Source: Clytia hemisphaerica (taxonomy: Eukaryota; Cnidaria; Hydrozoa; Leptothecata; Clytiidae). Taken from it: DNA of 64,000 nucleotides. Positions 1 through 64,000 of the stretch are shown piece by piece. The stretch's first letter is position 1; every line of letters begins with the position of its first letter. Below the pieces are notes generated by a model. That model made no database searches. It saw only the letters and a program-made list of their open reading frames with translations, and was not told the origin of the DNA. Made by a program: the position numbers and the translations under genes. The stretch lies in NCBI GenBank assembly GCA_902728285.1, contig CACVBU010001294.1, forward strand, positions 1,364,001 to 1,428,000, written 5' to 3'.

Positions 1-2
1 GT

Positions 3-1037
3 AAAGACCAATATGCTAAGGCCACTGAAACTGTTCCCATTGAAAAGAGTGAGGTAAATTTTCCCTTTGACAAAAAAAACCCATACACTTCACCTATCAT
101 TTCTCGGACACAATTTCCTCTTAAGCTAGCTTATGCTTGTACAGTGCACAAAGTTCAAGGATTGACTTTGGATTCAGTAGTCGTTAGTTTTGACCTTGCA
201 AGGCAAAGAAAGTTCAATGCTGGTCAAATGTATGTTGCAATGAGCAGAGTGAAAAATTTAAATGGTTTGTACTTTACTGGTCAATATCGACGTAGTGCTT
301 TTGTCTGTAGTGATAAAGTTAGTGAAGAATACACACGATTGCGTCAGAACAAAGTTGAAAGAGTTGCAGATATTATGAGGTGCAGTTCTAATTTAAATGT
401 TTGCCTATTGAATGTAAGATCTTTAAAACGACATGCAGTTGATATTCAAAAGGACAGATTTTTGTATGAAAATGATTTGTTATGTCTGACAGAGACACAG
501 ATGAGTTATGAGCATTCTGAGGAAGACAAACAAAGTATTCATGAAAAGCTTCCTTATTATATTCTTAGTCATAATATTGACCAGCATAAATTCAACAGTG
601 TTACTGTCTGTCATTCTCCTTCTTTTATTGACATTGATGAGTATGATCATTCATCATGCTTTTCTCTTGTAAAATTTAGAAAAGCTGAATTTACTGAAAA
701 GGAATTTTGTGTTTTGGTTCTCTATAAAAGTTCAAGAATTCAACGTGATGTGTTCTGTTACAATCTTGCTCAATTTATTGAAAGATACACAATTGATATC
801 ATTTTAGGAGACTTCAACATGGACGGCTTTGAAATGGAGCATGATCAATTGTTGGCTGACATTCTCCAAGATTATGATTTAGTTCCGAACTTTCCAACAC
901 ATATCGATGGGAAAATGCTTGATCAAATTTGGACACATAAGGAATTGGTGCACGAGTATGGTATTGAAGTTATTCGTAAATGTGTGAACTTATCCGATCA
1001 TGATGGAATCAAATTATCGCTGACTTTGCTAGCTTAG
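3..1037 (+). CDS. Helitron/Helentron-type helicase C-terminus fused to endonuclease domain (5' partial)
   Basis: The reading frame is open from the window edge to a TAG at 1035-1037, so the start lies upstream. The first ~100 residues carry the last helicase motifs of the PIF1-like helicase found in Helitron Rep-Hel proteins: a VHKVQGLTLDSVVVSFD stretch followed by GQMYVAMSRVKN. After a short linker comes an endonuclease/exonuclease/phosphatase (EEP) fold domain: LNVCLLNVRSL at its start, LCLTETQ with the acidic residue, GDFNMD, and a closing LSDHDG motif. A C-terminal EEP domain after the helicase is the hallmark of the Helentron/Helitron2 branch, which replicates by a rolling-circle type mechanism. 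The Rep nuclease and most of the helicase lie outside the window. No internal stop is seen in the visible part. No clear Helitron 3' terminus was found downstream; a small palindrome sits near 1050. Confidence 0.88.
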   Translation, partial: KDQYAKATETVPIEKSEVNFPFDKKNPYTSPIISRTQFPLKLAYACTVHKVQGLTLDSVVVSFDLARQRKFNAGQMYVAMSRVKNLNGLYFTGQYRRSAFVCSDKVSEEYTRLRQNKVERVADIMRCSSNLNVCLLNVRSLKRHAVDIQKDRFLYENDLLCLTETQMSYEHSEEDKQSIHEKLPYYILSHNIDQHKFNSVTVCHSPSFIDIDEYDHSSCFSLVKFRKAEFTEKEFCVLVLYKSSRIQRDVFCYNLAQFIERYTIDIILGDFNMDGFEMEHDQLLADILQDYDLVPNFPTHIDGKMLDQIWTHKELVHEYGIEVIRKCVNLSDHDGIKLSLTLLA

Positions 1038-2949
1038 AATACCCGTCAGAGGCGATTCCCGGCGGGACAAGGGGGGGGGGGGGGTGGAAACTGGGGTGGT
1101 GGATGATCTCAACTTTCTGATGATTAGTTTTGAGTGGTCAAAATTGCAGGAAGTAAAAAAAATTATCTCAAATAAAAAGGGTATAGTATCCCTTTTCTCC
1201 TATAGCAAATTCTACCTAACTTAAAAATTAATCATCAGAAAATTAGCCAACGATTCAGAAACATTTGCTTACTGTATGTTGTCATAGGTGCTTCTTTATG
1301 AACAGTTTGAAGTGATCAAATGAATTTTTTTGTGATAGACTGAGTAAACTAGGAATACTCTTTAAAGCAATGATGTTATCGAAAATCTGTTAATATGATA
1401 TCAGTACAGGTTTGATTCTGGATAAAATGAACTTTGTAATTAAGGATTGAAGCTTAACTCTGTTGGAAATATGCAATTAAGGTCATCCCACCACCCCGTC
1501 CATTCTTATGTAAGTTTTCTGACGTTTAAAGACTATTCTTAAAAGACATTTATTCTTTGGGGAGGAAGGCTTTTTTTCTGCATTAACCAAAAGGAGGGCT
1601 CTGTTGAATTTGACATTTGCAGATGAAGTTGGGGAGGGTGTGAGAAATGGGTCAAATATGTGTGAGTGTCTTTTATGGATGGTCTATGGTAGAAAAAAAT
1701 CTATAGACAAAGGACAATTAGTTTAAAGATGCCTTTCATTAATTCATTTTTGATTACTATCTCGTCAGGAAACTTACATACCTATGGATATGGCATTTAA
1801 TGTATTATTTTATTTATTGTATTATTTATTTCTATTTTTATATTATTTATTCCTATTTTTTATATTTATCATTTTTCTTCTGTTTTTCATAATTATTAGA
1901 TTTTTTCAAATTATTATATTCAAAACAAAGTAATATTTCTACCATTTTTTAATAGGTTTTTGTTAATTGTTTTATTATTTTCTTGTATTCTTTTTGTTAT
2001 TCATTTGCCTACTCAAAAATCAAAAAGACTGTTACAGAGTTTAAAAAATAGACAATATGGAAAAATATGGAATGAAAAAATATGGAAGTGCATTGCAAGT
2101 GAATTGATTCATCTATATATGTATGCATTTTGGTTGATATTATAAGGATAATTATGGAAACGTTGAATAGTGGTATAAGTGGATATATATTTCTATTTTG
2201 GAATTATTACAATTGATGTAATCGCTTATCCTAATGCAGCTTAAATTCATTGAATCTCAAAATATCCTAAATCGTCGTCATTTTCAGTCTTTATTAACAA
2301 AGAGTCGAATGAATGGCTTCGAAAATTTTCATTACAATCACCAACATTCGATACAATCGCCAACATTCGATACAATAGCCAACATCGATACTGCAAAATA
2401 TGCGCTTAAAGTCATTGTATCATAATCGTTTCATCCGATTTTCACAATATGCTGTATTTGCTCATTGGAAACATAAAATTTTATGATTTTCAGCATTTCT
2501 ATAGTAAATCAACTGTCACGCTCAGCCACCAACTGACCATTGATAATACAAAAATAACAATTCTTATCACGATTTCCATGATTCCACTGTGACTTCTTCG
2601 ACGTACGTATCCAGACTTGACCTCAATCTTCGAAATGTCTGGTGATTTGTTCCTGTTGAAAAAAAAAAAAACGTTTTGGTATGTAAACTTTGTATGGTTT
2701 GATTACTCGAAATGTGACATTTAGGTAAACGAAACACTGAGAACTAGTTTTTATTATTTTGGAAGCCGGAAATCCACCGGATGTGAAAAAAAGCCAAATT
2801 TGCACAATACTTGTAAATTTGTAAATTGCTAGCTATGTTCTATGGACTATGTACTATCGAAATTTTGGAATTACGAATACTTGGAAATATAATTTTTAAA
2901 TTCATGAAATCCAAACTCAAGTTACCCGTTTTTGCCCCTGTACCAACCT
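1038..2949. other. Intergenic, AT-rich, no gene recognised
   Basis: Short open frames here look like chance. A G-run follows the Helitron ORF at about 1070-1085. GGGGTGGTGGATGATC near 1093 and a near reverse complement near 1486-1501 could mark a roughly 400-bp MITE, but the match is short. Positions 1790-1890 are a low-complexity TTATTT-type tract. Confidence 0.4.
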
Positions 2950-3361
2950 CAGGGTGGCCAGCGATACTGGAAATACTTGAAAATACTTGAATATACTGGA
3001 GAAAAAAATTGATACTTGATTATACTTGAAATTTTGATAAAAGTGTTATTTTTCAGTATATACTGGAAATGAAAATCTCTAGTACTGGAATATACTTGAT
3101 TTTATCATTCATGATGCCGCGGAGGTCAAATCCTGGATTGATGTCCAGCGCAGGATAACTCACCACCCTTTTTCTTTATATTGTTTGTTAATATCCTTTT
3201 TCGTCGAGTCGATTTTAGTCGAGTATGTACTTGAATATACTTATTTTTCTTAGTCCAAGATACTTGAAAATTTTGAAAATATACTTGAAAAATGGAAAAA
3301 ATGTGTGAAAATGTACTTGATTATACTGGAAATTGGATTCCCGAAATCGCTGGCCACCCTG
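2950..3361. mobile_element. MITE with CAGGGTGGCCAGCGAT termini and 5-bp target duplication
   Basis: Both ends carry CAGGGTGGCCAGCGAT as an inverted repeat. AACCT is directly repeated on either side (2945-2949 and 3362-3366), which looks like a 5-bp target-site duplication. The interior is dominated by degenerate tandem copies of an ATACTTGAAA/ATACTGGA motif on both flanks, so the element can fold. It encodes nothing. The CAGGGTGGCC start recalls hAT elements, but hAT duplications are 8 bp, so I leave the superfamily open. Confidence 0.75.
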
Positions 3362-3567
3362 AACCTGTATTTTCCTGTTCATTTAAAAACGAAAGCAGAT
3401 TTTCGGCTAGAATGAAAGATAACTTTTCTACGAATTGCTTGGAATCTCGAATCTTGTCTTTCAAGTTCAAAATATTGGATATTTTCGACCGGAAATGGCG
3501 TAGAATTTTACCTTGCCTTTCGTTCTAAACTCACTCAAATAGGTTTATCTTATTAATTTTCGGCAGT

Positions 3568-3870
3568 CCCGGGTGGGGGGGGGGGGTGTACTAGGGCAAA
3601 ATGGGTTACGGGGATGCTCCGCTGGTCAGGGTACCTTTTTTAACCTCCATGAGTCCCAGGTAGGGTCGCAAAAACACCAAAATAGAAAAATCAGTCCCTC
3701 GTAGGGTGCCTATTTTTGGAAAATTTGGGGGAAAAGTAGAAAATTTTGGAATTTTAGTCCCATTCAGGATCACTTTTTCGCAAATTTCGAGTCCCACATA
3801 GGGTCCATTTTTCGATCCTCAGCGGAGCACCCCCTCGGTCGACAAGGGTAGTACCCCCCCCCCCCCTGGG
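3568..3870. mobile_element. G/C-tract MITE family, copy 1
   Basis: Starts CCCGGGTGGGG...TGTACTAGGG and ends with GTAGTACCCC...CTGGG. Inside, GGATGCTCCGCTG (about 3613) is mirrored by CAGCGGAGCACCCC (about 3820). One of six related copies in the window. No target duplication is recognisable for this copy. It is non-coding; the short frames across it are by-products of the repeats. Confidence 0.7.
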
Positions 3871-5874
3871 TCCGCATTCCTCTTCAAGTTTTAATTGTGT
3901 GAATTGTTCTCCAAGGATTTCAATGTTCTTTTCTTCTTCGTCTTATTTAAGGCGAAATTTTCGACTTCTAGTCGTCTTGTTTAATCTCAGAAGAGATTGT
4001 CAAATTTGGAAATGTAAACGGTATAAGCAGGTTTAAACAGAAAATCTTTGAAAAAAATATTGTGATTACATAACAACGATTGTCTTGTGAAATAAATCAT
4101 TTCTCGAAGCAATGCATAAGTAATGTCAAATTTGCCTTGGTTTGTTGCGTGTGATTATGGGTTTCTAAACCCCTGACTAGGTGAGTTGTTTAGTGGTGAT
4201 TTAAAATGAATTAATTTCCTCCTCCTTTTCCTAGTTTATTTTAATTCGTATATTCTATTGCTACTGGATACAGTTTTTTCTTTTCAGTTGAATTGAGTTA
4301 TTTACATCCAAATTTTTAAGGCATCCATTGGCTTTTCTTTTAGCTTGACACTTCTGGAAAATTCCAAGTGACCGATTGTCAACAAGCATGGCGTTGAAGC
4401 TAAAGTGACATAGCAAAGCAAAGACTAGTAATCTTTTCAGTAATAATTAATGGATAAGAGTGATCTCTTCTCCCCGACTAGGTACTTTTGAGAAAGAGCA
4501 TGAACTTTAAGATGTTTTTTTGTCGATTTTTCTAAGGAATTGTACTATGATAATAGAAAATGATCCAAAATTAGTCTTGCCTATGTCGTCCAAATGGAAA
4601 CAACTGACGCATTGACGTTGTTACATTTGAAAACCCATCGTTGGCCCGCTCACTAGATTGGGGTATCGATTTCTACATTTCAACAACTAACCACAACTCA
4701 CGACATTTTTAGGCTATCAATCGGCAAAAAGCAAGGCTTTCGACCGCTGAAACTTACTAATACAACCTAATCTGACCATCTAGCTTTGTTTGCAGACAAC
4801 ACACCAACTCGACTTCATCTCTTTCAACAAGCAGCTGCTATTTCAACTCTTAAAAGACAAAAGCTATAAAATGGTTTCCCCATGTAAGTTCAGTACTTCA
4901 TGTCGATATTACTAAGAAAATTCTGATAAACTTCACATTCCACGTGACCGATTAGAGGAGAACTTCACAATAATATGATTGAGCCAATATGACCTTTATA
5001 TATCCCTGGACCAAGCTATGTCCGCTATCTTTGATCGTTGATCGAAGTGTTTTTTGAATTGGTACCCATAAAGAAGCCATTGCAGTGTTAAAAATTAAAT
5101 TAACGTCTAACGGCGCTACATCATCAAAAGTATTCGAGGGAAAGTACATCTAGCGCTCTCGATGCATTTACACTGATACTGAGTAGTGCTGCCATTAGGG
5201 TACCACTCCGATCAAAGATTTTGCTTAGCCGGGATTGAGAAACTTGGTCCAGGGTAAATGAAGGTCAGTGGATAGAGCCAATGGTATTACATATAACAAT
5301 GACTGACTAGGTGAGCTTTAAAGTGGTAATTTTTTCTGTTGCTATTCTACATTCTTTGGGTGTAGTAATATGTATATAGCACTTCTACTGATTAGTTTTT
5401 GTTTGAAATTGTTGCTTTGAAACTGAAGAATTTATGGACAAAGTTAAAGCCATTTTTTATCTTGCATAGTCTTGAGCATTCTGCGTGTTAATCTTGAAAA
5501 TCCTTTTAAAAGGGCTCAATGAAAGATGACACTCAACCAATGAAGTAGAAGCCGAAGGCTAGAAGTCAATCTCTTTGGTAGGAATTGAAGCCAACAAATC
5601 CTACCAAAGTTGCGCGGCCTTGAGCGGCTCGCCTGGTTTTTACACAAATGACAGATTGAAACTAAAATTTACCGCTAAATTTCGAAAAAAATATCAATCG
5701 TAAACAAAGGAATTGCTAGATTCAATCTGTCGTCAAAAATACCGCGCATTTTTTAAGGCTTCACTTTTTCTAGCCTGAGAAAGGTTAGAGATTCTACTGT
5801 AGCCCTTCGGGCTTTAAACTCAATGCACTCAACTTCAAATGTGAAATTATAATGTGTTCTTTTTGATTTTTATA
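3871..5874. other. Intergenic, nothing recognised except small hairpins
   Basis: No credible coding segment. An 11-bp stem (CTTTGGTAGGA and its complement) sits at about 5572-5609. A fragment near 5795-5815 (TAGCCCTTCGGGCTTTA) matches the termini of a MITE family seen complete at 13919-14298 and 39306-39544. Confidence 0.4.
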
Positions 5875-5876
5875 GG

Positions 5877-6183
5877 TGCCTTGATCGATAAGAGCTACAT
5901 GCAATGTAGAAGAAATGGGTAATATTCCCAAAACGCCCATCATATATCGGTGCATTATATTTACATCAAACTCTGTCATTAAAATATGTCATGCCTTTGT
6001 CAGTTTGGCGATGGACACATTTCTCTATTTTCTCTCCACGTGTTTCACTCTGGTGAATGTTGGCAGGAGTATCATGTCAACTTTCCTGATAAAAAACAAC
6101 GAATGATGTATTTGAATGTTGATTCAGAAAACGATCCAACGCTCAGTAAACATGTACCCGATAGGTTATATAATTATAAGTAA
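5877..6183 (+). pseudogene. Exon-like or decayed coding segment, unknown protein
   Basis: A plausible 3' splice site (TTTTTATAG, to 5876) is followed by a frame encoding ALIDKSYMQCRRNG, then a TAA. After a second in-frame stop the same frame reads on from about 5986 to a TAA at 6181-6183, giving CQFGDGHISLFSLHVFHSG and then a hydrophilic tail ending DRLYNYK. The residue composition is protein-like rather than random, and the same frame resumes across two stops, so a decayed gene or two short exons is possible. I do not recognise the family. It could also be chance in AT-rich DNA. Confidence 0.3.
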
Positions 6184-7055
6184 TACCATTATAAGTATAA
6201 GCATTGAAAAATCACACTCTATTTAACGTTTATCGTTTTTAGTGTGTATTATTCTTTGCTACCATATAGAAACCTTGTCAGTATAGTTAGGACTAATTCC
6301 CTCGAGAGTGGGTTACATACCACATGATGGACTGTGAATGATGCACACTTAAAGTAATGGACTTCAATTCTAGCATGAATATCAAGACTGTTAAATTGAA
6401 ATAATTTCATACAAACAAGAATATAACGACCATAATGGGAAAGATCAAAAATCCAATTACGAAAGAATTTACCACTAATCCATATGTCTAAGAGACTTTA
6501 AGCTGCTACAATCATGATCGTAATATTTGAGCAAATAAATTCCATCATTTGCACTATTGATTAGTGCCAATGATTCCATTGACACCGGTGATTCCAAGAA
6601 TCTCCACCATCATATCCATATTCTGTTTCATCATTGTCTTATTCACAAGAACCATCTTCACCAGCATTGCATTAACCAGAACTATCAAATCCATCTTCAG
6701 AATCAATCAGAGTTAATGATATTTCCATTTTGCAACCATCAGGGCCACCGTTTTTAAGTATTTTTTAGTTTTGTTGTTGATTTTTTGTTTTCGTTGTTAA
6801 TTTTTTAGTTTCGTCGTTAAAAAATTAAAGAAGAATCTGAATGGAATTAATGGGCTTCCGTAAATTGATTTGAATTTATTTTGTTTCAGCAACAAAAACA
6901 TCAAACGGAAAATATTTCAAAATAGCGATATTTGATGTGAAGACACGATGAAACATTTTCATGCAATTGAACAAAAATTTTATTTGTTGCAATCGCGAGA
7001 AGATTTGTTTCCGTGTACCCAAAGCTTAAATATATTTTCTGAGAACTTGTATGAC
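6184..7055. other. Intergenic with degenerate minisatellite-like stretch
   Basis: Positions 6560-6730 carry CACCAGAACYATC-like units resembling a worn version of the 30-bp repeats of the neighbouring foldback element (7065-8670), suggesting a related relic. No gene is seen. Confidence 0.4.
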
Positions 7056-7321
7056 CAATCGCGCCGTCGTTACTAAAAGAGGTAACGAGTGGTAGCGAGT
7101 GGTAGCGAGTGGTAACGATGTGGTATCGAGTGGTAACGATGTGGTATCGAGTGGTAACGATGTGGTAACGAGTGGTAACCAGTTGAAAATCGTGACCCTA
7201 AGTCTCCAAATTTGAATTTCTCGATTCTGGTATTTTTGCAACAGATGCTGATGGCTCTTGATGGTTCTGCAGCATGACCTGGCAGATCTGGTGAATGTGC
7301 AGTAGGAATTGGAGATTTAGG

Positions 7322-8068
7322 CGCATGTTATGGTGGAATTGATAGTTCTGGTGAATGTGATGATAAAGTTGGTTGTTTTGGTGAATGAAATGGTGGAATT
7401 AATGGTTCTGATGAATATAATGCTGGTGTTGATGGATCTGGTGAATGCAATGGTAGAGTTGGTGGTTCTAGTGAATGTGATGTTAAAGTTTGTTGTTTTG
7501 GTGAATGTTATAGTGGAGTTAATGATTTTGGTGAATATAATGCTGTTGTTGATGGATCTGGTGAATGCAATGGTGGAGTTGGTAATTCTGGTGAATGCAG
7601 TGGTGGAGTTGGTGGTTCTGGTGAATGTGCAGCAGGAGTTGGTGGTTCTGGCGAATGTTATAGTGGAGTTGGTGGTTCTGGTGAAGGTACAGCAGGACTT
7701 GGCGATTCTGGTGAATGTGCATCAGGAGTTGGTGGTTCTGGTGAATGTGCAGCAGAAGTTGATGGTTCTAGTGAATATGCAGCAGGAGTTGGTGGTTCTG
7801 GTGAATGTGCAGCAGAAGTTGATGGTCCTGGTAAATATAATACTGGTGTTTATAAATCTGGTGAATGCAATTGTGGAGTTGGTGGTTCTGGTGAATATAC
7901 AGTAGGAGTTGGTGATTTTGGTGAATATGCAGCAGGAGTTGGTGGTTCTGATGAATGTACAGCAGGAGTTGATGGTTCTGGTGAATGTGATGGTAAAGTT
8001 GGTTGTTTTGGTGAATGCAATGGTGGATTTGATGGTTTTGGTGAATGTGCATTAGAAGTTGATGCTTC
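7322..8068. repeat. 30-bp minisatellite, left arm of foldback
   Basis: About 25 tandem units of a 30-bp repeat, consensus near GTTGGTGGTTCTGGTGAATG plus ten variable bases, with frequent GCAGCAGGA or GATGGTGGA ends. Because 30 is divisible by three, long open frames appear on both strands (poly ELVVLVNV-like and HQNHQLLLHI-like translations). These are repeat artefacts, not evidence of a protein. Confidence 0.9.
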
Positions 8069-8091
8069 TGGTGAATATGGTGAACATATTC

Positions 8092-8475
8092 ACCAGAATT
8101 GCCACCATCAAATTCACCAGATCCATAAACTCCACTATCATATTCACCAGAACCACCAACTCCTGATGCACATTCACCAGAATCACCAACTACTACTGCA
8201 TATTCACCAGAAGCATCAACTCCTGATGCACATTCACCAGAACCATCAAATCCTGATGCAAATTCACCAGAATCACCAACTACTGCTGCACATTCACCAG
8301 AACCACCAACTCTTGATGCACATTCACCAGAATCACCAACTCCTGGTGCAGAACCTCCAGAACCATCAATTTTTGATTCACATTAACCAAAACCACCAAA
8401 ACCACCAACTCCACATTAATATTCGCATAAATCTCCAATCCCTACTGCACATTCACCAGATCTGCCAGGTCATGC
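8092..8475. repeat. 30-bp minisatellite, right arm (inverted)
   Basis: About 13 units of the same 30-bp repeat in reverse orientation (CATTCACCAGAACCACCAAC plus ten variable bases). The sequence between the arms at 8078-8092 (GTGAATATGGTGAACATATTCAC) is itself nearly palindromic and is the hairpin pivot. Confidence 0.9.
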
Positions 8476-8944
8476 TGCAGAACCTCAAGAGCCATCAGCA
8501 TCTGTTGCGAAAATACCAGAATCGAGAAATTTAAATTTAGAGACTTCGGGTCACCGTTTTCAACTGGTTACAACTCGTTACCTCGTTACCACCTCGTTAC
8601 CACCTCGTTACCACTCGTTACCACCTCGTTACCACATCGTTACCACTCGTTACCTTTTTTAGTAACAACGCAATCGCGCTCTTTTGCACAAAATCAAATA
8701 AAACACTGCATATTTCATTTTTTTTATTTATTTTGGCTTTGAAATGAGAAATTGTTTTGTTCGAGCATCCGCTAAAAAAAATGAAAAAGAAATAGAACTA
8801 ATAGTTACTCAGTTGAAACAAAGAGTCTATGCAATTACAGTTGGGTAAATAAAAAGTAGGTTAATTATTCATACCTTATCACCATATAATAGACCTTATC
8901 GGAGTTTTTTATTTTTCTAAAAAACCGATGTATTGTGGGATTGT

Positions 8945-9215
8945 TTTGGGAGTATTAGGGGGGGGGAGAGTTCAAGGGTTACTGAATTCCGAAATACCGG
9001 CATTTTTTCCCGAATTACCGGAATACCGGACACAATTAACTCCAAATACCGTCACTAAGAATTTTTACATTTCATTTTGGACCTATGTCGTGAGGAAAAG
9101 TATTTCGACTGCAAAAATTTTCAACTGTTATTTGCTCAGTATATCAGACGAACGTTCTAATTTCCAAGTGCTAATAGCGAAGAAGAAGTGAAGTTTAAAG
9201 ACAAAGTGCAACCAT
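8945..9215 (+). repeat. Dispersed repeat rich in TACCGG motifs, copy 1
   Basis: Contains closely spaced ATACCGGNATT motifs, then a unique-looking tail ending AAGTGCAACCATGGTTT. A second copy lies inverted at 40985-41290 with long stretches of near identity (GACGAACGWTCTAATTTCCAAGTG, AATTAACTCCAAATACCGTC). It is a dispersed element fragment. No termini or coding capacity were identified. Confidence 0.65.
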
Positions 9216-9333
9216 GGTTTGTTTCCATATTACAATAGAAATCCTCGAGGGAATTTTATTGTAGTACTCCCGAAACAATCTTACAATGCATCGCTTTTCT
9301 AGAAAAATCAAAAACTCTGATAAATTAATACAG

Positions 9334-9643
9334 TACTCTTAGGTTCCAAATAAACGGGCCCCCCGCTTGTTAATTTTTCGACAATTTTCCAACACCCCGG
9401 GGCTTATTAGGACCCCCCACCCGTTTATTAATTTTCAAAATTTTTTCAACTTTTAGAGAGAAAATCCCTTATTCTGCTCTAAAATAGCCTGATTTTAGCC
9501 TATATTTACTTTATTTTTGGGTTTTCGTAATTACAATTTCCAACCCCCCCGGTGTTTAGATCCCCCCGTTTATTAAGATTTTGAAAATTTTCTAACCCCC
9601 CCCCGTTTATTCAAACCACCCGTTTATTTGGAGCCTAAGAGTA
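9334..9643. mobile_element. MITE with TACTCTTAGG termini
   Basis: TACTCTTAGGTTCCAAATAA on the left and its near-perfect complement on the right (one mismatch in the first 20 bases). Internal CCCCCGTTTATT motifs recur. Partial relatives lie at about 15090-15205 and 60545-60625 (the latter ends TTTGGAACCTAAGAGTAG). Non-coding. Confidence 0.7.
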
Positions 9644-9886
9644 GATCTACCTTTCCCAACTCCATTAAAATTTACCGTGAGTATCACAGCGCGAATAAAT
9701 ATTTTCTATTTGAAAACTTGACCTCTGATACTCAGGGTAATTAAAATTATATCGGAGTAGACAACTATTGGAAAAGTGTTACATATAACAAGAAAAATAT
9801 CTTTTAATTGTTCATCACCATCCTGGTCGAACTTGATTCAAACGTTGTGATTATTTTATATTCTTCAATGGATAAGCAAATCTTAC

Positions 9887-10130
9887 CTTTTACAGAAAAG
9901 TGGTGGTCACCGAAGTCACAGGGGACTACAACATTTTTTTCATAAGTGTTTTCCGCTAAAAATATAAACAAAACAATGAATGGAGAGATGAATGGAATCC
10001 CGTGGACAAATAATAACAGTGCAACGAAATGAACAAGCAAAATATATCGATGGCTAAAGATATTTTGTGTTTTTTTCTGCGTTTTAGCAAAAAAATTATA
10101 AAAATTCAGTGTTTTTTCTTCAATAGACAT
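9887..10130 (-). CDS. Candidate first coding exon of a membrane or secreted protein
   Basis: On the minus strand, ATG at 10130 opens a frame of 81 codons ending at a good 5' splice site (GTAAAAG|GTAAGA, donor at 9881-9886). The product has a basic, Gln/Lys-rich start and then a strongly hydrophobic stretch (about residues 29-58, ILLVHFVALLLFVHGIPFI onward) that could be a signal anchor or an uncleaved signal. It ends with VVVPCDFGDHHFSVK, which looks like the beginning of an Ig-type V domain strand. No matching second exon was found downstream, where repeats dominate. It could be a chance frame. Confidence 0.28.
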
Positions 10131-10450
10131 ATTGATTGAAAATATAAATTGGTTCCAAATATTTTCAACTAGAGTAAGTCATGAAGGAAAGCTTTTTAGT
10201 ACAAAAAAATCTTCTTTTTTTTTCAATTGCAATTAAATACAATGAGGCCTAATGAGCCTAAAGAAATTTTTTTAACAAAAAATCCGAAAATCATGCTTAC
10301 TTTCCCACTGATAGCCCATATCAATGTCGAAAAAACAGGGAAAAGGCAGGAAAGACCATTAAAACCATTAAAAACCAATGTTTCATCGGCAGGTTCAGAT
10401 TTGAAAGAAGATAGATGAATATTGTCGAGTGGACAAAAGAAATGATTCTT

Positions 10451-11157
10451 AAGGGCTCTGTCCATAGTGAATTTTTAATATTTGCCACTTACAAAATATA
10501 AAGTCCTACTTGATGTAGCCCACAAAACTGTGACATGTTATACATTTTCTGTTAGGCCAATTATCCATGAGTCTGAAGTTTTAAAATTGCAATAAAAAAA
10601 TTTGATGAAGAAGAAAATGAAGACTTTTGCAAAGAAGAGTATTTCAACTTTGAAGAGCTTAGTTTCGGCAAGGAAAAAATTTTTTTTTGTGGTAGATGGT
10701 GTATTTTTAATCGAACTAAAAGCAATTTTTCGGAACATTTTTCAAAAAGCTTATTTGCTTCAAAATCTTGAAAATAGTGCTTCTTGACCAATTTTCCATC
10801 CCAATTTTTCTTAGTAAAACAGCCATAACTTTTGATGCATTAATTTAGAAAAATTTTCCGAAAAATTTATAACAGTTCAATTCTTTGCGGACAGTTTGAA
10901 AAAACTTTGAAACAAAAAGGTTAATTACCTATTAAAACTTAGCACTTTTTATAAAAGAAGGTAATGCAACATATTATTAACGTCTTTTTAAAGTTCATAA
11001 CGTCATTTTTGCAATTAAGTTCTTAATTACTCTTAAGGGATTTGATTAAAAAACAATTTATAAAGGCAATTCTTTGTTGAAAGTGTTAAAGAATCTAAAA
11101 ACATAACTTTTATGTTCAAATACTAAAATCAATTTTCCGACTATGGTCAGAGCCCTT
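10451..11157. mobile_element. TTAA-type MITE family, copy 1
   Basis: Termini AAGGGCTCTGTCCATAGT and, inverted, AAGGGCTCTGACCATAGT. About 700 bp, with no coding capacity. It aligns along its full length with 59590-60273. At that second copy the insertion target is clearly TTAA; here the flanks read TTAA (left) and TTAT (right), consistent with one later change. TTAA targeting is typical of piggyBac and Kolobok superfamilies. Confidence 0.8.
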
Positions 11158-11226
11158 ATAGAATATTCATTACAAAAGAAGTTGATTTATTTGCGCTACA
11201 AACATTATCAATACAACTTTTTTTTT

Positions 11227-11570
11227 CCCGATAGGGGGGGGGGGGGGGTACTAGGGTTGAGGGATGCTAGGTACGTGCGTGCCGGACCTCCAAACCCTGA
11301 CCCCTAGAGACACTGATTTATGCCGAAAAGGTGACACTAAGAGACTTTGTTAAATTTCTTTAATTTTTTAAAAATTCCTTATTCTTAGAGACTTTGTTAC
11401 AATTTATTCACTCTAACTCTAAAAGATTTCCTAAAAATTGTGAATTTTCCAACCCTTAGAGAGGGTGTTTTGACAAACCCTTACAGAGACTTTAGAAGGT
11501 GAAAAAAAACCGAGGCTTAAGGCACGCACATACACAGCACCCATTTTTGCCTAAGTACCTCCCTTCCCCG
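11227..11570. mobile_element. G/C-tract MITE family, copy 2
   Basis: Begins CCCGATAGGGG...GGTACTAGGG and ends CCTAAGTACCTCCCTTCCCCG. The sub-terminal GGTACGTGCGTGCC is mirrored by GGCACGCACATACAC. Internal repeats of the form CTTAGAGACTTTG are diagnostic. No clear target duplication, because of the T-rich flanks. Confidence 0.65.
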
Positions 11571-13310
11571 TGATCTTTTTTTAGTTTGGCTGTCAGGTTT
11601 CCAGAAACCGTTTTAATTACGAATTATTTTCGGGTATACAGTTGCGAGTAGAGTTGACAGAAGAAAGGTTGTGCAGGACTTGAATCGTATCATCTATTTG
11701 GATTTCCAGTGATAATGCAAAATACCTATTATAGCAGCTTCCAGATTCGCATTTTCTAAAACATAAAAAGTTGGTTTCCTAAGAAAAACACGCTAATAAA
11801 TTCCTTAAAAGAGAAAGTTTACTGGGGGGGGGGGTTCGGAATACTGTTTTCTCGTCAAAATTTTTGTTGAATCCTGGAATCTCGAAAATTGAAAAAAATA
11901 ACAACGTCACACCGGTTTGTAGAGGTTAAAATACCGGCATAATGACAAAAAAGGCTAAATACGGTCACTTTCTGATTTAAAATACCGTTTTCCCGTCTAT
12001 TTTTTCGTCAAATCCCGTAATACCGTACTAAAATAGGGCCAATCTCGTCACACCGTAAAAGTACAAACCCCCTTTACGTTCCTTATGGAAACAACTTTGT
12101 ACTTTCCAGATATCGCTAACTAAAGGCTCAAGATCCACTGGTCCCTTTGGAGTAATGCTAAGAGTGCAATCTCGGACAAAAGGTTGTAGACTTTTCAAAA
12201 ATACATGAAAAATTTCAAAATAAGCTCTGAAAACCCATTTTTCCCAGGGCAAATGTTGTTTTTATTGGATTTGGAGAGTTTGGGTGACAATTCTCAGATG
12301 CTAAATCCACTCGACATTGAAGAAAATTTGATGGTTCAAGGTTCAATAAGTTTTTTTCTTCAACTTATTCTGCGAGAAGAAATTTTGGCGAATCAGCACG
12401 TTCGTCAATTTTGGTGCAATTTGGTGGATTTATTTTGGCGAATTAAGAAAATTTCTTAATTTGGGGAGAATTAATTTTGGTGAACGACCCATTTTTGTTC
12501 AATATTTTATGTAAAAAAGAGAAAAAAGGGTTTTTAGGAGAAATAGAGACTAAATTGAAAGAAAATTAAATTTGGCGAGAATTTATTTTTGCTGATAACC
12601 TATGATTTATTTGGTGGAAAGAAATTTTGGTGGATTGGGGGAAATTTTTAAGTCAATTCGCCAAAATCGCCAACATTTCTTTCCGCCAAAATTTCTTTCT
12701 GCCAAAATTTCTTTCCGCCAAAATTTCTTCCCTTAAGTTAGTTGAGATGGTTTGATTAATTATAAACAACTTTTCAAAGAGCTCCCTGGTGCACCTACCA
12801 CCTGTGTGGCTGAAGTTCCCTCATTTTCAGTCATTTGAAGTCCAAAATCACGAGGACTGCTAGCAACCCTGTAGCAAGTCTTCTGCCAAATAATCACTCG
12901 TGGTTCATTTGGGGACTGTTTCAGGTGTCAAAAAGGCTTTTCTTGGCACTATTGAGGAATTTTTGAAAAATCTACAGACATTTTGTCCAAGATTGTGATT
13001 GAAAAGATATTCTTTGTAATAATGAACAAGACAGGGAAATTGGTATCAGCACGTGATTACACTGAAATGAAAAATGGGATAACTTAATATGTCGATCTAA
13101 AGAAAGCCACTTAATTTCCATTTAAAGCTAATAATATATATATACCTGCTAACACTTCTTCCAGCTCTTTCAACTTATCTAAATAGAAGAAGGGAACCTA
13201 AAAGGGTTATTGCAAGCCAACTAACTAATCGACCGACTTTGCGTGAATGCCGAGACTATAAAAGCTGAGTATTTTAGATATGATTTATGAAGACGATAAG
13301 CGAGAGCTCA
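11571..13310. other. Repeat-rich intergenic DNA
   Basis: 11830-12065 carries many AATACCG/CCCGTAATACCG motifs related to the repeat at 40440-40640. 12395-12735 is a hairpin-prone block: GGTGGAAAGAAATTTTGGTGG faces three tandem CGCCAAAATTTCTTTC units. Neither encodes a credible protein. Confidence 0.5.
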
Positions 13311-13318
13311 GCTAGAAT

Positions 13319-13641
13319 TCAATCCAGACAACCACGTGCAATACAATAAGGCGTCTTCATCTTTTTTAAGTCGTTCATGATGCTTTTGAATTCCAGGATT
13401 TCTTTGTTGACCTTCGTTTGTTCTTTCGATTGCAAGTTATAATAATGTTCTTCGGTTGTAATCTTTGTACATGTTTTTGTTTTTTGTTTTGACATTTTCA
13501 CAAACGATTTTCATGTGTAGTATCCGGTATTTATCCGACTTGTTACTATATTTTGATCCTGGATTCTGATGCACATGATGCCTTTCGTAATCTTCAAATT
13601 GAATTAATCGTACCTTTGACTTTCTTTTTTTCAAAGACCTC
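13319..13641 (-). other. Candidate exon, Lys-rich unknown protein
   Basis: On the minus strand a CAG at about 13642 is followed by a 70-codon frame starting RSLKKRKSKVRLIQFEDYER and ending at a stop near 13437. An overlapping second frame runs on to 13319 and is Lys/Glu-rich (NLQSKEQTKVNKEILEFKS), as if one frameshift separated two halves of one exon. No family is recognised. The evidence is composition plus an acceptor only. Confidence 0.22.
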
Positions 13642-13810
13642 TGAAAGAGAAAAAACAAACAACTTAAAATTCAAATATTCTCTGTTCCTCATTCGTAGTA
13701 CGAATGTATAAGTCCAAACAGATATTATCATACTTGCCATTTCGAACATTCAAGAAATAAGGTATATACAAATAAACGTAAGTACGTTTCATACTGTACT
13801 TTACTAAATA

Positions 13811-14530
13811 GCCCCCCTCCCTCAGCGGTTTGCGTGAATGCCTGAATGGGCATATTCGTTTGCGCGAATGCGTGAACTCTGTGAATGTTTTTGATTGCAT
13901 GAATGTGCGAATCTTGACCACAGATCTGTAAGGCCCGAAGGACTAGATATGGAACTTTAAGCTTTCTCCAGCCAAAAAAAAGTGAAGCTATAATTTAACT
14001 TCTTAAATTTCGTGCCGATGGATTAGCAAGCACCTCACTAAAAACCGGAATCTTTAATCTCGTTTCTTAGTGAGTTCCAAAAGTCGCATAGTGGAATAGA
14101 CGTTAATTGCGTGGAAAAACGCGGGTGACGTCTAGTATAGGCTCACCGATGGATAGGATCTAGCATTTTAATTGTTTTCGGAGCGTGAGGTCAAAGAAAG
14201 TAGGCAGGAAACGCTATTTCGCATCAAATTCTACCAAAACTTGCTTCATTTTTTGATAAAGGCCGCGGATCTAGCTCTTCGGGCTGTACAGATCTGTGAT
14301 CTTGACTACTTAATGCGTGAATGTGTGAATATGTGATTATTTTAGTTTTTTTCACCAATTTTGTGCAATTTTCCTGAATTTTCAAAGATTTTGCTCGAAA
14401 ATATTTCTCGATTTTCTGAAAAAAAAACGAGGTTCGCCTAAAACTCGAGAAAAGTTTACGTGAATGCGTGAATTTGGAAAAAAAATTGCGTGATTACGTG
14501 AATTGGAGGCCCGCTGGGGGAGGAGGGGGC
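13811..14530. mobile_element. GCGTGAATG-repeat MITE carrying a nested insertion
   Basis: Left end GCCCCCCTCCCTCAGCGG; right end, inverted, GCCCCCTCCTCCCCCAGCGG. The arms are built from repeated TGCGTGAATGCGTGAAT units. A fragment of the same family is at about 43690-43750 in the opposite orientation. The element is interrupted at 13919-14298 by a younger MITE, so its own length is about 330 bp. Confidence 0.65.
13919..14298. mobile_element. hAT-like MITE (nested) with 8-bp target duplication
   Basis: CACAGATCTGTA at the left end and its exact complement at the right, continuing into GCCCGAAGGACTAGAT-type sub-termini. ATCTTGAC is duplicated on both sides (13911-13918, 14299-14306), giving a clean 8-bp duplication of the kind made by hAT elements. 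A relative lies at 39306-39544. Non-coding. Confidence 0.8.
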
Positions 14531-15604
14531 TCCTGAAATACACGTAGCGTTTCATGAACAATTGTATTTCAGAAAAGTTTTGAGTTTCTGTAGTAAATAT
14601 AAGAAAACATTTAGAATAAAATAAGAGAATGATAAATAACTTCTCTCATACAAAAATTGACACCTACTTTGTCGTACTTTCTCCTCATCTAAAACATAGA
14701 AAACAAGATTTAGTTTATATTCAAGCAAAATTCAAAATCACTACAACAGAAAAACCTCAAATCGAATAAACTTGAAAGTATCTCAAAATATGTAAAGTAA
14801 GAAGCAAAAGAATCATAATTGATTTTGATGATAGCAAATAGTTTTTAATACCAAAGATTAATGTGAAAAGTTGCAAGGAAAAACATCGGTTGCCAGGGCA
14901 TTTTTAGGCGCTGCAATGAAGAGTGTAATTTTCTCGATCGAAATAAAGATGGTACTCTCCCCCTCCCAAAATGTTTTCAATTTTTTTCACATCTTCGGAC
15001 CTTATAAAAAATAATCCCTTTCGGAATATTTGCTGTCAGTCCTTTGTTTTGCTATAAAAAAGACTGTTTTTAGCCTGTAAATGCCTTATTTTGAGGGCTT
15101 TTTAAAAAGGTAAAATTTCCAATCCCTGGATAATTAGCCCTTGATTTTTTTATTACAATTTGAAAACTTTCCAATGCTCCCCCGTTTATTAGGCACCTAA
15201 GTGTACTTTGTTGTACTTTTTACAATCAAAGGATTCTTGTGGATTTGTAAGTAAATATATATGTTGAGTTTGCACGCCTGTTAGTTACAAAATGCACTTG
15301 TGAAAACGAAGTACCACAAAAATTCTGCGGACTTTCTTAGTACAGTGTGTCGAAAGACTCCAAATAATTCATACAATCCTAAAATCCCGTCGACGTTTTT
15401 CCTGACAATTTTAACTAAAAGTAGTGCATTGTAAAATTTAGATAAATGTTTCTTACATTGGTCGAGGAAATCTGTCACTGTAAAAAAGGGAAAAAAACTT
15501 GATTTAACCTAGTTTAAAGGCAGTGGTATGCCGTTTTTTTCTACCCAAAAAAATGGATAAAATCTTGACTTAAAAATTATTGTAATTAAAAATGGGTTAC
15601 CCCC
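14531..15604. other. Intergenic with one weak exon candidate
   Basis: 15090-15205 holds a fragment of the TACTCTTAGG MITE family. On the minus strand a strong acceptor (TTTTCCCTTTTTTACAG, about 15479-15495) precedes a 65-codon frame to 15281 (TDFLDQCKKHLSKFYNALLL onward) ending in a stop. It may be a last exon, but no partner exon or family was recognised. Confidence 0.3.
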
Positions 15605-17970
15605 TGTTATGCGCAGATATGTAATTTTTACGCAATTATGTAATTTCTACGCAAATATGTAATTATTTTGCACAGGTATGTAAAAACCCGATAAAAGACT
15701 CATAATGAAATTGAAAGAGGAACAAAGAATTTTCCGTTCTACAAACATGCATGAAAATTAAGAAGCTGTTGAGGCTTTCATTTTTCAATTTCTACGTCAG
15801 GCGAGCGATCTAATTTCGACGTACAAATAGCATTGAGGAAGCGAGGTTTAATGACTGATTAGTGACATTATGATTTGCCTCATTACTGTCACCAATGCAT
15901 GGTAAGAACTTGTCGTCAAATGAACGAAACCCCATCCATACGTAAGCTTGAAATAGAAATAAAGAAAGCTGGCATAAGATGATTTGTGATGAATGAATAA
16001 AGGGGAAAACTTAGTTGGGTAAAATTTCTCGATGGAGAAAACTTTGTCGCTTGCCTAAAAATTTCGTTACTTTACCCCAACTAAATTTTCCCCTTCACAA
16101 AGTATGCCATGCCTAACTAATCAAACCGATCTAACTGATAACCGGTAATCGAGCTTTAAATTCTTTTTTCAAAAATTTTGAGTGTTCGATTAGTTCAATG
16201 GGCTTGAAAAAGTTTGATTAGTTTGATTATTAATGTGTTGGATTGGTTTGTTGAGCTTGCAAACAAATCGAACTCAACGAACTTGCTTGAATCGAGTTAA
16301 AAATATAATCGAGCATAAACGAACTAATCGATTCGCTCATCCAATCGAACTAATCGAACTCCTAGTTCCGCTAAAATTGTGAACGTTCAATTAGTTTTGA
16401 TCAATGAAGTTCGATTAGGAAATTGGTTCGATCGGTTCGATTAGTCGTGCCTGGGCTGGTGTATGTAAATACTAACTTGGATAAGCAATTGCACAAAAAT
16501 ACCTGATTAGTATTAAAAATACTATTTTCTTTAAAATACTTTCCATTATAATCCTTTTGGAAACATCACAAAAAACAGTATCTGTCAGTATTATACTTAC
16601 TATCAAAATACAAGATCCAGAAAAAACAGCATGGAATTGATAACAGATTGTATGATTTGACTGTCAGTAAATTCACTATATGGGATCACTGTTTCTTTTC
16701 GTAAAAGTACCACAATTTTCAATGATACTTAACCAGGCTGCGAATCGAAAAAAAAATTCTTCTTTTATTCTTCGGCTTTCTTCGCTAATATTACCTGCGT
16801 TTCATCTACAGTCAGTTATTACACGCTAAAAACTCCCGTCATAAAACCAATAAACAAACGTCCACCGCGCATGCCAAAACAGACGAGCTATTGAAAATTC
16901 GAGATTCCTGTCCAATATCTTGCGTGAAACAATGCTGCCTCCTCGCTCGCCCTGAGACTCACTGCAGTGGTAAAAAGTATTGCCAAAATATTATAATACT
17001 GTCATTGAGTACTAACTTACCTAACCATAAATTCGAAGAACGCAATTTTTTTGCGTTTACAACTTTCTGCAATTTTTCGCGTGTTTTATTGGACATTTTT
17101 GTAGAAGAGGATTTAAACAAGAAAAGGACTGGTTTTGCTTGAAACATAAGGTATAAAGTGCAAAAATGGTGTCAAAGTTCTAACAAAATATCACCGATCC
17201 CTTGAAAAAACATTCTCTCTTGTCTTTTCAAAAATTTTGCGATTTTGGTTTATTTCGATTAAGTTTTCCAGTACTAAATGTGACGAAATTTTGCCTAAAA
17301 ACTCGTGAAATTAAATAGACGCGAAAATTTAGTACTCATAAAAAAATATACACTTAAATTCAACCAAAACCAATTTTCAAGAATGAATTCAAAATATACC
17401 AGAAGTAAACTTGAATTAAAGAAGATGAAGATTGAAATATATTTCCGATGTCTTATCAATTTCACGATTTCAAAAATACAGAAAGACTGTGTGTGTGACC
17501 TTGAAATTTCAAAAATAAAGGACGACCATTTCAACAATATCGAAAACTTATACACTCTCTCCGACAGGGAACTTGTCCCTAGTGTGCTATAAGAAATCTT
17601 AAAAATATGATACTGTTTGGTTGAAAAGTTATAGATTGTTTGCTTATAAAGTTAATGTTTATAAATAAATAAATAAAATAATAGTGAAAAGTCGACAAAA
17701 AAACAAGCGAAAAACGGCTATGAAAAATTTTCTCTGCGTACGTACATTTTCCATAACATATGCTTTTCTTTTTTGTCTTGTTTGTCTTTAGTGTCGCTTC
17801 GTAAACGAAGCTGGCTGCTTGGTAGTTCTGGTCAAGGGGACAATTGGTATTCTGGTTTTGGTTAATTGTCGTTGGGTTTGTGGTTTTCTAGTTGATGTGC
17901 TTATTGAGAACCGATTTTGCGCAAAATAATTACATATCTGCGCAAAATAATTACATATCTGTGCATAACA
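15605..17970. mobile_element. Possible 2.4-kb DNA element with repeated 20-bp terminal motifs
   Basis: The left end reads TGTTATGCGCAGATATGTAA followed by two or three spaced TACGCAAATATGTAAT repeats. The right end is the inverted counterpart (TGTTATGCACAGATATGTAA followed by TTTTGCGCAGATATGTAATT). CCCCC abuts both ends (15600-15604, 17971-17975), a possible 5-bp duplication. The interior has no transposase and contains other repeats (hairpin 16001-16096, MITE 16107-16454). Frames at 16891-17142 and 17305-17592 are unrecognised, the latter Lys/Asn-rich. The two ends could belong to two independent insertions. Confidence 0.45.
16107..16454. mobile_element. MITE built from CGAACTAATCGA motifs
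   Basis: CCTAACTAATCAAACCGATC at the left faces its near complement (GATCGGTTCGATTAGTCG) at the right. The interior repeats TCGAACTAATCGAAC many times in both directions. Just upstream, 16001-16096 is a separate small hairpin (GGGGAAAACTTAGTTGGGTA and complement). Confidence 0.6.
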
Positions 17971-18340
17971 CCCCCGGTGATTTTCCTCCAGAAAATAAGC
18001 CAACTTCTTTAAGTGAGGATAGCAAAGCTATCTACTAAAAGCATCTTACAGTCGCTCAAAAATCTATTTCATATTTAATTATCAGTATTAATTTAAATGT
18101 GTTAGAAATTTTTTTACACAATTACCTTTCGATTCTTCAGCAGTCCCTTTAAATTCCAACATGAAAAGAAGGAAAAATTAAATTGATACATCATGATAAT
18201 ATCCAATGATATTATTTATGTACGTTGAAATGGTCATTTTTCATATAAATTTTATTTTACACAATATTTCGACCTCCTTAGTGAAAGTCTTCATCAGGTT
18301 TACAAACGTTCAGTTGAAATCATTGTTTTGACGTCAGATG

Positions 18341-18593
18341 CCCGGGGGGTACTAGGGTTGCGAGCTAACGGGGGGGGGGGGTTGCCGCCCGACTTTCGAA
18401 CTTTGGACCCTTACCGGGAATAAAAAGGAGAAAACAAAGGAAAATTTTGGGAATTTTACGACCCTTAGCGGGACAAATTTGACCAATTTTGACCAAATTT
18501 CGATCTTTCAGGGGGTAAAAGTCCAAAAAAGTTACCCTTAAGGGTGGCACATACCGTACCCTCCATTTGCCTAAGTACCCCCCCCCCCCCGGG
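18341..18593. mobile_element. G/C-tract MITE family, copy 3, with 8-bp target duplication
   Basis: Starts CCCGGGGGGTACTAGGG and ends CTAAGTACCCC...CCGGG. The 8-mer GTCAGATG occurs immediately on both sides (18333-18340 and 18594-18601). The interior contains GGACCCTTACCGGGA-type units. Together with the copies at 29154 and 54904, this supports a transposition mechanism making 7-8-bp duplications. Confidence 0.8.
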
Positions 18594-18601
18594 GTCAGAT
18601 G

Positions 18602-19447
18602 TCATCAATGACATGACCTCAACCTGATACGCGAAAGCATTGGTTTCCAGAACCTAGACGTCACATATACTGATCTTCGTCTTTAGACCATGTTCACTAT
18701 GTGGCGCCGTCTCACGAACTGGATCTCCAATACTTTAATCTATCGAATTTATTCTCCTCTCTTTTAAAAAGCTTTCCAATTTTCAATGATATTCAATCTT
18801 AATAGCGCGCCGCGCTGAATCTAAAAAATAGATTTTATTTTTGACATAATCATTACTCTCAATGTGTTTGTACGAGCTCCAATCCCATCAACCTTTGCAT
18901 CATGAATCTATTTTGCATGTTAATTGCATCATTTGACAAAAGATATATAACAACTTGTACGTATCTTATCTTAAATTGAGCCGTATTGAGTTGTGGGATT
19001 GCAACTGTACAATTGTAAAAAAAAAAGTGAAAAATAATACTATGACATATACGTGCACAGTTCCACTGTCTAGATGATCTTGATAGTAAAATTTACAAAA
19101 ACATTAAACATCATAGCTCATCAGAATAACTAAATAAAAGAAGTCCTGTATATTCTTTCTGAGAATACGCAAGGTGAAGCTTTCAATCACGTTACTTTAA
19201 ATGGAATTAAGTTTCGCAAAATATATAGTCCAGCTTTGCTATTACCATAGTCCGTATAAAAAACCCTGGTCTGGTATCCTTTTGTTCCTTTCCATTGTTT
19301 CTTACTTGAACTTGCGTTGAGAAATTATTTGTTTTGCTCACTTTTTTATCATTTGATTAAATCATTAACCAATCCCAAGAAGCTTGCCAAGAGGAATACT
19401 TGGTAACATGATAAAATACTGAGCAAATCGATTTTTATCTTTTGATA
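18602..19447. other. Intergenic, nothing recognised
   Basis: AT-rich single-copy-looking DNA with no long frame or clear repeat. Confidence 0.4.
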
Positions 19448-19625
19448 TTAAAGGGGCATAACAGTACTTTCGAAACTGTATGCAGCGGATATAAAATCAA
19501 AACAAATGCACATGTCGAAATAAAAAATCAAACCAAATATGGCTAACTTTGAGTGTTCAATTGTTTTACGAGTTTGTTTTGGTCACGTGATTTTAATTGT
19601 TCTCTTTAATTGTTCTGAATGTAGC
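19448..19625. mobile_element. TTAA-AGGG MITE, truncated copy
   Basis: Aligns with the left three quarters of the complete element at 38998-39216 (GGGGCATAACAGTACTTTCG, TATGCAGCGGATA, CCAAATATGGCTAA, CACGTGATTTTAATTGTTCT). The right terminus is absent. The open frame starting at 19539 lies in this repeat and is not a gene. Confidence 0.7.
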
Positions 19626-20776
19626 CTCGCGTGGCTGTTTAGGAATGCTTCCGAGGAACCCCGAGTAAAATTTTTATATCTCAAGATCTACGAAAACTAC
19701 TTAACAAATTTACATTATAATTTATGGCGGTGTTTGATTTTTCGCACGGTCCTGAGCCAGAAGGTGTAGCAATATCAAGACGAGCCATACAGTATGGTGT
19801 CTTGGAACTAAAAATAGTAATTTTTGAATGCAACATCTTATGTAGCGATCCATGCTATGATTTCTTCTTTTATATAATGATGGCGAAGTGATTTAGAGTT
19901 GAGAGTTTGAATTTCCCAAATCCTGATGACACGGTTGAAAACACAGCCAATCAAATTTTTTTTTGTCTTTCACTAGTCACACTTTCTTAGAATAAATGCA
20001 CGTTCCGAAAATTGGTTTTAATTTTAGTAAGTGAGGACAGCGCTAAAATAAAATTTTCCACTGTAATTGCTCAGGAGAAAAAGAAAACTGTCTACACCAT
20101 TATTAACTACCTGTAACACCTCTATAAAAGGCTAAAAAACTTTCCCTGGTCGTTTCATAAGTCTAGCAGAAACTCAAATGGTACAGAAGATCCACTTTCA
20201 TTCCCAGCATGTCTTCTTGCATGTATTACTGAACTGAATCGTAAACAAGATACAACATATCAGAAACTAAACTAAACTAAAACATAGTTTATATGGCTTT
20301 GGATACCCAGGCTACCTTGAACACTGCCTTAGAAGAAGCTTTAAATACTAAGATGGAGAATTCTGTCTACAACCACAAAAAGGAGCAAATTCACATTTTG
20401 ATTTTTGATTCACTGATAAACACATAATCTGTTTCTCAGCTTTCGATCTACACAGGATTTCAGCCTCTTACGAAATTATTCTCCTATGATGAAAATAGGG
20501 TTGTGTAGGTAGGTCAAGCAGTGTTAATTAGACACCACATATAAAAGATTGTGAAAAGATGTGTTCAGTGAGAGTATAAAACGCGCGCAATAATATGAAA
20601 TATTATATTTAAATCATGTCAGCACCTTATTTCTGCGGTAGGATAATTATTTCCACTTAAATATATTAATTTTCAGATCATCATGGCTTTGTTGATTTTA
20701 AGAAGTTGAAAATAAAAATAAAAATGTATGTTTACCTGACTTGATCAGCTCTGTTGCTATAAAATAAAATGGAAGC
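19626..20776. other. Intergenic, nothing recognised
   Basis: No frame or repeat of note. Confidence 0.4.
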
Positions 20777-20785
20777 CAATTCAGC

Positions 20786-21993
20786 GGGTCAGTTGAAAAC
20801 CTTAGATAGATAGATATGCCCTCCGTAGCATCGGAATGGGTCCTACCCACGATGGAGTAGGAATCACAGCGCAAGCAGACATTGCAATACTGTATATGCG
20901 AGCTGCAGAGCCATGGTGTATACCATGACACTCGAACTACACGGGAGAACGGATGTCATCGCAGGTGTAGAAGAACCTCTTAAGTGTCTCAGCACACCAC
21001 AATGTCTGGACTACCAATACTCTTGTATCAATGTTGTGGTATCCGATTTCCCTCACATGGCATGGATTGACCCGGGCGAAGGAGCATTCACTTGCCAAGT
21101 GAATTGTAGTGCCACGGTGGGTATTGAGCTCGGGCCTCCTGGACAGAAATCAAGCACGATAACCACTATACCACTACGCCCGTTGGAAACCTAAGCTATC
21201 CAATTTAGCACCCAAATTAAGCTACTTATTTAGGTACCTAAAACAGACCGGAATGGAAAGCTGGAAAAACCGCTGCTACAGCCAGATTTTAAGCTGCTAA
21301 ACCGTTAGAAAAGGAAATAAACAATCAAAGTCAGCGCGAAAAAACAGTTGGATGTTCACGAGCCAGGTTGTTATGACATATTATAATAGAGGTTTAAAAT
21401 TTGAACGAATTGATTTTGAAAAAAAGTCCACACTTTGAGTGCAAAAACACACTTCCAGCCTAACTAACCAAATTCTTTCAATTCGGTGTTTTTAGGGTCT
21501 GAGTTTTTTTCAGGTCACATATATCATTTTCACATCTAAACAGCTTTTTCAAAAATGTCGAAACTTATTTGAAATAAGAAATGCCCTTCCACTAAACACT
21601 TTCAGCCTAATTGCCCCCAATTCTTTGAATTTGGTCATATTTACTCTTAGAGTTTTAAATTTTTACAAGTCACATATATCATAATCCTTTACAGAGTAGC
21701 TAGAGATTAGTGATCCTGGTCCTTTCAATTTCAAAGCTGCAAAGCATCATGGATCCGAGTCAACCCAGGGCGAACAGAGAAAATTCCCTATAGATTTGAG
21801 TTTAAGAGCTCCTTTATCATGTCAAATTTGGTGCCTAGATTGCCTTTTGAAATGTTATGGATTTCTCTAAAATTCCTGTAAGTGAAAATTACAATATTTT
21901 CAGCGTTGATTCGTGTCATTTGTCATTTTTTCAGTACCCAAATGTAGCCAAATTTGAGTGCCAAATTGGTTACCCAACGTTTCCAACTGACCC
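20786..21993. mobile_element. MULE-like MITE (9-bp TSD) interrupted by a SINE
   Basis: GGGTCAGTTG at the left end and CAACTGACCC at the right, with inverted similarity continuing inward (AAACC...CCAATTTAGCACCCAAATT against CCAATTTGGCACTCAAATT). CAATTCAGC is repeated directly outside both ends (20777-20785, 21994-22002), a 9-bp duplication. Two copies of an about 150-bp internal unit (TCTTTSAATTYGGT...AGTCACATATATCAT) lie at about 21440-21540 and 21600-21680. The SINE at 20803-21181 sits within its left terminus. Confidence 0.78.
20803..21181 (-). mobile_element. tRNA-derived SINE
   Basis: Read on the minus strand, the head has a tRNA-like A box (GTAGTGGTATAGTGGTTA) and about 35 bases later a weak B box (GAGCTCAATACCC), the internal RNA polymerase III promoter of tRNA-derived SINEs. 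A roughly 300-bp body follows, and the 3' end is a short (ATCT) microsatellite. Direct repeats flank it: GTTGAAAACCT (20792-20802) and GTTGGAAACCT (21182-21192), 10 of 11 identical, so the insertion is fairly recent. The open frame across it is a by-product. Confidence 0.85.
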
Positions 21994-22002
21994 CAATTCA
22001 GC

Positions 22003-23948
22003 GACGTTTTAAAAGATTTAACAATAAAGGAGTGTCTGACCCACCATATGGACCCACTTTTCCATTTAGATTTAATAGAATGAATAATTCATCCTTATAA
22101 GCTTAGAACATTTCTCCTAAGACCAGCCAATTAAAACCAGTACCGTCCTGAACCGCAGCATTCACTAAAAGACAAAAACGAAAGGAAAGATGAGTCAGAT
22201 TAGGCTCCAATCAAGGAGGTGTCATTCATTGCATACATTTTTAAGGTTTTCGCTTATCAAATCCATGAAGTTGTACAAAACCCTCCAAAGATTCATCTTT
22301 TTCATTTTCACTGGTTTTACGATCAAATTTTATACGTTTTTATTTTAAGAACATCTAAAATTTTGAAGCCTTAACTTTTTGGTTTTAAATGCTAAGAATG
22401 TTCTTATGCTTACCGAGGCGCCCTGTCGTTTGATCTTTTCGTTGGAATTTTACAGTCTGAAAGATAAATGATATAAAGAAATGTGTTAAATGGTCAATTC
22501 TTCTAGCATCTTGGGGGGGGGGACTTATTATGGGCAAATTTTGCAAGTGTGCACCAAATATGAGTTGGCATTTTTAGATGAAATGTTTGGCATCATTGAT
22601 GACATCATCGCCAGCAGCAATCGCCAACACGAACTTGAAAAAACGTCAATCACGTCATCACGAAAACCAATTAGGGGTCCTCTACAACTTGTAAAAAGTA
22701 CATAAAATAAAAAACCATCATCAAGTCTGTTTTTAACAAACCAACCTTCAGAAACAAATTTCAATCGAATCAAGTGAGCCCATTAAGTAAAAATGTGAAT
22801 TTAGGCAAATTTACATTGTGGCCAATGAAGTACCAATCAGAACCGCCTTCTCCCGCTCACCTTAAGATGCTTCCCCTGATAAAAAGTTAGGAAGATGCTC
22901 GATGGTTTCATAAATCGTTAGTCATCCAGAAATTTTGCTCAGTGCCAGGTACTAGATTATACTAGCACTAAAAAAGTAACCCAATTTTGACGTCATCACC
23001 AAGATTGGCAGAAACTAGCAGATTTCCTATCCAAAGGGTTCGTTGTGATTGATATTTTACAAAGTAGAACATAAAAATTTGGCTAAAACCACATATTTGC
23101 CGATTGACTCGCTTGATTCGATTGAAACTTTTGTAGAAGGGGGGGGGGGTCAGAAATCTTCCTGAAAAAAGGAGCATAAAGCAAGTAGGCTGACCTTGTG
23201 AAAAAAGATAAACAAATAGAAATGAAAACACAGGTTCATTTCTAAACAAAATGGCCGCTGAAAAGGAGCCTTTTTAAAATGTGGCTGATGTTTTGATGTA
23301 GTTTAAAGTAGTTTTGAAAGTTTTTTGAGTTTGTAAAAGAGGTTTTATTGTAAGTTAATTATGTCTGTCTGCCTGGGTTTTGATAGTCTTTCAACAAGGG
23401 TTCACTCACAGGCAGTACCAAACAAACTGTACCCGACTTTTTTAGTTACATCAGAGGTAAGAAATTTTGAGTCTGGATACCCAGGCTAGAATTTTATTGG
23501 AAAGTTGAATGTAGTTGAAGACATTTTCGCGAGGGGGTCCGCTGCTAAGGCCTGGTAAAATATTTTATTGGCCAAAGACTGATTACAGGCAAAAAGGTAC
23601 ACGAGAGCATTCAATCGAGTGAACCTGTGCCTGTGTAGGCCCGGTTGGTAGGAGACTATTCAATAAAATTTCAAGCGTCTAACCAATGAAAAGTACCGCG
23701 GTGATTTTGAAAATTTTTTTCCTGTCATCACTTTGATCCATGTCAACGGGGTCACACATTTGCTGTTTTGCACGCTCGTTTTCAACACTTTACTTTTCTC
23801 TGGGCATTCACGCCCAACGGGCTTCTTGTTAATTATTAATCACATCACACTATCTGTTTTCTGAAATTTAGGCCAAAAATCTTTGGGTATAAGCATTTTT
23901 AATGGGATTTTTTTAAGATTTTCAAGAAAGCAAGAAGAGGATCAGTCC
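22003..23948. other. Intergenic, nothing recognised
   Basis: Two poly-G tracts (about 22512 and 23140) and short frames only. The frame at 22490-22705 has no splice or family support. Confidence 0.4.
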
Positions 23949-24215
23949 CCGGGGGGCATACTTAGTAAAAATGGTTGCTGGGTATGTGTGAGTCATAAGG
24001 GCCCCATTTCGACACCCTCGAAAGTCCCTCAAAGGGGTACAAAAACCAATAAAAAGTGAATTCAGTCTCTGTAAGGGGTACAAAATTAAAAAGAAAATCA
24101 AAAATCGAGCCCTCAAAGGGTCATAAATTCTAGGAAATTGAACTAAAATTTGAGCCGAAATTTCTAGTAAATAGTCTCTCTAAGGGTGGCAAAAACGTCA
24201 AAAAATGAACAATCC
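23949..24215. mobile_element. G/C-tract MITE family, truncated copy
   Basis: CCCGGGGGGCATACTTAGTA start and internal AGTCTCTSTAAGGGTGGCAAA units identify the family. The C-rich right terminus is missing. Confidence 0.55.
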
Positions 24216-24279
24216 ACTTTTCTATGTAAAATAACAAAAACTAATAAACCTCTTCAAACGTGGCATTTAATGGTTTGAA

Positions 24280-24310
24280 CAGAGATTTGGAAAAAGAGGA
24301 TAAGAAATGC
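24280..24310 (+). repeat. Left terminal inverted repeat of P-type transposon
   Basis: 31 bp, an exact complement of 36542-36572. Preceded by direct repeat GTTTGAA at 24273-24279. Confidence 0.9.
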
Positions 24311-25093
24311 CGCTGCCGCTCGCTGTTTTCCTATTCTTTCCCTTTGAATTCGGCACCCTTTGAAGAAGCAAGGCTGTAGAATAGTTGAGCAAGAAGGAAG
24401 GCAGAAACAAAATGGCGTTACGTACAGGTCTACTAAAGCTCAGTGGAAAATGTCTGATAAAGAGGGTTTCCTGTGCTTTTGTTTAGAGAAAGAGAGAAAA
24501 AAACTCAAATTCAACCCTTCAGGGGTTTCCTCTGAGAAAATCTCGTGAGCAGCTGTTTTATTTCATCAACAAATATGGTAGAAAGAACATATGGTGAAAA
24601 AGAGATAAAAATGGATGTAATTTGCTTTTGGCTTGTATAGTCCAAAATGAATTTTTTGTATGGCAAACATAATTTTTATGGGTAGTAGGAAGGTTGATAG
24701 TGATCATGTAAGTATTAGTTTACCCCGGCACTCTCTAAAACGTCTTGGCATTTCCTCTGAAAATGTTTAAGAAACGACTGAAAATAAGTGTTTTTCTCAC
24801 TTTTTAGAATAGAAAAAAAAGAAAATATCGGTTGGAAAAGTATAGTTGATGTGTGTAGTTGAATGGAGTAAGTATGTAGGACAAATTTTACTTTCTGGCA
24901 CAATGATAGGTTTCCCTGCTTATCAAATTTTGGAATTTCCTTAAGATTTTGAATTTGACAGTTGAACAACTTTGAAAGTTATTTGGATTAGTAGCAATCA
25001 CGACAGTCATCAATTGTATCTTAAAACTACTGCACAAGCTTTTTTATTAATAACGTAATCAATTGATTTGTCTTTTTCATCATTAACATAATA

Positions 25094-25325
25094 TACCGTG
25101 AAGTTGGGTATATAACTATTGCACATCAGTGGAGGCTAACATGCATAGCCCTCAAATGAATGACCTGGCTGGTCCTTAGTTAAATCAAAACAAAAATGGT
25201 AGAGTAGAGCTTGCGAGCGGAGCTGCGTAGTTCATTTGTTTTGAAATTTTGCTGCTTTGATTGGTCATTCATTTGAGGGCTAGCATGTTAGCCTCCACTG
25301 ATGCAAGTTACCCAATCTCACGGTA
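25094..25325. mobile_element. Foldback MITE inside transposon intron 1
   Basis: About 70-bp arms: TACCGTGAAGTTGGGTA...CATCAGTGGAGGCTAACATG...CCCTCAAATGAATGACC on the left, with its complement at 25262-25325. The loop is about 95 bp. It lies within the first intron of the transposase gene, so it inserted after or with the transposon. Non-coding. Confidence 0.8.
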
Positions 25326-25454
25326 AACGACTGGACCCATCTCTTTATATTTTTGTAGAAAGCATGCTTGATTGCCACCATAAATCTTTTTTAGGCATCA
25401 TTGTGAAAAGCTAAAGTTGCATTGCCGGACCTGTGGCAACAAGTTTGTCAAAGT

Positions 25455-28400
25455 CAAACTAACGACTTAAACCAAGGACTTAAACCACAAACAGTTCAAT
25501 CAACAGTACCATATATCAAAGACAAGTTGATTGAGAACTTTTTATTTATGATTTTAACAGAAACTTGGCTCAAAGACCATAATGATGCTGAGTTACACAT
25601 AGAAGGCTATGAAATATTTCGGTCCGACAGAAAAAGACCAAAGTCACGATTTGGAAGATGTAGTGGTGGTGTCGCTATATACATGAGAGAAGATATTTCA
25701 TCACACTTCAAACAGACCGTTACACACTCAAATGGCGTTATCGAAGTCATCTGTCTGAGTTCGACTACATTGGATATCCAAATATGGGGAATATACCGAC
25801 AGCCAGACGACTCATCAAACGGAAATCCATCTAAGAATGAACAATTCAAACCAGTTATAGAGTTAATTAAATCAGAACTAGACAAAACTGAAGGAAAAAC
25901 ACCAGACATCTTCATAGCAGGTGATTTTAACCTGCCACACGCAAATTGGGACAGCAAGTGCTCAAACCCTGGGGCATCTACAGAGGAACAAAGAATGACT
26001 AGTGAAATATTCACTCTTATGAATGACCATAATCTGATTCAACACATTAGAGGAGCCACACACAAAGCAGGAAATACACTGGATTTAATGCTCACAAATA
26101 ACCCTCTACTAATACACAGCTATGAATCAGCCCCATCACCAGATTACATATCCCATCACTCAATGATCAATGTTAAAATTCACTTTGATTTACACTCAAG
26201 TTTCCAAAAGGAGGATCCCTTTGTTGTGCGTAATGTATTTGATGAGTACAGTTTTCATTCAAAAACAATAAACTGGGTATCAATCAAGGAAAAAATGAAG
26301 GATAAATTGTGGACAGACCTTCATGATCAACCGACAGCTGACCAATTGTCAACAATCACAGACTGGACCATAGACATAATTAAGGAATATGTACCAAAAC
26401 GAAAACCAAACACTAAAAAATTTCAGAAGATACCACGCGAGCGAAAGATTTTATTCAGAAAAAGAAAAAAACATTTTTAGAAAATTTCCAAACCCAATGA
26501 AAAATGCAAAATCCAAACAAAAATTAATAGACATTGAAACTAAACTAAAGCTATCCTACGAATCAGAGAAGAAAAGCCAGGAAAGGAAGGCAACAGAATC
26601 AATAAAAAACAATCCTAAATTTTTTTATGCATATGCAAAAAAGCATAGTAAATCAAAATCCAAAGTTGGACCACTGCGTGACAAGAATAATTCTTTGATA
26701 TATGATGCTGACCGTATTGCTAATATACTCCAAGACCAATACACATCGGTTTTCAGTGTACCATCGGAAAATGACGTCACTCATCCAACAATATGTCCAA
26801 ACGTGCTAAAAGACATAGAATTTGACGAAAAAGATTTCATTGAAGCAATCTCAACATTGTCACCAAACTCTGCTCCAGGTCCTGATGGATTTCCTGCGAT
26901 TTTGCTGAAAAATTGCAAAGAAGAACTTGCTAAGCCACTCGCAATATTCTGGAGGAACTGTCTGAACCATGGAGTAACAGAGGAGATTCACAAAAGAAAT
27001 CATATCACACCAATATCAAAGGGTAGGAGATCAAGGAGAGCCATCTAACTACAGGCCAGTATCACTTACGTCCCATCTCACCAAGGTGTTTGAAAAAATA
27101 GTTCGAAAGAAGATAGTCGAATTTATCAACAACAATGACTTGTTCAACCCAACACAGCATGGTTTCCGGGAAGGGCGATCATGCCTTAGTCAATTACTCA
27201 GCCACTATGACAGTATCCTATCAAAACTAGAAGAAGGATTGGATGTAGATGTTATATATCTCGATTTTTCAAAAGCATTTGATAAAGTCGACCACAGGAT
27301 ACTGCTATCAAAACTGAAATCTATTGGAATAACAGACAAACTACTTAAATGGATTAAGTCATTTCTTCAAGACAGAAACCAAGTAGTATTTGTAGACGGT
27401 CACAAGTCGTACCAGGCAAAAATTCAATCAGGAGTACCTCAAGGATCGGTTCTTGGGCCATTATTCTTCATCATCATGATATCAGACATTGATGAAGGGA
27501 CAACCAAAGCAGAACTTGCAAGTTTTGCTGATGACACACGAGTAAAGAAAGGAATCCAAAACATCATTGACCAGTTTCACCTACAAAACGACCTTAACAA
27601 TGTTTATCAATGGTCGACCATAAACAAAATGATGTTAAATGGAAAAAAGTTCGAGCATCTCCATTATGGAAACGGACCAGCCACCAGTTATTTCACAGGT
27701 GAAGGAAAGATAATCCAAACCAAATCTTCAACAAAGGATCTTGGTGTTACCATGTCAGACGATGCGAAATTCAACCAACATATTCTAACCATTGTAGAAA
27801 AAGTACAGATACTCATTGGTTGGATTCTGAGAACATTCAGCTCAAGAGAACATGATGTCATGCTCACTCTTTGGAAGTCTTTAGTCATACCACAAATCGA
27901 CAACTGTTCTCAACTATGGTCACCCAATGAAGTTAATCTGATCCAGCAGATCGAAGATCTCCAAAAATCATTCACAAGGAGGATTATAAACCTACACAAC
28001 CAAAACTATTGGGAAAGACTACAAACATTAAAACTGTTTTCACTGCAGAGAAGGCGTGAAAGATATATTATCATATACACTTGGTGTATTATTGAGAAGC
28101 TTGTCCCAAATCCTGGGACAATCACGTTCTATGCCAATCCCAGACAAGAAAGAAAATGTCACATACCACTAGTGAAAAGGGGGCCCTGGCAAAAAGTCAT
28201 ATACTCAAGTTTTAAAGTCCAAGGACCAAGGCTTTTCAACTCGCTGCCAAAACATCTGAGGGATCTCACTGGGTGCAAGAAATTGAAATTCAAAACTGAG
28301 CTGGATAAATATCTTTTTACAGTTCCCGACGAGCCACTCGTGACTGGCTACACTATGATGAGACGAGCTGAAACAAACAGCATCATCAATATGAAAATTT

Positions 28401-28470
28401 ACATCGGTCCTCACAGGATGGATGCGTAAAGATATTACGAAACAAGCTCAAGGTAACTCAAGGTAAGGTA
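25455..28470 (+). mobile_element. CR1/L2-like LINE (5'-truncated) inserted in transposase exon 2
   Basis: The body encodes an endonuclease and a reverse transcriptase (see the 25500-28429 entry). The left edge is placed where the transposase reading breaks off after CGNKFVKVK, the right edge just before it resumes at TPVH (28471). The 3' end carries short repeats CTCAAGGTAA/GGTAAGGTAA instead of poly-A, as in CR1/L2-clade elements, whose 3' ends are short tandem repeats. There is no ORF1 and the endonuclease starts abruptly, so the copy is 5'-truncated. No clear target duplication was found. Boundaries are uncertain by about 20 bp. Confidence 0.75.
25500..28429 (+). pseudogene. LINE ORF2: apurinic-like endonuclease plus reverse transcriptase, two frameshifts
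   Basis: Three consecutive frames make one protein of about 975 residues. Frame 1 (to about 26478) is the EEP endonuclease: ILTETWLKD, FGRCSGGVAIYMRED, GIYRQP, IAGDFNLPHANWD, GNTLDLMLTN. Its terminal SDH motif reads ISHHSM, so the catalytic Asp is replaced. Frame 2 (about 26475-27020) carries the start of the reverse transcriptase (NSAPGPDGFPAILLK). Frame 3 (about 27030-28429) has NYRPVSLTSHLTKVFEKIV, QHGFREGRSCLSQL, VIYLDFSKAFDKVDH (motif A Asp), GVPQGSVLGPLFF and FADD (motif C). The frameshifts lie in an A-run at about 26460-26475 and near 27022. The order and motifs match CR1/L2/Jockey-group non-LTR retrotransposons. The copy cannot retrotranspose. Confidence 0.88.
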
Positions 28471-29153
28471 ACACCAGTTCATACATATGCCGCCGAAATT
28501 AAGATAATTTTCAAACATGATGTCACAGAGGATGATGGAAATATTTTCCCCAAAGTTTTGTGTGATGGATGTTGTAGGCAATTCTTCAGAGTGAAAGAAA
28601 ACCCATTAAATTATGAAACACAAGATGTCCTTCCAGTGTTTGGGGAGTGTTTTCCAGGTTGCAGCATTTGTAAACGTGGTCGCCCAAAAAATAAAGATCG
28701 TTTCAAACTTAACAAGCTCAACATTGAATCGTCAACATCAACGCCAGATTCCATTTTAGAAGCCATTGAGTGGCATGAACATTTTCTTTTATTACCAACA
28801 CATGCACCATACAAATTTGTTTTTGGAATTTTGGATGCCAGCTACTCATCTTCAGATTCGCTGCCAACAATGAACTTTAGGATTGGCATTTGTGATGAAG
28901 ACTGGGATATCTTCTTCCATGATACTAAGATTCGAAGAAAAGATTCCTTCTTGAAGGATCTCCCTGACAAATTAGATAAGGGTGAGTAGCATTCTTGTAC
29001 GATTTAAAGAATCTTGCACCATTTTTCAGGTTCCAAATGTAACACATGATAAGATAAATAAGTTGGTTTTTCTGACAATCCTTATCCCAGTGTTTCTTGA
29101 ATTTATGTGAGACTATTGAACATATTGTCCTAAAGTCTAGCTTGAATTTAGAA

Positions 29154-29490
29154 CCTCTGGGGGGGGTGTTATTAGGCCAAAATGGATGCAGGGCATGTGC
29201 GGATATAAAGGGTCATTTTGTTCACCCTGCAAAGTCTCTAAGGGTCGCAAAAGTCAGAAAAATCTGAATCAGTCTCTCTAAGGGTCGGAAAATTCATAAT
29301 GTTTAGGAATTTTTTTGGAAAAGGCGCTCTGAAGGTAGCGAGTTATTTAAAAATCAAAGAAAATTTTTCAAAAAAGTCTCTCTAAGGGTCACCCTTTCAG
29401 CAAAAATCAGTCTCTCTAGTGATTGGTTTTTGGGGGTCCCATCCGCACATACCCCTCGTCTGCCAACCTTAGTACCCCCCCCCTCCCCGG
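29154..29490. mobile_element. G/C-tract MITE family, copy in transposase intron, 8-bp duplication
   Basis: Lies in the intron between 28981 and 29542. GGGGGGGTGTTATTAGG start and CTTAGTACCCC...CCCCGG end; sub-terminal GGCATGTGCGGAT against ATCCGCACATACC. ATTTAGAA flanks both sides (29146-29153, 29491-29498), an 8-bp duplication. It inserted after the host transposon. Confidence 0.8.
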
Positions 29491-32400
29491 ATTTAGAATC
29501 ATTTTATTTACACATATGATTGTTGACTTCTTTATTTATAGAAAATATCTCAGTTGTTTTTAACCATTTAAACATGATGACACTTTGCCCTGGCAACCCA
29601 GATTTTCAAGATTTGATCAAGCGTAAGTTTGACTCCCAGGAGACTTGTTTTAAAGACCAAGCTGGAAAAGAAATAAAGGCTATCATTCAACACCCCAATA
29701 TAATCAACCAGGGTAACATGTCCACAATAAGAGCTGTTGATTGTGATACAAACATACAAACACAGAAGAAAACTTGTCCTGGTTGCTCCAAATACCGTCA
29801 AACATTGAATAAAATCCGTGCAACAAACAATGCTCGTGACTCAAAACAGATTGGCAATGTCCCAAATGATTCAACAAACAATCGTTATATGAACAAAACG
29901 CAGTTAACAACCAAATGCGAGGAACAAGCAAGGACAATCAAGTCACTCAAACAAACTGTCAATAGGAAGAACGCATTCATTTTGGAGATGATCAATGATG
30001 AAGGTTGTGTTGTCCAAGATGAACAACTGTCAGGTATGATTTTTAATTTATAGGATGATTAAATTTTCTCTATTGTAAAATGCCTTTGAGTGAAGTTTTA
30101 GCTTTTTAGATAATTCTGGATTCTTCATTTCAGCAGTTAAATGAGATCCATTGCCTAACTGTCAAAAGACTTCTATAGTTATACGCCACTTTTTAAAGTT
30201 AGCTTGTTAGGTGCCCTTTTACCATTAGCCATTACTGAGGCATGCCTAGAGTCTTGTAACATAGCCTTGGTAATGGACGGGACTATTTATACTGCAGTTT
30301 CACATGGAAACTAGTTCGTTTGGTAATTAGCTAGGTGAGCAAGTATAGTGCAAAAACCTAGGGGCTACTCTAGGACAGTTATTGAAACTTGAATAAATCA
30401 TTTTCAGTAAGCCCAGCTTCGTTGTAATTTCTTTGGTTATCACGATATATGCTGATGAGATAATGATTATTTCTATTTCTATTTCTATTTTTCCATTTAT
30501 TTTCATTAGCCTAAAAAAGCTAACATTGCAAATATTAACAAAAACTTGTTTATAAAAAGGAAAGAAGAATATTATACAATAAAAAACAGTAATAAATAGT
30601 AAGACATAGTAAAAATAGAAAAAAAATAATAAAAATATATATTAAAATATATTGAATAAATAGTTTATTAGTTAAAGAATTAAAAAAAGGCGTATTTTCT
30701 AAAAAGTTGGTGGTCATCAAAATACCAAAAACTTAACAAAAGAAAAATTTAAGAGAAATATTACAGATAGTCATAACCAAACATGTATTGTATGCTTTCC
30801 TTTTAGATCTTTGTACCAAATTAATTAACGATGTAGCATGCCCCTTTCCTGATGATAGTGCACAATCACTTCTCTGGCACCAACAGAAACAGTATGCTAC
30901 TGCAAAGAACAAAAGAACAATGCGCTGGCACCCTGTCATGATTAGGTGGTGTATATCTATTTATTTGAAATCACCAGGGGCTTATGAACACCTTTGTGAC
31001 TCTGGGTTTTTGTTTTTACCAACTAGACGAACCCTCAATAATTATCTGAGTTTTACAGAGGCAAAAGTAGGATTCAATGCTGATGTATTTAAGCATCTTC
31101 TGACTTTGACAGAAAAGCAAAAATCCACACATGTAGGCCTTGCCCACGACGAGATGAAAATCAAGAGTGGTCTCGTATATAACAAACACACTGGTAGAAT
31201 CATTGGTTTTACAGACCTTGGTGGGAGTTGAGGGCCTTCGAGAAAAATGTTCAGGAGGAAACAAAATTCAGACAAACGGCAACGCATGTTTTCACTTTGA
31301 TGGTACGTGGTATTGATTTCAGGCTGAATTACCCAATAGCATACTTTGCTGGTGCTGGTATATGAAGGCCTATGAGATCTACCACATTGTTTGGGAGGCC
31401 ATTCGAATGCTCGAGTTCTTGGAATTCAAAGTTTGGTTTGTAACGTGTGATGGGGCGGCACCAAACAAGAAATTCTTCATGATGCATGCCAATTTGAAAA
31501 ATGTGGTCGATGGTATCGTGTACTGGACAATTAACAAGTATGCGGACGATGGGAGACGAATCTACTTCATTTGTGATGTGCCTCATCTCCTGAAAACAAC
31601 TAGGAACAACTTTTCCAATTCGCATGCTCACCAGAACACAAGAGAATTGTTTGTAAGAACTTTATACTATTTATTGCGGTTTATTAATGCATCTTTTAAA
31701 TCTGAATGGACAGAAAAGGAAACTTACCTTTCGAAATGTAGTGTTTGGTGTTCTTTTCTTTCAGCTACTTGGTAAAGAGGTCAGCTGGCAACATATAATA
31801 TCTCTTTTTGAGAAGGACCTTGGTTTAAACCGTATTGCACCTGGTTTCCGACAAACGAAACTCACAGTTGAGCATATCAGACTGACACCTCGAGCGAGGA
31901 TGAAAGTCTCACTAGCAGCACAGGTAATTTAACAATAGGAACATTTTTCCAAGTGATGTAAATTAATACTTCTGTGGAATGATCTTTTTCAACTAAAAAA
32001 GGAGAAAATCTATGTAGATAGCGGGAATAAAAAGATGTTAGTAGACTCGTCACACATGACATGGTGTCTTTTACTTTCCAGGTTTTGAGTAATTCAGTAA
32101 ACGTTGCACTGGAAATGCAGAATAATGATGCAACCCTCTCAACACGGAAATTCATTTCAATTTTCAACAAATTTTTTGACATTCTCAACGTTAAAAGTAC
32201 CATGATTGGATTTCGGGAACTGAATGAAGATAAAAAACCTTTCGAAGGTAAAACAGGAGATAGCAGACTTAAGGTAACCATTCCTTGTTTGTGAAATCGC
32301 TTTTATTTAGATCACTGTGTCAAAGCATGGGAATAAGCGGTTGGTAGAAAATTAATTTTTCTTCATCTTATTTGTATTGCCTTTTCAGTGGTTACAGGAT

Positions 32401-33046
32401 ATTTTCTTACCCTTCCTCACTAACTGGGAAAAGGAAATTCAAAACCTCGACTTGGACGATGAGAAGAAAAAGAAAAGGATGTATATTTCTCAACAGACAT
32501 CCACAGGGCTGAAAATAACAGGTAATAATACTAATAAGTTATGAACTCCCCTTATCTATACTCTCCTCCGTTATGTTTTGAAAAAAAGGGTAGATAGGGA
32601 AAATTTTTATGTCCATAGATAAGAGTGGTCAAATACGTCAATCAAACTAGAATGAGGAAAGAATCCTTTGTAATATTTAATATGCCGTTAACTGTGTAGA
32701 TAATAAATTAAATTTCGCTAAGATAAGGGAGTTACATTTTTTGTATCTAGCTCATTCGATGATGGAGATGATTCCAAAACTTTTTGCCGCTGCCTGGAAT
32801 AAAGTACATTTTAACAGATCGATTCAACCAAGATCCATTAGAGGAACATTTTGCTAAACAAAGATGTTAGGTAGTTGTGATAACCCGACACTTTACCAAT
32901 ATGGAGAAACCGAGAAGAAAACACAGGTCGGTAAAGACCCATTTTTCAGAAATAAAAGAGGTAACTCTTCTGGACGCAAAGATATCAAAACTGTTGATAC
33001 TACAGATTTGACACCCCTTCCAAAGAAAAGAAAATTAGAAAAGTGA

Positions 33047-34590
33047 CTAAATTTTATATGATGTTGGGTTGGAATTACTTTACTTGGATATTTTATATAC
33101 GTTGTTTGTTGTTAGTTCCCCGGTGACACTAGTATTCAAAAAATATTGTACTTAAAGGTTTTTGTTTTGCAAATGACTAATGGTGCGGGGCCAGTTTACA
33201 GTGTACCCTGAAAATATTGAAACTGGTAGTACGAGTGTTACCTTAAAGTCCATAAATTTATTTCTCTTACACAGTTTTTTTAGTTGGTTTTGAGGATTTT
33301 ATTTTATGAAAATAAATACACGATTTTTTATTATATGAATAGTGTACTTTGGATGAGGGCCAAGTTTTTTAAGAAAGTGCTAAAATTGAGGGTGAAATAT
33401 TCTTAACGTATTCGTACTTTTTTAGACTTGACTTTTTTACGAACATGAAAAATAATTTTTGGACTTTTGAGTGAACATTTGGGTTAAAATTACATATTTT
33501 CCTCAAAGCTTCAATTCATCTCTAACAAAGGAAGCAGTTTTTTTTTGTTAACCAAATACAAAATGACTGTATTCTTATCAGATTCTGTGAAATTCACCCT
33601 AGAGGGTATTCTTACGATTTGGCCAACTTTCATCCTGGTATTCTTATAGAATATATTCTTATAAAAAAAGCGTGTAATACTGTTTAATTTCTCACGTCAA
33701 GCTGTATTTCTGTATTTTGTAGCTGTTGTAATTTTCAAAATTTTACTAGGGTTTTAATTTATTTATTTTTTAATATTCATCACATCTTAAGCTTTTAAAC
33801 AAATTATATATAATTTGTTTTTGAATTTCCTAAGATTAGGGTACAAAAAGTTTTTGCTACTATAATAGGTAAAAACTAGAACAATTAGCTCAAATGTTTT
33901 TGATGTGTGGTAAAGATATTCTTTATTTGAAGTTAACCAACCTTACCAATAGGGTAAACAATAACAAGTATTTGAGATAAATTGAAAACAAAAAAAATCC
34001 CAAATTTTATTAAAACAGAAAATTAACATAAAGGAAAACAAAAACTAAATAAAAATATATCTGAAAGTAATTTGCAGTTCAATAAATTGACAATCTTCCA
34101 TTCTTGATTTTTTTCAACGAGCACAAAGCCCCCAGTCAAATTCGATTCTTATATATAAAGCTATTTCTTGTTTGTTGGAATGTAGTTTATTTTGAAACTC
34201 AAGAAAACACAAGACAAGAGAACAACAAAAAAATAAAAAGTCATCTAGGAAAAAGTATGAACAAGGTTGAATAGTTTTCGAAAATCCAAAAATTCAGTGG
34301 ATGATTATCAGAAACATTTCCTAGTTGAAATTTGGCAACACAAAACTAAAAAAAAAACGTGATCCAACAGATCCACAAGGCAAAATGTAATGAAACACAA
34401 AACAAAAATCATATATAACTAAATAAATAAATATAATGGAATGGATGCATTAGTTTAAATAAATAACATATTAATCTATCAAAATAACTGACTGTAAAAA
34501 AATGAATTAAACTTCTTCGAAGCAATAAATATAATCGAAATAGATATGAACGTTAGTATAATGGTATGAAAAATACATATTTAGCCAGAT
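33047..34590. other. Non-coding gap between the two convergent transposon genes
   Basis: Very AT-rich, holding the 3' flanks of both genes. AAAATAAATAC near 33308 could be the plus-strand polyadenylation signal. 34390-34560 has several ATAAATAAATA tracts. No third gene is seen. Confidence 0.5.
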
Positions 34591-36342
34591 TTAGCTTGGC
34601 AGGCTTTTACGTAGAGCAAGTGCTCCCATGTTATCAACTTGTTCTTTTGATTTATATTTTACAATATTCAACCAAGCTTTAATAAAGGCATGGCAACGAA
34701 TGTCTATCCAAATTTTGAAGACTGACTCTTCCAACTGATTTGATAATTTAATGTCTAGATTTTTAGTCAACGATTCCCATCCCAATCTTACAAGTGAACT
34801 GCATCGAAATTTTTCCAACAAAATTGGCCGGAGATCTTCACCTGCATATTTGTTCAAAAATGACATGTTTAGAATTTTCCTGGTAACATATTCGAGTCTT
34901 CTTATGAAAATATAAAATTCATCATTTACAACATACAGCCCACCCCTGTTGATCTTTTTTGTCCACTCCTTGGTGTACTCTAAAAAATCTAAAACTTTTC
35001 CTCCTTGATCGCTGTTCCAGCTATGTAAGATCATAAACAAGTTATCTTTAGAGGTAGATTCTTTCCTGTCCTTCAACTTTTCCAACAAAGACCGAGGAAT
35101 GTAACCTGCCACATACATCAATACATTTTCCTCTTCAGAGGAAAGTCTCAGTTCCTCATCTGTCACTTCTTTTTCCTCCGGAACTTGCAAATCATTCCGA
35201 AAAGTCAATATTTCCTTATAAAAACTACCAGAAACATTACCAAATAACACTTTTACATTTTTCATATGCTCATTGACATCAAGATTTTCATTGGCTAGAA
35301 ATAACAGCAGCCACTCATACCAAAGTTCACCGTCCCACAACAATCTTTCATACCTCATTGTTGAGGTTTCCATTTGATAAGGTGTTGCTGGAACACGTTT
35401 ACTGATAACATTGAACAATAAACTGAAAAAATCACATAATCCAGTATCATTCCCATCATGTAAATCAATCAGAAAACTGGTCATGTTGTGAATGGAAGAC
35501 TGTGGTCTCAGCCCAAAAATTGGGTCGTCTCTTGCTTTGGTTAAGGAGCACTTTGAAAAGTTTCTTTGCTGCTTTTTCGTACCATTCATGTTGCTCTTTT
35601 TTGTCAATTTTCACTGGTGCATCAGCAGGGTTACCTGAAGTTGAAAAATTTGATTATAATTTACAATGATTTCAATTTTTTACTTGTTTTCATATATATG
35701 AATTCCACCTTCCACATTTCCTCTTTTATTTGTTTCTCTTTTTTCCACTTTCCCTTTGCCTATGCTATATACAGTATATAGATGTCTTAGTGTAATGTAA
35801 GTTTTCTTTGTTTTGCCCTTAGTTCTTAGTTAGAAGTTCATGTTCTTATCTAAGTTATATAAGTATTCTGTTGATATATTCTTTAGCTTGAACACTGTTT
35901 CGGATGTTGTTTTACTGTAACAGTATGTAATGGCTTGTATGCTAATATAGCAAAGTAATATATATTTTTTCTAATTTAAATTCACTGTTCTCAACTTACC
36001 ACATTTCACAATGTGTTTATCCAGCCATATCCGCCTAAGATAGGGTTTTCCACATAACCTGCAAATAAGCTTTGGTATTTCCAAGTCCTCTGGACTTGCT
36101 TCTCCATTGTCAACTACGACGATTGGGACTTGATTTTCATTAATAAATTTAATCTTCATCTCTGCATTTTCAACACCGAATTCTAAATAATTTGACATTT
36201 CAATGTCATTCTCCTCTAGAACGATCTTGCCTCTTTGAAATTCTGTTTGCAGCTCCTTTTCATCGTCGTCACTAAAGGTGAGCTCTTCAAAGTCAATATT
36301 CTCTATAATATTTTCCTCCTTTTCAGCAAAGTAGGCCGCCAT
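34591..36342 (-). CDS. Second (convergent) gene of the P-type transposon, function unknown
   Basis: Minus strand, two exons: 36342-36000 and 35634-34591, joined in phase across CTTCAG acceptor and GTAAGT donor. ATG at 36342 sits in AAAGATGGCGGCC, a good start context. Exon 1 encodes a very acidic N-terminus (FEELTFSDDDEKELQ) and a C2H2-like finger, ICRLCGKPYLRRIWLDKHIV then KC. Exon 2 begins KIDKKEQHEWYEKAAKKLFK and continues to RDDPIFGLRPQSSIHN, MYVAGYIPRSLLEKLK, NRGGLYVVNDEFYIFIRRLE and a Lys-rich C-terminus. A one-base frameshift is needed near 35560, so this copy is probably broken. The YxAGYI...GGL arrangement loosely recalls the C-terminal region of P-type transposases, but I cannot assign a domain. 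Its place inside the 31-bp TIRs argues for an accessory transposition protein. Confidence 0.6.
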
Positions 36343-36541
36343 CTTTGTTTACATTTTTAAAAAAATTTTCGCTTTCGCTTTCGATATCAACCACGGCTAC
36401 CATTTTGGTGTGTACTTGTAGTCTTGTGCGTATAACCAAATCAAGCGCTCTGATTGGTTCAGAATGAAAACAATCGATCGGCCGCAGACATTTCAATAGA
36501 GACAAAAGATTCTACAGCCTAGCTTCAAATAGATGAATAGC

Positions 36542-36572
36542 GCATTTCTTATCCTCTTTTTCCAAATCTCTG
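36542..36572 (-). repeat. Right terminal inverted repeat of P-type transposon
   Basis: 31 bp, an exact complement of 24280-24310. Followed by GTTTGAAC at 36573-36580. The host sequence on this side (TGGCATTTGATGGTTTGG) resembles that left of the element (TGGCATTTAATGGTTTGAA), so the target probably held a 21-bp tandem repeat. Confidence 0.9.
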
Positions 36573-36580
36573 GTTTGAAC

Positions 36581-38022
36581 ATGGCATTTGATGGTTTGGA
36601 GTCATGCGCCGGGTCCATTTTTATTTATCTTATTTTATTGTTCTAAAAAAGAAATAAAAGAAGGAAAATAAAATGGAAAAGTAAATATCATAACATTTAT
36701 AAAAGAATAAGAAACTTGCGACCTTACTTAACCCTTAGACCCCGAGGGACGCCTATATGCGACCAAAACAAACCAAAATACCGAGTCTCAAACTTGAGGC
36801 CATAGCTCCTGACCACTTGATTTAAAGGGGCATAAACCTAATGCTTTTAAAAAGAATATGAAAATAGCTTTCCAATGGTACCAAAATCATGTTCTAAATC
36901 AAGGGCTACAAGGTTTTATGGCACTTTAAAGTTTTGAGTTACAAAAAAAACTTTCAACTTTTTCAAAAAAAACAGCGCGCACAAAAGGTAAACCGTTAAC
37001 TTTATGTAAAATTTGCAAAAGTGAACTCCTTGAAAAAGTCTGAGCGAGATTTCCTTAAAGCAGTTCAACGGGACTCTTGGGTCGTTTAAGCTTTTCAGGG
37101 CATGATATATATTATACTGATCCAAAAAAAAACCCAAAAAATGTAATGAAAAAGTATAAAACTAGTATGCAACTGACTCCTGTGCTTTTTTCCTTGCAAC
37201 CCTTCTGACTGCCATGGTGGAAACAACAAAGTTGTCTTCGAAGCCATTTGTTCCAACTTTCTAGATTTTTTCTTCCTAAAATCAACTTGATTTGCCTGAA
37301 AAATATCTAATTCGAACATTATCAATTTTGTAGAGAAAAGCGGCGTGGGAGATAGGTTAGGTTGGCTTTAGCACTAGAATTTTTTTTCCGTATAGAAAGG
37401 GCTTTGTGGAAGATAATTGGATGCTAATATTTCAGGAAGTTTGTTTTTATATATTGTAGGATAAGTGACTTACTTTGAGCAACAACCCGGGAGTCCCTTT
37501 AACCCTTAATGTCCGATAAATCGGTCATGGGCTATATTAAGGGCGAAGCCCTCCCGTAATGCCCAGTTTGAGTCAGAAATCGTAATTTTTTTCGATTATT
37601 TCTAAGCGAAAAAGTAAAAAAAATGCAAAAATTTAACAAATCTCTTTTTTTGAGATTTTGACCGTTTTTCCTAATTTTTAGCTTCTAGCTTTCTAGTAGC
37701 CCGGGGCCTACTTATAGCTGTTTGATAGACTGGATAGGTGCTGATAAGTAGCCAATGCAGTGTAATTTGTCAGACTCCATTTTTCGGCTTTGTTTGCTTG
37801 AAGTGTTAGCAAATTCATACCACTAGATCCAGACCCTTTTTGAAGAAAATCGAAAAGCAAACCATGATCAATTGACCATTTTTTTCAAATTTAGGAGATT
37901 TTTTTATGTTTTTCTATTATTCCGGGTGTTTCAAAAAAAAGTGTTGAAGTCATGTTGTCAGAAGACTAATACAGTAATGTTATAATTCCAGACAGAACCA
38001 TCAGACAGAACCATCAGACAGA
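36581..38022. other. Intergenic; possible TTAA-bounded repeat
   Basis: TTAAAGGGGCATAA at 36832 and CCCTTTAA at 37495-37502 face each other and could bound a roughly 660-bp TTAA element, but only about 8 bp match. A 13-bp tandem repeat (CAGACAGAACCAT) occupies 37990-38022. No gene. Confidence 0.4.
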
Positions 38023-38266
38023 ACACCCCTGTCTCACGCAGCCTCGGCCGAACTTTTTTCCTCAATGGGGATAAAAATTCCTACTGAAATTCTAAAAGGG
38101 ATAGAAATTCTATTGTTCTAAGGTTAAGAAATCCAGTGGGATGGCTTTGGAGTGCAACTTTTAAACATGGGGATGGAATCAAAGTCAATTTCCCATTGGG
38201 GACCAAATTTTTGCTAAATTTTCCAGTGGGGCTGGGGTCTCAGTGGGTCTGTGACACAGGAGTGTG
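38023..38266. mobile_element. ACACCCCTGTCTCAC MITE, copy 1
   Basis: ACACCCCTGTCTCAC left and (complement) CACACTCCTGTGTCAC right. The interior has diagnostic GGGGATAGAAATT, AACATGGGGATGGAATCAAA and TTTTCCAGTGGGGCTGG segments, shared with 45129-45396 and 49636-49876. All three are in the same orientation. Confidence 0.75.
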
Positions 38267-38997
38267 AAAGAAGAAAGGCTAACTTAAACTTTGAGCTATA
38301 ATACTTTAAATTAGCTTTACGTCTTCAAAAGTTTCTTTTATATACATAATTTTTGAAACGGAAGTGAAAAAATTGGACTCAGCGCCATTACAAACCATCG
38401 GAAAGTAAAGTTTGGTCAGAAGTTCACTCTAGTCTAGCTTTTAAGAATATAATCCAGGAAGTATTTTAAACTAGTTGTATACTGTTTGTGAAAACGCGAA
38501 TGGAAAAATTAAAACACAGCTCTATTGCCCTAGTATGAATTTGAATTAATAAAGAAACTTATCAATATATCAGTATGCAGTGCTAACAAGGACGATATGC
38601 ATATGCTGCTCTGCCACCCATATCTCCTGAGTGAATATAGTTGGACAGAAAGTCTTATTTATTCACAATTGACATCAGCTTTAAATGGATACTCAACCAC
38701 ACTACTACCAAATACTGCAACTTCCTATTCTTGTTTTTCTGAGCTTACTGCAAGTCCATTCAATTCTGTATCATTCATCACCACTGTAAAAATTCGTTTT
38801 TTTCAAGGTTGTTATTTTCAATGCACACAGCAATTAACAAAAATCAATTTGTGAAAACAAAAGAAACTGTAAGTATTACCTATTCTCAAAGCTGTTGTCA
38901 AATCGTTAATTACTCTTTGAATTTATTATAAAACTTTTATCAAACGAGCCGTACCAGCCCAGAGGAATGTAAAGTGATGGAAAAACAGCTCCCTTAA
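38267..38997. other. Intergenic with an ambiguous exon-like stretch
   Basis: 38597-38854 is an 85-codon plus-strand frame rich in Ser/Thr (TESLIYSQLTSALNGYSTTL onward). The opposite strand also shows an acceptor-like site at about 38792. Neither strand gives a recognisable protein, so I make no gene call. Confidence 0.3.
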
Positions 38998-39216
38998 AGG
39001 GACATAACAGTACTTGCGAAATTTGTAAACAAACTGTATGCAGCGGATACAAAATCAAAACAAATATCACATGTCAAAATCAAAAATCAAACCAAATATG
39101 GCTAATTTTGATTGTTCAATTTTTTTACAAGTTTGTTTTGGACACGTGATTTTAATTGTTCTCTTTATTGACACGTGGTTCGCGCAATGTTTACATTTTA
39201 CTACTTTAATGTCCCT
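38998..39216. mobile_element. TTAA-AGGG MITE, complete copy
   Basis: Ends AGGGACATAACAGTA and, inverted, AGGGACATTAAAGTA. TTAA abuts both (38994-38997, 39217-39220), the target duplication of piggyBac/Kolobok-type elements. The truncated relative is at 19448-19625. Confidence 0.8.
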
Positions 39217-39305
39217 TTAAGGGCAAGAGACCTGGTATATGACGAGCCGTTTTTTCATTATTTTCAAGAAGCTGTTTTCCATCTCTTTACATTCCTCTGA
39301 CCAGC

Positions 39306-39544
39306 CATAGATACATAAAGACCGAAGGGCTAGATGGCGTATTTTTGCTGAAAAGTGTGCCGTGGTTAGGTAAGAAATCTTACCTAAGTCACGTGACATT
39401 GCAATAGAATTTCAGCGCTTAACCAATCGGAAGCTTCACGGGGTTTTAAAAACAATAACAACAATATGTTTTCCGATATTCACTTTGTTTGCTTGGAAGA
39501 GCTTAAAGCACGACATCTAGCCCTTTGGGCTTTATAAATCTATG
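39306..39544. mobile_element. GCCCGAAGGGCTAGAT-type MITE
   Basis: CATAGATACATAAAGACCGA left and, inverted, CATAGATTTATAAAGCCCAA right, followed by GGGCTAGATG on both arms. Related to 13919-14298. Target duplication not clear. Confidence 0.65.
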
Positions 39545-42143
39545 ATGTACCAGCGTCACGACGACTCTTTATTGTCATTTTTGAGGAATAAGAAATATTA
39601 CTTGTTTTTCGTGTGAAAATGAATTAGCGTGGGTTTTTTATTTTTCATTTTTAGGATTTTTTCGCGAGTGATTTGCTTTTTTAAATGTATTCATTTTTGT
39701 TCTTCGGCGCTTCTTTGATGATACTTAGTCTTAGTATAAAGGGCGGAAAGATTATCGAGATTAGTCACACGTTGATAGATTTCTTATTTTCTTATTCTCG
39801 TTTTACGTCGCTCCACAATGTGCTAATGCCTACCAAATTTGGCTTACGCTAATTTGAGAGAAAATTAACTTGCAAGACTTTTTGAACCATTACCAGGTGT
39901 TGCTAATCATTGGCCTAAAATTATCGAGCAAAATTTACTTAACTTTATCTTTCATAAAAGCGCCATTACGTCTGTGTGTTCTATACCGTGTACCGATTTA
40001 CTTATTTTCCCTGAAGAAAATTAGGTCATATTTTGGTTCAAAAGCTCTCGTGCGTTAACAAGGGAAAGAGCATCGCAAACGGTGCCTTTTCGACGCCCTT
40101 TCTCATCAGCTTGCAACAACTACGCGTTAAATTCGACTACTGAAAACTGGAGGCTTGCCTTTTGCCGGGGATATGTTTTAGATTTGCATTAACATTTTAA
40201 GCCTGAACACAGATGATATTGGTAATTCTTGCCCCCTGATTAGTGTTCATGACTTTTATAGATTTTAACAATAGGCTGTGGAGTACTTACACATTCCTCC
40301 ACATTGAATTTTGAGTGATTCGTCATCTTTTTAAATTTGTCGTATTTAAAAGAGCGCCTCTACTATCTCTCAGGTTATGGAAGACTACTTTGAAGTTAGA
40401 CCTTTATTTTCAATTTTTACAAGAAACATTTCCAATGATTTTTAAAGTCTTTCAAAGGGTGGGGGGTTTTAGGTTAACGGTGAAACGGTATCGTTCTTTT
40501 TTCTGTCCGGTTTTTCGGTATTCTAAGAAAAAAAGTACGGTGTTTCGGTATTTTTAATGCTGCCGGTGACGGTAAATTGCCTAAAAATGCTTTGGTATAT
40601 GGGTATGTTACTCGTCAAACTTCGGTTTTTCGGTAACTTTAAAATCTTTCCGAACTGTTTTCTTCATAAAGATTAAGAGACTTCCAAAAATCGACTGCGG
40701 CGCTAAACTTTCTTAAATTTAAGAAAACTACACCCATGGTTTTCTAAAACAATCAGTTTTGACACAGTACGTATATACCACTTTAGCTCCCAAACAGTAG
40801 CGTGGTGACATGGGGTCAGAAACAGCTTTACCTCTAGTCAGTCTAGTGGCAACTTTTTTGTGGTTAAAGTATCCACTATCCTTTAAATAATGACTTTTTA
40901 CAAAAAATATACATGCTACATTCTCAAGCACTTACAAATGTCTTTTTTTTATTAGAGTAAAATTCGATCCAAGACAAATGGGCGGACTAAACCAATCTAA
41001 ACCATGGTTGCACTTTGCCAGTAATTAAACTTCACTTCTCCTATTATTTACACTTGGAAATTAGATCGTTCGTCTGAAATACAGTTGAAATGAAGTTTTC
41101 AACAGGGTATCTCTTAGTCCTTATTTCATCAACAATTCTTGCAGTTGAAATATCCTTCCTCGCGAAATAGGCCCAAAATGTAAAAATTTTCGGTGACGGT
41201 ATTTGGAGTTAATTGTTTCCGGTATTCCGGTATTTCGGGAAAAAAATGCCGGTATTTTGGTATTCAATAACCCTTGAAACCCCCACTTCAAAGTCACACT
41301 CAAATGTCTACACACGACGGCTAGTCACGATGGCTAGGAATAATCTCTAGTTATTCTATTCCATCGAATTATTATTCACCAACATTTATATAGTGGATGT
41401 CATTAAAAACCCGGATTTCGGCCGTTTTAATATTTTACACAGATCAGTTTTGAGCGATGATAGGTATTTCACTTGCTTGAGGAATATTAGTTGAATTAAT
41501 GTAACTGGTTACCGTCCTATAATAAACCACAATGTCATCATTTTTCGATATCGTATTGAAAGAGAATGAAAGAAGAAGGATAGAGCAAAGGAAAAGTCTA
41601 TAGACTTGACATTTTATGTGTGGAATTAAGGCCAGTCTCCACTTTCGCGGGAAAATGAGCGAAAACTTTTCGTCAATCGTTTTTGTCTGCAGAAAAGATG
41701 GCGTCATTAAAAAATTTCGAGGGAAAAAATAAAAAAAAAAGTTGAAAGAGGTTCAACTTTTTTAAACCGTTAAGGTCTCCGCTTACGCGCGACACGAGCG
41801 AAAACTTTTTGACGTTTTTGTAAGGTTATTGGTCGGTTGAAAAATGAAGCAATTCAATTCAGACCTTAAAGAGCGCTTGAAATGTTTAAAATCTTAGACT
41901 AATTTCAAGTGCAGGTTTAAGTTCTTTAGCTGCCCTAAGAAAACTGCTTTGCAGGCTGTGTACGGATTTGTGTGCGGATTTCAACAGACTTTGGGTTCTG
42001 ACAATTTGAATCAGGATACAGGGAAGACATGTGATGATAATGAAATCTAAATATTTGAGGGAGGTTTTGTGTTTTTTTTATTAACGGTGGTGACATCATG
42101 AAGATTTTAAATATATTATTTACAAATATAATTTTTGGTTGAT
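39545..42143. other. Intergenic; dispersed repeats at 40440-40640 and 40985-41290
   Basis: 40440-40640 has repeated CGGTATTTCGG motifs. 40985-41290 is the inverted second copy of the TACCGG repeat at 8945-9215. No coding exon is convincing. The region lies just 3' of the kinase gene. Confidence 0.5.
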
Positions 42144-45100
42144 TTATTCCCACTGCTCCACGGAGGGGAAGTGGTGCCCATTTGGGTACTCCCACATCTC
42201 AGTAGGCTCAAAATGGTGACCATTTGGATATCGTGGGTTGGAAGCAACAATGAAAGCTTCATTTTCCTTAGGCTGGGTGTTCTTTTCTGAGCGTTCGATA
42301 TTCTTGTCCTTGTTAATGATGCCTTTTTGTTCCAGAAAAGCAGGAATTGATTGCTTCAAGTCCTCATTTTTTCTCTCCAAAATTTTGATATTTTGGTTGG
42401 CCAATTCCAGCTCGGCAAGGAGACGTTTGATGTCTTCGGTGTTCTCTTTGTTGATCTGCTCAATGTTCTGTGAGAAAATTAAAAAACACAAACCTTAGTA
42501 AAAGTGGATAAGGAGATTTTTGTCTTAAAGTCTCTTATTTGCAAGTCCAAGGCCATAATTTAAAGGTTCAACATTGCTCACTTGAAGACTTAAAGTTTTC
42601 ACTAGTATTCGATCCAGCTTAGACAACGCTCAATGGAACGTGAAAAGGTGCTCATTCTTAACGAAAATGGCGCCCTTTCACAAGTATCTTGCTTTTTTTT
42701 AGTTAAAATACCATTGACTTTTTTCTGCTTGCTTCGCTCTCAATTCAAAAGTTATAAGGTTTCAGGGGGCCAAAAACAAAATATATTTTTGTGGGTTGCC
42801 AAAATTTTGCCTACGCCAGAAAATTTACCCCACCACGCTACTAATTCGATTGTTATCTGAGAGGTGGTCATCGAGCAAGTCTAGTGTTCTGTCAATAGAA
42901 AGGCAATGTGGGGGCTCATCTTGCTATTGTTAAAGGTATTAAAGAATAGGGATAATGTGTAAACAATTCAAGCTTCATACCTCTTTCATATCGAAATCCT
43001 CTGATAACCAAGGATGGTTGATAATTCTGTCGATTGTTGCCCTTCTTGATGGGTCATGGTGCAACATTTCTCGCAAGAGATTGATGAATTCTAAAATGAC
43101 AACGAAAGATATATAAGTCATTATTCTATTTGTTTAAAATCACTAATCACAGACATGAGAGACGTTGTGTAGAACGAAAGCATTATAATACTCTCGACCC
43201 TTTGGCATACGACCATTCTATCCTTATCAAAGTCTTAAGGCAAATGGAAAGTTAAAAAGCAAAATTCAAGTTCTTTAAGCAAGGTTAGAGTTAAATTGTT
43301 TTAAATATATCTTGAAATTGAATGCTTCTTGTTATTCGAACGAGTGTGGACTTGGTTCACATTAGAACGCTTATATCGCGGATTACAATATTGATGATTT
43401 TGTCGTTTGCTTTTCTTCAAGCATTTGATATTTCAGTTCAAAATATTTACTAACCTGAAGATAGTTTTCTTCCATAAGGGAGTTTTGGAAAACGTTTTAA
43501 TTGTTTTTCGAACTGTAGAGGGTTGTTTGTATGTTGATATGGTAAACAACCGGTAACGAGTTCGAAGAGAATGACTCCGCTAAAATAAATGAAATAGGGC
43601 GTGTGAAGTATACTGCTTCGATAACTTTTTTATTGGCATCTTTCTTTCAAGAGCGCAGACCTTCAATTCACGTTATCACACGATTTTTTCCAAACTCACG
43701 CATTCACGCAAGTGAGAAAAGCCCATTCACGCATTCACGCAAACCGCTGGGGGCCCTTCAACGGCTAGAAAGAGTTCTATCCAGTGTATTGAAAAAATTG
43801 TAGATATATACATTGAATTTAATATATTTAACAACAAAACTTCTGACTGGGACACTTGAACGGGTTTAAATGGTGTACCAAAGCTACGGTTCGAACTATA
43901 GTTACACAGCATTTTCTTTCTAAAGATTTAGACCTTAGTCTCTAAGGAGATAAGGTTTTAAGTGTTCCTAATTGCAAAAGCACTCAACTCGCAGCCCAGG
44001 GGGAGGGGCTTGATCAAACATATGCAGTGCAGACAGTAGTGGTCGGTGTTTTATTATAAATTATTGAAATAAAATCAACTTACAGTGACCAAACGTCTGC
44101 TTTCTGACCATCATATCGGGCATCATAGGTACCGTTGTATCCGCTAATCACTTCTGGAGCCATATGAGACATGGTTCCACAGAATGTATCACAGAGGTGA
44201 TCACGTGATGATGGGAAACTTGAAATGCCAAAATCTGAAATAAAATAAAATATTGATACATTATATGAAATATGAATTTCTTATGATCAACTTAAAATTA
44301 TTGAAAGCAGTTCCAGTTCCACCAGATTCTAGAACTTTTAAAAAATAACACTAAACTCCTTTACTTTTCAAGCTGGGTACGCAGTAAAGCTTGAAAAGTA
44401 AAGGAGTTTAGTGTAATTTTGTAACGAATTTTGTTAAAAAAACTTCAAGTAAATCTTACCTGAAATTTTGATCTTTCCACTCTCGTCAAGTAAGATATTG
44501 TCAAGTTTTAAATCTCTGAAAATTATACAAATAAATAAAAAATTAAGTAAATTCTATCCTTGGCTTATTGGACAGATGTTGTATTGGAATTGATAAGAAG
44601 ACATTGGAAAAGATTGAAAGGAAAATAATAGAACCTCAAAGCTGATGAAGCTCTTCCCATCCATTGGAATAAAGATCTCAATTGGAAAGTGCAGAAAATG
44701 ATTGATTTTTAGCATGCTTAGTGAGAGCCGTTAACTCAATATCTTTTGATATTGGTCATAGTTGAACTTACTTAACCACAAAGAATCTATTCAATTAAGG
44801 GGTTGTTATAAGGGATAAAGTTTTTGTTGAATTGGAGTAGAAAAACTTACCTGTGGACAATACCTTTGTCGTGGGCGACTTTCATCGCTCCTACCAAGGC
44901 TTGGAACATTGCTTTGGAGTCTTTTTCATTGTGATCATCAAATGATAACAGATCTCCTCCATCGCAATATTCCAGCACAAGGTAGGCCGTGTTGCGACGA
45001 CCGCTAAATACTTTTAACAGCTGTACCTATAAAATAGAAAAATCATTCTTTGAGTAAAATATGACAACACACCGGCATGTCACCGATATATCTCACTGAA

Positions 45101-45974
45101 CACAGAGTAGGATTAAATTTTCAAACTAACACCCCTGTCTCACAGCCCCCGTGGAACCTTTTTCCTCAGAGGGGGTAAAAGTTATAATCCTAATGCGGGG
45201 ATAGAAATTTTATTGTTCCAAGGTTAAAAATCCCAGTGTGGATGGTTTTGGAGTGCAATTTTTAAACATGGAATTTCGAGTGGGGATAAAATCAAAGTCG
45301 ATTTTCCAGTGGGGCTGAAATTCAAGGGAATTTCCCCACCGGAGACGAATTTTTTGCTTAATTTTCCAGTTGGGCTGGAGTCCCAGCACAGGGGTCTTAA
45401 AAGTGCTAGAACAATATGCAATTATCAGCCTTTTTTATACTTACAAAGTTAGGGTGTCCTTGAAAAGCTCGCATCGCTTTTATTTCTTGTCTTAGAGACT
45501 CTTCGAATAGAGATACTTTATCAAAGTTCGATGGCTTTATGATCTTGATTGCCACCTGTAAAAATAAATAAACTATTAAATAGTGCCATGCCTGTTGATT
45601 ATTCCTAAACCGACATTCGGTCTGCTTGGGGTGATGAATGATGTAGAAAATTTATTAACACTTAACTCCACACGTAAGGATCAAGGATATGAAATAGCGT
45701 GTAGGTCAACAAAGTACATTGGCGGAAATTTTCTGTGTTATATATTTTAACACTTTCGCGTATTTCAACGTATATTACCCGTTTACATTTATCATAAGCT
45801 ATTTACCTTATTTCCATGTCCTAGGGCGCGGAGCTTGTTCGAGAAAGAGTCGCTCGGATCAGTGAAGTTAGCATAGCTTGCTTCTTTCACTTTCGCAAAG
45901 CCTCCTTCTCCTAAAGTCCGGCCTAGAACAAATCCATGTTGCAAGCACTCGTGTGCTTCAATGCTCATTATCAT
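42144..45974 (-). CDS. Serine/threonine protein kinase (CAMK/SNF1-like) with C-terminal coiled coil
   Basis: Eight exons on the minus strand: 45974-45807, 45555-45445, 45026-44851, 44515-44460, 44234-44084, 43579-43455, 43090-42981, 42467-42144. All have GT/AG and agreeing phases; the total is 1221 bp, 406 residues, no internal stop. Complete catalytic signature: LGRTLGEGGFAKV loop, VAIK lysine, EESLRQEIK helix C, LVLEYCDGGDLL hinge, IVHRDLKLDN, SDFG, SHMAPEV, ADVWSLGVILFELVTG, HDPSRRATI and HPWL at the end of the C-lobe (about residues 15-295). The lobes and insert-free core resemble the CAMK/AMPK-related/TSSK group. About 20 extra residues sit between the Gly loop and VAIK. The tail is a predicted coiled coil (ENIEQINKENTEDIKRLLAE onward) ending in two YPNGHHF repeats. 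It probably phosphorylates Ser/Thr substrates; partner and pathway are unknown. The start could instead be the second Met, two codons later. Confidence 0.9.
44348..44414. other. Perfect 27-bp hairpin in kinase intron 4
   Basis: 44348-44374 (ACACTAAACTCC...CAAGCT) is an exact complement of 44388-44414, with a 13-base loop. It lies in the intron between the HRD exon and the DFG exon. It could be a small hairpin RNA precursor or a tiny MITE. The sequence alone does not decide. Confidence 0.7.
45129..45396. mobile_element. ACACCCCTGTCTCAC MITE, copy 2 (kinase intron 2)
   Basis: Same family as 38023-38266. It lies wholly between kinase exons 2 (45445) and 3 (45026), so it is spliced out and tolerated. 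The right terminus is slightly decayed (CAGCACAGGGGTCT). Confidence 0.7.
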
Positions 45975-47454
45975 ATAATCAATATATCAATCAATATATA
46001 AAACAAATTTAATACTACTTTTCTCACACAAAAAGCGAGAAAAATCCTTTGAGCGTCTATTCTCAAAGGTGGGTCAAAGTACGATGATTTTTCTTAGAAG
46101 TTTTTCTTTTTTTTCTACCAGCTTTTTTTATTTGACGTCAAATAAATCTTTCAACTGACGCCAAATTGATTTTTCAACTGCCATCAATTTTAAACATATT
46201 GAATGACTAACGTCAATATTTCCTTGTGAATTCTTTAAAAAGATAAAATTTAGTGGGGATGAAATTTCGCAGATTACACAAAAATCTGCAAAATCCACGA
46301 AATTTTATTCTCCCGAAATTTTATCCCATTAAAGTAGTGTTTCTTTACCTGCTCCTCTTTACATAATTTAATTATATCAATCGTAAGGCGTTCGTCCACA
46401 ACATCGGCATCATCTACCCAGGTATTGCATAGTGAGTATAAATTAGTTACACCAAATCATCTCGACTATTCATCATCGGGAGCGTCAAAGAAAGTCCTCA
46501 AAGGCACGACTCAAAGGGACCAAATTGCAATGACTTTATATGCATATAGCTATTCTTCCTTTCCTTCCGATGGTGCTTGATATTACCAGCAACCTGTCAG
46601 GGATGCAAACGAAATCTGGAGCCTAAATTGTTGACTTCTCGGATGCTAAGGTTTATTCGAACCTAGTGAATTGATGGGATGCGTTGTGTCGTCTTGGACC
46701 TACATTCATTCCGAATAGTAGCCAAACCTTGTGCTTGTTAGATAGAGGTGTAGTTGCAATGACAACTTCAGGATTATTGGCTTCAGGCAATAGAAACGTA
46801 CTTCTAATTTGCCTCGATAGCAAGAATCTAAAAAAATGAGAGAGGTTTTGAGCATGGTAAATTTAGAAATGCAGCGGTATTTGAGGAGACAAAAAACGGT
46901 GTAATGAAATTCAGGGGAATTCTTTGGTGTCGCGATGCTCTTACCAAATCCTAAATCCTCTTACCTAAATATATATGGTGAAGGCACTTCATGGAAACGG
47001 CTCTTCGGTCACCTAAAATCATTTAAGTTATGTACTCTTTTAGTTCTTCAAAATTTGACGTGTCGTGTGATGTGCTAGCATTATTCTTACTCTCAACGCT
47101 TCTTTCTGACAGAATATCTGTAGCTTTTTTTCAGTTGTCATGGTGAGTTTAATAAAACGTTTTAAACAAAAACTGTACTCTTCTGCAATTAAGTCACTAT
47201 TAAAGATTTCAAAGTAAAGCGAAAATAAAAAAATGTAGCGTTTCCGGAAACCGGCCGGGTGAGAAAAAAATATTTTCTGACCCGCCCGGAGACTATGGGT
47301 TTATCTAAATGGTTCATCATAAAGAAAATAAAGTTGACCGTTCAAGCTATCAAACGTCTTTTGGTTGATATTCCCACTTATAAATCATGTTTTGTTCGTT
47401 AGTAGTTGATACATTAAGAATTCAGGGCTTACTTCATACTGTTTGCAGTAGCGT
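45975..47454. other. Upstream of kinase gene; one weak exon candidate
   Basis: This would hold the kinase promoter; no clear TATA or initiator was identified. On the minus strand a strong acceptor (CTCTCATTTTTTTAG, about 46828-46842) precedes a 58-codon frame, 46826-46653 (STFLLPEANNPEVVIATTPL onward), ending in TAA. It may be a stray or 5' exon. 47255-47292 is a GC-rich hairpin (CGGCCGGGT and complement). Confidence 0.35.
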
Positions 47455-47606
47455 AGACAGGAGGGGCGCAAAATTTGTGTAGGAGAGCAAATTTTTATGA
47501 TGCTGTAATTATCTATTCATGATAATTGAATCAAATCAAAAGATAATTACTGTGTCATAAAAATCTGCTCTCCGACACAAATTTTGCGCCCCTCTAATCT
47601 ACCCTG
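47455..47606. mobile_element. Compact hairpin MITE, 152 bp
   Basis: Arms of about 65 bp: GCAGTAGCGTAGACAGGAGG with GGGGCGCAAAATTTGTGT and AGATAATTA-type inner ends, mirrored at 47540-47606. There is almost no loop. Transcription would give a long dsRNA stem. Confidence 0.8.
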
Positions 47607-47748
47607 CTGGTTCGTATATAAAAGTAAAAGTTATCTTTAAAGTTCTATTTCAATGATCTTAAGTTATCAACTAGTCATAGCTTTCACTAAATGCCCCCAC
47701 ATAAAGATCATGTCATGCACTTATAAAGCTTTAATTGATTGCTTTAAT

Positions 47749-47814
47749 TATTGATTGATTGCTTGATTGATTGATTGATTGATTGATCTATATATTGATT
47801 TATTGATTGATTGA
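47749..47814. repeat. (ATTG)n microsatellite
   Basis: Imperfect GATT/ATTG tetranucleotide tract interrupted by TCTATATA. Confidence 0.85.
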
Positions 47815-49635
47815 GGCGTTTGCTTGAAAAAAAAAATTATATTCCATTATAAAAAAATACATACTTGAAGAATTCATGCAGCTTGATAACTTAATAAAAT
47901 TTAAGGAAAAGCTGGAAAAGCCTCTCAAAAATATATTTAAAAAGTTATGGTATCATTATCTTACTGATTTTCACATTTCCTGTTTGTTTGTTTTTTCTCC
48001 TAGTTTCTTTCTTATAACGATATATGTCATGATTATTATTCACTAAATAGACCTTTTCTAATAATGTCGCAGACATCTTAGATTGTAGACAAAATATATG
48101 GACATACGCAGTGAATAAATCCACAAGGTAACCAATCAGAAATAGCTTCTTTTTTTTTTCATTGGCTGCTATATTTCAACATTTCTCTATTGCTACTTTG
48201 CCTAATAAACAAAAGTCAAGAGGATACTGCGTATAAAATTTATCAAAAAGTTCTGCGTCATCTTAAGTTGGGTGAAATAGAAACTCACTTATCCTAGTTA
48301 AGGCCCGGGCTCCACTAGCGTACGCTGTGATTGCACTTCTCAAGTAAAATCTTCTATGTTGTTGGTCAAAAGAAAAGTAAAGGAATGCCATTGTGGTTCA
48401 TTCAGACGTACAGTCGGGAAAAGTTAAAATGCGCCTAAATTTCTTTTCAAGTGCATAGTCCTTTTTCATGATGCAATCTTTTCTCCAAGCTGATCGCAGC
48501 GCAGACAATGAAGAGACGTGCCTTCAGGAAGCTAGACTTTTTGAGTTTATAGCTAGCGATATATACTTTCCCTTTATGGTGTTTCTGTATGACTGTCTGT
48601 GTACCTAGTTTAACCATCGTTAAATGCCTTCGAGAAGGTCTCTCCTAACTTAGAAAGCCAGAATTTGGAGCACCAAACCACTGGAGCGTAAGTTATTTAG
48701 GCTATCACAACTGCATTAAAAAGTTTAACGTACGCATGTAAAGTTTAACGAGTAAACAAACTTTTTTCAGGTTTTTGAAAAAGATTTACCACACTGAAAA
48801 GACGTAAAAACACTCTAAGTGAGGTAAATTATTTTGAAGACCAAAAGAAAAAGTCAACCACGTTTGGATTCAACTTTACATATGCGTGCATTCATCTTTT
48901 TTGTACTTTGCCGGTTGTTTTACTAAGTTAAGAAGGACTTTCTCGAGTTACGACCATATATGTATTTAGAGCTCAAGAAGCCCTATAAACAATAAAGGTA
49001 GTTATCAATAAAATGACAGACAAAAATAAATTAGAGTTTGAACAAAAATATCAAATGTACATTTGAAAACTTAAGCAAATTTCTTTAAAGATTCTGGAAT
49101 GAAAAAGAATTGAAATCATTGCTGAAGTGAACTTCTGACTAAATTACAGTAGTTAGTATTCAGTTTCAAAGACAAGAAACAAAATTTGACATACAAAACA
49201 CTTTTTCTAGTCAATGAATCAGCTCATCATCATCATAACCAGTAGTCTGCCATTTTGTTTGTTTTGATTTGCACAAGTAATATTGTAATTCGTGCTATAT
49301 CATACACTGTTTTGATTTGCATTTATAACACTCGCTTCAGCTTTTCAAAGCTAAATCAAAACTAAAATTGTAATATGTAATAATGATAATATAACGTAAT
49401 ATGAAAATATGTATACTACCGTCCCGGGAAAAAACCGAACATTTACGGAAGAGACTAACTACGGATATGCTTGCGCGACAACAACAACAACAACAACAAA
49501 ACAATTCGCAAAATTTTGAGATTCCAGTCCAATATCTATGCGTGAAACTATGAGAGCCTCCTCGTCGCTACGCTCCTGCGGGGGCAAAAATGGCAAAAAG
49601 AAAATCTTTTAACAGAGTCCCACGAAAGATGCTAC
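47815..49635. other. Intergenic, nothing recognised
   Basis: AT-rich, with a short (AAC)n tract at 49480-49500. 49501-49570 resembles 16885-16975 (GAGATTCCWGTCCAATATCT, GCGTGAAAC, GCCTCCTCG), a dispersed repeat fragment. Confidence 0.4.
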
Positions 49636-49876
49636 ACACCCCTGTCTCACAGTCCCGGTGGAAGTTCTTTCTTTATGATTCGTATTGAAACCCTTATGGG
49701 GGCAGAAGGTTAAAAAACCCAGCGGGGATGGTTTCGGATTGCAATTTTTAAGCATGGAATTTCGAATGGGGATGAAATCAAAGTCAATTTACCCGTGGGG
49801 CTGAAATTCAAGGGTATTTTCCCACCGGGGAAAAGTTTTTTGCTCAATTTTCCAGTGGGTTGGGGTCCCAGCGGAC
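49636..49876. mobile_element. ACACCCCTGTCTCAC MITE, copy 3
   Basis: Same internal segments as copies 1 and 2 (GGGGATGAAATCAAAGTCAA, TTTTCCAGTGGG). The right end is decayed. Confidence 0.7.
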
Positions 49877-50665
49877 AAAAAAAAAAATCAAAATATAATA
49901 GCCGCATTCTTTTTACCGTCCAACATAGATAACAACATAACGTACATTTCTTTCAAAGACGATGGAAAGGTTGGCTTTGGTATCAACTTTGTGTACCATT
50001 GTCTCTCAGTGCTATGTTTAAGTGCGTGTTACTCCAGCTCATCTTGAGGGGTCAAATTACTGCCACGTCTCAGGGTGTTAAACGTGTGGAGTTGGCAATT
50101 AGTGGAACAAAACCAATCTCGTTTTCTTGGTACATTGTAATCACTCATTCACTAAAGTGACATCTGAGGTTATTGTCGATAATGATTTTTCCACCTTAAA
50201 ATTGGATGTTTGGCAAGAAAGAGTTTCGAAACCAAATTTTGAAGGTTGACATGTCAAACCAGCCGCTTGGAGTACTTTCGTAAACGGCTCCTGTAATAAA
50301 AGAACCGTAGATAATTAATGCAAAAAATTCTTTAAACCTTGAAAAAAATATATGTGGCTGCAGTTAAAAAAATACACAATCAAATTGAAAAGTTTTGATG
50401 TATCCTCGGTGGAAACAAAATTTACACTCCCTCTCAGATCAAGTCAACAATAGCCCAAAATCTGGCTCAATTCTTGTTGATGTCATCAGCTGCCAAGTAT
50501 ATGAGTTGCATTTTCAAACCAGGCTCAATTGATGAGCCTTAAAATGAAGTAAGTTAATGGAATTCGATGGCTAAATTTAGCGATATTTTGATTTTGAGAT
50601 TAATTATTTTCAATAATCTTCCTATATTTTAGGGCCAAGCAGTAGTGTGGTGGGTCGACTAAAAT
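49877..50665. other. Intergenic, nothing recognised
   Basis: No open frame or repeat of note. Confidence 0.4.
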
Positions 50666-50666
50666 T

Positions 50667-50891
50667 GGGCTCTTCCAGAAAAGATCCGTTCATGGGGGGG
50701 GAGGTGGGTGTGGAGGATATTATTTTTTTCATGAATTACCCCTGGACATTTTGATTTCTAACCCCCTGGAACCCCGTGGACATTGGAATTTACCCCCTGG
50801 ACATTGCAATTTTTTGGTTTTTTTTCAATACCCCTGGACAATTCATCCTCCACCCCCCCCCCCCATGAACGGATTTTTTCTGGAAGAGCCC
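50667..50891. mobile_element. MITE with GGGCTCTTCCAGAAAA termini
   Basis: About 38-bp inverted ends: GGGCTCTTCCAGAAAAGATC then CGTTCATGGGGGGG, mirrored by CCCCCCCATGAACGG and TTTTTTCTGGAAGAGCCC. The interior has inverted CCCCTGGACATT repeats. ATT sits on both sides, too short to be sure of a duplication. Confidence 0.75.
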
Positions 50892-51195
50892 ATTCGGGCA
50901 AACTGGGGAGGCCATTGTTAGAAGATTTAGATTTTGGCGCCTCCTATGAGAATTAAATATATTTTTAAAAGTAAGGCGAGCGAAGCAAGCACAAAAACTT
51001 TGTGGTCTTTTCTCTCTTTTTGAGCCTGGTTTGAGAATACAAATGTTAATTGGCAGCTGATGGTATGTAGTGGCAACAAGAAATGTGACGGATTTTGGAC
51101 CATGTTAGGGGGTCTGATTGGCCAAACTTCAAAGACCGAAAGCATCCACCGAAGGGGGGGGGCAAAAATATCTGTTCTGAAGGCACGTTCCAACC

Positions 51196-51905
51196 TGACG
51201 TCCAACCATGGCGATCTGTTCTTAACGAACTAAAGAAAAAAAGTCTGCTGGAAAAAAGTGATCTGTTCTACTGAAGATTGGGACCAGCTGGAAAACTATG
51301 ATCTGTTCTACTGAAGATTGGGACCAGCTGGAAAACTATGATCTGTTCTACTGAAGATTGGGACAAGCAGCCGGAAAAATATGATCTGTTCTACTGAAGA
51401 TTGGGACCAGCTGGAAAAATATGATCTGTTCTTATGAAAAATAGTTTGATAACCAAAAAATAAGGTGTCTAAGAATTTCCTATCTGTTCTGAGGGAATTT
51501 CAAGAAAGTCAAAAAGTCTTTGAGATCTGTTCTTTTCCTTCTGAATGTGGTTGCCTGGAGTGGTAGCTGAAAATTCTCTATCTGTTCTACAAAACATCTG
51601 GCAATTGTCAATATGTTCGAGCTGTTAGCTGGAAATTAAGTTTCTGTTCTTAAAAGTACTTCAAAGTCGAGCTGGAATTTAGCGATCTGTTCTTATAAGA
51701 TTTTGTCAGCCCTGGTAGATAAGAACAGTTAACTCGCGTAAAATCAATCACCTGGTAATTTTGTACCTGTTCCGAAAGTTTTTTTACCTCCTAGCTGGAA
51801 AAATATAACTGCGTTCTGAAGTAAAAATTTCTTCCCTGGAAAACGAGGAACTGTTCTTAATTTCGTGGAAATCCTTCCAGCTGGCAAATCCGAACAGATA
51901 TTTGC
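51196..51905. repeat. Tandem array with recurring GATCTGTTCT
   Basis: 51258-51430 holds four units of about 41-45 bp (GATCTGTTCTACTGAAGATT then GGGACCAGCTGGAAAAATAT), three of them nearly identical. On both sides the array decays into longer, less regular units that still keep AGCTGGAAA and CTGTTCT roughly every 50-60 bp as far as 51905. It does not encode a long frame. Confidence 0.8.
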
Positions 51906-53697
51906 AAATTTTAGGTCGGTGGCTGCTTCTGAAAGACAACCCTATTTTCGTTACACACTTCATGATATTTTACATAAAAGTGTAAGAATTCATCCCAATA
52001 TGCCAATAGCAATGTACTATAAATGGATTCTGCTAAAAATCATTTTTTTTAACTTATAACCCCTATAAGTTTAGCGGTATTTTAATTTGGCCATTCGTTA
52101 AAAATTTAGTTAAAACTTTAATCCCGACTAAAACTAATCCAATTAAGGTAGTGGAATACAAATACGTACTCAGTTTCGTTGTGGACAGTCTGTAAGATTT
52201 GTCTCCTCAAAATTTGATTTATGTATGGTTGGAATTCCATCCAAAGTCTCCAAGAATATTCGTTCATTTCAGCAGCTCCAATCTTGCCCCGGGCAGAGAC
52301 TTCACATTATCGGCCAGAAACATGGTGAAGTGCCATCTGGTACTGGAAGCTTTGACCCAATCCACTCCTGTTGACAAATTTTTATTTTTACCACCAAATA
52401 CCTTCAAAGGAAATAAAATAAACACTACCATGAAAGTAAAACGAACAAAATGAAACAAAAAGAACAAAATAAAAGGGGGTTTTCCTTGTCACGTGTCAAG
52501 TAAGAATTTTCGTTTTGAGTGAGTTTTTATGCAAGAATTACACTGATACAGGGGACATTTTGCCGAATATAATGATCTTGCACCAACATTTGCAAATCTA
52601 TGGGATTCAACAGGGACGAGTAAATTCAGCCCTCCAAAATTCCCTTGGACAAAAAGCGGTCACCCTGGAATAAACAGGGGTTTTTCGGATGGGGTTTTAT
52701 ATAACTTGACCTACAAAAGCTGTAATTGTTTTTAATATATATTGTTTATTACCTTTGTTGTGAATTGTTGTATATGGAATGGAATAGTGTTTTTAGACTT
52801 CATTTGGTTAGATTTAACACCGTGTATGACACGCTCGAGTTGTGTAATATGACGATTTTAAAGGATGAGGCGTCTGAGGCGTGCAAGCATGTGACGATAG
52901 GAAAACTGCAATTCAATTTTGCTGTTATTCTTTTCGGCGCCATAACGTCAAGCCGAAATGGGCGCAAATGGGTATTCCAGTTTCTACGAGACAAATTTTT
53001 TAAATGAAAATTACGACAAATAGACAAGTTATACACGTAATGAATCGAATCTATCTACCTTTCCCGATGGTACAAAAATTTATCATTGCCATTCGTAGAA
53101 ATGCAAACCTTTTGGTTTTCAGCGTATTATTCATAGTATCCCGGACGTTCTGCAGTATAAGAGAGGCCACTCTCTTCTATCAATGAAAATAAAGTTGAAT
53201 TTATTTAAACAATACTCTTACAAAGTTTCTCAAATTGATTATTTGTTTTTCTGGATGGGCCCATAACATTCAATAAGATATTAGAGGCCGGGATTAGAGG
53301 TATGGAAAATTTCATAAAACTTGGTTCAAAGGGCGACACTTGAAAAAGTTTAAGAAATATCGAGCCCTTACATCAATATATTGATTGACGATGTTTAAAA
53401 ATCTTAGCTCTTATGTATATTACATTCTATATATGTAACATGTATATCACATTCATAATTACTGACTGGTATTCGATACCTAGACCAACATTGACACTGA
53501 TTCTGAAATAAAGAAGTAGCCTACCTACCTTTACGAACTTTTTTTGTGTATTCTTCACCATCATAACAATAACAGGTTCAGTTAAGTCCTGACATCTGAC
53601 AGTTTTCTTGTTCACAAATCAATGATAACTCATCACGATATATTTGTTTGTGAGAACCATATCAATCACTGTGGTTTGCATGAACTAATTAGATGCA
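51906..53697. other. Intergenic with weak exon candidates
   Basis: 52794-53007 (+) follows a TTTTTAG acceptor and reads LHLVRFNTVYDTLELCNMTI onward for 71 codons to a stop. 53122 (+) follows TTTTCAG and reads RIIHSIPDVLQYKRGHSLLS onward for 49 codons; AATAAA at about 53189 overlaps it. 52378 downwards (-) follows an ACAG and reads GVDWVKASSTRWHFTMFLAD onward to a stop at 52264. None is assigned to a family, and they may be relics. Confidence 0.25.
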
Positions 53698-54165
53698 GCT
53701 AGCCAATAATTCCGCCAAACAATTAATACATACTTGTTTCGTATTACTTACTAAGTCCCATACTCCGAAAGTACAAGTTAAATGGGGATTTAAAGTATAG
53801 CTTTAAATCAGAGTTTAAATTTATTTCGGCACTATACGCCCTCCGCCCTTTAGCCTTGGATGTCTGGTTCACATTCATTCTGCAAATTAGCCACCCTGTC
53901 CTATCGGGAAACCGTAACCTTTGATGCTTCTTTCGCAAAAATGCTGAGTTCAGACTGGTGTAAAAATTTTTTACCGCCCTCCCGCCCTACAGTTAAAAAG
54001 GAAATGGTTGCAGGCAACTCTTTTTTATATACTGTTTGTAAAGGGACGATTTTACCCAAAATATATATTATGAGTAGTTAGCCAATAATTCCGCCAAACA
54101 ATTAATACATACTTGTTTCGTATTACTTACTAATTCCCATCCTCCGAAAGTACAAGTTAAATTCT
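53698..54165. repeat. 95-bp direct repeat, 380 bp apart
   Basis: AGCCAATAATTCCGCCAAAC...GTATTACTTACTAA...CTCCGAAAGTACAAGTTAAA at 53698-53775 recurs at 54078-54160 with few changes. The spacing suggests a partial tandem duplication or the two ends of a long-repeat element. Confidence 0.75.
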
Positions 54166-54903
54166 AAATTAAAATCAAAGTTTCTTTTATAAATAACGTG
54201 TGATCTAATAGGAGTTATAGCTACCCGGTATAAAATATTGTACCGTAAAAATAACGGATTTTTCTTATTTTCTCTGAAAATAAAACGTAGGATTTGTAAA
54301 TGCACTGTTTTACTTGGGCTGCAGTTTTATCAAAAGAGCTGTTGAAATTAGACTAATTAACTAACTAAAACATTATTTTTTGCACTTGAAAACAGTTTTG
54401 TACACAAATGAAGGTGAAAGCGAGACAAATGAAATATAAATACCTGTGTTGAAACTCTTTTTACTTAAATTGAAGCAAAACTATTGTTTACTTTATAGGA
54501 CAATGAAAACAACACAATATTTTTAACTGCATTGACGTCAACTGTAAGATATAGTTCTGTTTATTATAATTAATTTATTAGTCATCATTTTTACTCGAGG
54601 AAGCTATTTGGTTGGATATGGTCATACGGTTTGAAGAGTTTGAAAATTCTGAAGGATAAAGTGCTTTAAAGACCAAGAACCTGAGTTTTGTTGTTTTATA
54701 GTTTTGCATTCCAAAGTTATTCAATATTGACCATATTATTTTATAGATCAGCATATCAAGAACTCGTGGATCGACGGCGTCGAAAGGGAATTTTAAAGTT
54801 CATATTAATATTGGTAGTTGATATTTTTAAAACGTTACTCCTATCTCTTGAGATAAAAGAGTTAAAACTAGAGATAAAACCTCATACGTTGGAAGTGTAA
54901 TTT

Positions 54904-55192
54904 CCCGGGGGGGGCAGTGGGTTTACCAACTGACGGTATGTGCGGCGAAAAAATTGGCTTTTAGAATCGCACCATTACAGTGCAGAAAAAAATTGGATCA
55001 AATTTTAAACTCTTTTAGAGCAAAAAAAATCAACATCTTCGAGCAAAAATTTGCAATTTTACCCAGATTTGCTGAAATTTCCACCCTTACAGTGCATTTA
55101 TCAAAAGTCCACCCTTACAGTGCATTTCTGATATTTTGAAAAACATACCCTTAACCGCAGCACATACCCGTCGGTCAATTTGCTTGACTGGG
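54904..55192. mobile_element. G/C-tract MITE family, copy with 7-bp duplication
   Basis: CCCGGGGGGGGCAGTGGG start; the inner GACGGTATGTGCGGCG is mirrored by CGCAGCACATACCCGTCGG. GTAATTT abuts both ends (54897-54903, 55193-55199). The interior has repeated ACCCTTACAGTGCATTT units. The frame at 54954 is repeat-derived. Confidence 0.72.
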
Positions 55193-55526
55193 GTAATTTA
55201 TAAGTAGATTAATAATCTACAGGATAGGATTTAATAATATTAAAAGAATGAAGCTGGAAAATAACTGGTGAAGAAGAAAATGAAATGTTATTTTAACATA
55301 CCGACTGCTATACTCAGTTGCAATGTTTTTTTTTTGTAATTTCTCAACCACCGCTCCAACTTTCACAAGAGATATACAGCTAATAACACATTAGAAATTA
55401 ATTCTTTTTTATTCTTTTCACAGAAACGCAAAAGACAACAACAGTCAATTATAAATCATAAAAGAAGTCTTTATTAGCTTTAATTTTTATATTTTATTTT
55501 ACAGCTCACTCAAACATTTTTTAGAT

Positions 55527-55709
55527 TCGGAACACCAATAATGACGAAAAATTACTTAAATTAAAAAGCTTAATTACTTATGGTGTCCCATTAATTTCAG
55601 AAGATGAAAATGGTAGCAAAAATGTCACTATTGATGATTGCCAATTCGGCAACCACGAATTTCGTGTAAAATCACAATTTATCGTTTGCTATTCTCAGAA
55701 GAATATAAT
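55527..55709 (+). pseudogene. Exon-like segment, possibly from a filamin/Ig-type domain protein
   Basis: After a polypyrimidine-AG (AACATTTTTTAG) the frame reads KLLKLKSLITYGVPLISEDE onward for about 60 codons to a TAA. About 100 bp later a paralogous exon-like piece, 55810-55879, follows TATCGTTTCAG and reads VVPLITKEFNVKCSNVTQSG QGEL up to GAATT|GTAAGT. A second GTGACCC...GGTGAATT|GTAAGTGG unit lies at 55720-55750. The GxGEL ending recalls strand patterns of filamin-type repeats, but the similarity is short. It is probably a decayed, partly duplicated gene. Confidence 0.35.
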
Positions 55710-56081
55710 TTAAATTTTGGAATGTGACCCATCTGGTGAAGGTGAATTGTAAGTGGCATTTAATATTGGTAAGTAAAATTTATTAAAGTATAATTTATCG
55801 TTTCAGATGTTGTACCTCTGATTACAAAAGAGTTCAACGTTAAATGTTCAAATGTGACCCAATCGGGTCAAGGTGAATTGTAAGTGGCATTTAATGTTTG
55901 GTTATTTCATACTTTTTCAACTACCTTCCCTCCTTTATGACATGTTCTATGCAACGAAAAAGAGACGTTTGGTTTGTTTTAGACTCGAGAGACGCTAACG
56001 GTATCGAGGACTTCAAGACGGAAGTTCTGGATATCGAGGACTTTTTCATATTTTTAGTATTTTTTTACTAGAATCATTGCA

Positions 56082-56765
56082 ATTAAAGTCTATTCACGAT
56101 AAGTGTGCACTCTTTTTTCATTTACCTATAACTTTTGAAGGAATTCTTCAATCTTTATAAATTTGGTATCATTGGAAAGATATTAGTGAGTGAAACAATT
56201 TGAAATAAAAAAATCTTCAAAAAAATTATAAAAATGAAGATGAAAATGAAGAAGAAAAAAAGGAAGATCTTGTAGAAAAGTGCTATAACTATCATTTTCC
56301 CTGAAGTGAATCCTTGATCATCGAACGTCATTACTGTGAAAAAAATTCTCAAAAATAATCATTTAGTCAAAAGATATCAAACAAAGTTATAAGCTGGTTG
56401 ACGTCTAAAAACGCTGTTTTCTGCAGTTTTTTGCTGTTTTTTGGGTCAATCACTTATTAACTTTGTATCATAACTTTATATTGAATAAATATTTTAATAA
56501 AATTTCTTCACAGTGATGATTTCCTAAGATCAAAAAATCTCTCCAGTGAAAATGAAAGTTATAGCACTTTTCTACAAGATCTTTATTTTTTTCTTCTTCA
56601 TTTTCATCTTCATTTTTGGAATTTTTTTAAAGATTTTTTTATTTCAAATTGTTCCACTCACTAATATCTTTCCACTGATACCAAATTTGTAAAGATTGAA
56701 GATTTCCTTCAAAAGTTATAGGTAAAAGAAAAAAGAGTGCACACTTATCGTGAATAGACTTTAAT
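56082..56765. mobile_element. 684-bp foldback element
   Basis: Arms of about 300 bp: ATTAAAGTCTATTCACGATA, AGTGTGCACTCTTTTTTC, ACCTATAACTTTTGAAGGA and a poly-GAAGAAGA/TTCTTCTTC block at 56235-56270 mirrored at 56590-56620. Numerous mismatches suggest age. No coding capacity; no clear target duplication. Confidence 0.75.
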
Positions 56766-58333
56766 AACATTTGGTTTTTTTGTGGGAAAAATAAACCTTC
56801 TTATAATGTATTCCAGAAGAAAACAGTTACATGTTGTTGTTTTCTAAGAAGTCGTTATATTTTCTTTTTTAAATCGAATTTAATTTTTAATTTTTTCAGG
56901 CAGTTGGAAGATTAATTGGTTGATTTGGGTTATTTGATTGATTGTTGATGGATTTTGGTGCAAATATTTCATTAAAACTCAAGATGCTTAAGTGTATTTT
57001 TTGTCTAATCCCAAGTGTTTCAGTTTTCCTTATTATGAACAAGCTTCGATAATCAGCTTTCTTTTTTGGGCTTTGAACTGCTGCTGTTAGTCACCCTTTA
57101 AATTTGATTCTCTTTTCGAGGGACTTTTAAAAAAGTTTTAATGAAGATTCATTGAATTAGTGTAAGAAAACTATGATTGAATCACTATATTTTGTATGAT
57201 GGTGGATGGATATTCTTCAGAACAAGTAAGTAACTTTTACAACAAAGCTCCCTTCCCGATTCCTTGATATCTACAAGCGGATTAGCTTGTTCTAAAAGTT
57301 TGAATCAACTCGAAAGATTTTCTGCATAATACTGGGCCAAAAAGGTTCTATTTTCTGTTAACAGAGCATAACCCTATATTTCTTTTGGAAATCAAAGGAC
57401 TAGACTTCAATTTAAACAATTTTTCCAAAGACATCAAATTTAATTTTCTCACTTCTAAATACTACGTTTATTTTTACGGGAAATATTGATATATTTATAA
57501 AGCCACGCTTTAGATTCAAATCAACAATGTTCGTTGCAATGATCAAGAAAATTCTCATCAAAGACGATGGGAAGTACTAATACCATGAATTTATTATAGA
57601 CACTGGAAAAACAACGTATAAAACGGTGGAGAGCGAAGCATTGTTATTCTTTTGTTTAAGGAAACAATCGAGGATCCAGCTTTGTCCGCAAAGGACAACT
57701 GTCATGGCGGCTCGAAGTTCTCTGATTTTGAAAAATGAATAATAATCTCTTTTCTAAAAATTCCCTTATCTTTATCTTTTTGTACTTTTGCTCGCCAAAA
57801 GTTTGGAAATAAATGCTAAAATACTTAACGGATACATGTATTAAATCTGTTGTGACAAAAACATCAGACAAGAAAAATCAAACAAAAGGCCTAAAATGAC
57901 ACAGAATTTTAAGTTGGCAATATCTCTCTAACATCTTTCTGAGAAGAGTTAAGATCGACATATATGAGACTTGAGTGTCTTGAATTCACCTTGGTATGAA
58001 AATATTTTGGAGGCTCGTGGTGGATCGGTGGTTTTATTAAGGTTAAATTTTAAAAATTTCTGGTGTCAACATTCAATTTTTCATACATAGCATGCTTTTC
58101 GTATCTTTCTTGCAACTTGAAACGTCATAACGACATGTAATTAGCAATTATTTTGATGCGTTCGCCTCTCTAAGGAAAACTTAATTTTCATTTGGGAATT
58201 GAAACTGTGTTAAGATGAAAAAATTATTAAAATGTTACGAAAAATCGTTTAATGAAGGAAGGAGAGTGAACAATAATGTCATTACTGCGGACAAGGCTAG
58301 AACATGAGAAATCAATGAAAATATAGCTCGTTG
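56766..58333. other. Non-coding; part of a duplicated region
   Basis: 56925-57015 (TTTTGGTGCAAATATTTCATTAAAACTCAAGATGCTTAAGTGT region) is paralogous to 59530-59590 plus 60271-60290 and shows the uninserted state of the TTAA MITE site. No gene is seen. Confidence 0.45.
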
Positions 58334-58596
58334 CAGTGCCGTAGGAAGCATTTTCATATTAGGGGGGCTGAAGTTTAGTGACACCGCGAGGGCCAACCAT
58401 GGTTTGGCCCGAGGGGGAAAATTTTGAAAATTTGAGCTCTAGATTGCTTAAAGATACACTCAAAACATGCACATAAAGACAATTATGATAAATTAAAAAA
58501 GAAAAACTTTGCATTTTGCAAAATAACCATTTTTGAAAAAATTATTTGGGGGGCATAGCCCCCCCCTTTGCCCCCCCCCCAGTTGCTACGGCACTG
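58334..58596. mobile_element. CAGTGCCGTAG MITE with 6-bp duplication
   Basis: CAGTGCCGTAGGAA left and, inverted, CAGTGCCGTAGCAA right, with sub-terminal AGGGGGGCT and GGGGGGGCATAGCCCCCC tracts. TCGTTG is repeated on both sides (58328-58333, 58597-58602). Non-coding. Confidence 0.8.
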
Positions 58597-58699
58597 TCGT
58601 TGGTTATCCAGTGTCTATAATAAATTCTTGCTGATACTAAAGTTGTAATCAAAGAAGCTACACTAGGTAAATTGTTTGTTTTCTTAATTTCATTTTCAG

Positions 58700-58761
58700 A
58701 TGATCTGCTGTGTGGTTTCACGATCGAACGTGCTTTTGAAAATTTGACAAGAGCCAACTAA
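58700..58761 (+). other. Candidate terminal exon (20 codons)
   Basis: A good acceptor (AATTTCATTTTCAG) is followed by DDLLCGFTIERAFENLTRAN and a TAA. Too short to assign. It may belong with the coiled-coil exon at 59360, although its stop argues against simple continuation. Confidence 0.25.
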
Positions 58762-59359
58762 AACGTCCTCGAATGATATCAAACTATCACAGTTACTTTT
58801 AATGGACCATTACTCCGTTATCACGTATACTTCAAGCAAGGAAAGGAGTATTTGAAATTCTAACCATAAAATAAATTGAAACACTTATAACACTATGGAA
58901 TGAATGTTCGCATTTTGCAATACGGTCAGTGTCGAATTTCATTTTTCATTTGACTTTGATTGACTTTGAATGCAAAATTCCTGGGTTTACAAAGTTAATG
59001 GTGCATTGATTAAGCTAGTTTACTTAAAAAAACATGACAATAAAGTAAATCTGCGGAAATACCAAGAGATTGTACTTATATAAGATCCGGCTTTTATGAC
59101 TTGGAGAAAAACTGCACATATGATCTAACTTTTTTAACTTTAATTTTTCAGTTTGTGAACTTTTTTGAAATGTGTAAAAAATTTTTGATTCCACGAAACA
59201 TTGACTACCATTTTTTTTCAGAGAAATAATTCAAAAAAAAGTTGCCGAAATAAAAAAATAACAATAATTGCAATTAAGTCTTTATTAGCTTAAATTTTTC
59301 TTTTTATCAAATCGACTTCTCGATTTTTACTGGTTTGCTAACTATTTTGTGGCTTTCAG

Positions 59360-59446
59360 ATATCCAGGACGGGGCCTCTGACATCAACACGATAAAACAA
59401 AAAAAAATTGAAGAATTGAAGAAAGAAATAGACCAGCTGGAACAAG
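59360..59446 (+). CDS. Candidate coiled-coil exon, unknown gene
   Basis: Acceptor TTTTGTGGCTTTCAG and donor CAAG|GTAAAT bound 87 bp. Read in the only open phase it gives IQDGASDINTIKQKK then IEELKKEIDQLEQ, a clear heptad-type coiled coil. Both splice sites are strong and the frame is open throughout. The flanks resemble 55440-55500 (AGTCTTTATTAGCTTWAATTTTT upstream), so the exon lies in a duplicated locus. Partner exons are uncertain. Confidence 0.45.
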
Positions 59447-59589
59447 GTAAATTGAATCGAGTTTTTTATTTAACATTGCAACAAGACACCAACTAATGTT
59501 TAAGTTTCCATCACAAAGTGGTGATTTGATGTAAGATAATTGATTTTGGTGCAAATGTTGAATATATTTCATTAAAACTCAAGATCCTT

Positions 59590-60273
59590 AAGGGCTCAGA
59601 CCATAGTGAATTTTTCATAATTGCCGTGTTTAAAATGTGTTTTCTGACTGATGTAACCAACAAAACTATAACATGTTATACATTTTCTGTTAGACAAATT
59701 ATTCCTGAATCTGAAAATTCAAAATTGCATTGAAAAAATTTCATGAAGAATAAAATAAAGACATTTGCGAAGACAAGTATTCAAACTTTGAGGAGCTTAT
59801 TTTCGGCGAAGAAAAAATACTTTGAATTTTTTTTTGCACTGGATGGTGTATCTTTAACCAAACTAACAAGCTTCTTCGTCTCAAAATCTTAAAAATAGTG
59901 GCTTTGATCAATTTTTCATCCCAATTCTTTGCACAAAAAGATTCATAACTTTTGAAACATCAATTTACAAAAATTTTCCAAAAAAAATTGATAGTTCAAT
60001 CTTTCGCTGACAATTAAAAAAAAAATCGAAATAGAAAGGTAAATTACCCATTAAAACATTAGCACTTTTGGTAAAACAGGGTAATATAACATTTCATTAA
60101 CGTCTTTTTAAGGTTCATAAAGTCATTTTTGTAATTTAATTGCTAATTATTACTCTTGATAGAATAAATTTAGAAACAACTTAAAGACAATTATTTGTTA
60201 AAAGTGTCAAGGAACTCAAGACAAAAATTTTATCTCCGAATCTGCGTATTCGATCTTTTGACTATGAGTCCTT
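59590..60273. mobile_element. TTAA-type MITE family, copy 2
   Basis: TTAA|GGGCTCAGACCATAGTG on the left and CACT-side complement GACTATGAGTCC|TTAA on the right. Full-length similarity to 10451-11157. The uninserted paralogue at about 56985-57000 has a single CTTAAGTGT at this place, confirming TTAA target duplication. Confidence 0.85.
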
Positions 60274-63132
60274 AAATGTGTTTTCTGTCTGTCTCTTTGA
60301 ATTGTATTTGTTTTCGACTCCAGAGACATAAAGAGCTGTAAGTTAGTTAGAATATTTTATCATTTTGTTATGTTAATTGGATCATAGTAATTATACTATA
60401 CTAAAATTGATTGGATAGAGACGTCGTTTCTGTTTTAGACTTTCGAGAAACATGAACGGTATCGAGTAAGTTTTGGATGAGTCTGCTAAATTGCCTGGGT
60501 TGCGTGGGTGTGTGGGTCAATATTTTTGTATGGGTCATTTTAATACGGTCCGGGAGGGGGGTTGGAAAACTTTCGAAAAATTGACAAGCGGCAGAACTAG
60601 TTTATTTGGAACCTAAGAGTAGAATAAAACAATTCGATATCCAGTAAACTCAGGCTAGGTTGTGGGACCAATCATGAATTGATATACAAAAGATAAAAAG
60701 TCCCATATCAAACAGAGGTACAAAATTCCTAGGCAATTACTTTTGCTAATAAGACGTCAAGGAAGAGACCGTTTTAGGGCCTATTGTAAACTAATTACAT
60801 CACGAAAAAGATTAATTTAATGAAAAGCTTCTAAAAATTGGTAACTTCAGTTATTCTAAACCACTCAATATGACACTGTTAGTTCCTCCTAATTTACCAC
60901 GAAATGAATTACACGGGGTCGTTTTGAAAAGCATATCACTTCATACTTTAAGCCTAATCATGTTTCTTCTCTTTTTGAATTAAAATAAACCAGCCGAGGC
61001 TGGAAGGTCAGCCAATATAGTTAGATTATTAGCTGGATAGTTTGCAAAGAAGTTAAATAGCTGCGATGGAAGGATGGACTAGATGCATAAAGAATCAAGC
61101 AAAATTGGAAAACTTAATAGAGCTAGAAAATCACTTTGCCTAAATGTTTCTTCAGGTTTCTCAAAACTCCTAGTGGTAAGATTGAATAGAAAATTAACAT
61201 TTTCCGTATCTAAAGCATTTAAATTCAACTTTTAACATTTTGAAGATAAAGTAAAAATTTAGGGACAAATCACAAAATTTTAGATATGTCCTGTTATAAA
61301 CTTATACAAAGATTCTATCAAAAATTCAATTGACAGGTCACATAGACTGACCATTTACTTTTACAAATAGAAATAGTTTTTTTATCAAATAATAGTTCAT
61401 TATATTTATCCCAGCAGCATCTTTGCAATAATCAAGCAAAACAAAACAATGCAATACGAAATGGTTAATGGATAACACTTATGATATCATTTTGATCACT
61501 TTCATTCACTGAGCGAAGAAACGTTATGAATTTCAAAATCAGCAACAAATAACTCTATTATGAACAAAATTTAAATGGTCGTCAGTCGTTGGTTTTTCTT
61601 TGATGACAATTTGACAATGAACAGCATACCGATTGATTGAAACGAATACAATATGAAACTACTGTTGATCGTATATAATCTAGTAGAGAAAACAAAAAAT
61701 AAAAATAAAAGCTGATGATCTAAGTTATTTGGCGAATGGAGACATTCAGCAAATGTGACAGTTTCTTATGTAAGAAAATAGAAAAGCCTTCAGGTTTTTA
61801 AATGTTTTGTAAGGTTTAATTAAATTACCTGAATGTACTTTGTAGCATCTACTTTGAGTTCGGAGTAACACAGTGACAATTGTTTACGAGTCATGACAGC
61901 CAAATGACAATTGATCGTTGATTGATATCTAAAATAACAGTATATAAAATCAAAAGGCACCAAACACCCCGATGTATTTATTTGTATTTTCTTTTCAGAG
62001 AAAACGTGTGATAAATTACTTCTTTTCAGAAATTGATAACCACTTCAATAGATTTTATACCAATTGTCTTTAAAAATACCAACCATTGTTAAGAATATAC
62101 CTATTTGTCAATTTTTTTAAGCAGAGAATCATAAATTGTGACTTTGAAGTATAGTACTCGAGTAGTACTCTCTCAAAGTTTATCAAGTCTTACTAACCTC
62201 TTGTTTTTGTGACTTTTGTAGCATCTAGAGTTGCTGCATTTGGTGGTGTGAAATCAATGTTTATTCCAAGTTGCCAATGAATCAAAAATTTGTTTCTTTT
62301 TCTTTTAGGTTGCCTCATTCTACCAACACTATTACGTAACAGGAATTAATACTACAACAAAACCATTAACAAATTACCAGCATCATATCATACAAATGTC
62401 CATATATTTTCTCCAGCCAAGCATATAATTTTAGTTACAGCAGAACGATTAACACGCAAATAATATTCCAGTCCAGTCCAACATAGTTTTAGTCCAGGGT
62501 TTTTATTTGTATTGTTCATTTTGTTAATTTTGTAACTCTAAATTTTGATAAATTGATGAGTTGATTAAAAAATACTATAAAAATTGTAAAAAGAATTTTC
62601 AAAAAAAAAAGTTAATGCATATCATAATTCAAATTTTAACTAAAAAAATATATAAAGAATGTACAAAATTAATATTAGAATTTGATAAAAAAAAATTCTT
62701 AAAATCCACATTTTTAAAATACTGTACATAAAATTATAAAAAATTATGTCACTGAGGAAAATGTCTTTTGCAACTAGTATCGTGTCCACTCAAAAGTGAC
62801 AAGTGACGTTTTAAAGAAATTCATAACCATCCAAAAGACTAAAATTTACAAGAAAGTTTCTTTCCTTTTAAAGGCACTAAAAACCTTTTTAAGACAAATT
62901 CCTTATTGTCAGTTTTGATTTTTTTCTTCTAAGATAGATACGTAAGGGATTCAAAATTCACCAGAATAAGCTGTGATTTATTTATTTATAAATGTACTGA
63001 ATCGACTTTATAATGAATATTAGAAACTTTGCTCTTGAAGAATTTTGTATCCCTTATGTATCCCACCCTCCAAACTGCACACCCCCACCCCCAATATCAA
63101 GCAGTTCAAGCAGTCCAAGCAGTTAAAACAAT
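60274..63132. other. Mostly non-coding, isolated exon-like ends
   Basis: 60437-60463 (TTTTAG|ACTTTCGAGAAACATGAA...CGA|GTAAGT) is paralogous to 55979-56010 (ACTCGAGAGACGCTAACGGTATCGA). 60545-60625 is a fragment of the TACTCTTAGG MITE. 62030-62075 follows TTCTTTTCAG with a short frame ending TNCL. 63090-63123 is a 9-bp tandem (AAGCAGTTC) next to the Helitron-type endonuclease. No gene call. Confidence 0.4.
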
Positions 63133-64000
63133 TTAAGAATCACTCACAATAGTGAAACAAACTCCATCATGGTCGGAAAAATAAATATCCTTTATAAAGC
63201 AATTCACTTCTCTCTGGCTAACAAAACTTGTTTTTATATAAACATGGTCCAGAAGGCCACCAGCAAGATGAGTTGGTTCATTCACTATCATTTTGAATGA
63301 AGAAAGTATTTCGTTTAGGTCTTGATTTGTTGGATCTAGTGCATCAATATTGAAATCTCCCACAATAATGTCTACATCATCATAACATGTCAGTTGCAAT
63401 AGTTCTTCACGAAAAGTGTTTCTTGAAGAATTAGGTGGTCTGTACAAGATTAAAAGGCTAATAGGTTGACTACTAAACGTCTCTTTTTTGAATTTTATCA
63501 ATGTGTAACCTGCTGCTTTATTACACTCTAAAATTTGAATTGAAGAATTTGTGCAACATGCAGTGTTTTGAAAGCGATTAATTGAATTGTTGTTGTTATA
63601 CTCAATATGAAAACCATTTAATGTTTGATCAATTCCACTAGTATCACTTGTAGGTGATAGCTGAGTTTCAGTAAGGCATAACAAGTCACTGTTCATTAAA
63701 TTTTCAGATTTTTTTAGGTCAACAGCATGTTTATTCATCGAGCGAATATTAAGAAGGGAGATATTTAAATGCTTGGGAGAGGTAGAAACAGTTTGAANAT
63801 TACACTCTAAAATTTGAATTGAAGAATTTGTGCAACATGCAGTGTTTTGAAAGCGATTAATTGAATTGTTGTTATACTCAATATTAAAACCATTTAATGT
63901 TTGATCAATTCCACTAGTATCACTTGTAGGTGATAGCTGAGTTTCAGTAAGGCATAACAAGTCACTGTTCATTAAATTTTCAGATTTTTTTAGGTCAACA
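63133..64000 (-). CDS. Helitron/Helentron-type endonuclease domain (5' partial, internally duplicated)
   Basis: The minus-strand frame is open to the window edge and ends at 63133. It is an EEP endonuclease domain: ISLLNIRSMNKHAVDLKK, LLCLTETQLS, LLILYRPPNSS, DVDIIVGDFNID, GGLLDHVYIK and YFSDHDGVCF. The opening LNISLLNIRSMNKHAVDL closely parallels LNVCLLNVRSLKRHAVDI of the left-hand protein at 3-1037, where it follows a helicase, so this is very probably the tail of another Helentron-type protein. The N-terminal 90 or so residues are present twice (NSDLLCLTETQLSPTSDTSG onward) around an undetermined base at 63798; see the repeat entry. Whether the functional gene carries this duplication is doubtful. 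Confidence 0.82.
   Translation of the reverse strand, partial: VDLKKSENLMNSDLLCLTETQLSPTSDTSGIDQTLNGFNIEYNNNSINRFQNTACCTNSSIQILECNXQTVSTSPKHLNISLLNIRSMNKHAVDLKKSENLMNSDLLCLTETQLSPTSDTSGIDQTLNGFHIEYNNNNSINRFQNTACCTNSSIQILECNKAAGYTLIKFKKETFSSQPISLLILYRPPNSSRNTFREELLQLTCYDDVDIIVGDFNIDALDPTNQDLNEILSSFKMIVNEPTHLAGGLLDHVYIKTSFVSQREVNCFIKDIYFSDHDGVCFTIVSDS
63520..64000. repeat. About 279-bp tandem duplication around an N
   Basis: 63520-63723 is repeated at 63799-64000 with a 3-bp deletion (GTTGTTGTT against GTTGTT) and one substitution (ATATGAAAA against ATATTAAAA). The N at 63798 lies at the join. Likely two haplotype ends stitched together. Confidence 0.8.

What the first reader, a model, noticed from the sequence alone, without database searches (positions are those of the whole stretch)
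24450..33046. RAG1 N-terminal-like zinc region fused to a P-element-type transposase
Seen: the first coding part, split between 25395-25455 and 28468-28981, has CRTCGNKF, PVH, a hydrophobic-HDV segment, IFP, CDGC and CSICKRGRPK in that order. From memory, vertebrate RAG1 shows the same order (CRICG.SF, PVH, FRIDV, IHP, FCHNC, CDIC..RRG). The same gene continues with P-element/THAP9 catalytic motifs (HDEM...KSGLVYNKHTG, CDGA, DVPHLLKTTRN, DPLEEHF). Known: RAG1's catalytic core derives from Transib, and a RAG1-N-like transposon protein (N-RAG-TP) was reported in Aplysia. Inference: the RAG1 N-terminal module circulated on P-superfamily transposons, independent of the Transib core, replacing the THAP DNA-binding domain.
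Basis: partly seen in the sequence, partly recalled or inferred. Interest (0 to 1): 0.92.

Follow-up and report, generated by a model that had tools for sequence, protein, structure and literature searches.

The report
P-type transposon carrying RAG1-like zinc module
A decayed 12-kb jumping gene in an unidentified eukaryote's DNA appears to join a cutting enzyme of the fruit-fly P-element type to a zinc-binding module resembling the front end of RAG1, the protein that reshuffles vertebrate antibody genes, which would mean that this module also travelled on an unrelated kind of transposon.

Summary
The gene is part of a larger thing that was missed: a whole transposon, 24280-36572, with perfect 31-bp terminal inverted repeats, a 7-9 bp flanking direct repeat, a 12-bp subterminal inverted repeat and a second, minus-strand gene of unknown kind. 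The catalytic exons match the P-element RNase H profile; one aspartate aligns with catalytic D230 of Drosophila P transposase. No THAP domain was found. The zinc exon splices in phase, through two GT/AG introns, into the catalytic exon, so one gene is likely (no transcript seen). The RAG1 link is supported but not conclusive: the RAG1 profile match stays below its curated cut-off (best 18.8 bits, cut-off 23.3), but lies in the right register, and the piece across a nested LINE separately matches RAG1's first CxxC motif. A generic ZAD-type zinc fold is the main rival. No relative was found in the viral and prokaryote collections open to me, so spread, direction of transfer and kinship with Aplysia N-RAG-TP stay open. 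Verdict: probably a P-superfamily-type transposon with a RAG1-N-like module in place of THAP.

The parts
24272..24280 (.). left flanking direct repeat GGTTTGAAC (target-site duplication; last base overlaps the TIR)
   Evidence: same 9 bases at 36572-36580. Reads as 7 bp with a 31-bp TIR, 9 bp with a 30-bp TIR, 8 bp if one end base is unpaired
24280..24310 (+). left terminal inverted repeat, 31 bp, begins CAGAGATTTGG
   Evidence: 100% complementary to 36542-36572; no other copy in the window at up to 8 of 31 mismatches
24371..24382 (+). left copy of 12-bp subterminal inverted repeat AGGCTGTAGAAT
   Evidence: exact match at 36509-36520 on the other strand; 11 of 2000 Markov shuffles reach 12
24450..24544 (+). 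probable first coding exon (MSDKEGFLCFC...), donor GTGAGC
   Evidence: phase fits the acceptor at 25395; no Pfam match
25395..25455 (+). left half of the zinc exon: HHCEKLKLHCRTCGNKFVKV (RAG1 C1-like); right edge approximate
   Evidence: with exon 1, aligns to CRICGNSF of RAG1, 15 of 2000 shuffles reach the score; no PF12560 match alone
25456..28467 (+). nested LINE interrupting the zinc exon (edges approximate), endonuclease and reverse transcriptase frames
   Evidence: PF14529 2.1e-14, PF03372 1.4e-9, PF00078 4.8e-31
28468..28981 (+). right half of the zinc exon: PVH, FKHDV, IFP, CDGC, CSICKRGRPK (RAG1 C2/C3-like), then about 90 residues of unknown kind
   Evidence: PF12560 0.0048, 0.0015, 0.0013, all below cut-off; SW 52 vs RAG1, 1 of 2000 shuffles; 28741-28986 no Pfam match
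29542..30033 (+). linker exon ending in a stretch where P transposase has its coiled coil (by eye only)
   Evidence: both splice phases fit; only weak Pfam matches, taken as noise
30807..31231 (+). helix-turn-helix-like part and start of RNase H core with HDEM
   Evidence: PF21787 2.8e-10; phmmer to P transposase 6p5a E=0.01, D of HDEM aligned with residue 230 of the chain
31198..31650 (+). rest of the RNase H N part with CDGA and DVPHLLKTTRN, in two further frames (frame breaks)
   Evidence: PF21787 positions 60-92 (0.0016) and 97-133 (0.00062); 6p5a E=0.0072
31759..31923 (+). GTP-binding insertion domain, first half (end by the donor seen)
   Evidence: piece 31759-31929: PF21788 positions 21-66, E=0.00067
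32082..32273 (+). GTP-binding insertion domain, second half (end by the donor seen)
   Evidence: piece 32082-32291: PF21788 positions 66-111, E=0.00033
32389..33046 (+). C-terminal exons with ILTDRFNQDPLEEHFAKQR, frame breaks, and a basic tail PKKRKLEK
   Evidence: read; no P-type Pfam match of the short pieces, no PDB match of 32772-32867
34591..35634 (-). second gene, large exon (VLMYVAGYIPRSLLEKLK...NRGGLYVV), one frame break
   Evidence: no Pfam, only a noise-level PDB match, no relative in IMG/VR
36000..36342 (-). second gene, first exon, ATG at 36342, ends in a C2H2-like finger CRLCGKPYLRRIWLDKHIVKC (by eye)
   Evidence: donor and acceptor phases fit; no C2H2 profile match, only a weak S-Me-THD_C match
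36509..36520 (-). right copy of the subterminal inverted repeat AGGCTGTAGAAT
36542..36572 (-). right terminal inverted repeat, 31 bp
36572..36580 (.). right flanking direct repeat GGTTTGAAC

Best explanation
24280-36572 is a decayed, near full-length DNA transposon of the P superfamily type. Its transposase gene (plus strand) joins a RAG1-N-like zinc module (C1 CRTC, C2 CDGC, C3 CSIC) to a P-type catalytic core, in place of a THAP domain. Shown here: the ends, the core, a gene model with in-phase introns, the RAG1-like register. Inferred: the zinc module would bind the subterminal or terminal repeats, as THAP does for P and as the RAG1 central non-core domain binds double-stranded DNA; the core would then pair the ends with GTP, cut them with its D-D-E site and insert with a 7-8 bp duplication. 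The convergent minus-strand gene (C2H2-like finger plus a large body) would be an accessory DNA-binding or transpososome factor; this last is a guess. A LINE later inserted into the zinc exon, and the copy lost its frames.
For: P core: PF21787 2.8e-10 with continuation pieces, PF21788 in two adjoining halves; 6p5a alignments, D230 matched. Ends: perfect 31-bp TIR, 9-base direct repeat and 12-bp subterminal repeat; Drosophila P has 31-bp TIRs, 11-bp internal inverted repeats and 8-bp duplications (PMC7776569, passages), Galileo 7- or 8-bp duplications (PMC4168063, passages). One gene: zinc exon right half, linker and catalytic exon give 476 residues without a stop across two GT/AG introns. RAG1 register: hit on profile 146-220, where the RAG1 comparison stretch LIAKVFRIDV..RRGLKRK lies at 145-215; 0 of 20 shuffles match; Smith-Waterman 52, 1 of 2000 shuffles, first of 648 window ORFs; the left half with exon 1 separately, 15 of 2000.
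Against: PF12560 never reaches its cut-off (13.6-18.8 of 23.3 bits); in the 476-residue join it falls to E=0.049; two pieces cut at the front, 28516-28740 and 28573-28740, lose it; an unrelated piece gave noise at E=0.0075. A LINE ORF scores 51 against RAG1 by Smith-Waterman, nearly as much as the zinc exon, although it has no Pfam match. With Cys/His held fixed 17 of 5000 shuffles of the right half and 14 of 5000 of the left half with exon 1 reach the score. Left half alone: no PF12560. The E of DPLEEHF could not be aligned. No second copy, no cDNA. The flanks share sequence beyond the direct repeat, so part of it may be older than the insertion.
Confidence: 0.7

Rival explanations
1. The module is a generic ZAD-type (two CxxC pairs) zinc fold that RAG1, insect zinc-finger proteins and this transposase share by fold or convergence; nothing ties it to RAG1 in particular.
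For: The RAG1 comparison segment itself matches zf-AD PF07776 at E=0.0022. Most of the PF12560 signal comes from the FKHDV..IFP..CDGC stretch (28498-28647 alone gives 15.2 bits), which is also the ZAD-like part; adding up to CSICKRG brings only 1.0 bit more (16.2).
Against: No window piece matched zf-AD, though the LINE splits the domain so the test is weak. The match runs on through the third CxxC to profile 219-220 and with the residues behind it gains 3.4 bits (18.6 against 15.2); C2-C3 spacing is 33 here and 35 in RAG1.
Confidence: 0.2
2. Two elements: a RAG1-N-like transposon or gene (such as N-RAG-TP) lies next to, or was invaded by, a P-type element, and the apparent fusion is juxtaposition.
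For: No cDNA; the copy is broken; the join rests on predicted introns.
Against: Both lie inside one perfect TIR pair; two successive introns keep phase and the 476-residue join has no stop; the zinc part stands where THAP stands in P transposase.
Confidence: 0.07
3. A domesticated host gene rather than a transposon.
For: Multi-exon structure.
Against: TIRs, direct repeat, frame breaks and LINE insert.
Confidence: 0.02

Closest known systems
Drosophila P element / zebrafish Pdre2 (P superfamily)
   Same: RNase H core with GTP-binding insertion, D230 position, subterminal inverted repeat, 7-8 bp duplication; TIR beginning CA as in Pdre2 (for Drosophila P recalled); a coiled-coil-like linker before the core (by eye).
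   Different: No THAP domain found; RAG1-N-like zinc module instead; a second convergent gene; about 9 kb without the LINE.
[quoted passage not shown] Chapa domain)
   Same: Order and register of C1, C2 and C3 motifs; match to PF12560 positions 146-220.
   Different: Below the curated cut-off; no RING match; attached to a P-type, not Transib-type, core.
Chapaev, Chapaev3 and TransibSU transposons
   Same: Carry the Chapa domain with a DDE transposase (PMC4411706, section 6).
   Different: [quoted passage not shown] I had no Chapaev sequence to compare.
N-RAG-TP of Aplysia
   Same: A mobile element with RAG1-N-like sequence (PMC8355894, passages).
   Different: Described there as composed entirely of RAG1 N-terminal-like sequence; the original paper could not be read, so its core is unknown to me.
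ProtoRAG / RAGL transposons
   Same: Two convergent genes (abstract in the listing) between TIRs, RAG1-N motifs (PMC7204232, passages).
   Different: 5-bp duplications, RAG1 core and RAG2-like kelch partner; no Pfam match to these in the pieces scanned here.

Membership tests
P superfamily transposon | P-type RNase H core | tested here: met
   PF21787 41.1 bits, cut-off 24.6; continuation pieces 19.2 and 20.5 bits, below cut-off singly because the frame breaks
P superfamily transposon | GTP-binding insertion domain | tested here: inconclusive
   two adjoining pieces cover profile 21-66 and 66-111 at 20.5 and 21.5 bits, cut-off 24.8
P superfamily transposon | catalytic D-D-E | tested here: inconclusive
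   first D aligned with residue 230 of the chain; CDGA falls in a match to PF21787 102-133; E of DPLEEHF seen only by eye (no match)
P superfamily transposon | TIRs and 7-8 bp target duplication | tested here: met
   31-bp perfect TIR; 7-9 bp direct repeat, exact length ambiguous
THAP9 / canonical P transposase | N-terminal THAP domain | tested here: not met
   no THAP match in the pieces; six-frame C2CH scan of the element gave one hit, antisense to the linker exon
RAG1 N-terminal region (PF12560) | profile score above curated cut-off | tested here: not met
   13.6-18.8 bits against 23.3; the whole module was not scanned, as the LINE splits it
RAG1 N-terminal region | C1, C2, C3 motifs in order and register | tested here: met
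   RAG1 segment typed from recall, confirmed as RAG1 by 233 bits to PF12560
RAG1 N-terminal region | RING/ZDD after the zinc module | tested here: not met
   no RING match in the exon pieces; also absent from echinoderm RAG1L (PMC7204232, passages)
N-RAG-TP | sequence similarity to the Aplysia element | not testable with these tools
   sequence and paper not held
ZAD (zf-AD) | PF07776 match | tested here: inconclusive
   no match of any piece, but the LINE splits the domain

The most novel reading that the evidence does not exclude
P-superfamily transposons are an independent carrier of the RAG1 N-terminal zinc module, and elements such as N-RAG-TP are (parts of) them; the module that RAG1 carries moved between unrelated DDE transposases, and a two-gene convergent layout arose on this lineage as on the RAG transposon.
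Probability: 0.35. Interest if true: 0.85.

Novelty: new variant of a known kind. Interest (0 to 1): 0.66.

Why it matters
The origin of RAG1's N-terminal region is an open part of the story of V(D)J recombination. Print treats it as already fused in an ancestor of the Transib/Chapaev lineage (PMC4411706, section 6) or as acquired from N-RAG-TP (PMC8355894, passages). A P-type transposon carrying the same module would make module exchange between unrelated transposases testable, and would mean that proteins matching RAG1-N alone are not evidence of a RAG-like recombinase. It would also suggest that THAP, the DNA-binding part of P transposase, is replaceable.

Tried and rejected
Relatives: seven of eight viral-contig scans, with the zinc exon, two catalytic pieces and the second gene, the TIR and two degenerate motifs, and both genome-contig scans: no confirmed relative. 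One search gave one locus, L001, a 909-residue frame holding DVPHFLKTASN and no other likeness that I could see, rejected. These collections are of viruses and prokaryotes, so their silence says little about animals.

Structure: AlphaFold2 on single sequences gave mean pLDDT 35.3 (zinc exon right half) and 38.3 (second gene); both unusable, so no fold search was run. PDB sequence search of the zinc exon: no RAG1 match, only two noise-level rows.

Second gene: my recollection that VLMYVAGYI...RGGLY resembles the C-terminal part of some P-type transposases found no support and is not claimed. Weak Pfam hits taken as noise: Paramyx_P_V_C, DUF7838, zf-DNA_Pol, S-Me-THD_C, NRBF2, FUT8_N_cat and others. 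tRNA and Rfam scans of the window: nothing.

Literature searches (10 of 10): in the titles and abstract starts listed I saw no RAG1-N or Chapa module on a P-type transposase. The library holds open-licence papers only, so this is no proof that none is in print. Not held: Panchin and Moroz 2008, and a 2005 Transib paper, which I know only from recall.
Full report
What was checked. The window is eukaryotic by content (introns, LINE, P-type transposase; inference); no genome is held for it and the species is unknown to me.

The element. An inverted-repeat search of 20000-38000 listed the 25 longest of 251 pairs; one is a perfect 31-nt pair far apart, 24280-24310 and 36542-36572. No other copy of this 31-mer, at up to 8 mismatches, is in the window. 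The bases GGTTTGAAC stand on both sides (24272-24280 and 36572-36580). Because the end bases of the TIR overlap this repeat, the duplication can be read as 7 bp (TIR 31), 9 bp (TIR 30) or 8 bp (one end base unpaired). The flanks also share TGGCATTTRATGGTTTG beyond the repeat, so the target may itself have been a short tandem repeat, and part of the direct repeat could be older than the insertion. Inside the ends lies a 12-bp inverted repeat, AGGCTGTAGAAT, 60 bp in from the left TIR and 21 bp in from the right one; 11 of 2000 first-order Markov shuffles reached 12. Drosophila P has 31-bp TIRs, 11-bp internal inverted repeats, transposase binding sites at a different spacing on the two ends, and 8-bp duplications (PMC7776569, passages); zebrafish Pdre2 has 13-bp TIRs, 12-bp subterminal repeats and 8-bp duplications (PMC10983969, passages); Galileo has 7- or 8-bp duplications (PMC4168063, passages). 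The element is 12,293 bp, about 3 kb of which is a nested LINE.

The transposase core. 30809-31228 matches TNP-like_RNaseH_N at 41.1 bits (cut-off 24.6); the next pieces, in two other frames, continue the same profile at 60-92 and 97-133; 31759-31929 and 32082-32291 cover the GTP-binding profile at 21-66 and 66-111, each below its cut-off. Against solved structures the match of note is Drosophila P transposase 6p5a, E=0.01 and 0.0072; a 55-residue piece around CDGA matched nothing. The alignment sets the D of HDEM on residue 230 of the chain, one of the three catalytic acids (D230, D303, E531; PMC7776569, passages). DPLEEHF was seen but its 32-residue piece matched nothing.

One gene. A probable first exon 24450-24544 fits in phase to the acceptor at 25395; the zinc exon ends at 28981, the linker exon is 29542-30033 and the catalytic exon starts at 30807, all with GT/AG borders; from the right half of the zinc exon through HDEM the join reads 476 residues with no stop. 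This is a gene model, not a transcript.

The RAG1 question. PF12560 (RAG1 importin binding) was matched by all 7 scanned pieces that hold 28504-28683 whole: E=0.0048, 0.0015 and 0.0081, 0.003, 0.0013 and 0.003 and 0.049 for the 476-residue join. Two pieces cut after the second CxxC still match (0.016, 0.014); two pieces lacking the front part do not (28516-28740; 28573-28740). No match reached the cut-off of 23.3 bits. None of 10 full shuffles and none of 10 shuffles with Cys and His fixed of the 81-residue piece matched PF12560. Smith-Waterman against that segment: zinc exon right half 52 (1 of 2000 shuffles as high), left half with exon 1 40 (15 of 2000; CRTCGNKF on CRICGNSF), and as negative controls the linker exon (736 of 2000), catalytic exon (93 of 2000) and second gene (1803 of 2000). 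With Cys/His fixed, 17 of 5000 for the right half, 14 of 5000 for the left half with exon 1, 2 of 5000 for the left half without it. Among 648 stop-to-stop ORFs of 40 aa or more in the window the zinc-exon ORF ranks first at 52, but a LINE ORF is second at 51 and an ORF at 6879-7025 third at 46; neither has a PF12560 match. So the two halves, separated by the LINE, point to the same region of RAG1 in the right order, each at modest strength.

Caution. The RAG1 comparison segment itself matches zf-AD (PF07776) at E=0.0022, so part of the likeness may be a shared two-CxxC zinc fold. Going on from the second CxxC as far as CSICKRG adds 1.0 bit (16.2 against 15.2), and with the residues behind it 3.4 bits (18.6), which favours RAG1 only slightly. 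I therefore call the module RAG1-N-like and do not file it in PF12560.

What it most likely does. The RAG1 central non-core domain (residues 87-217) binds two zinc ions and prefers double-stranded DNA (PMC3124419, passages). P transposase first engages one end through its THAP domain, then pairs the ends with GTP (PMC7776569, passages). By position and kind, the zinc module here would do THAP's work. This is inference. The second gene starts 230 bp in from the right end on the minus strand, has a C2H2-like finger (by eye) and a large body with no Pfam match and only a noise-level PDB match; an accessory role is a guess. The convergent two-gene layout recalls RAGL transposons (PMC7204232, abstract start, passages), but nothing here shows kinship of the second gene with RAG2.

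Against print. PMC4411706 (section 6 read; [quoted passage not shown] PMC8355894 (passages) describes Aplysia N-RAG-TP as composed entirely of RAG1-N-like sequence. The original N-RAG-TP paper could not be read. Seven held papers cite it; of these I looked at passages of five (PMC8355894, PMC2996935, PMC8289069, PMC5440852, PMC5874043), and those passages do not say what catalytic core it has. In the listings of my ten literature searches I saw no P-type carrier, in an open-licence library only.

Verdict. By my judgement the fusion is likely (about 0.9 given the TIRs and phases), RAG1 homology probable (about 0.75), and the evolutionary story untested.

Noticed in passing
34591-36342, minus strand: Second gene inside the same TIRs: C2H2-like finger exon (by eye) plus a 339-residue frame with no Pfam match, a noise-level PDB match and no IMG/VR relative; one frame break.
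   Followed up: partly
7081-8654: Large foldback-like array: 21-bp GGTAACGAGT-type repeats at 7081-7183 and their reverse complement at 8580-8654 enclose 30-bp repeats at 7325-8076 and, inverted, at 8112-8399.
   Followed up: no
25124-25303: Perfect 21-bp and 20-bp inverted arms close together in the predicted first intron, perhaps a small palindromic element.
   Followed up: no
51247-51432: Tandem array of a 40-bp unit, 4.6 copies.
   Followed up: no
63520-64000: A 205-base stretch (63520-63724) repeated at 98% identity at 63799-64000, the end of the window.
   Followed up: no
RAG1 comparison segment, not in the window: The RAG1 central non-core stretch typed from recall matches the zf-AD (ZAD) family PF07776 at E=0.0022, below its cut-off, a possible clue to its fold.
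   Followed up: no
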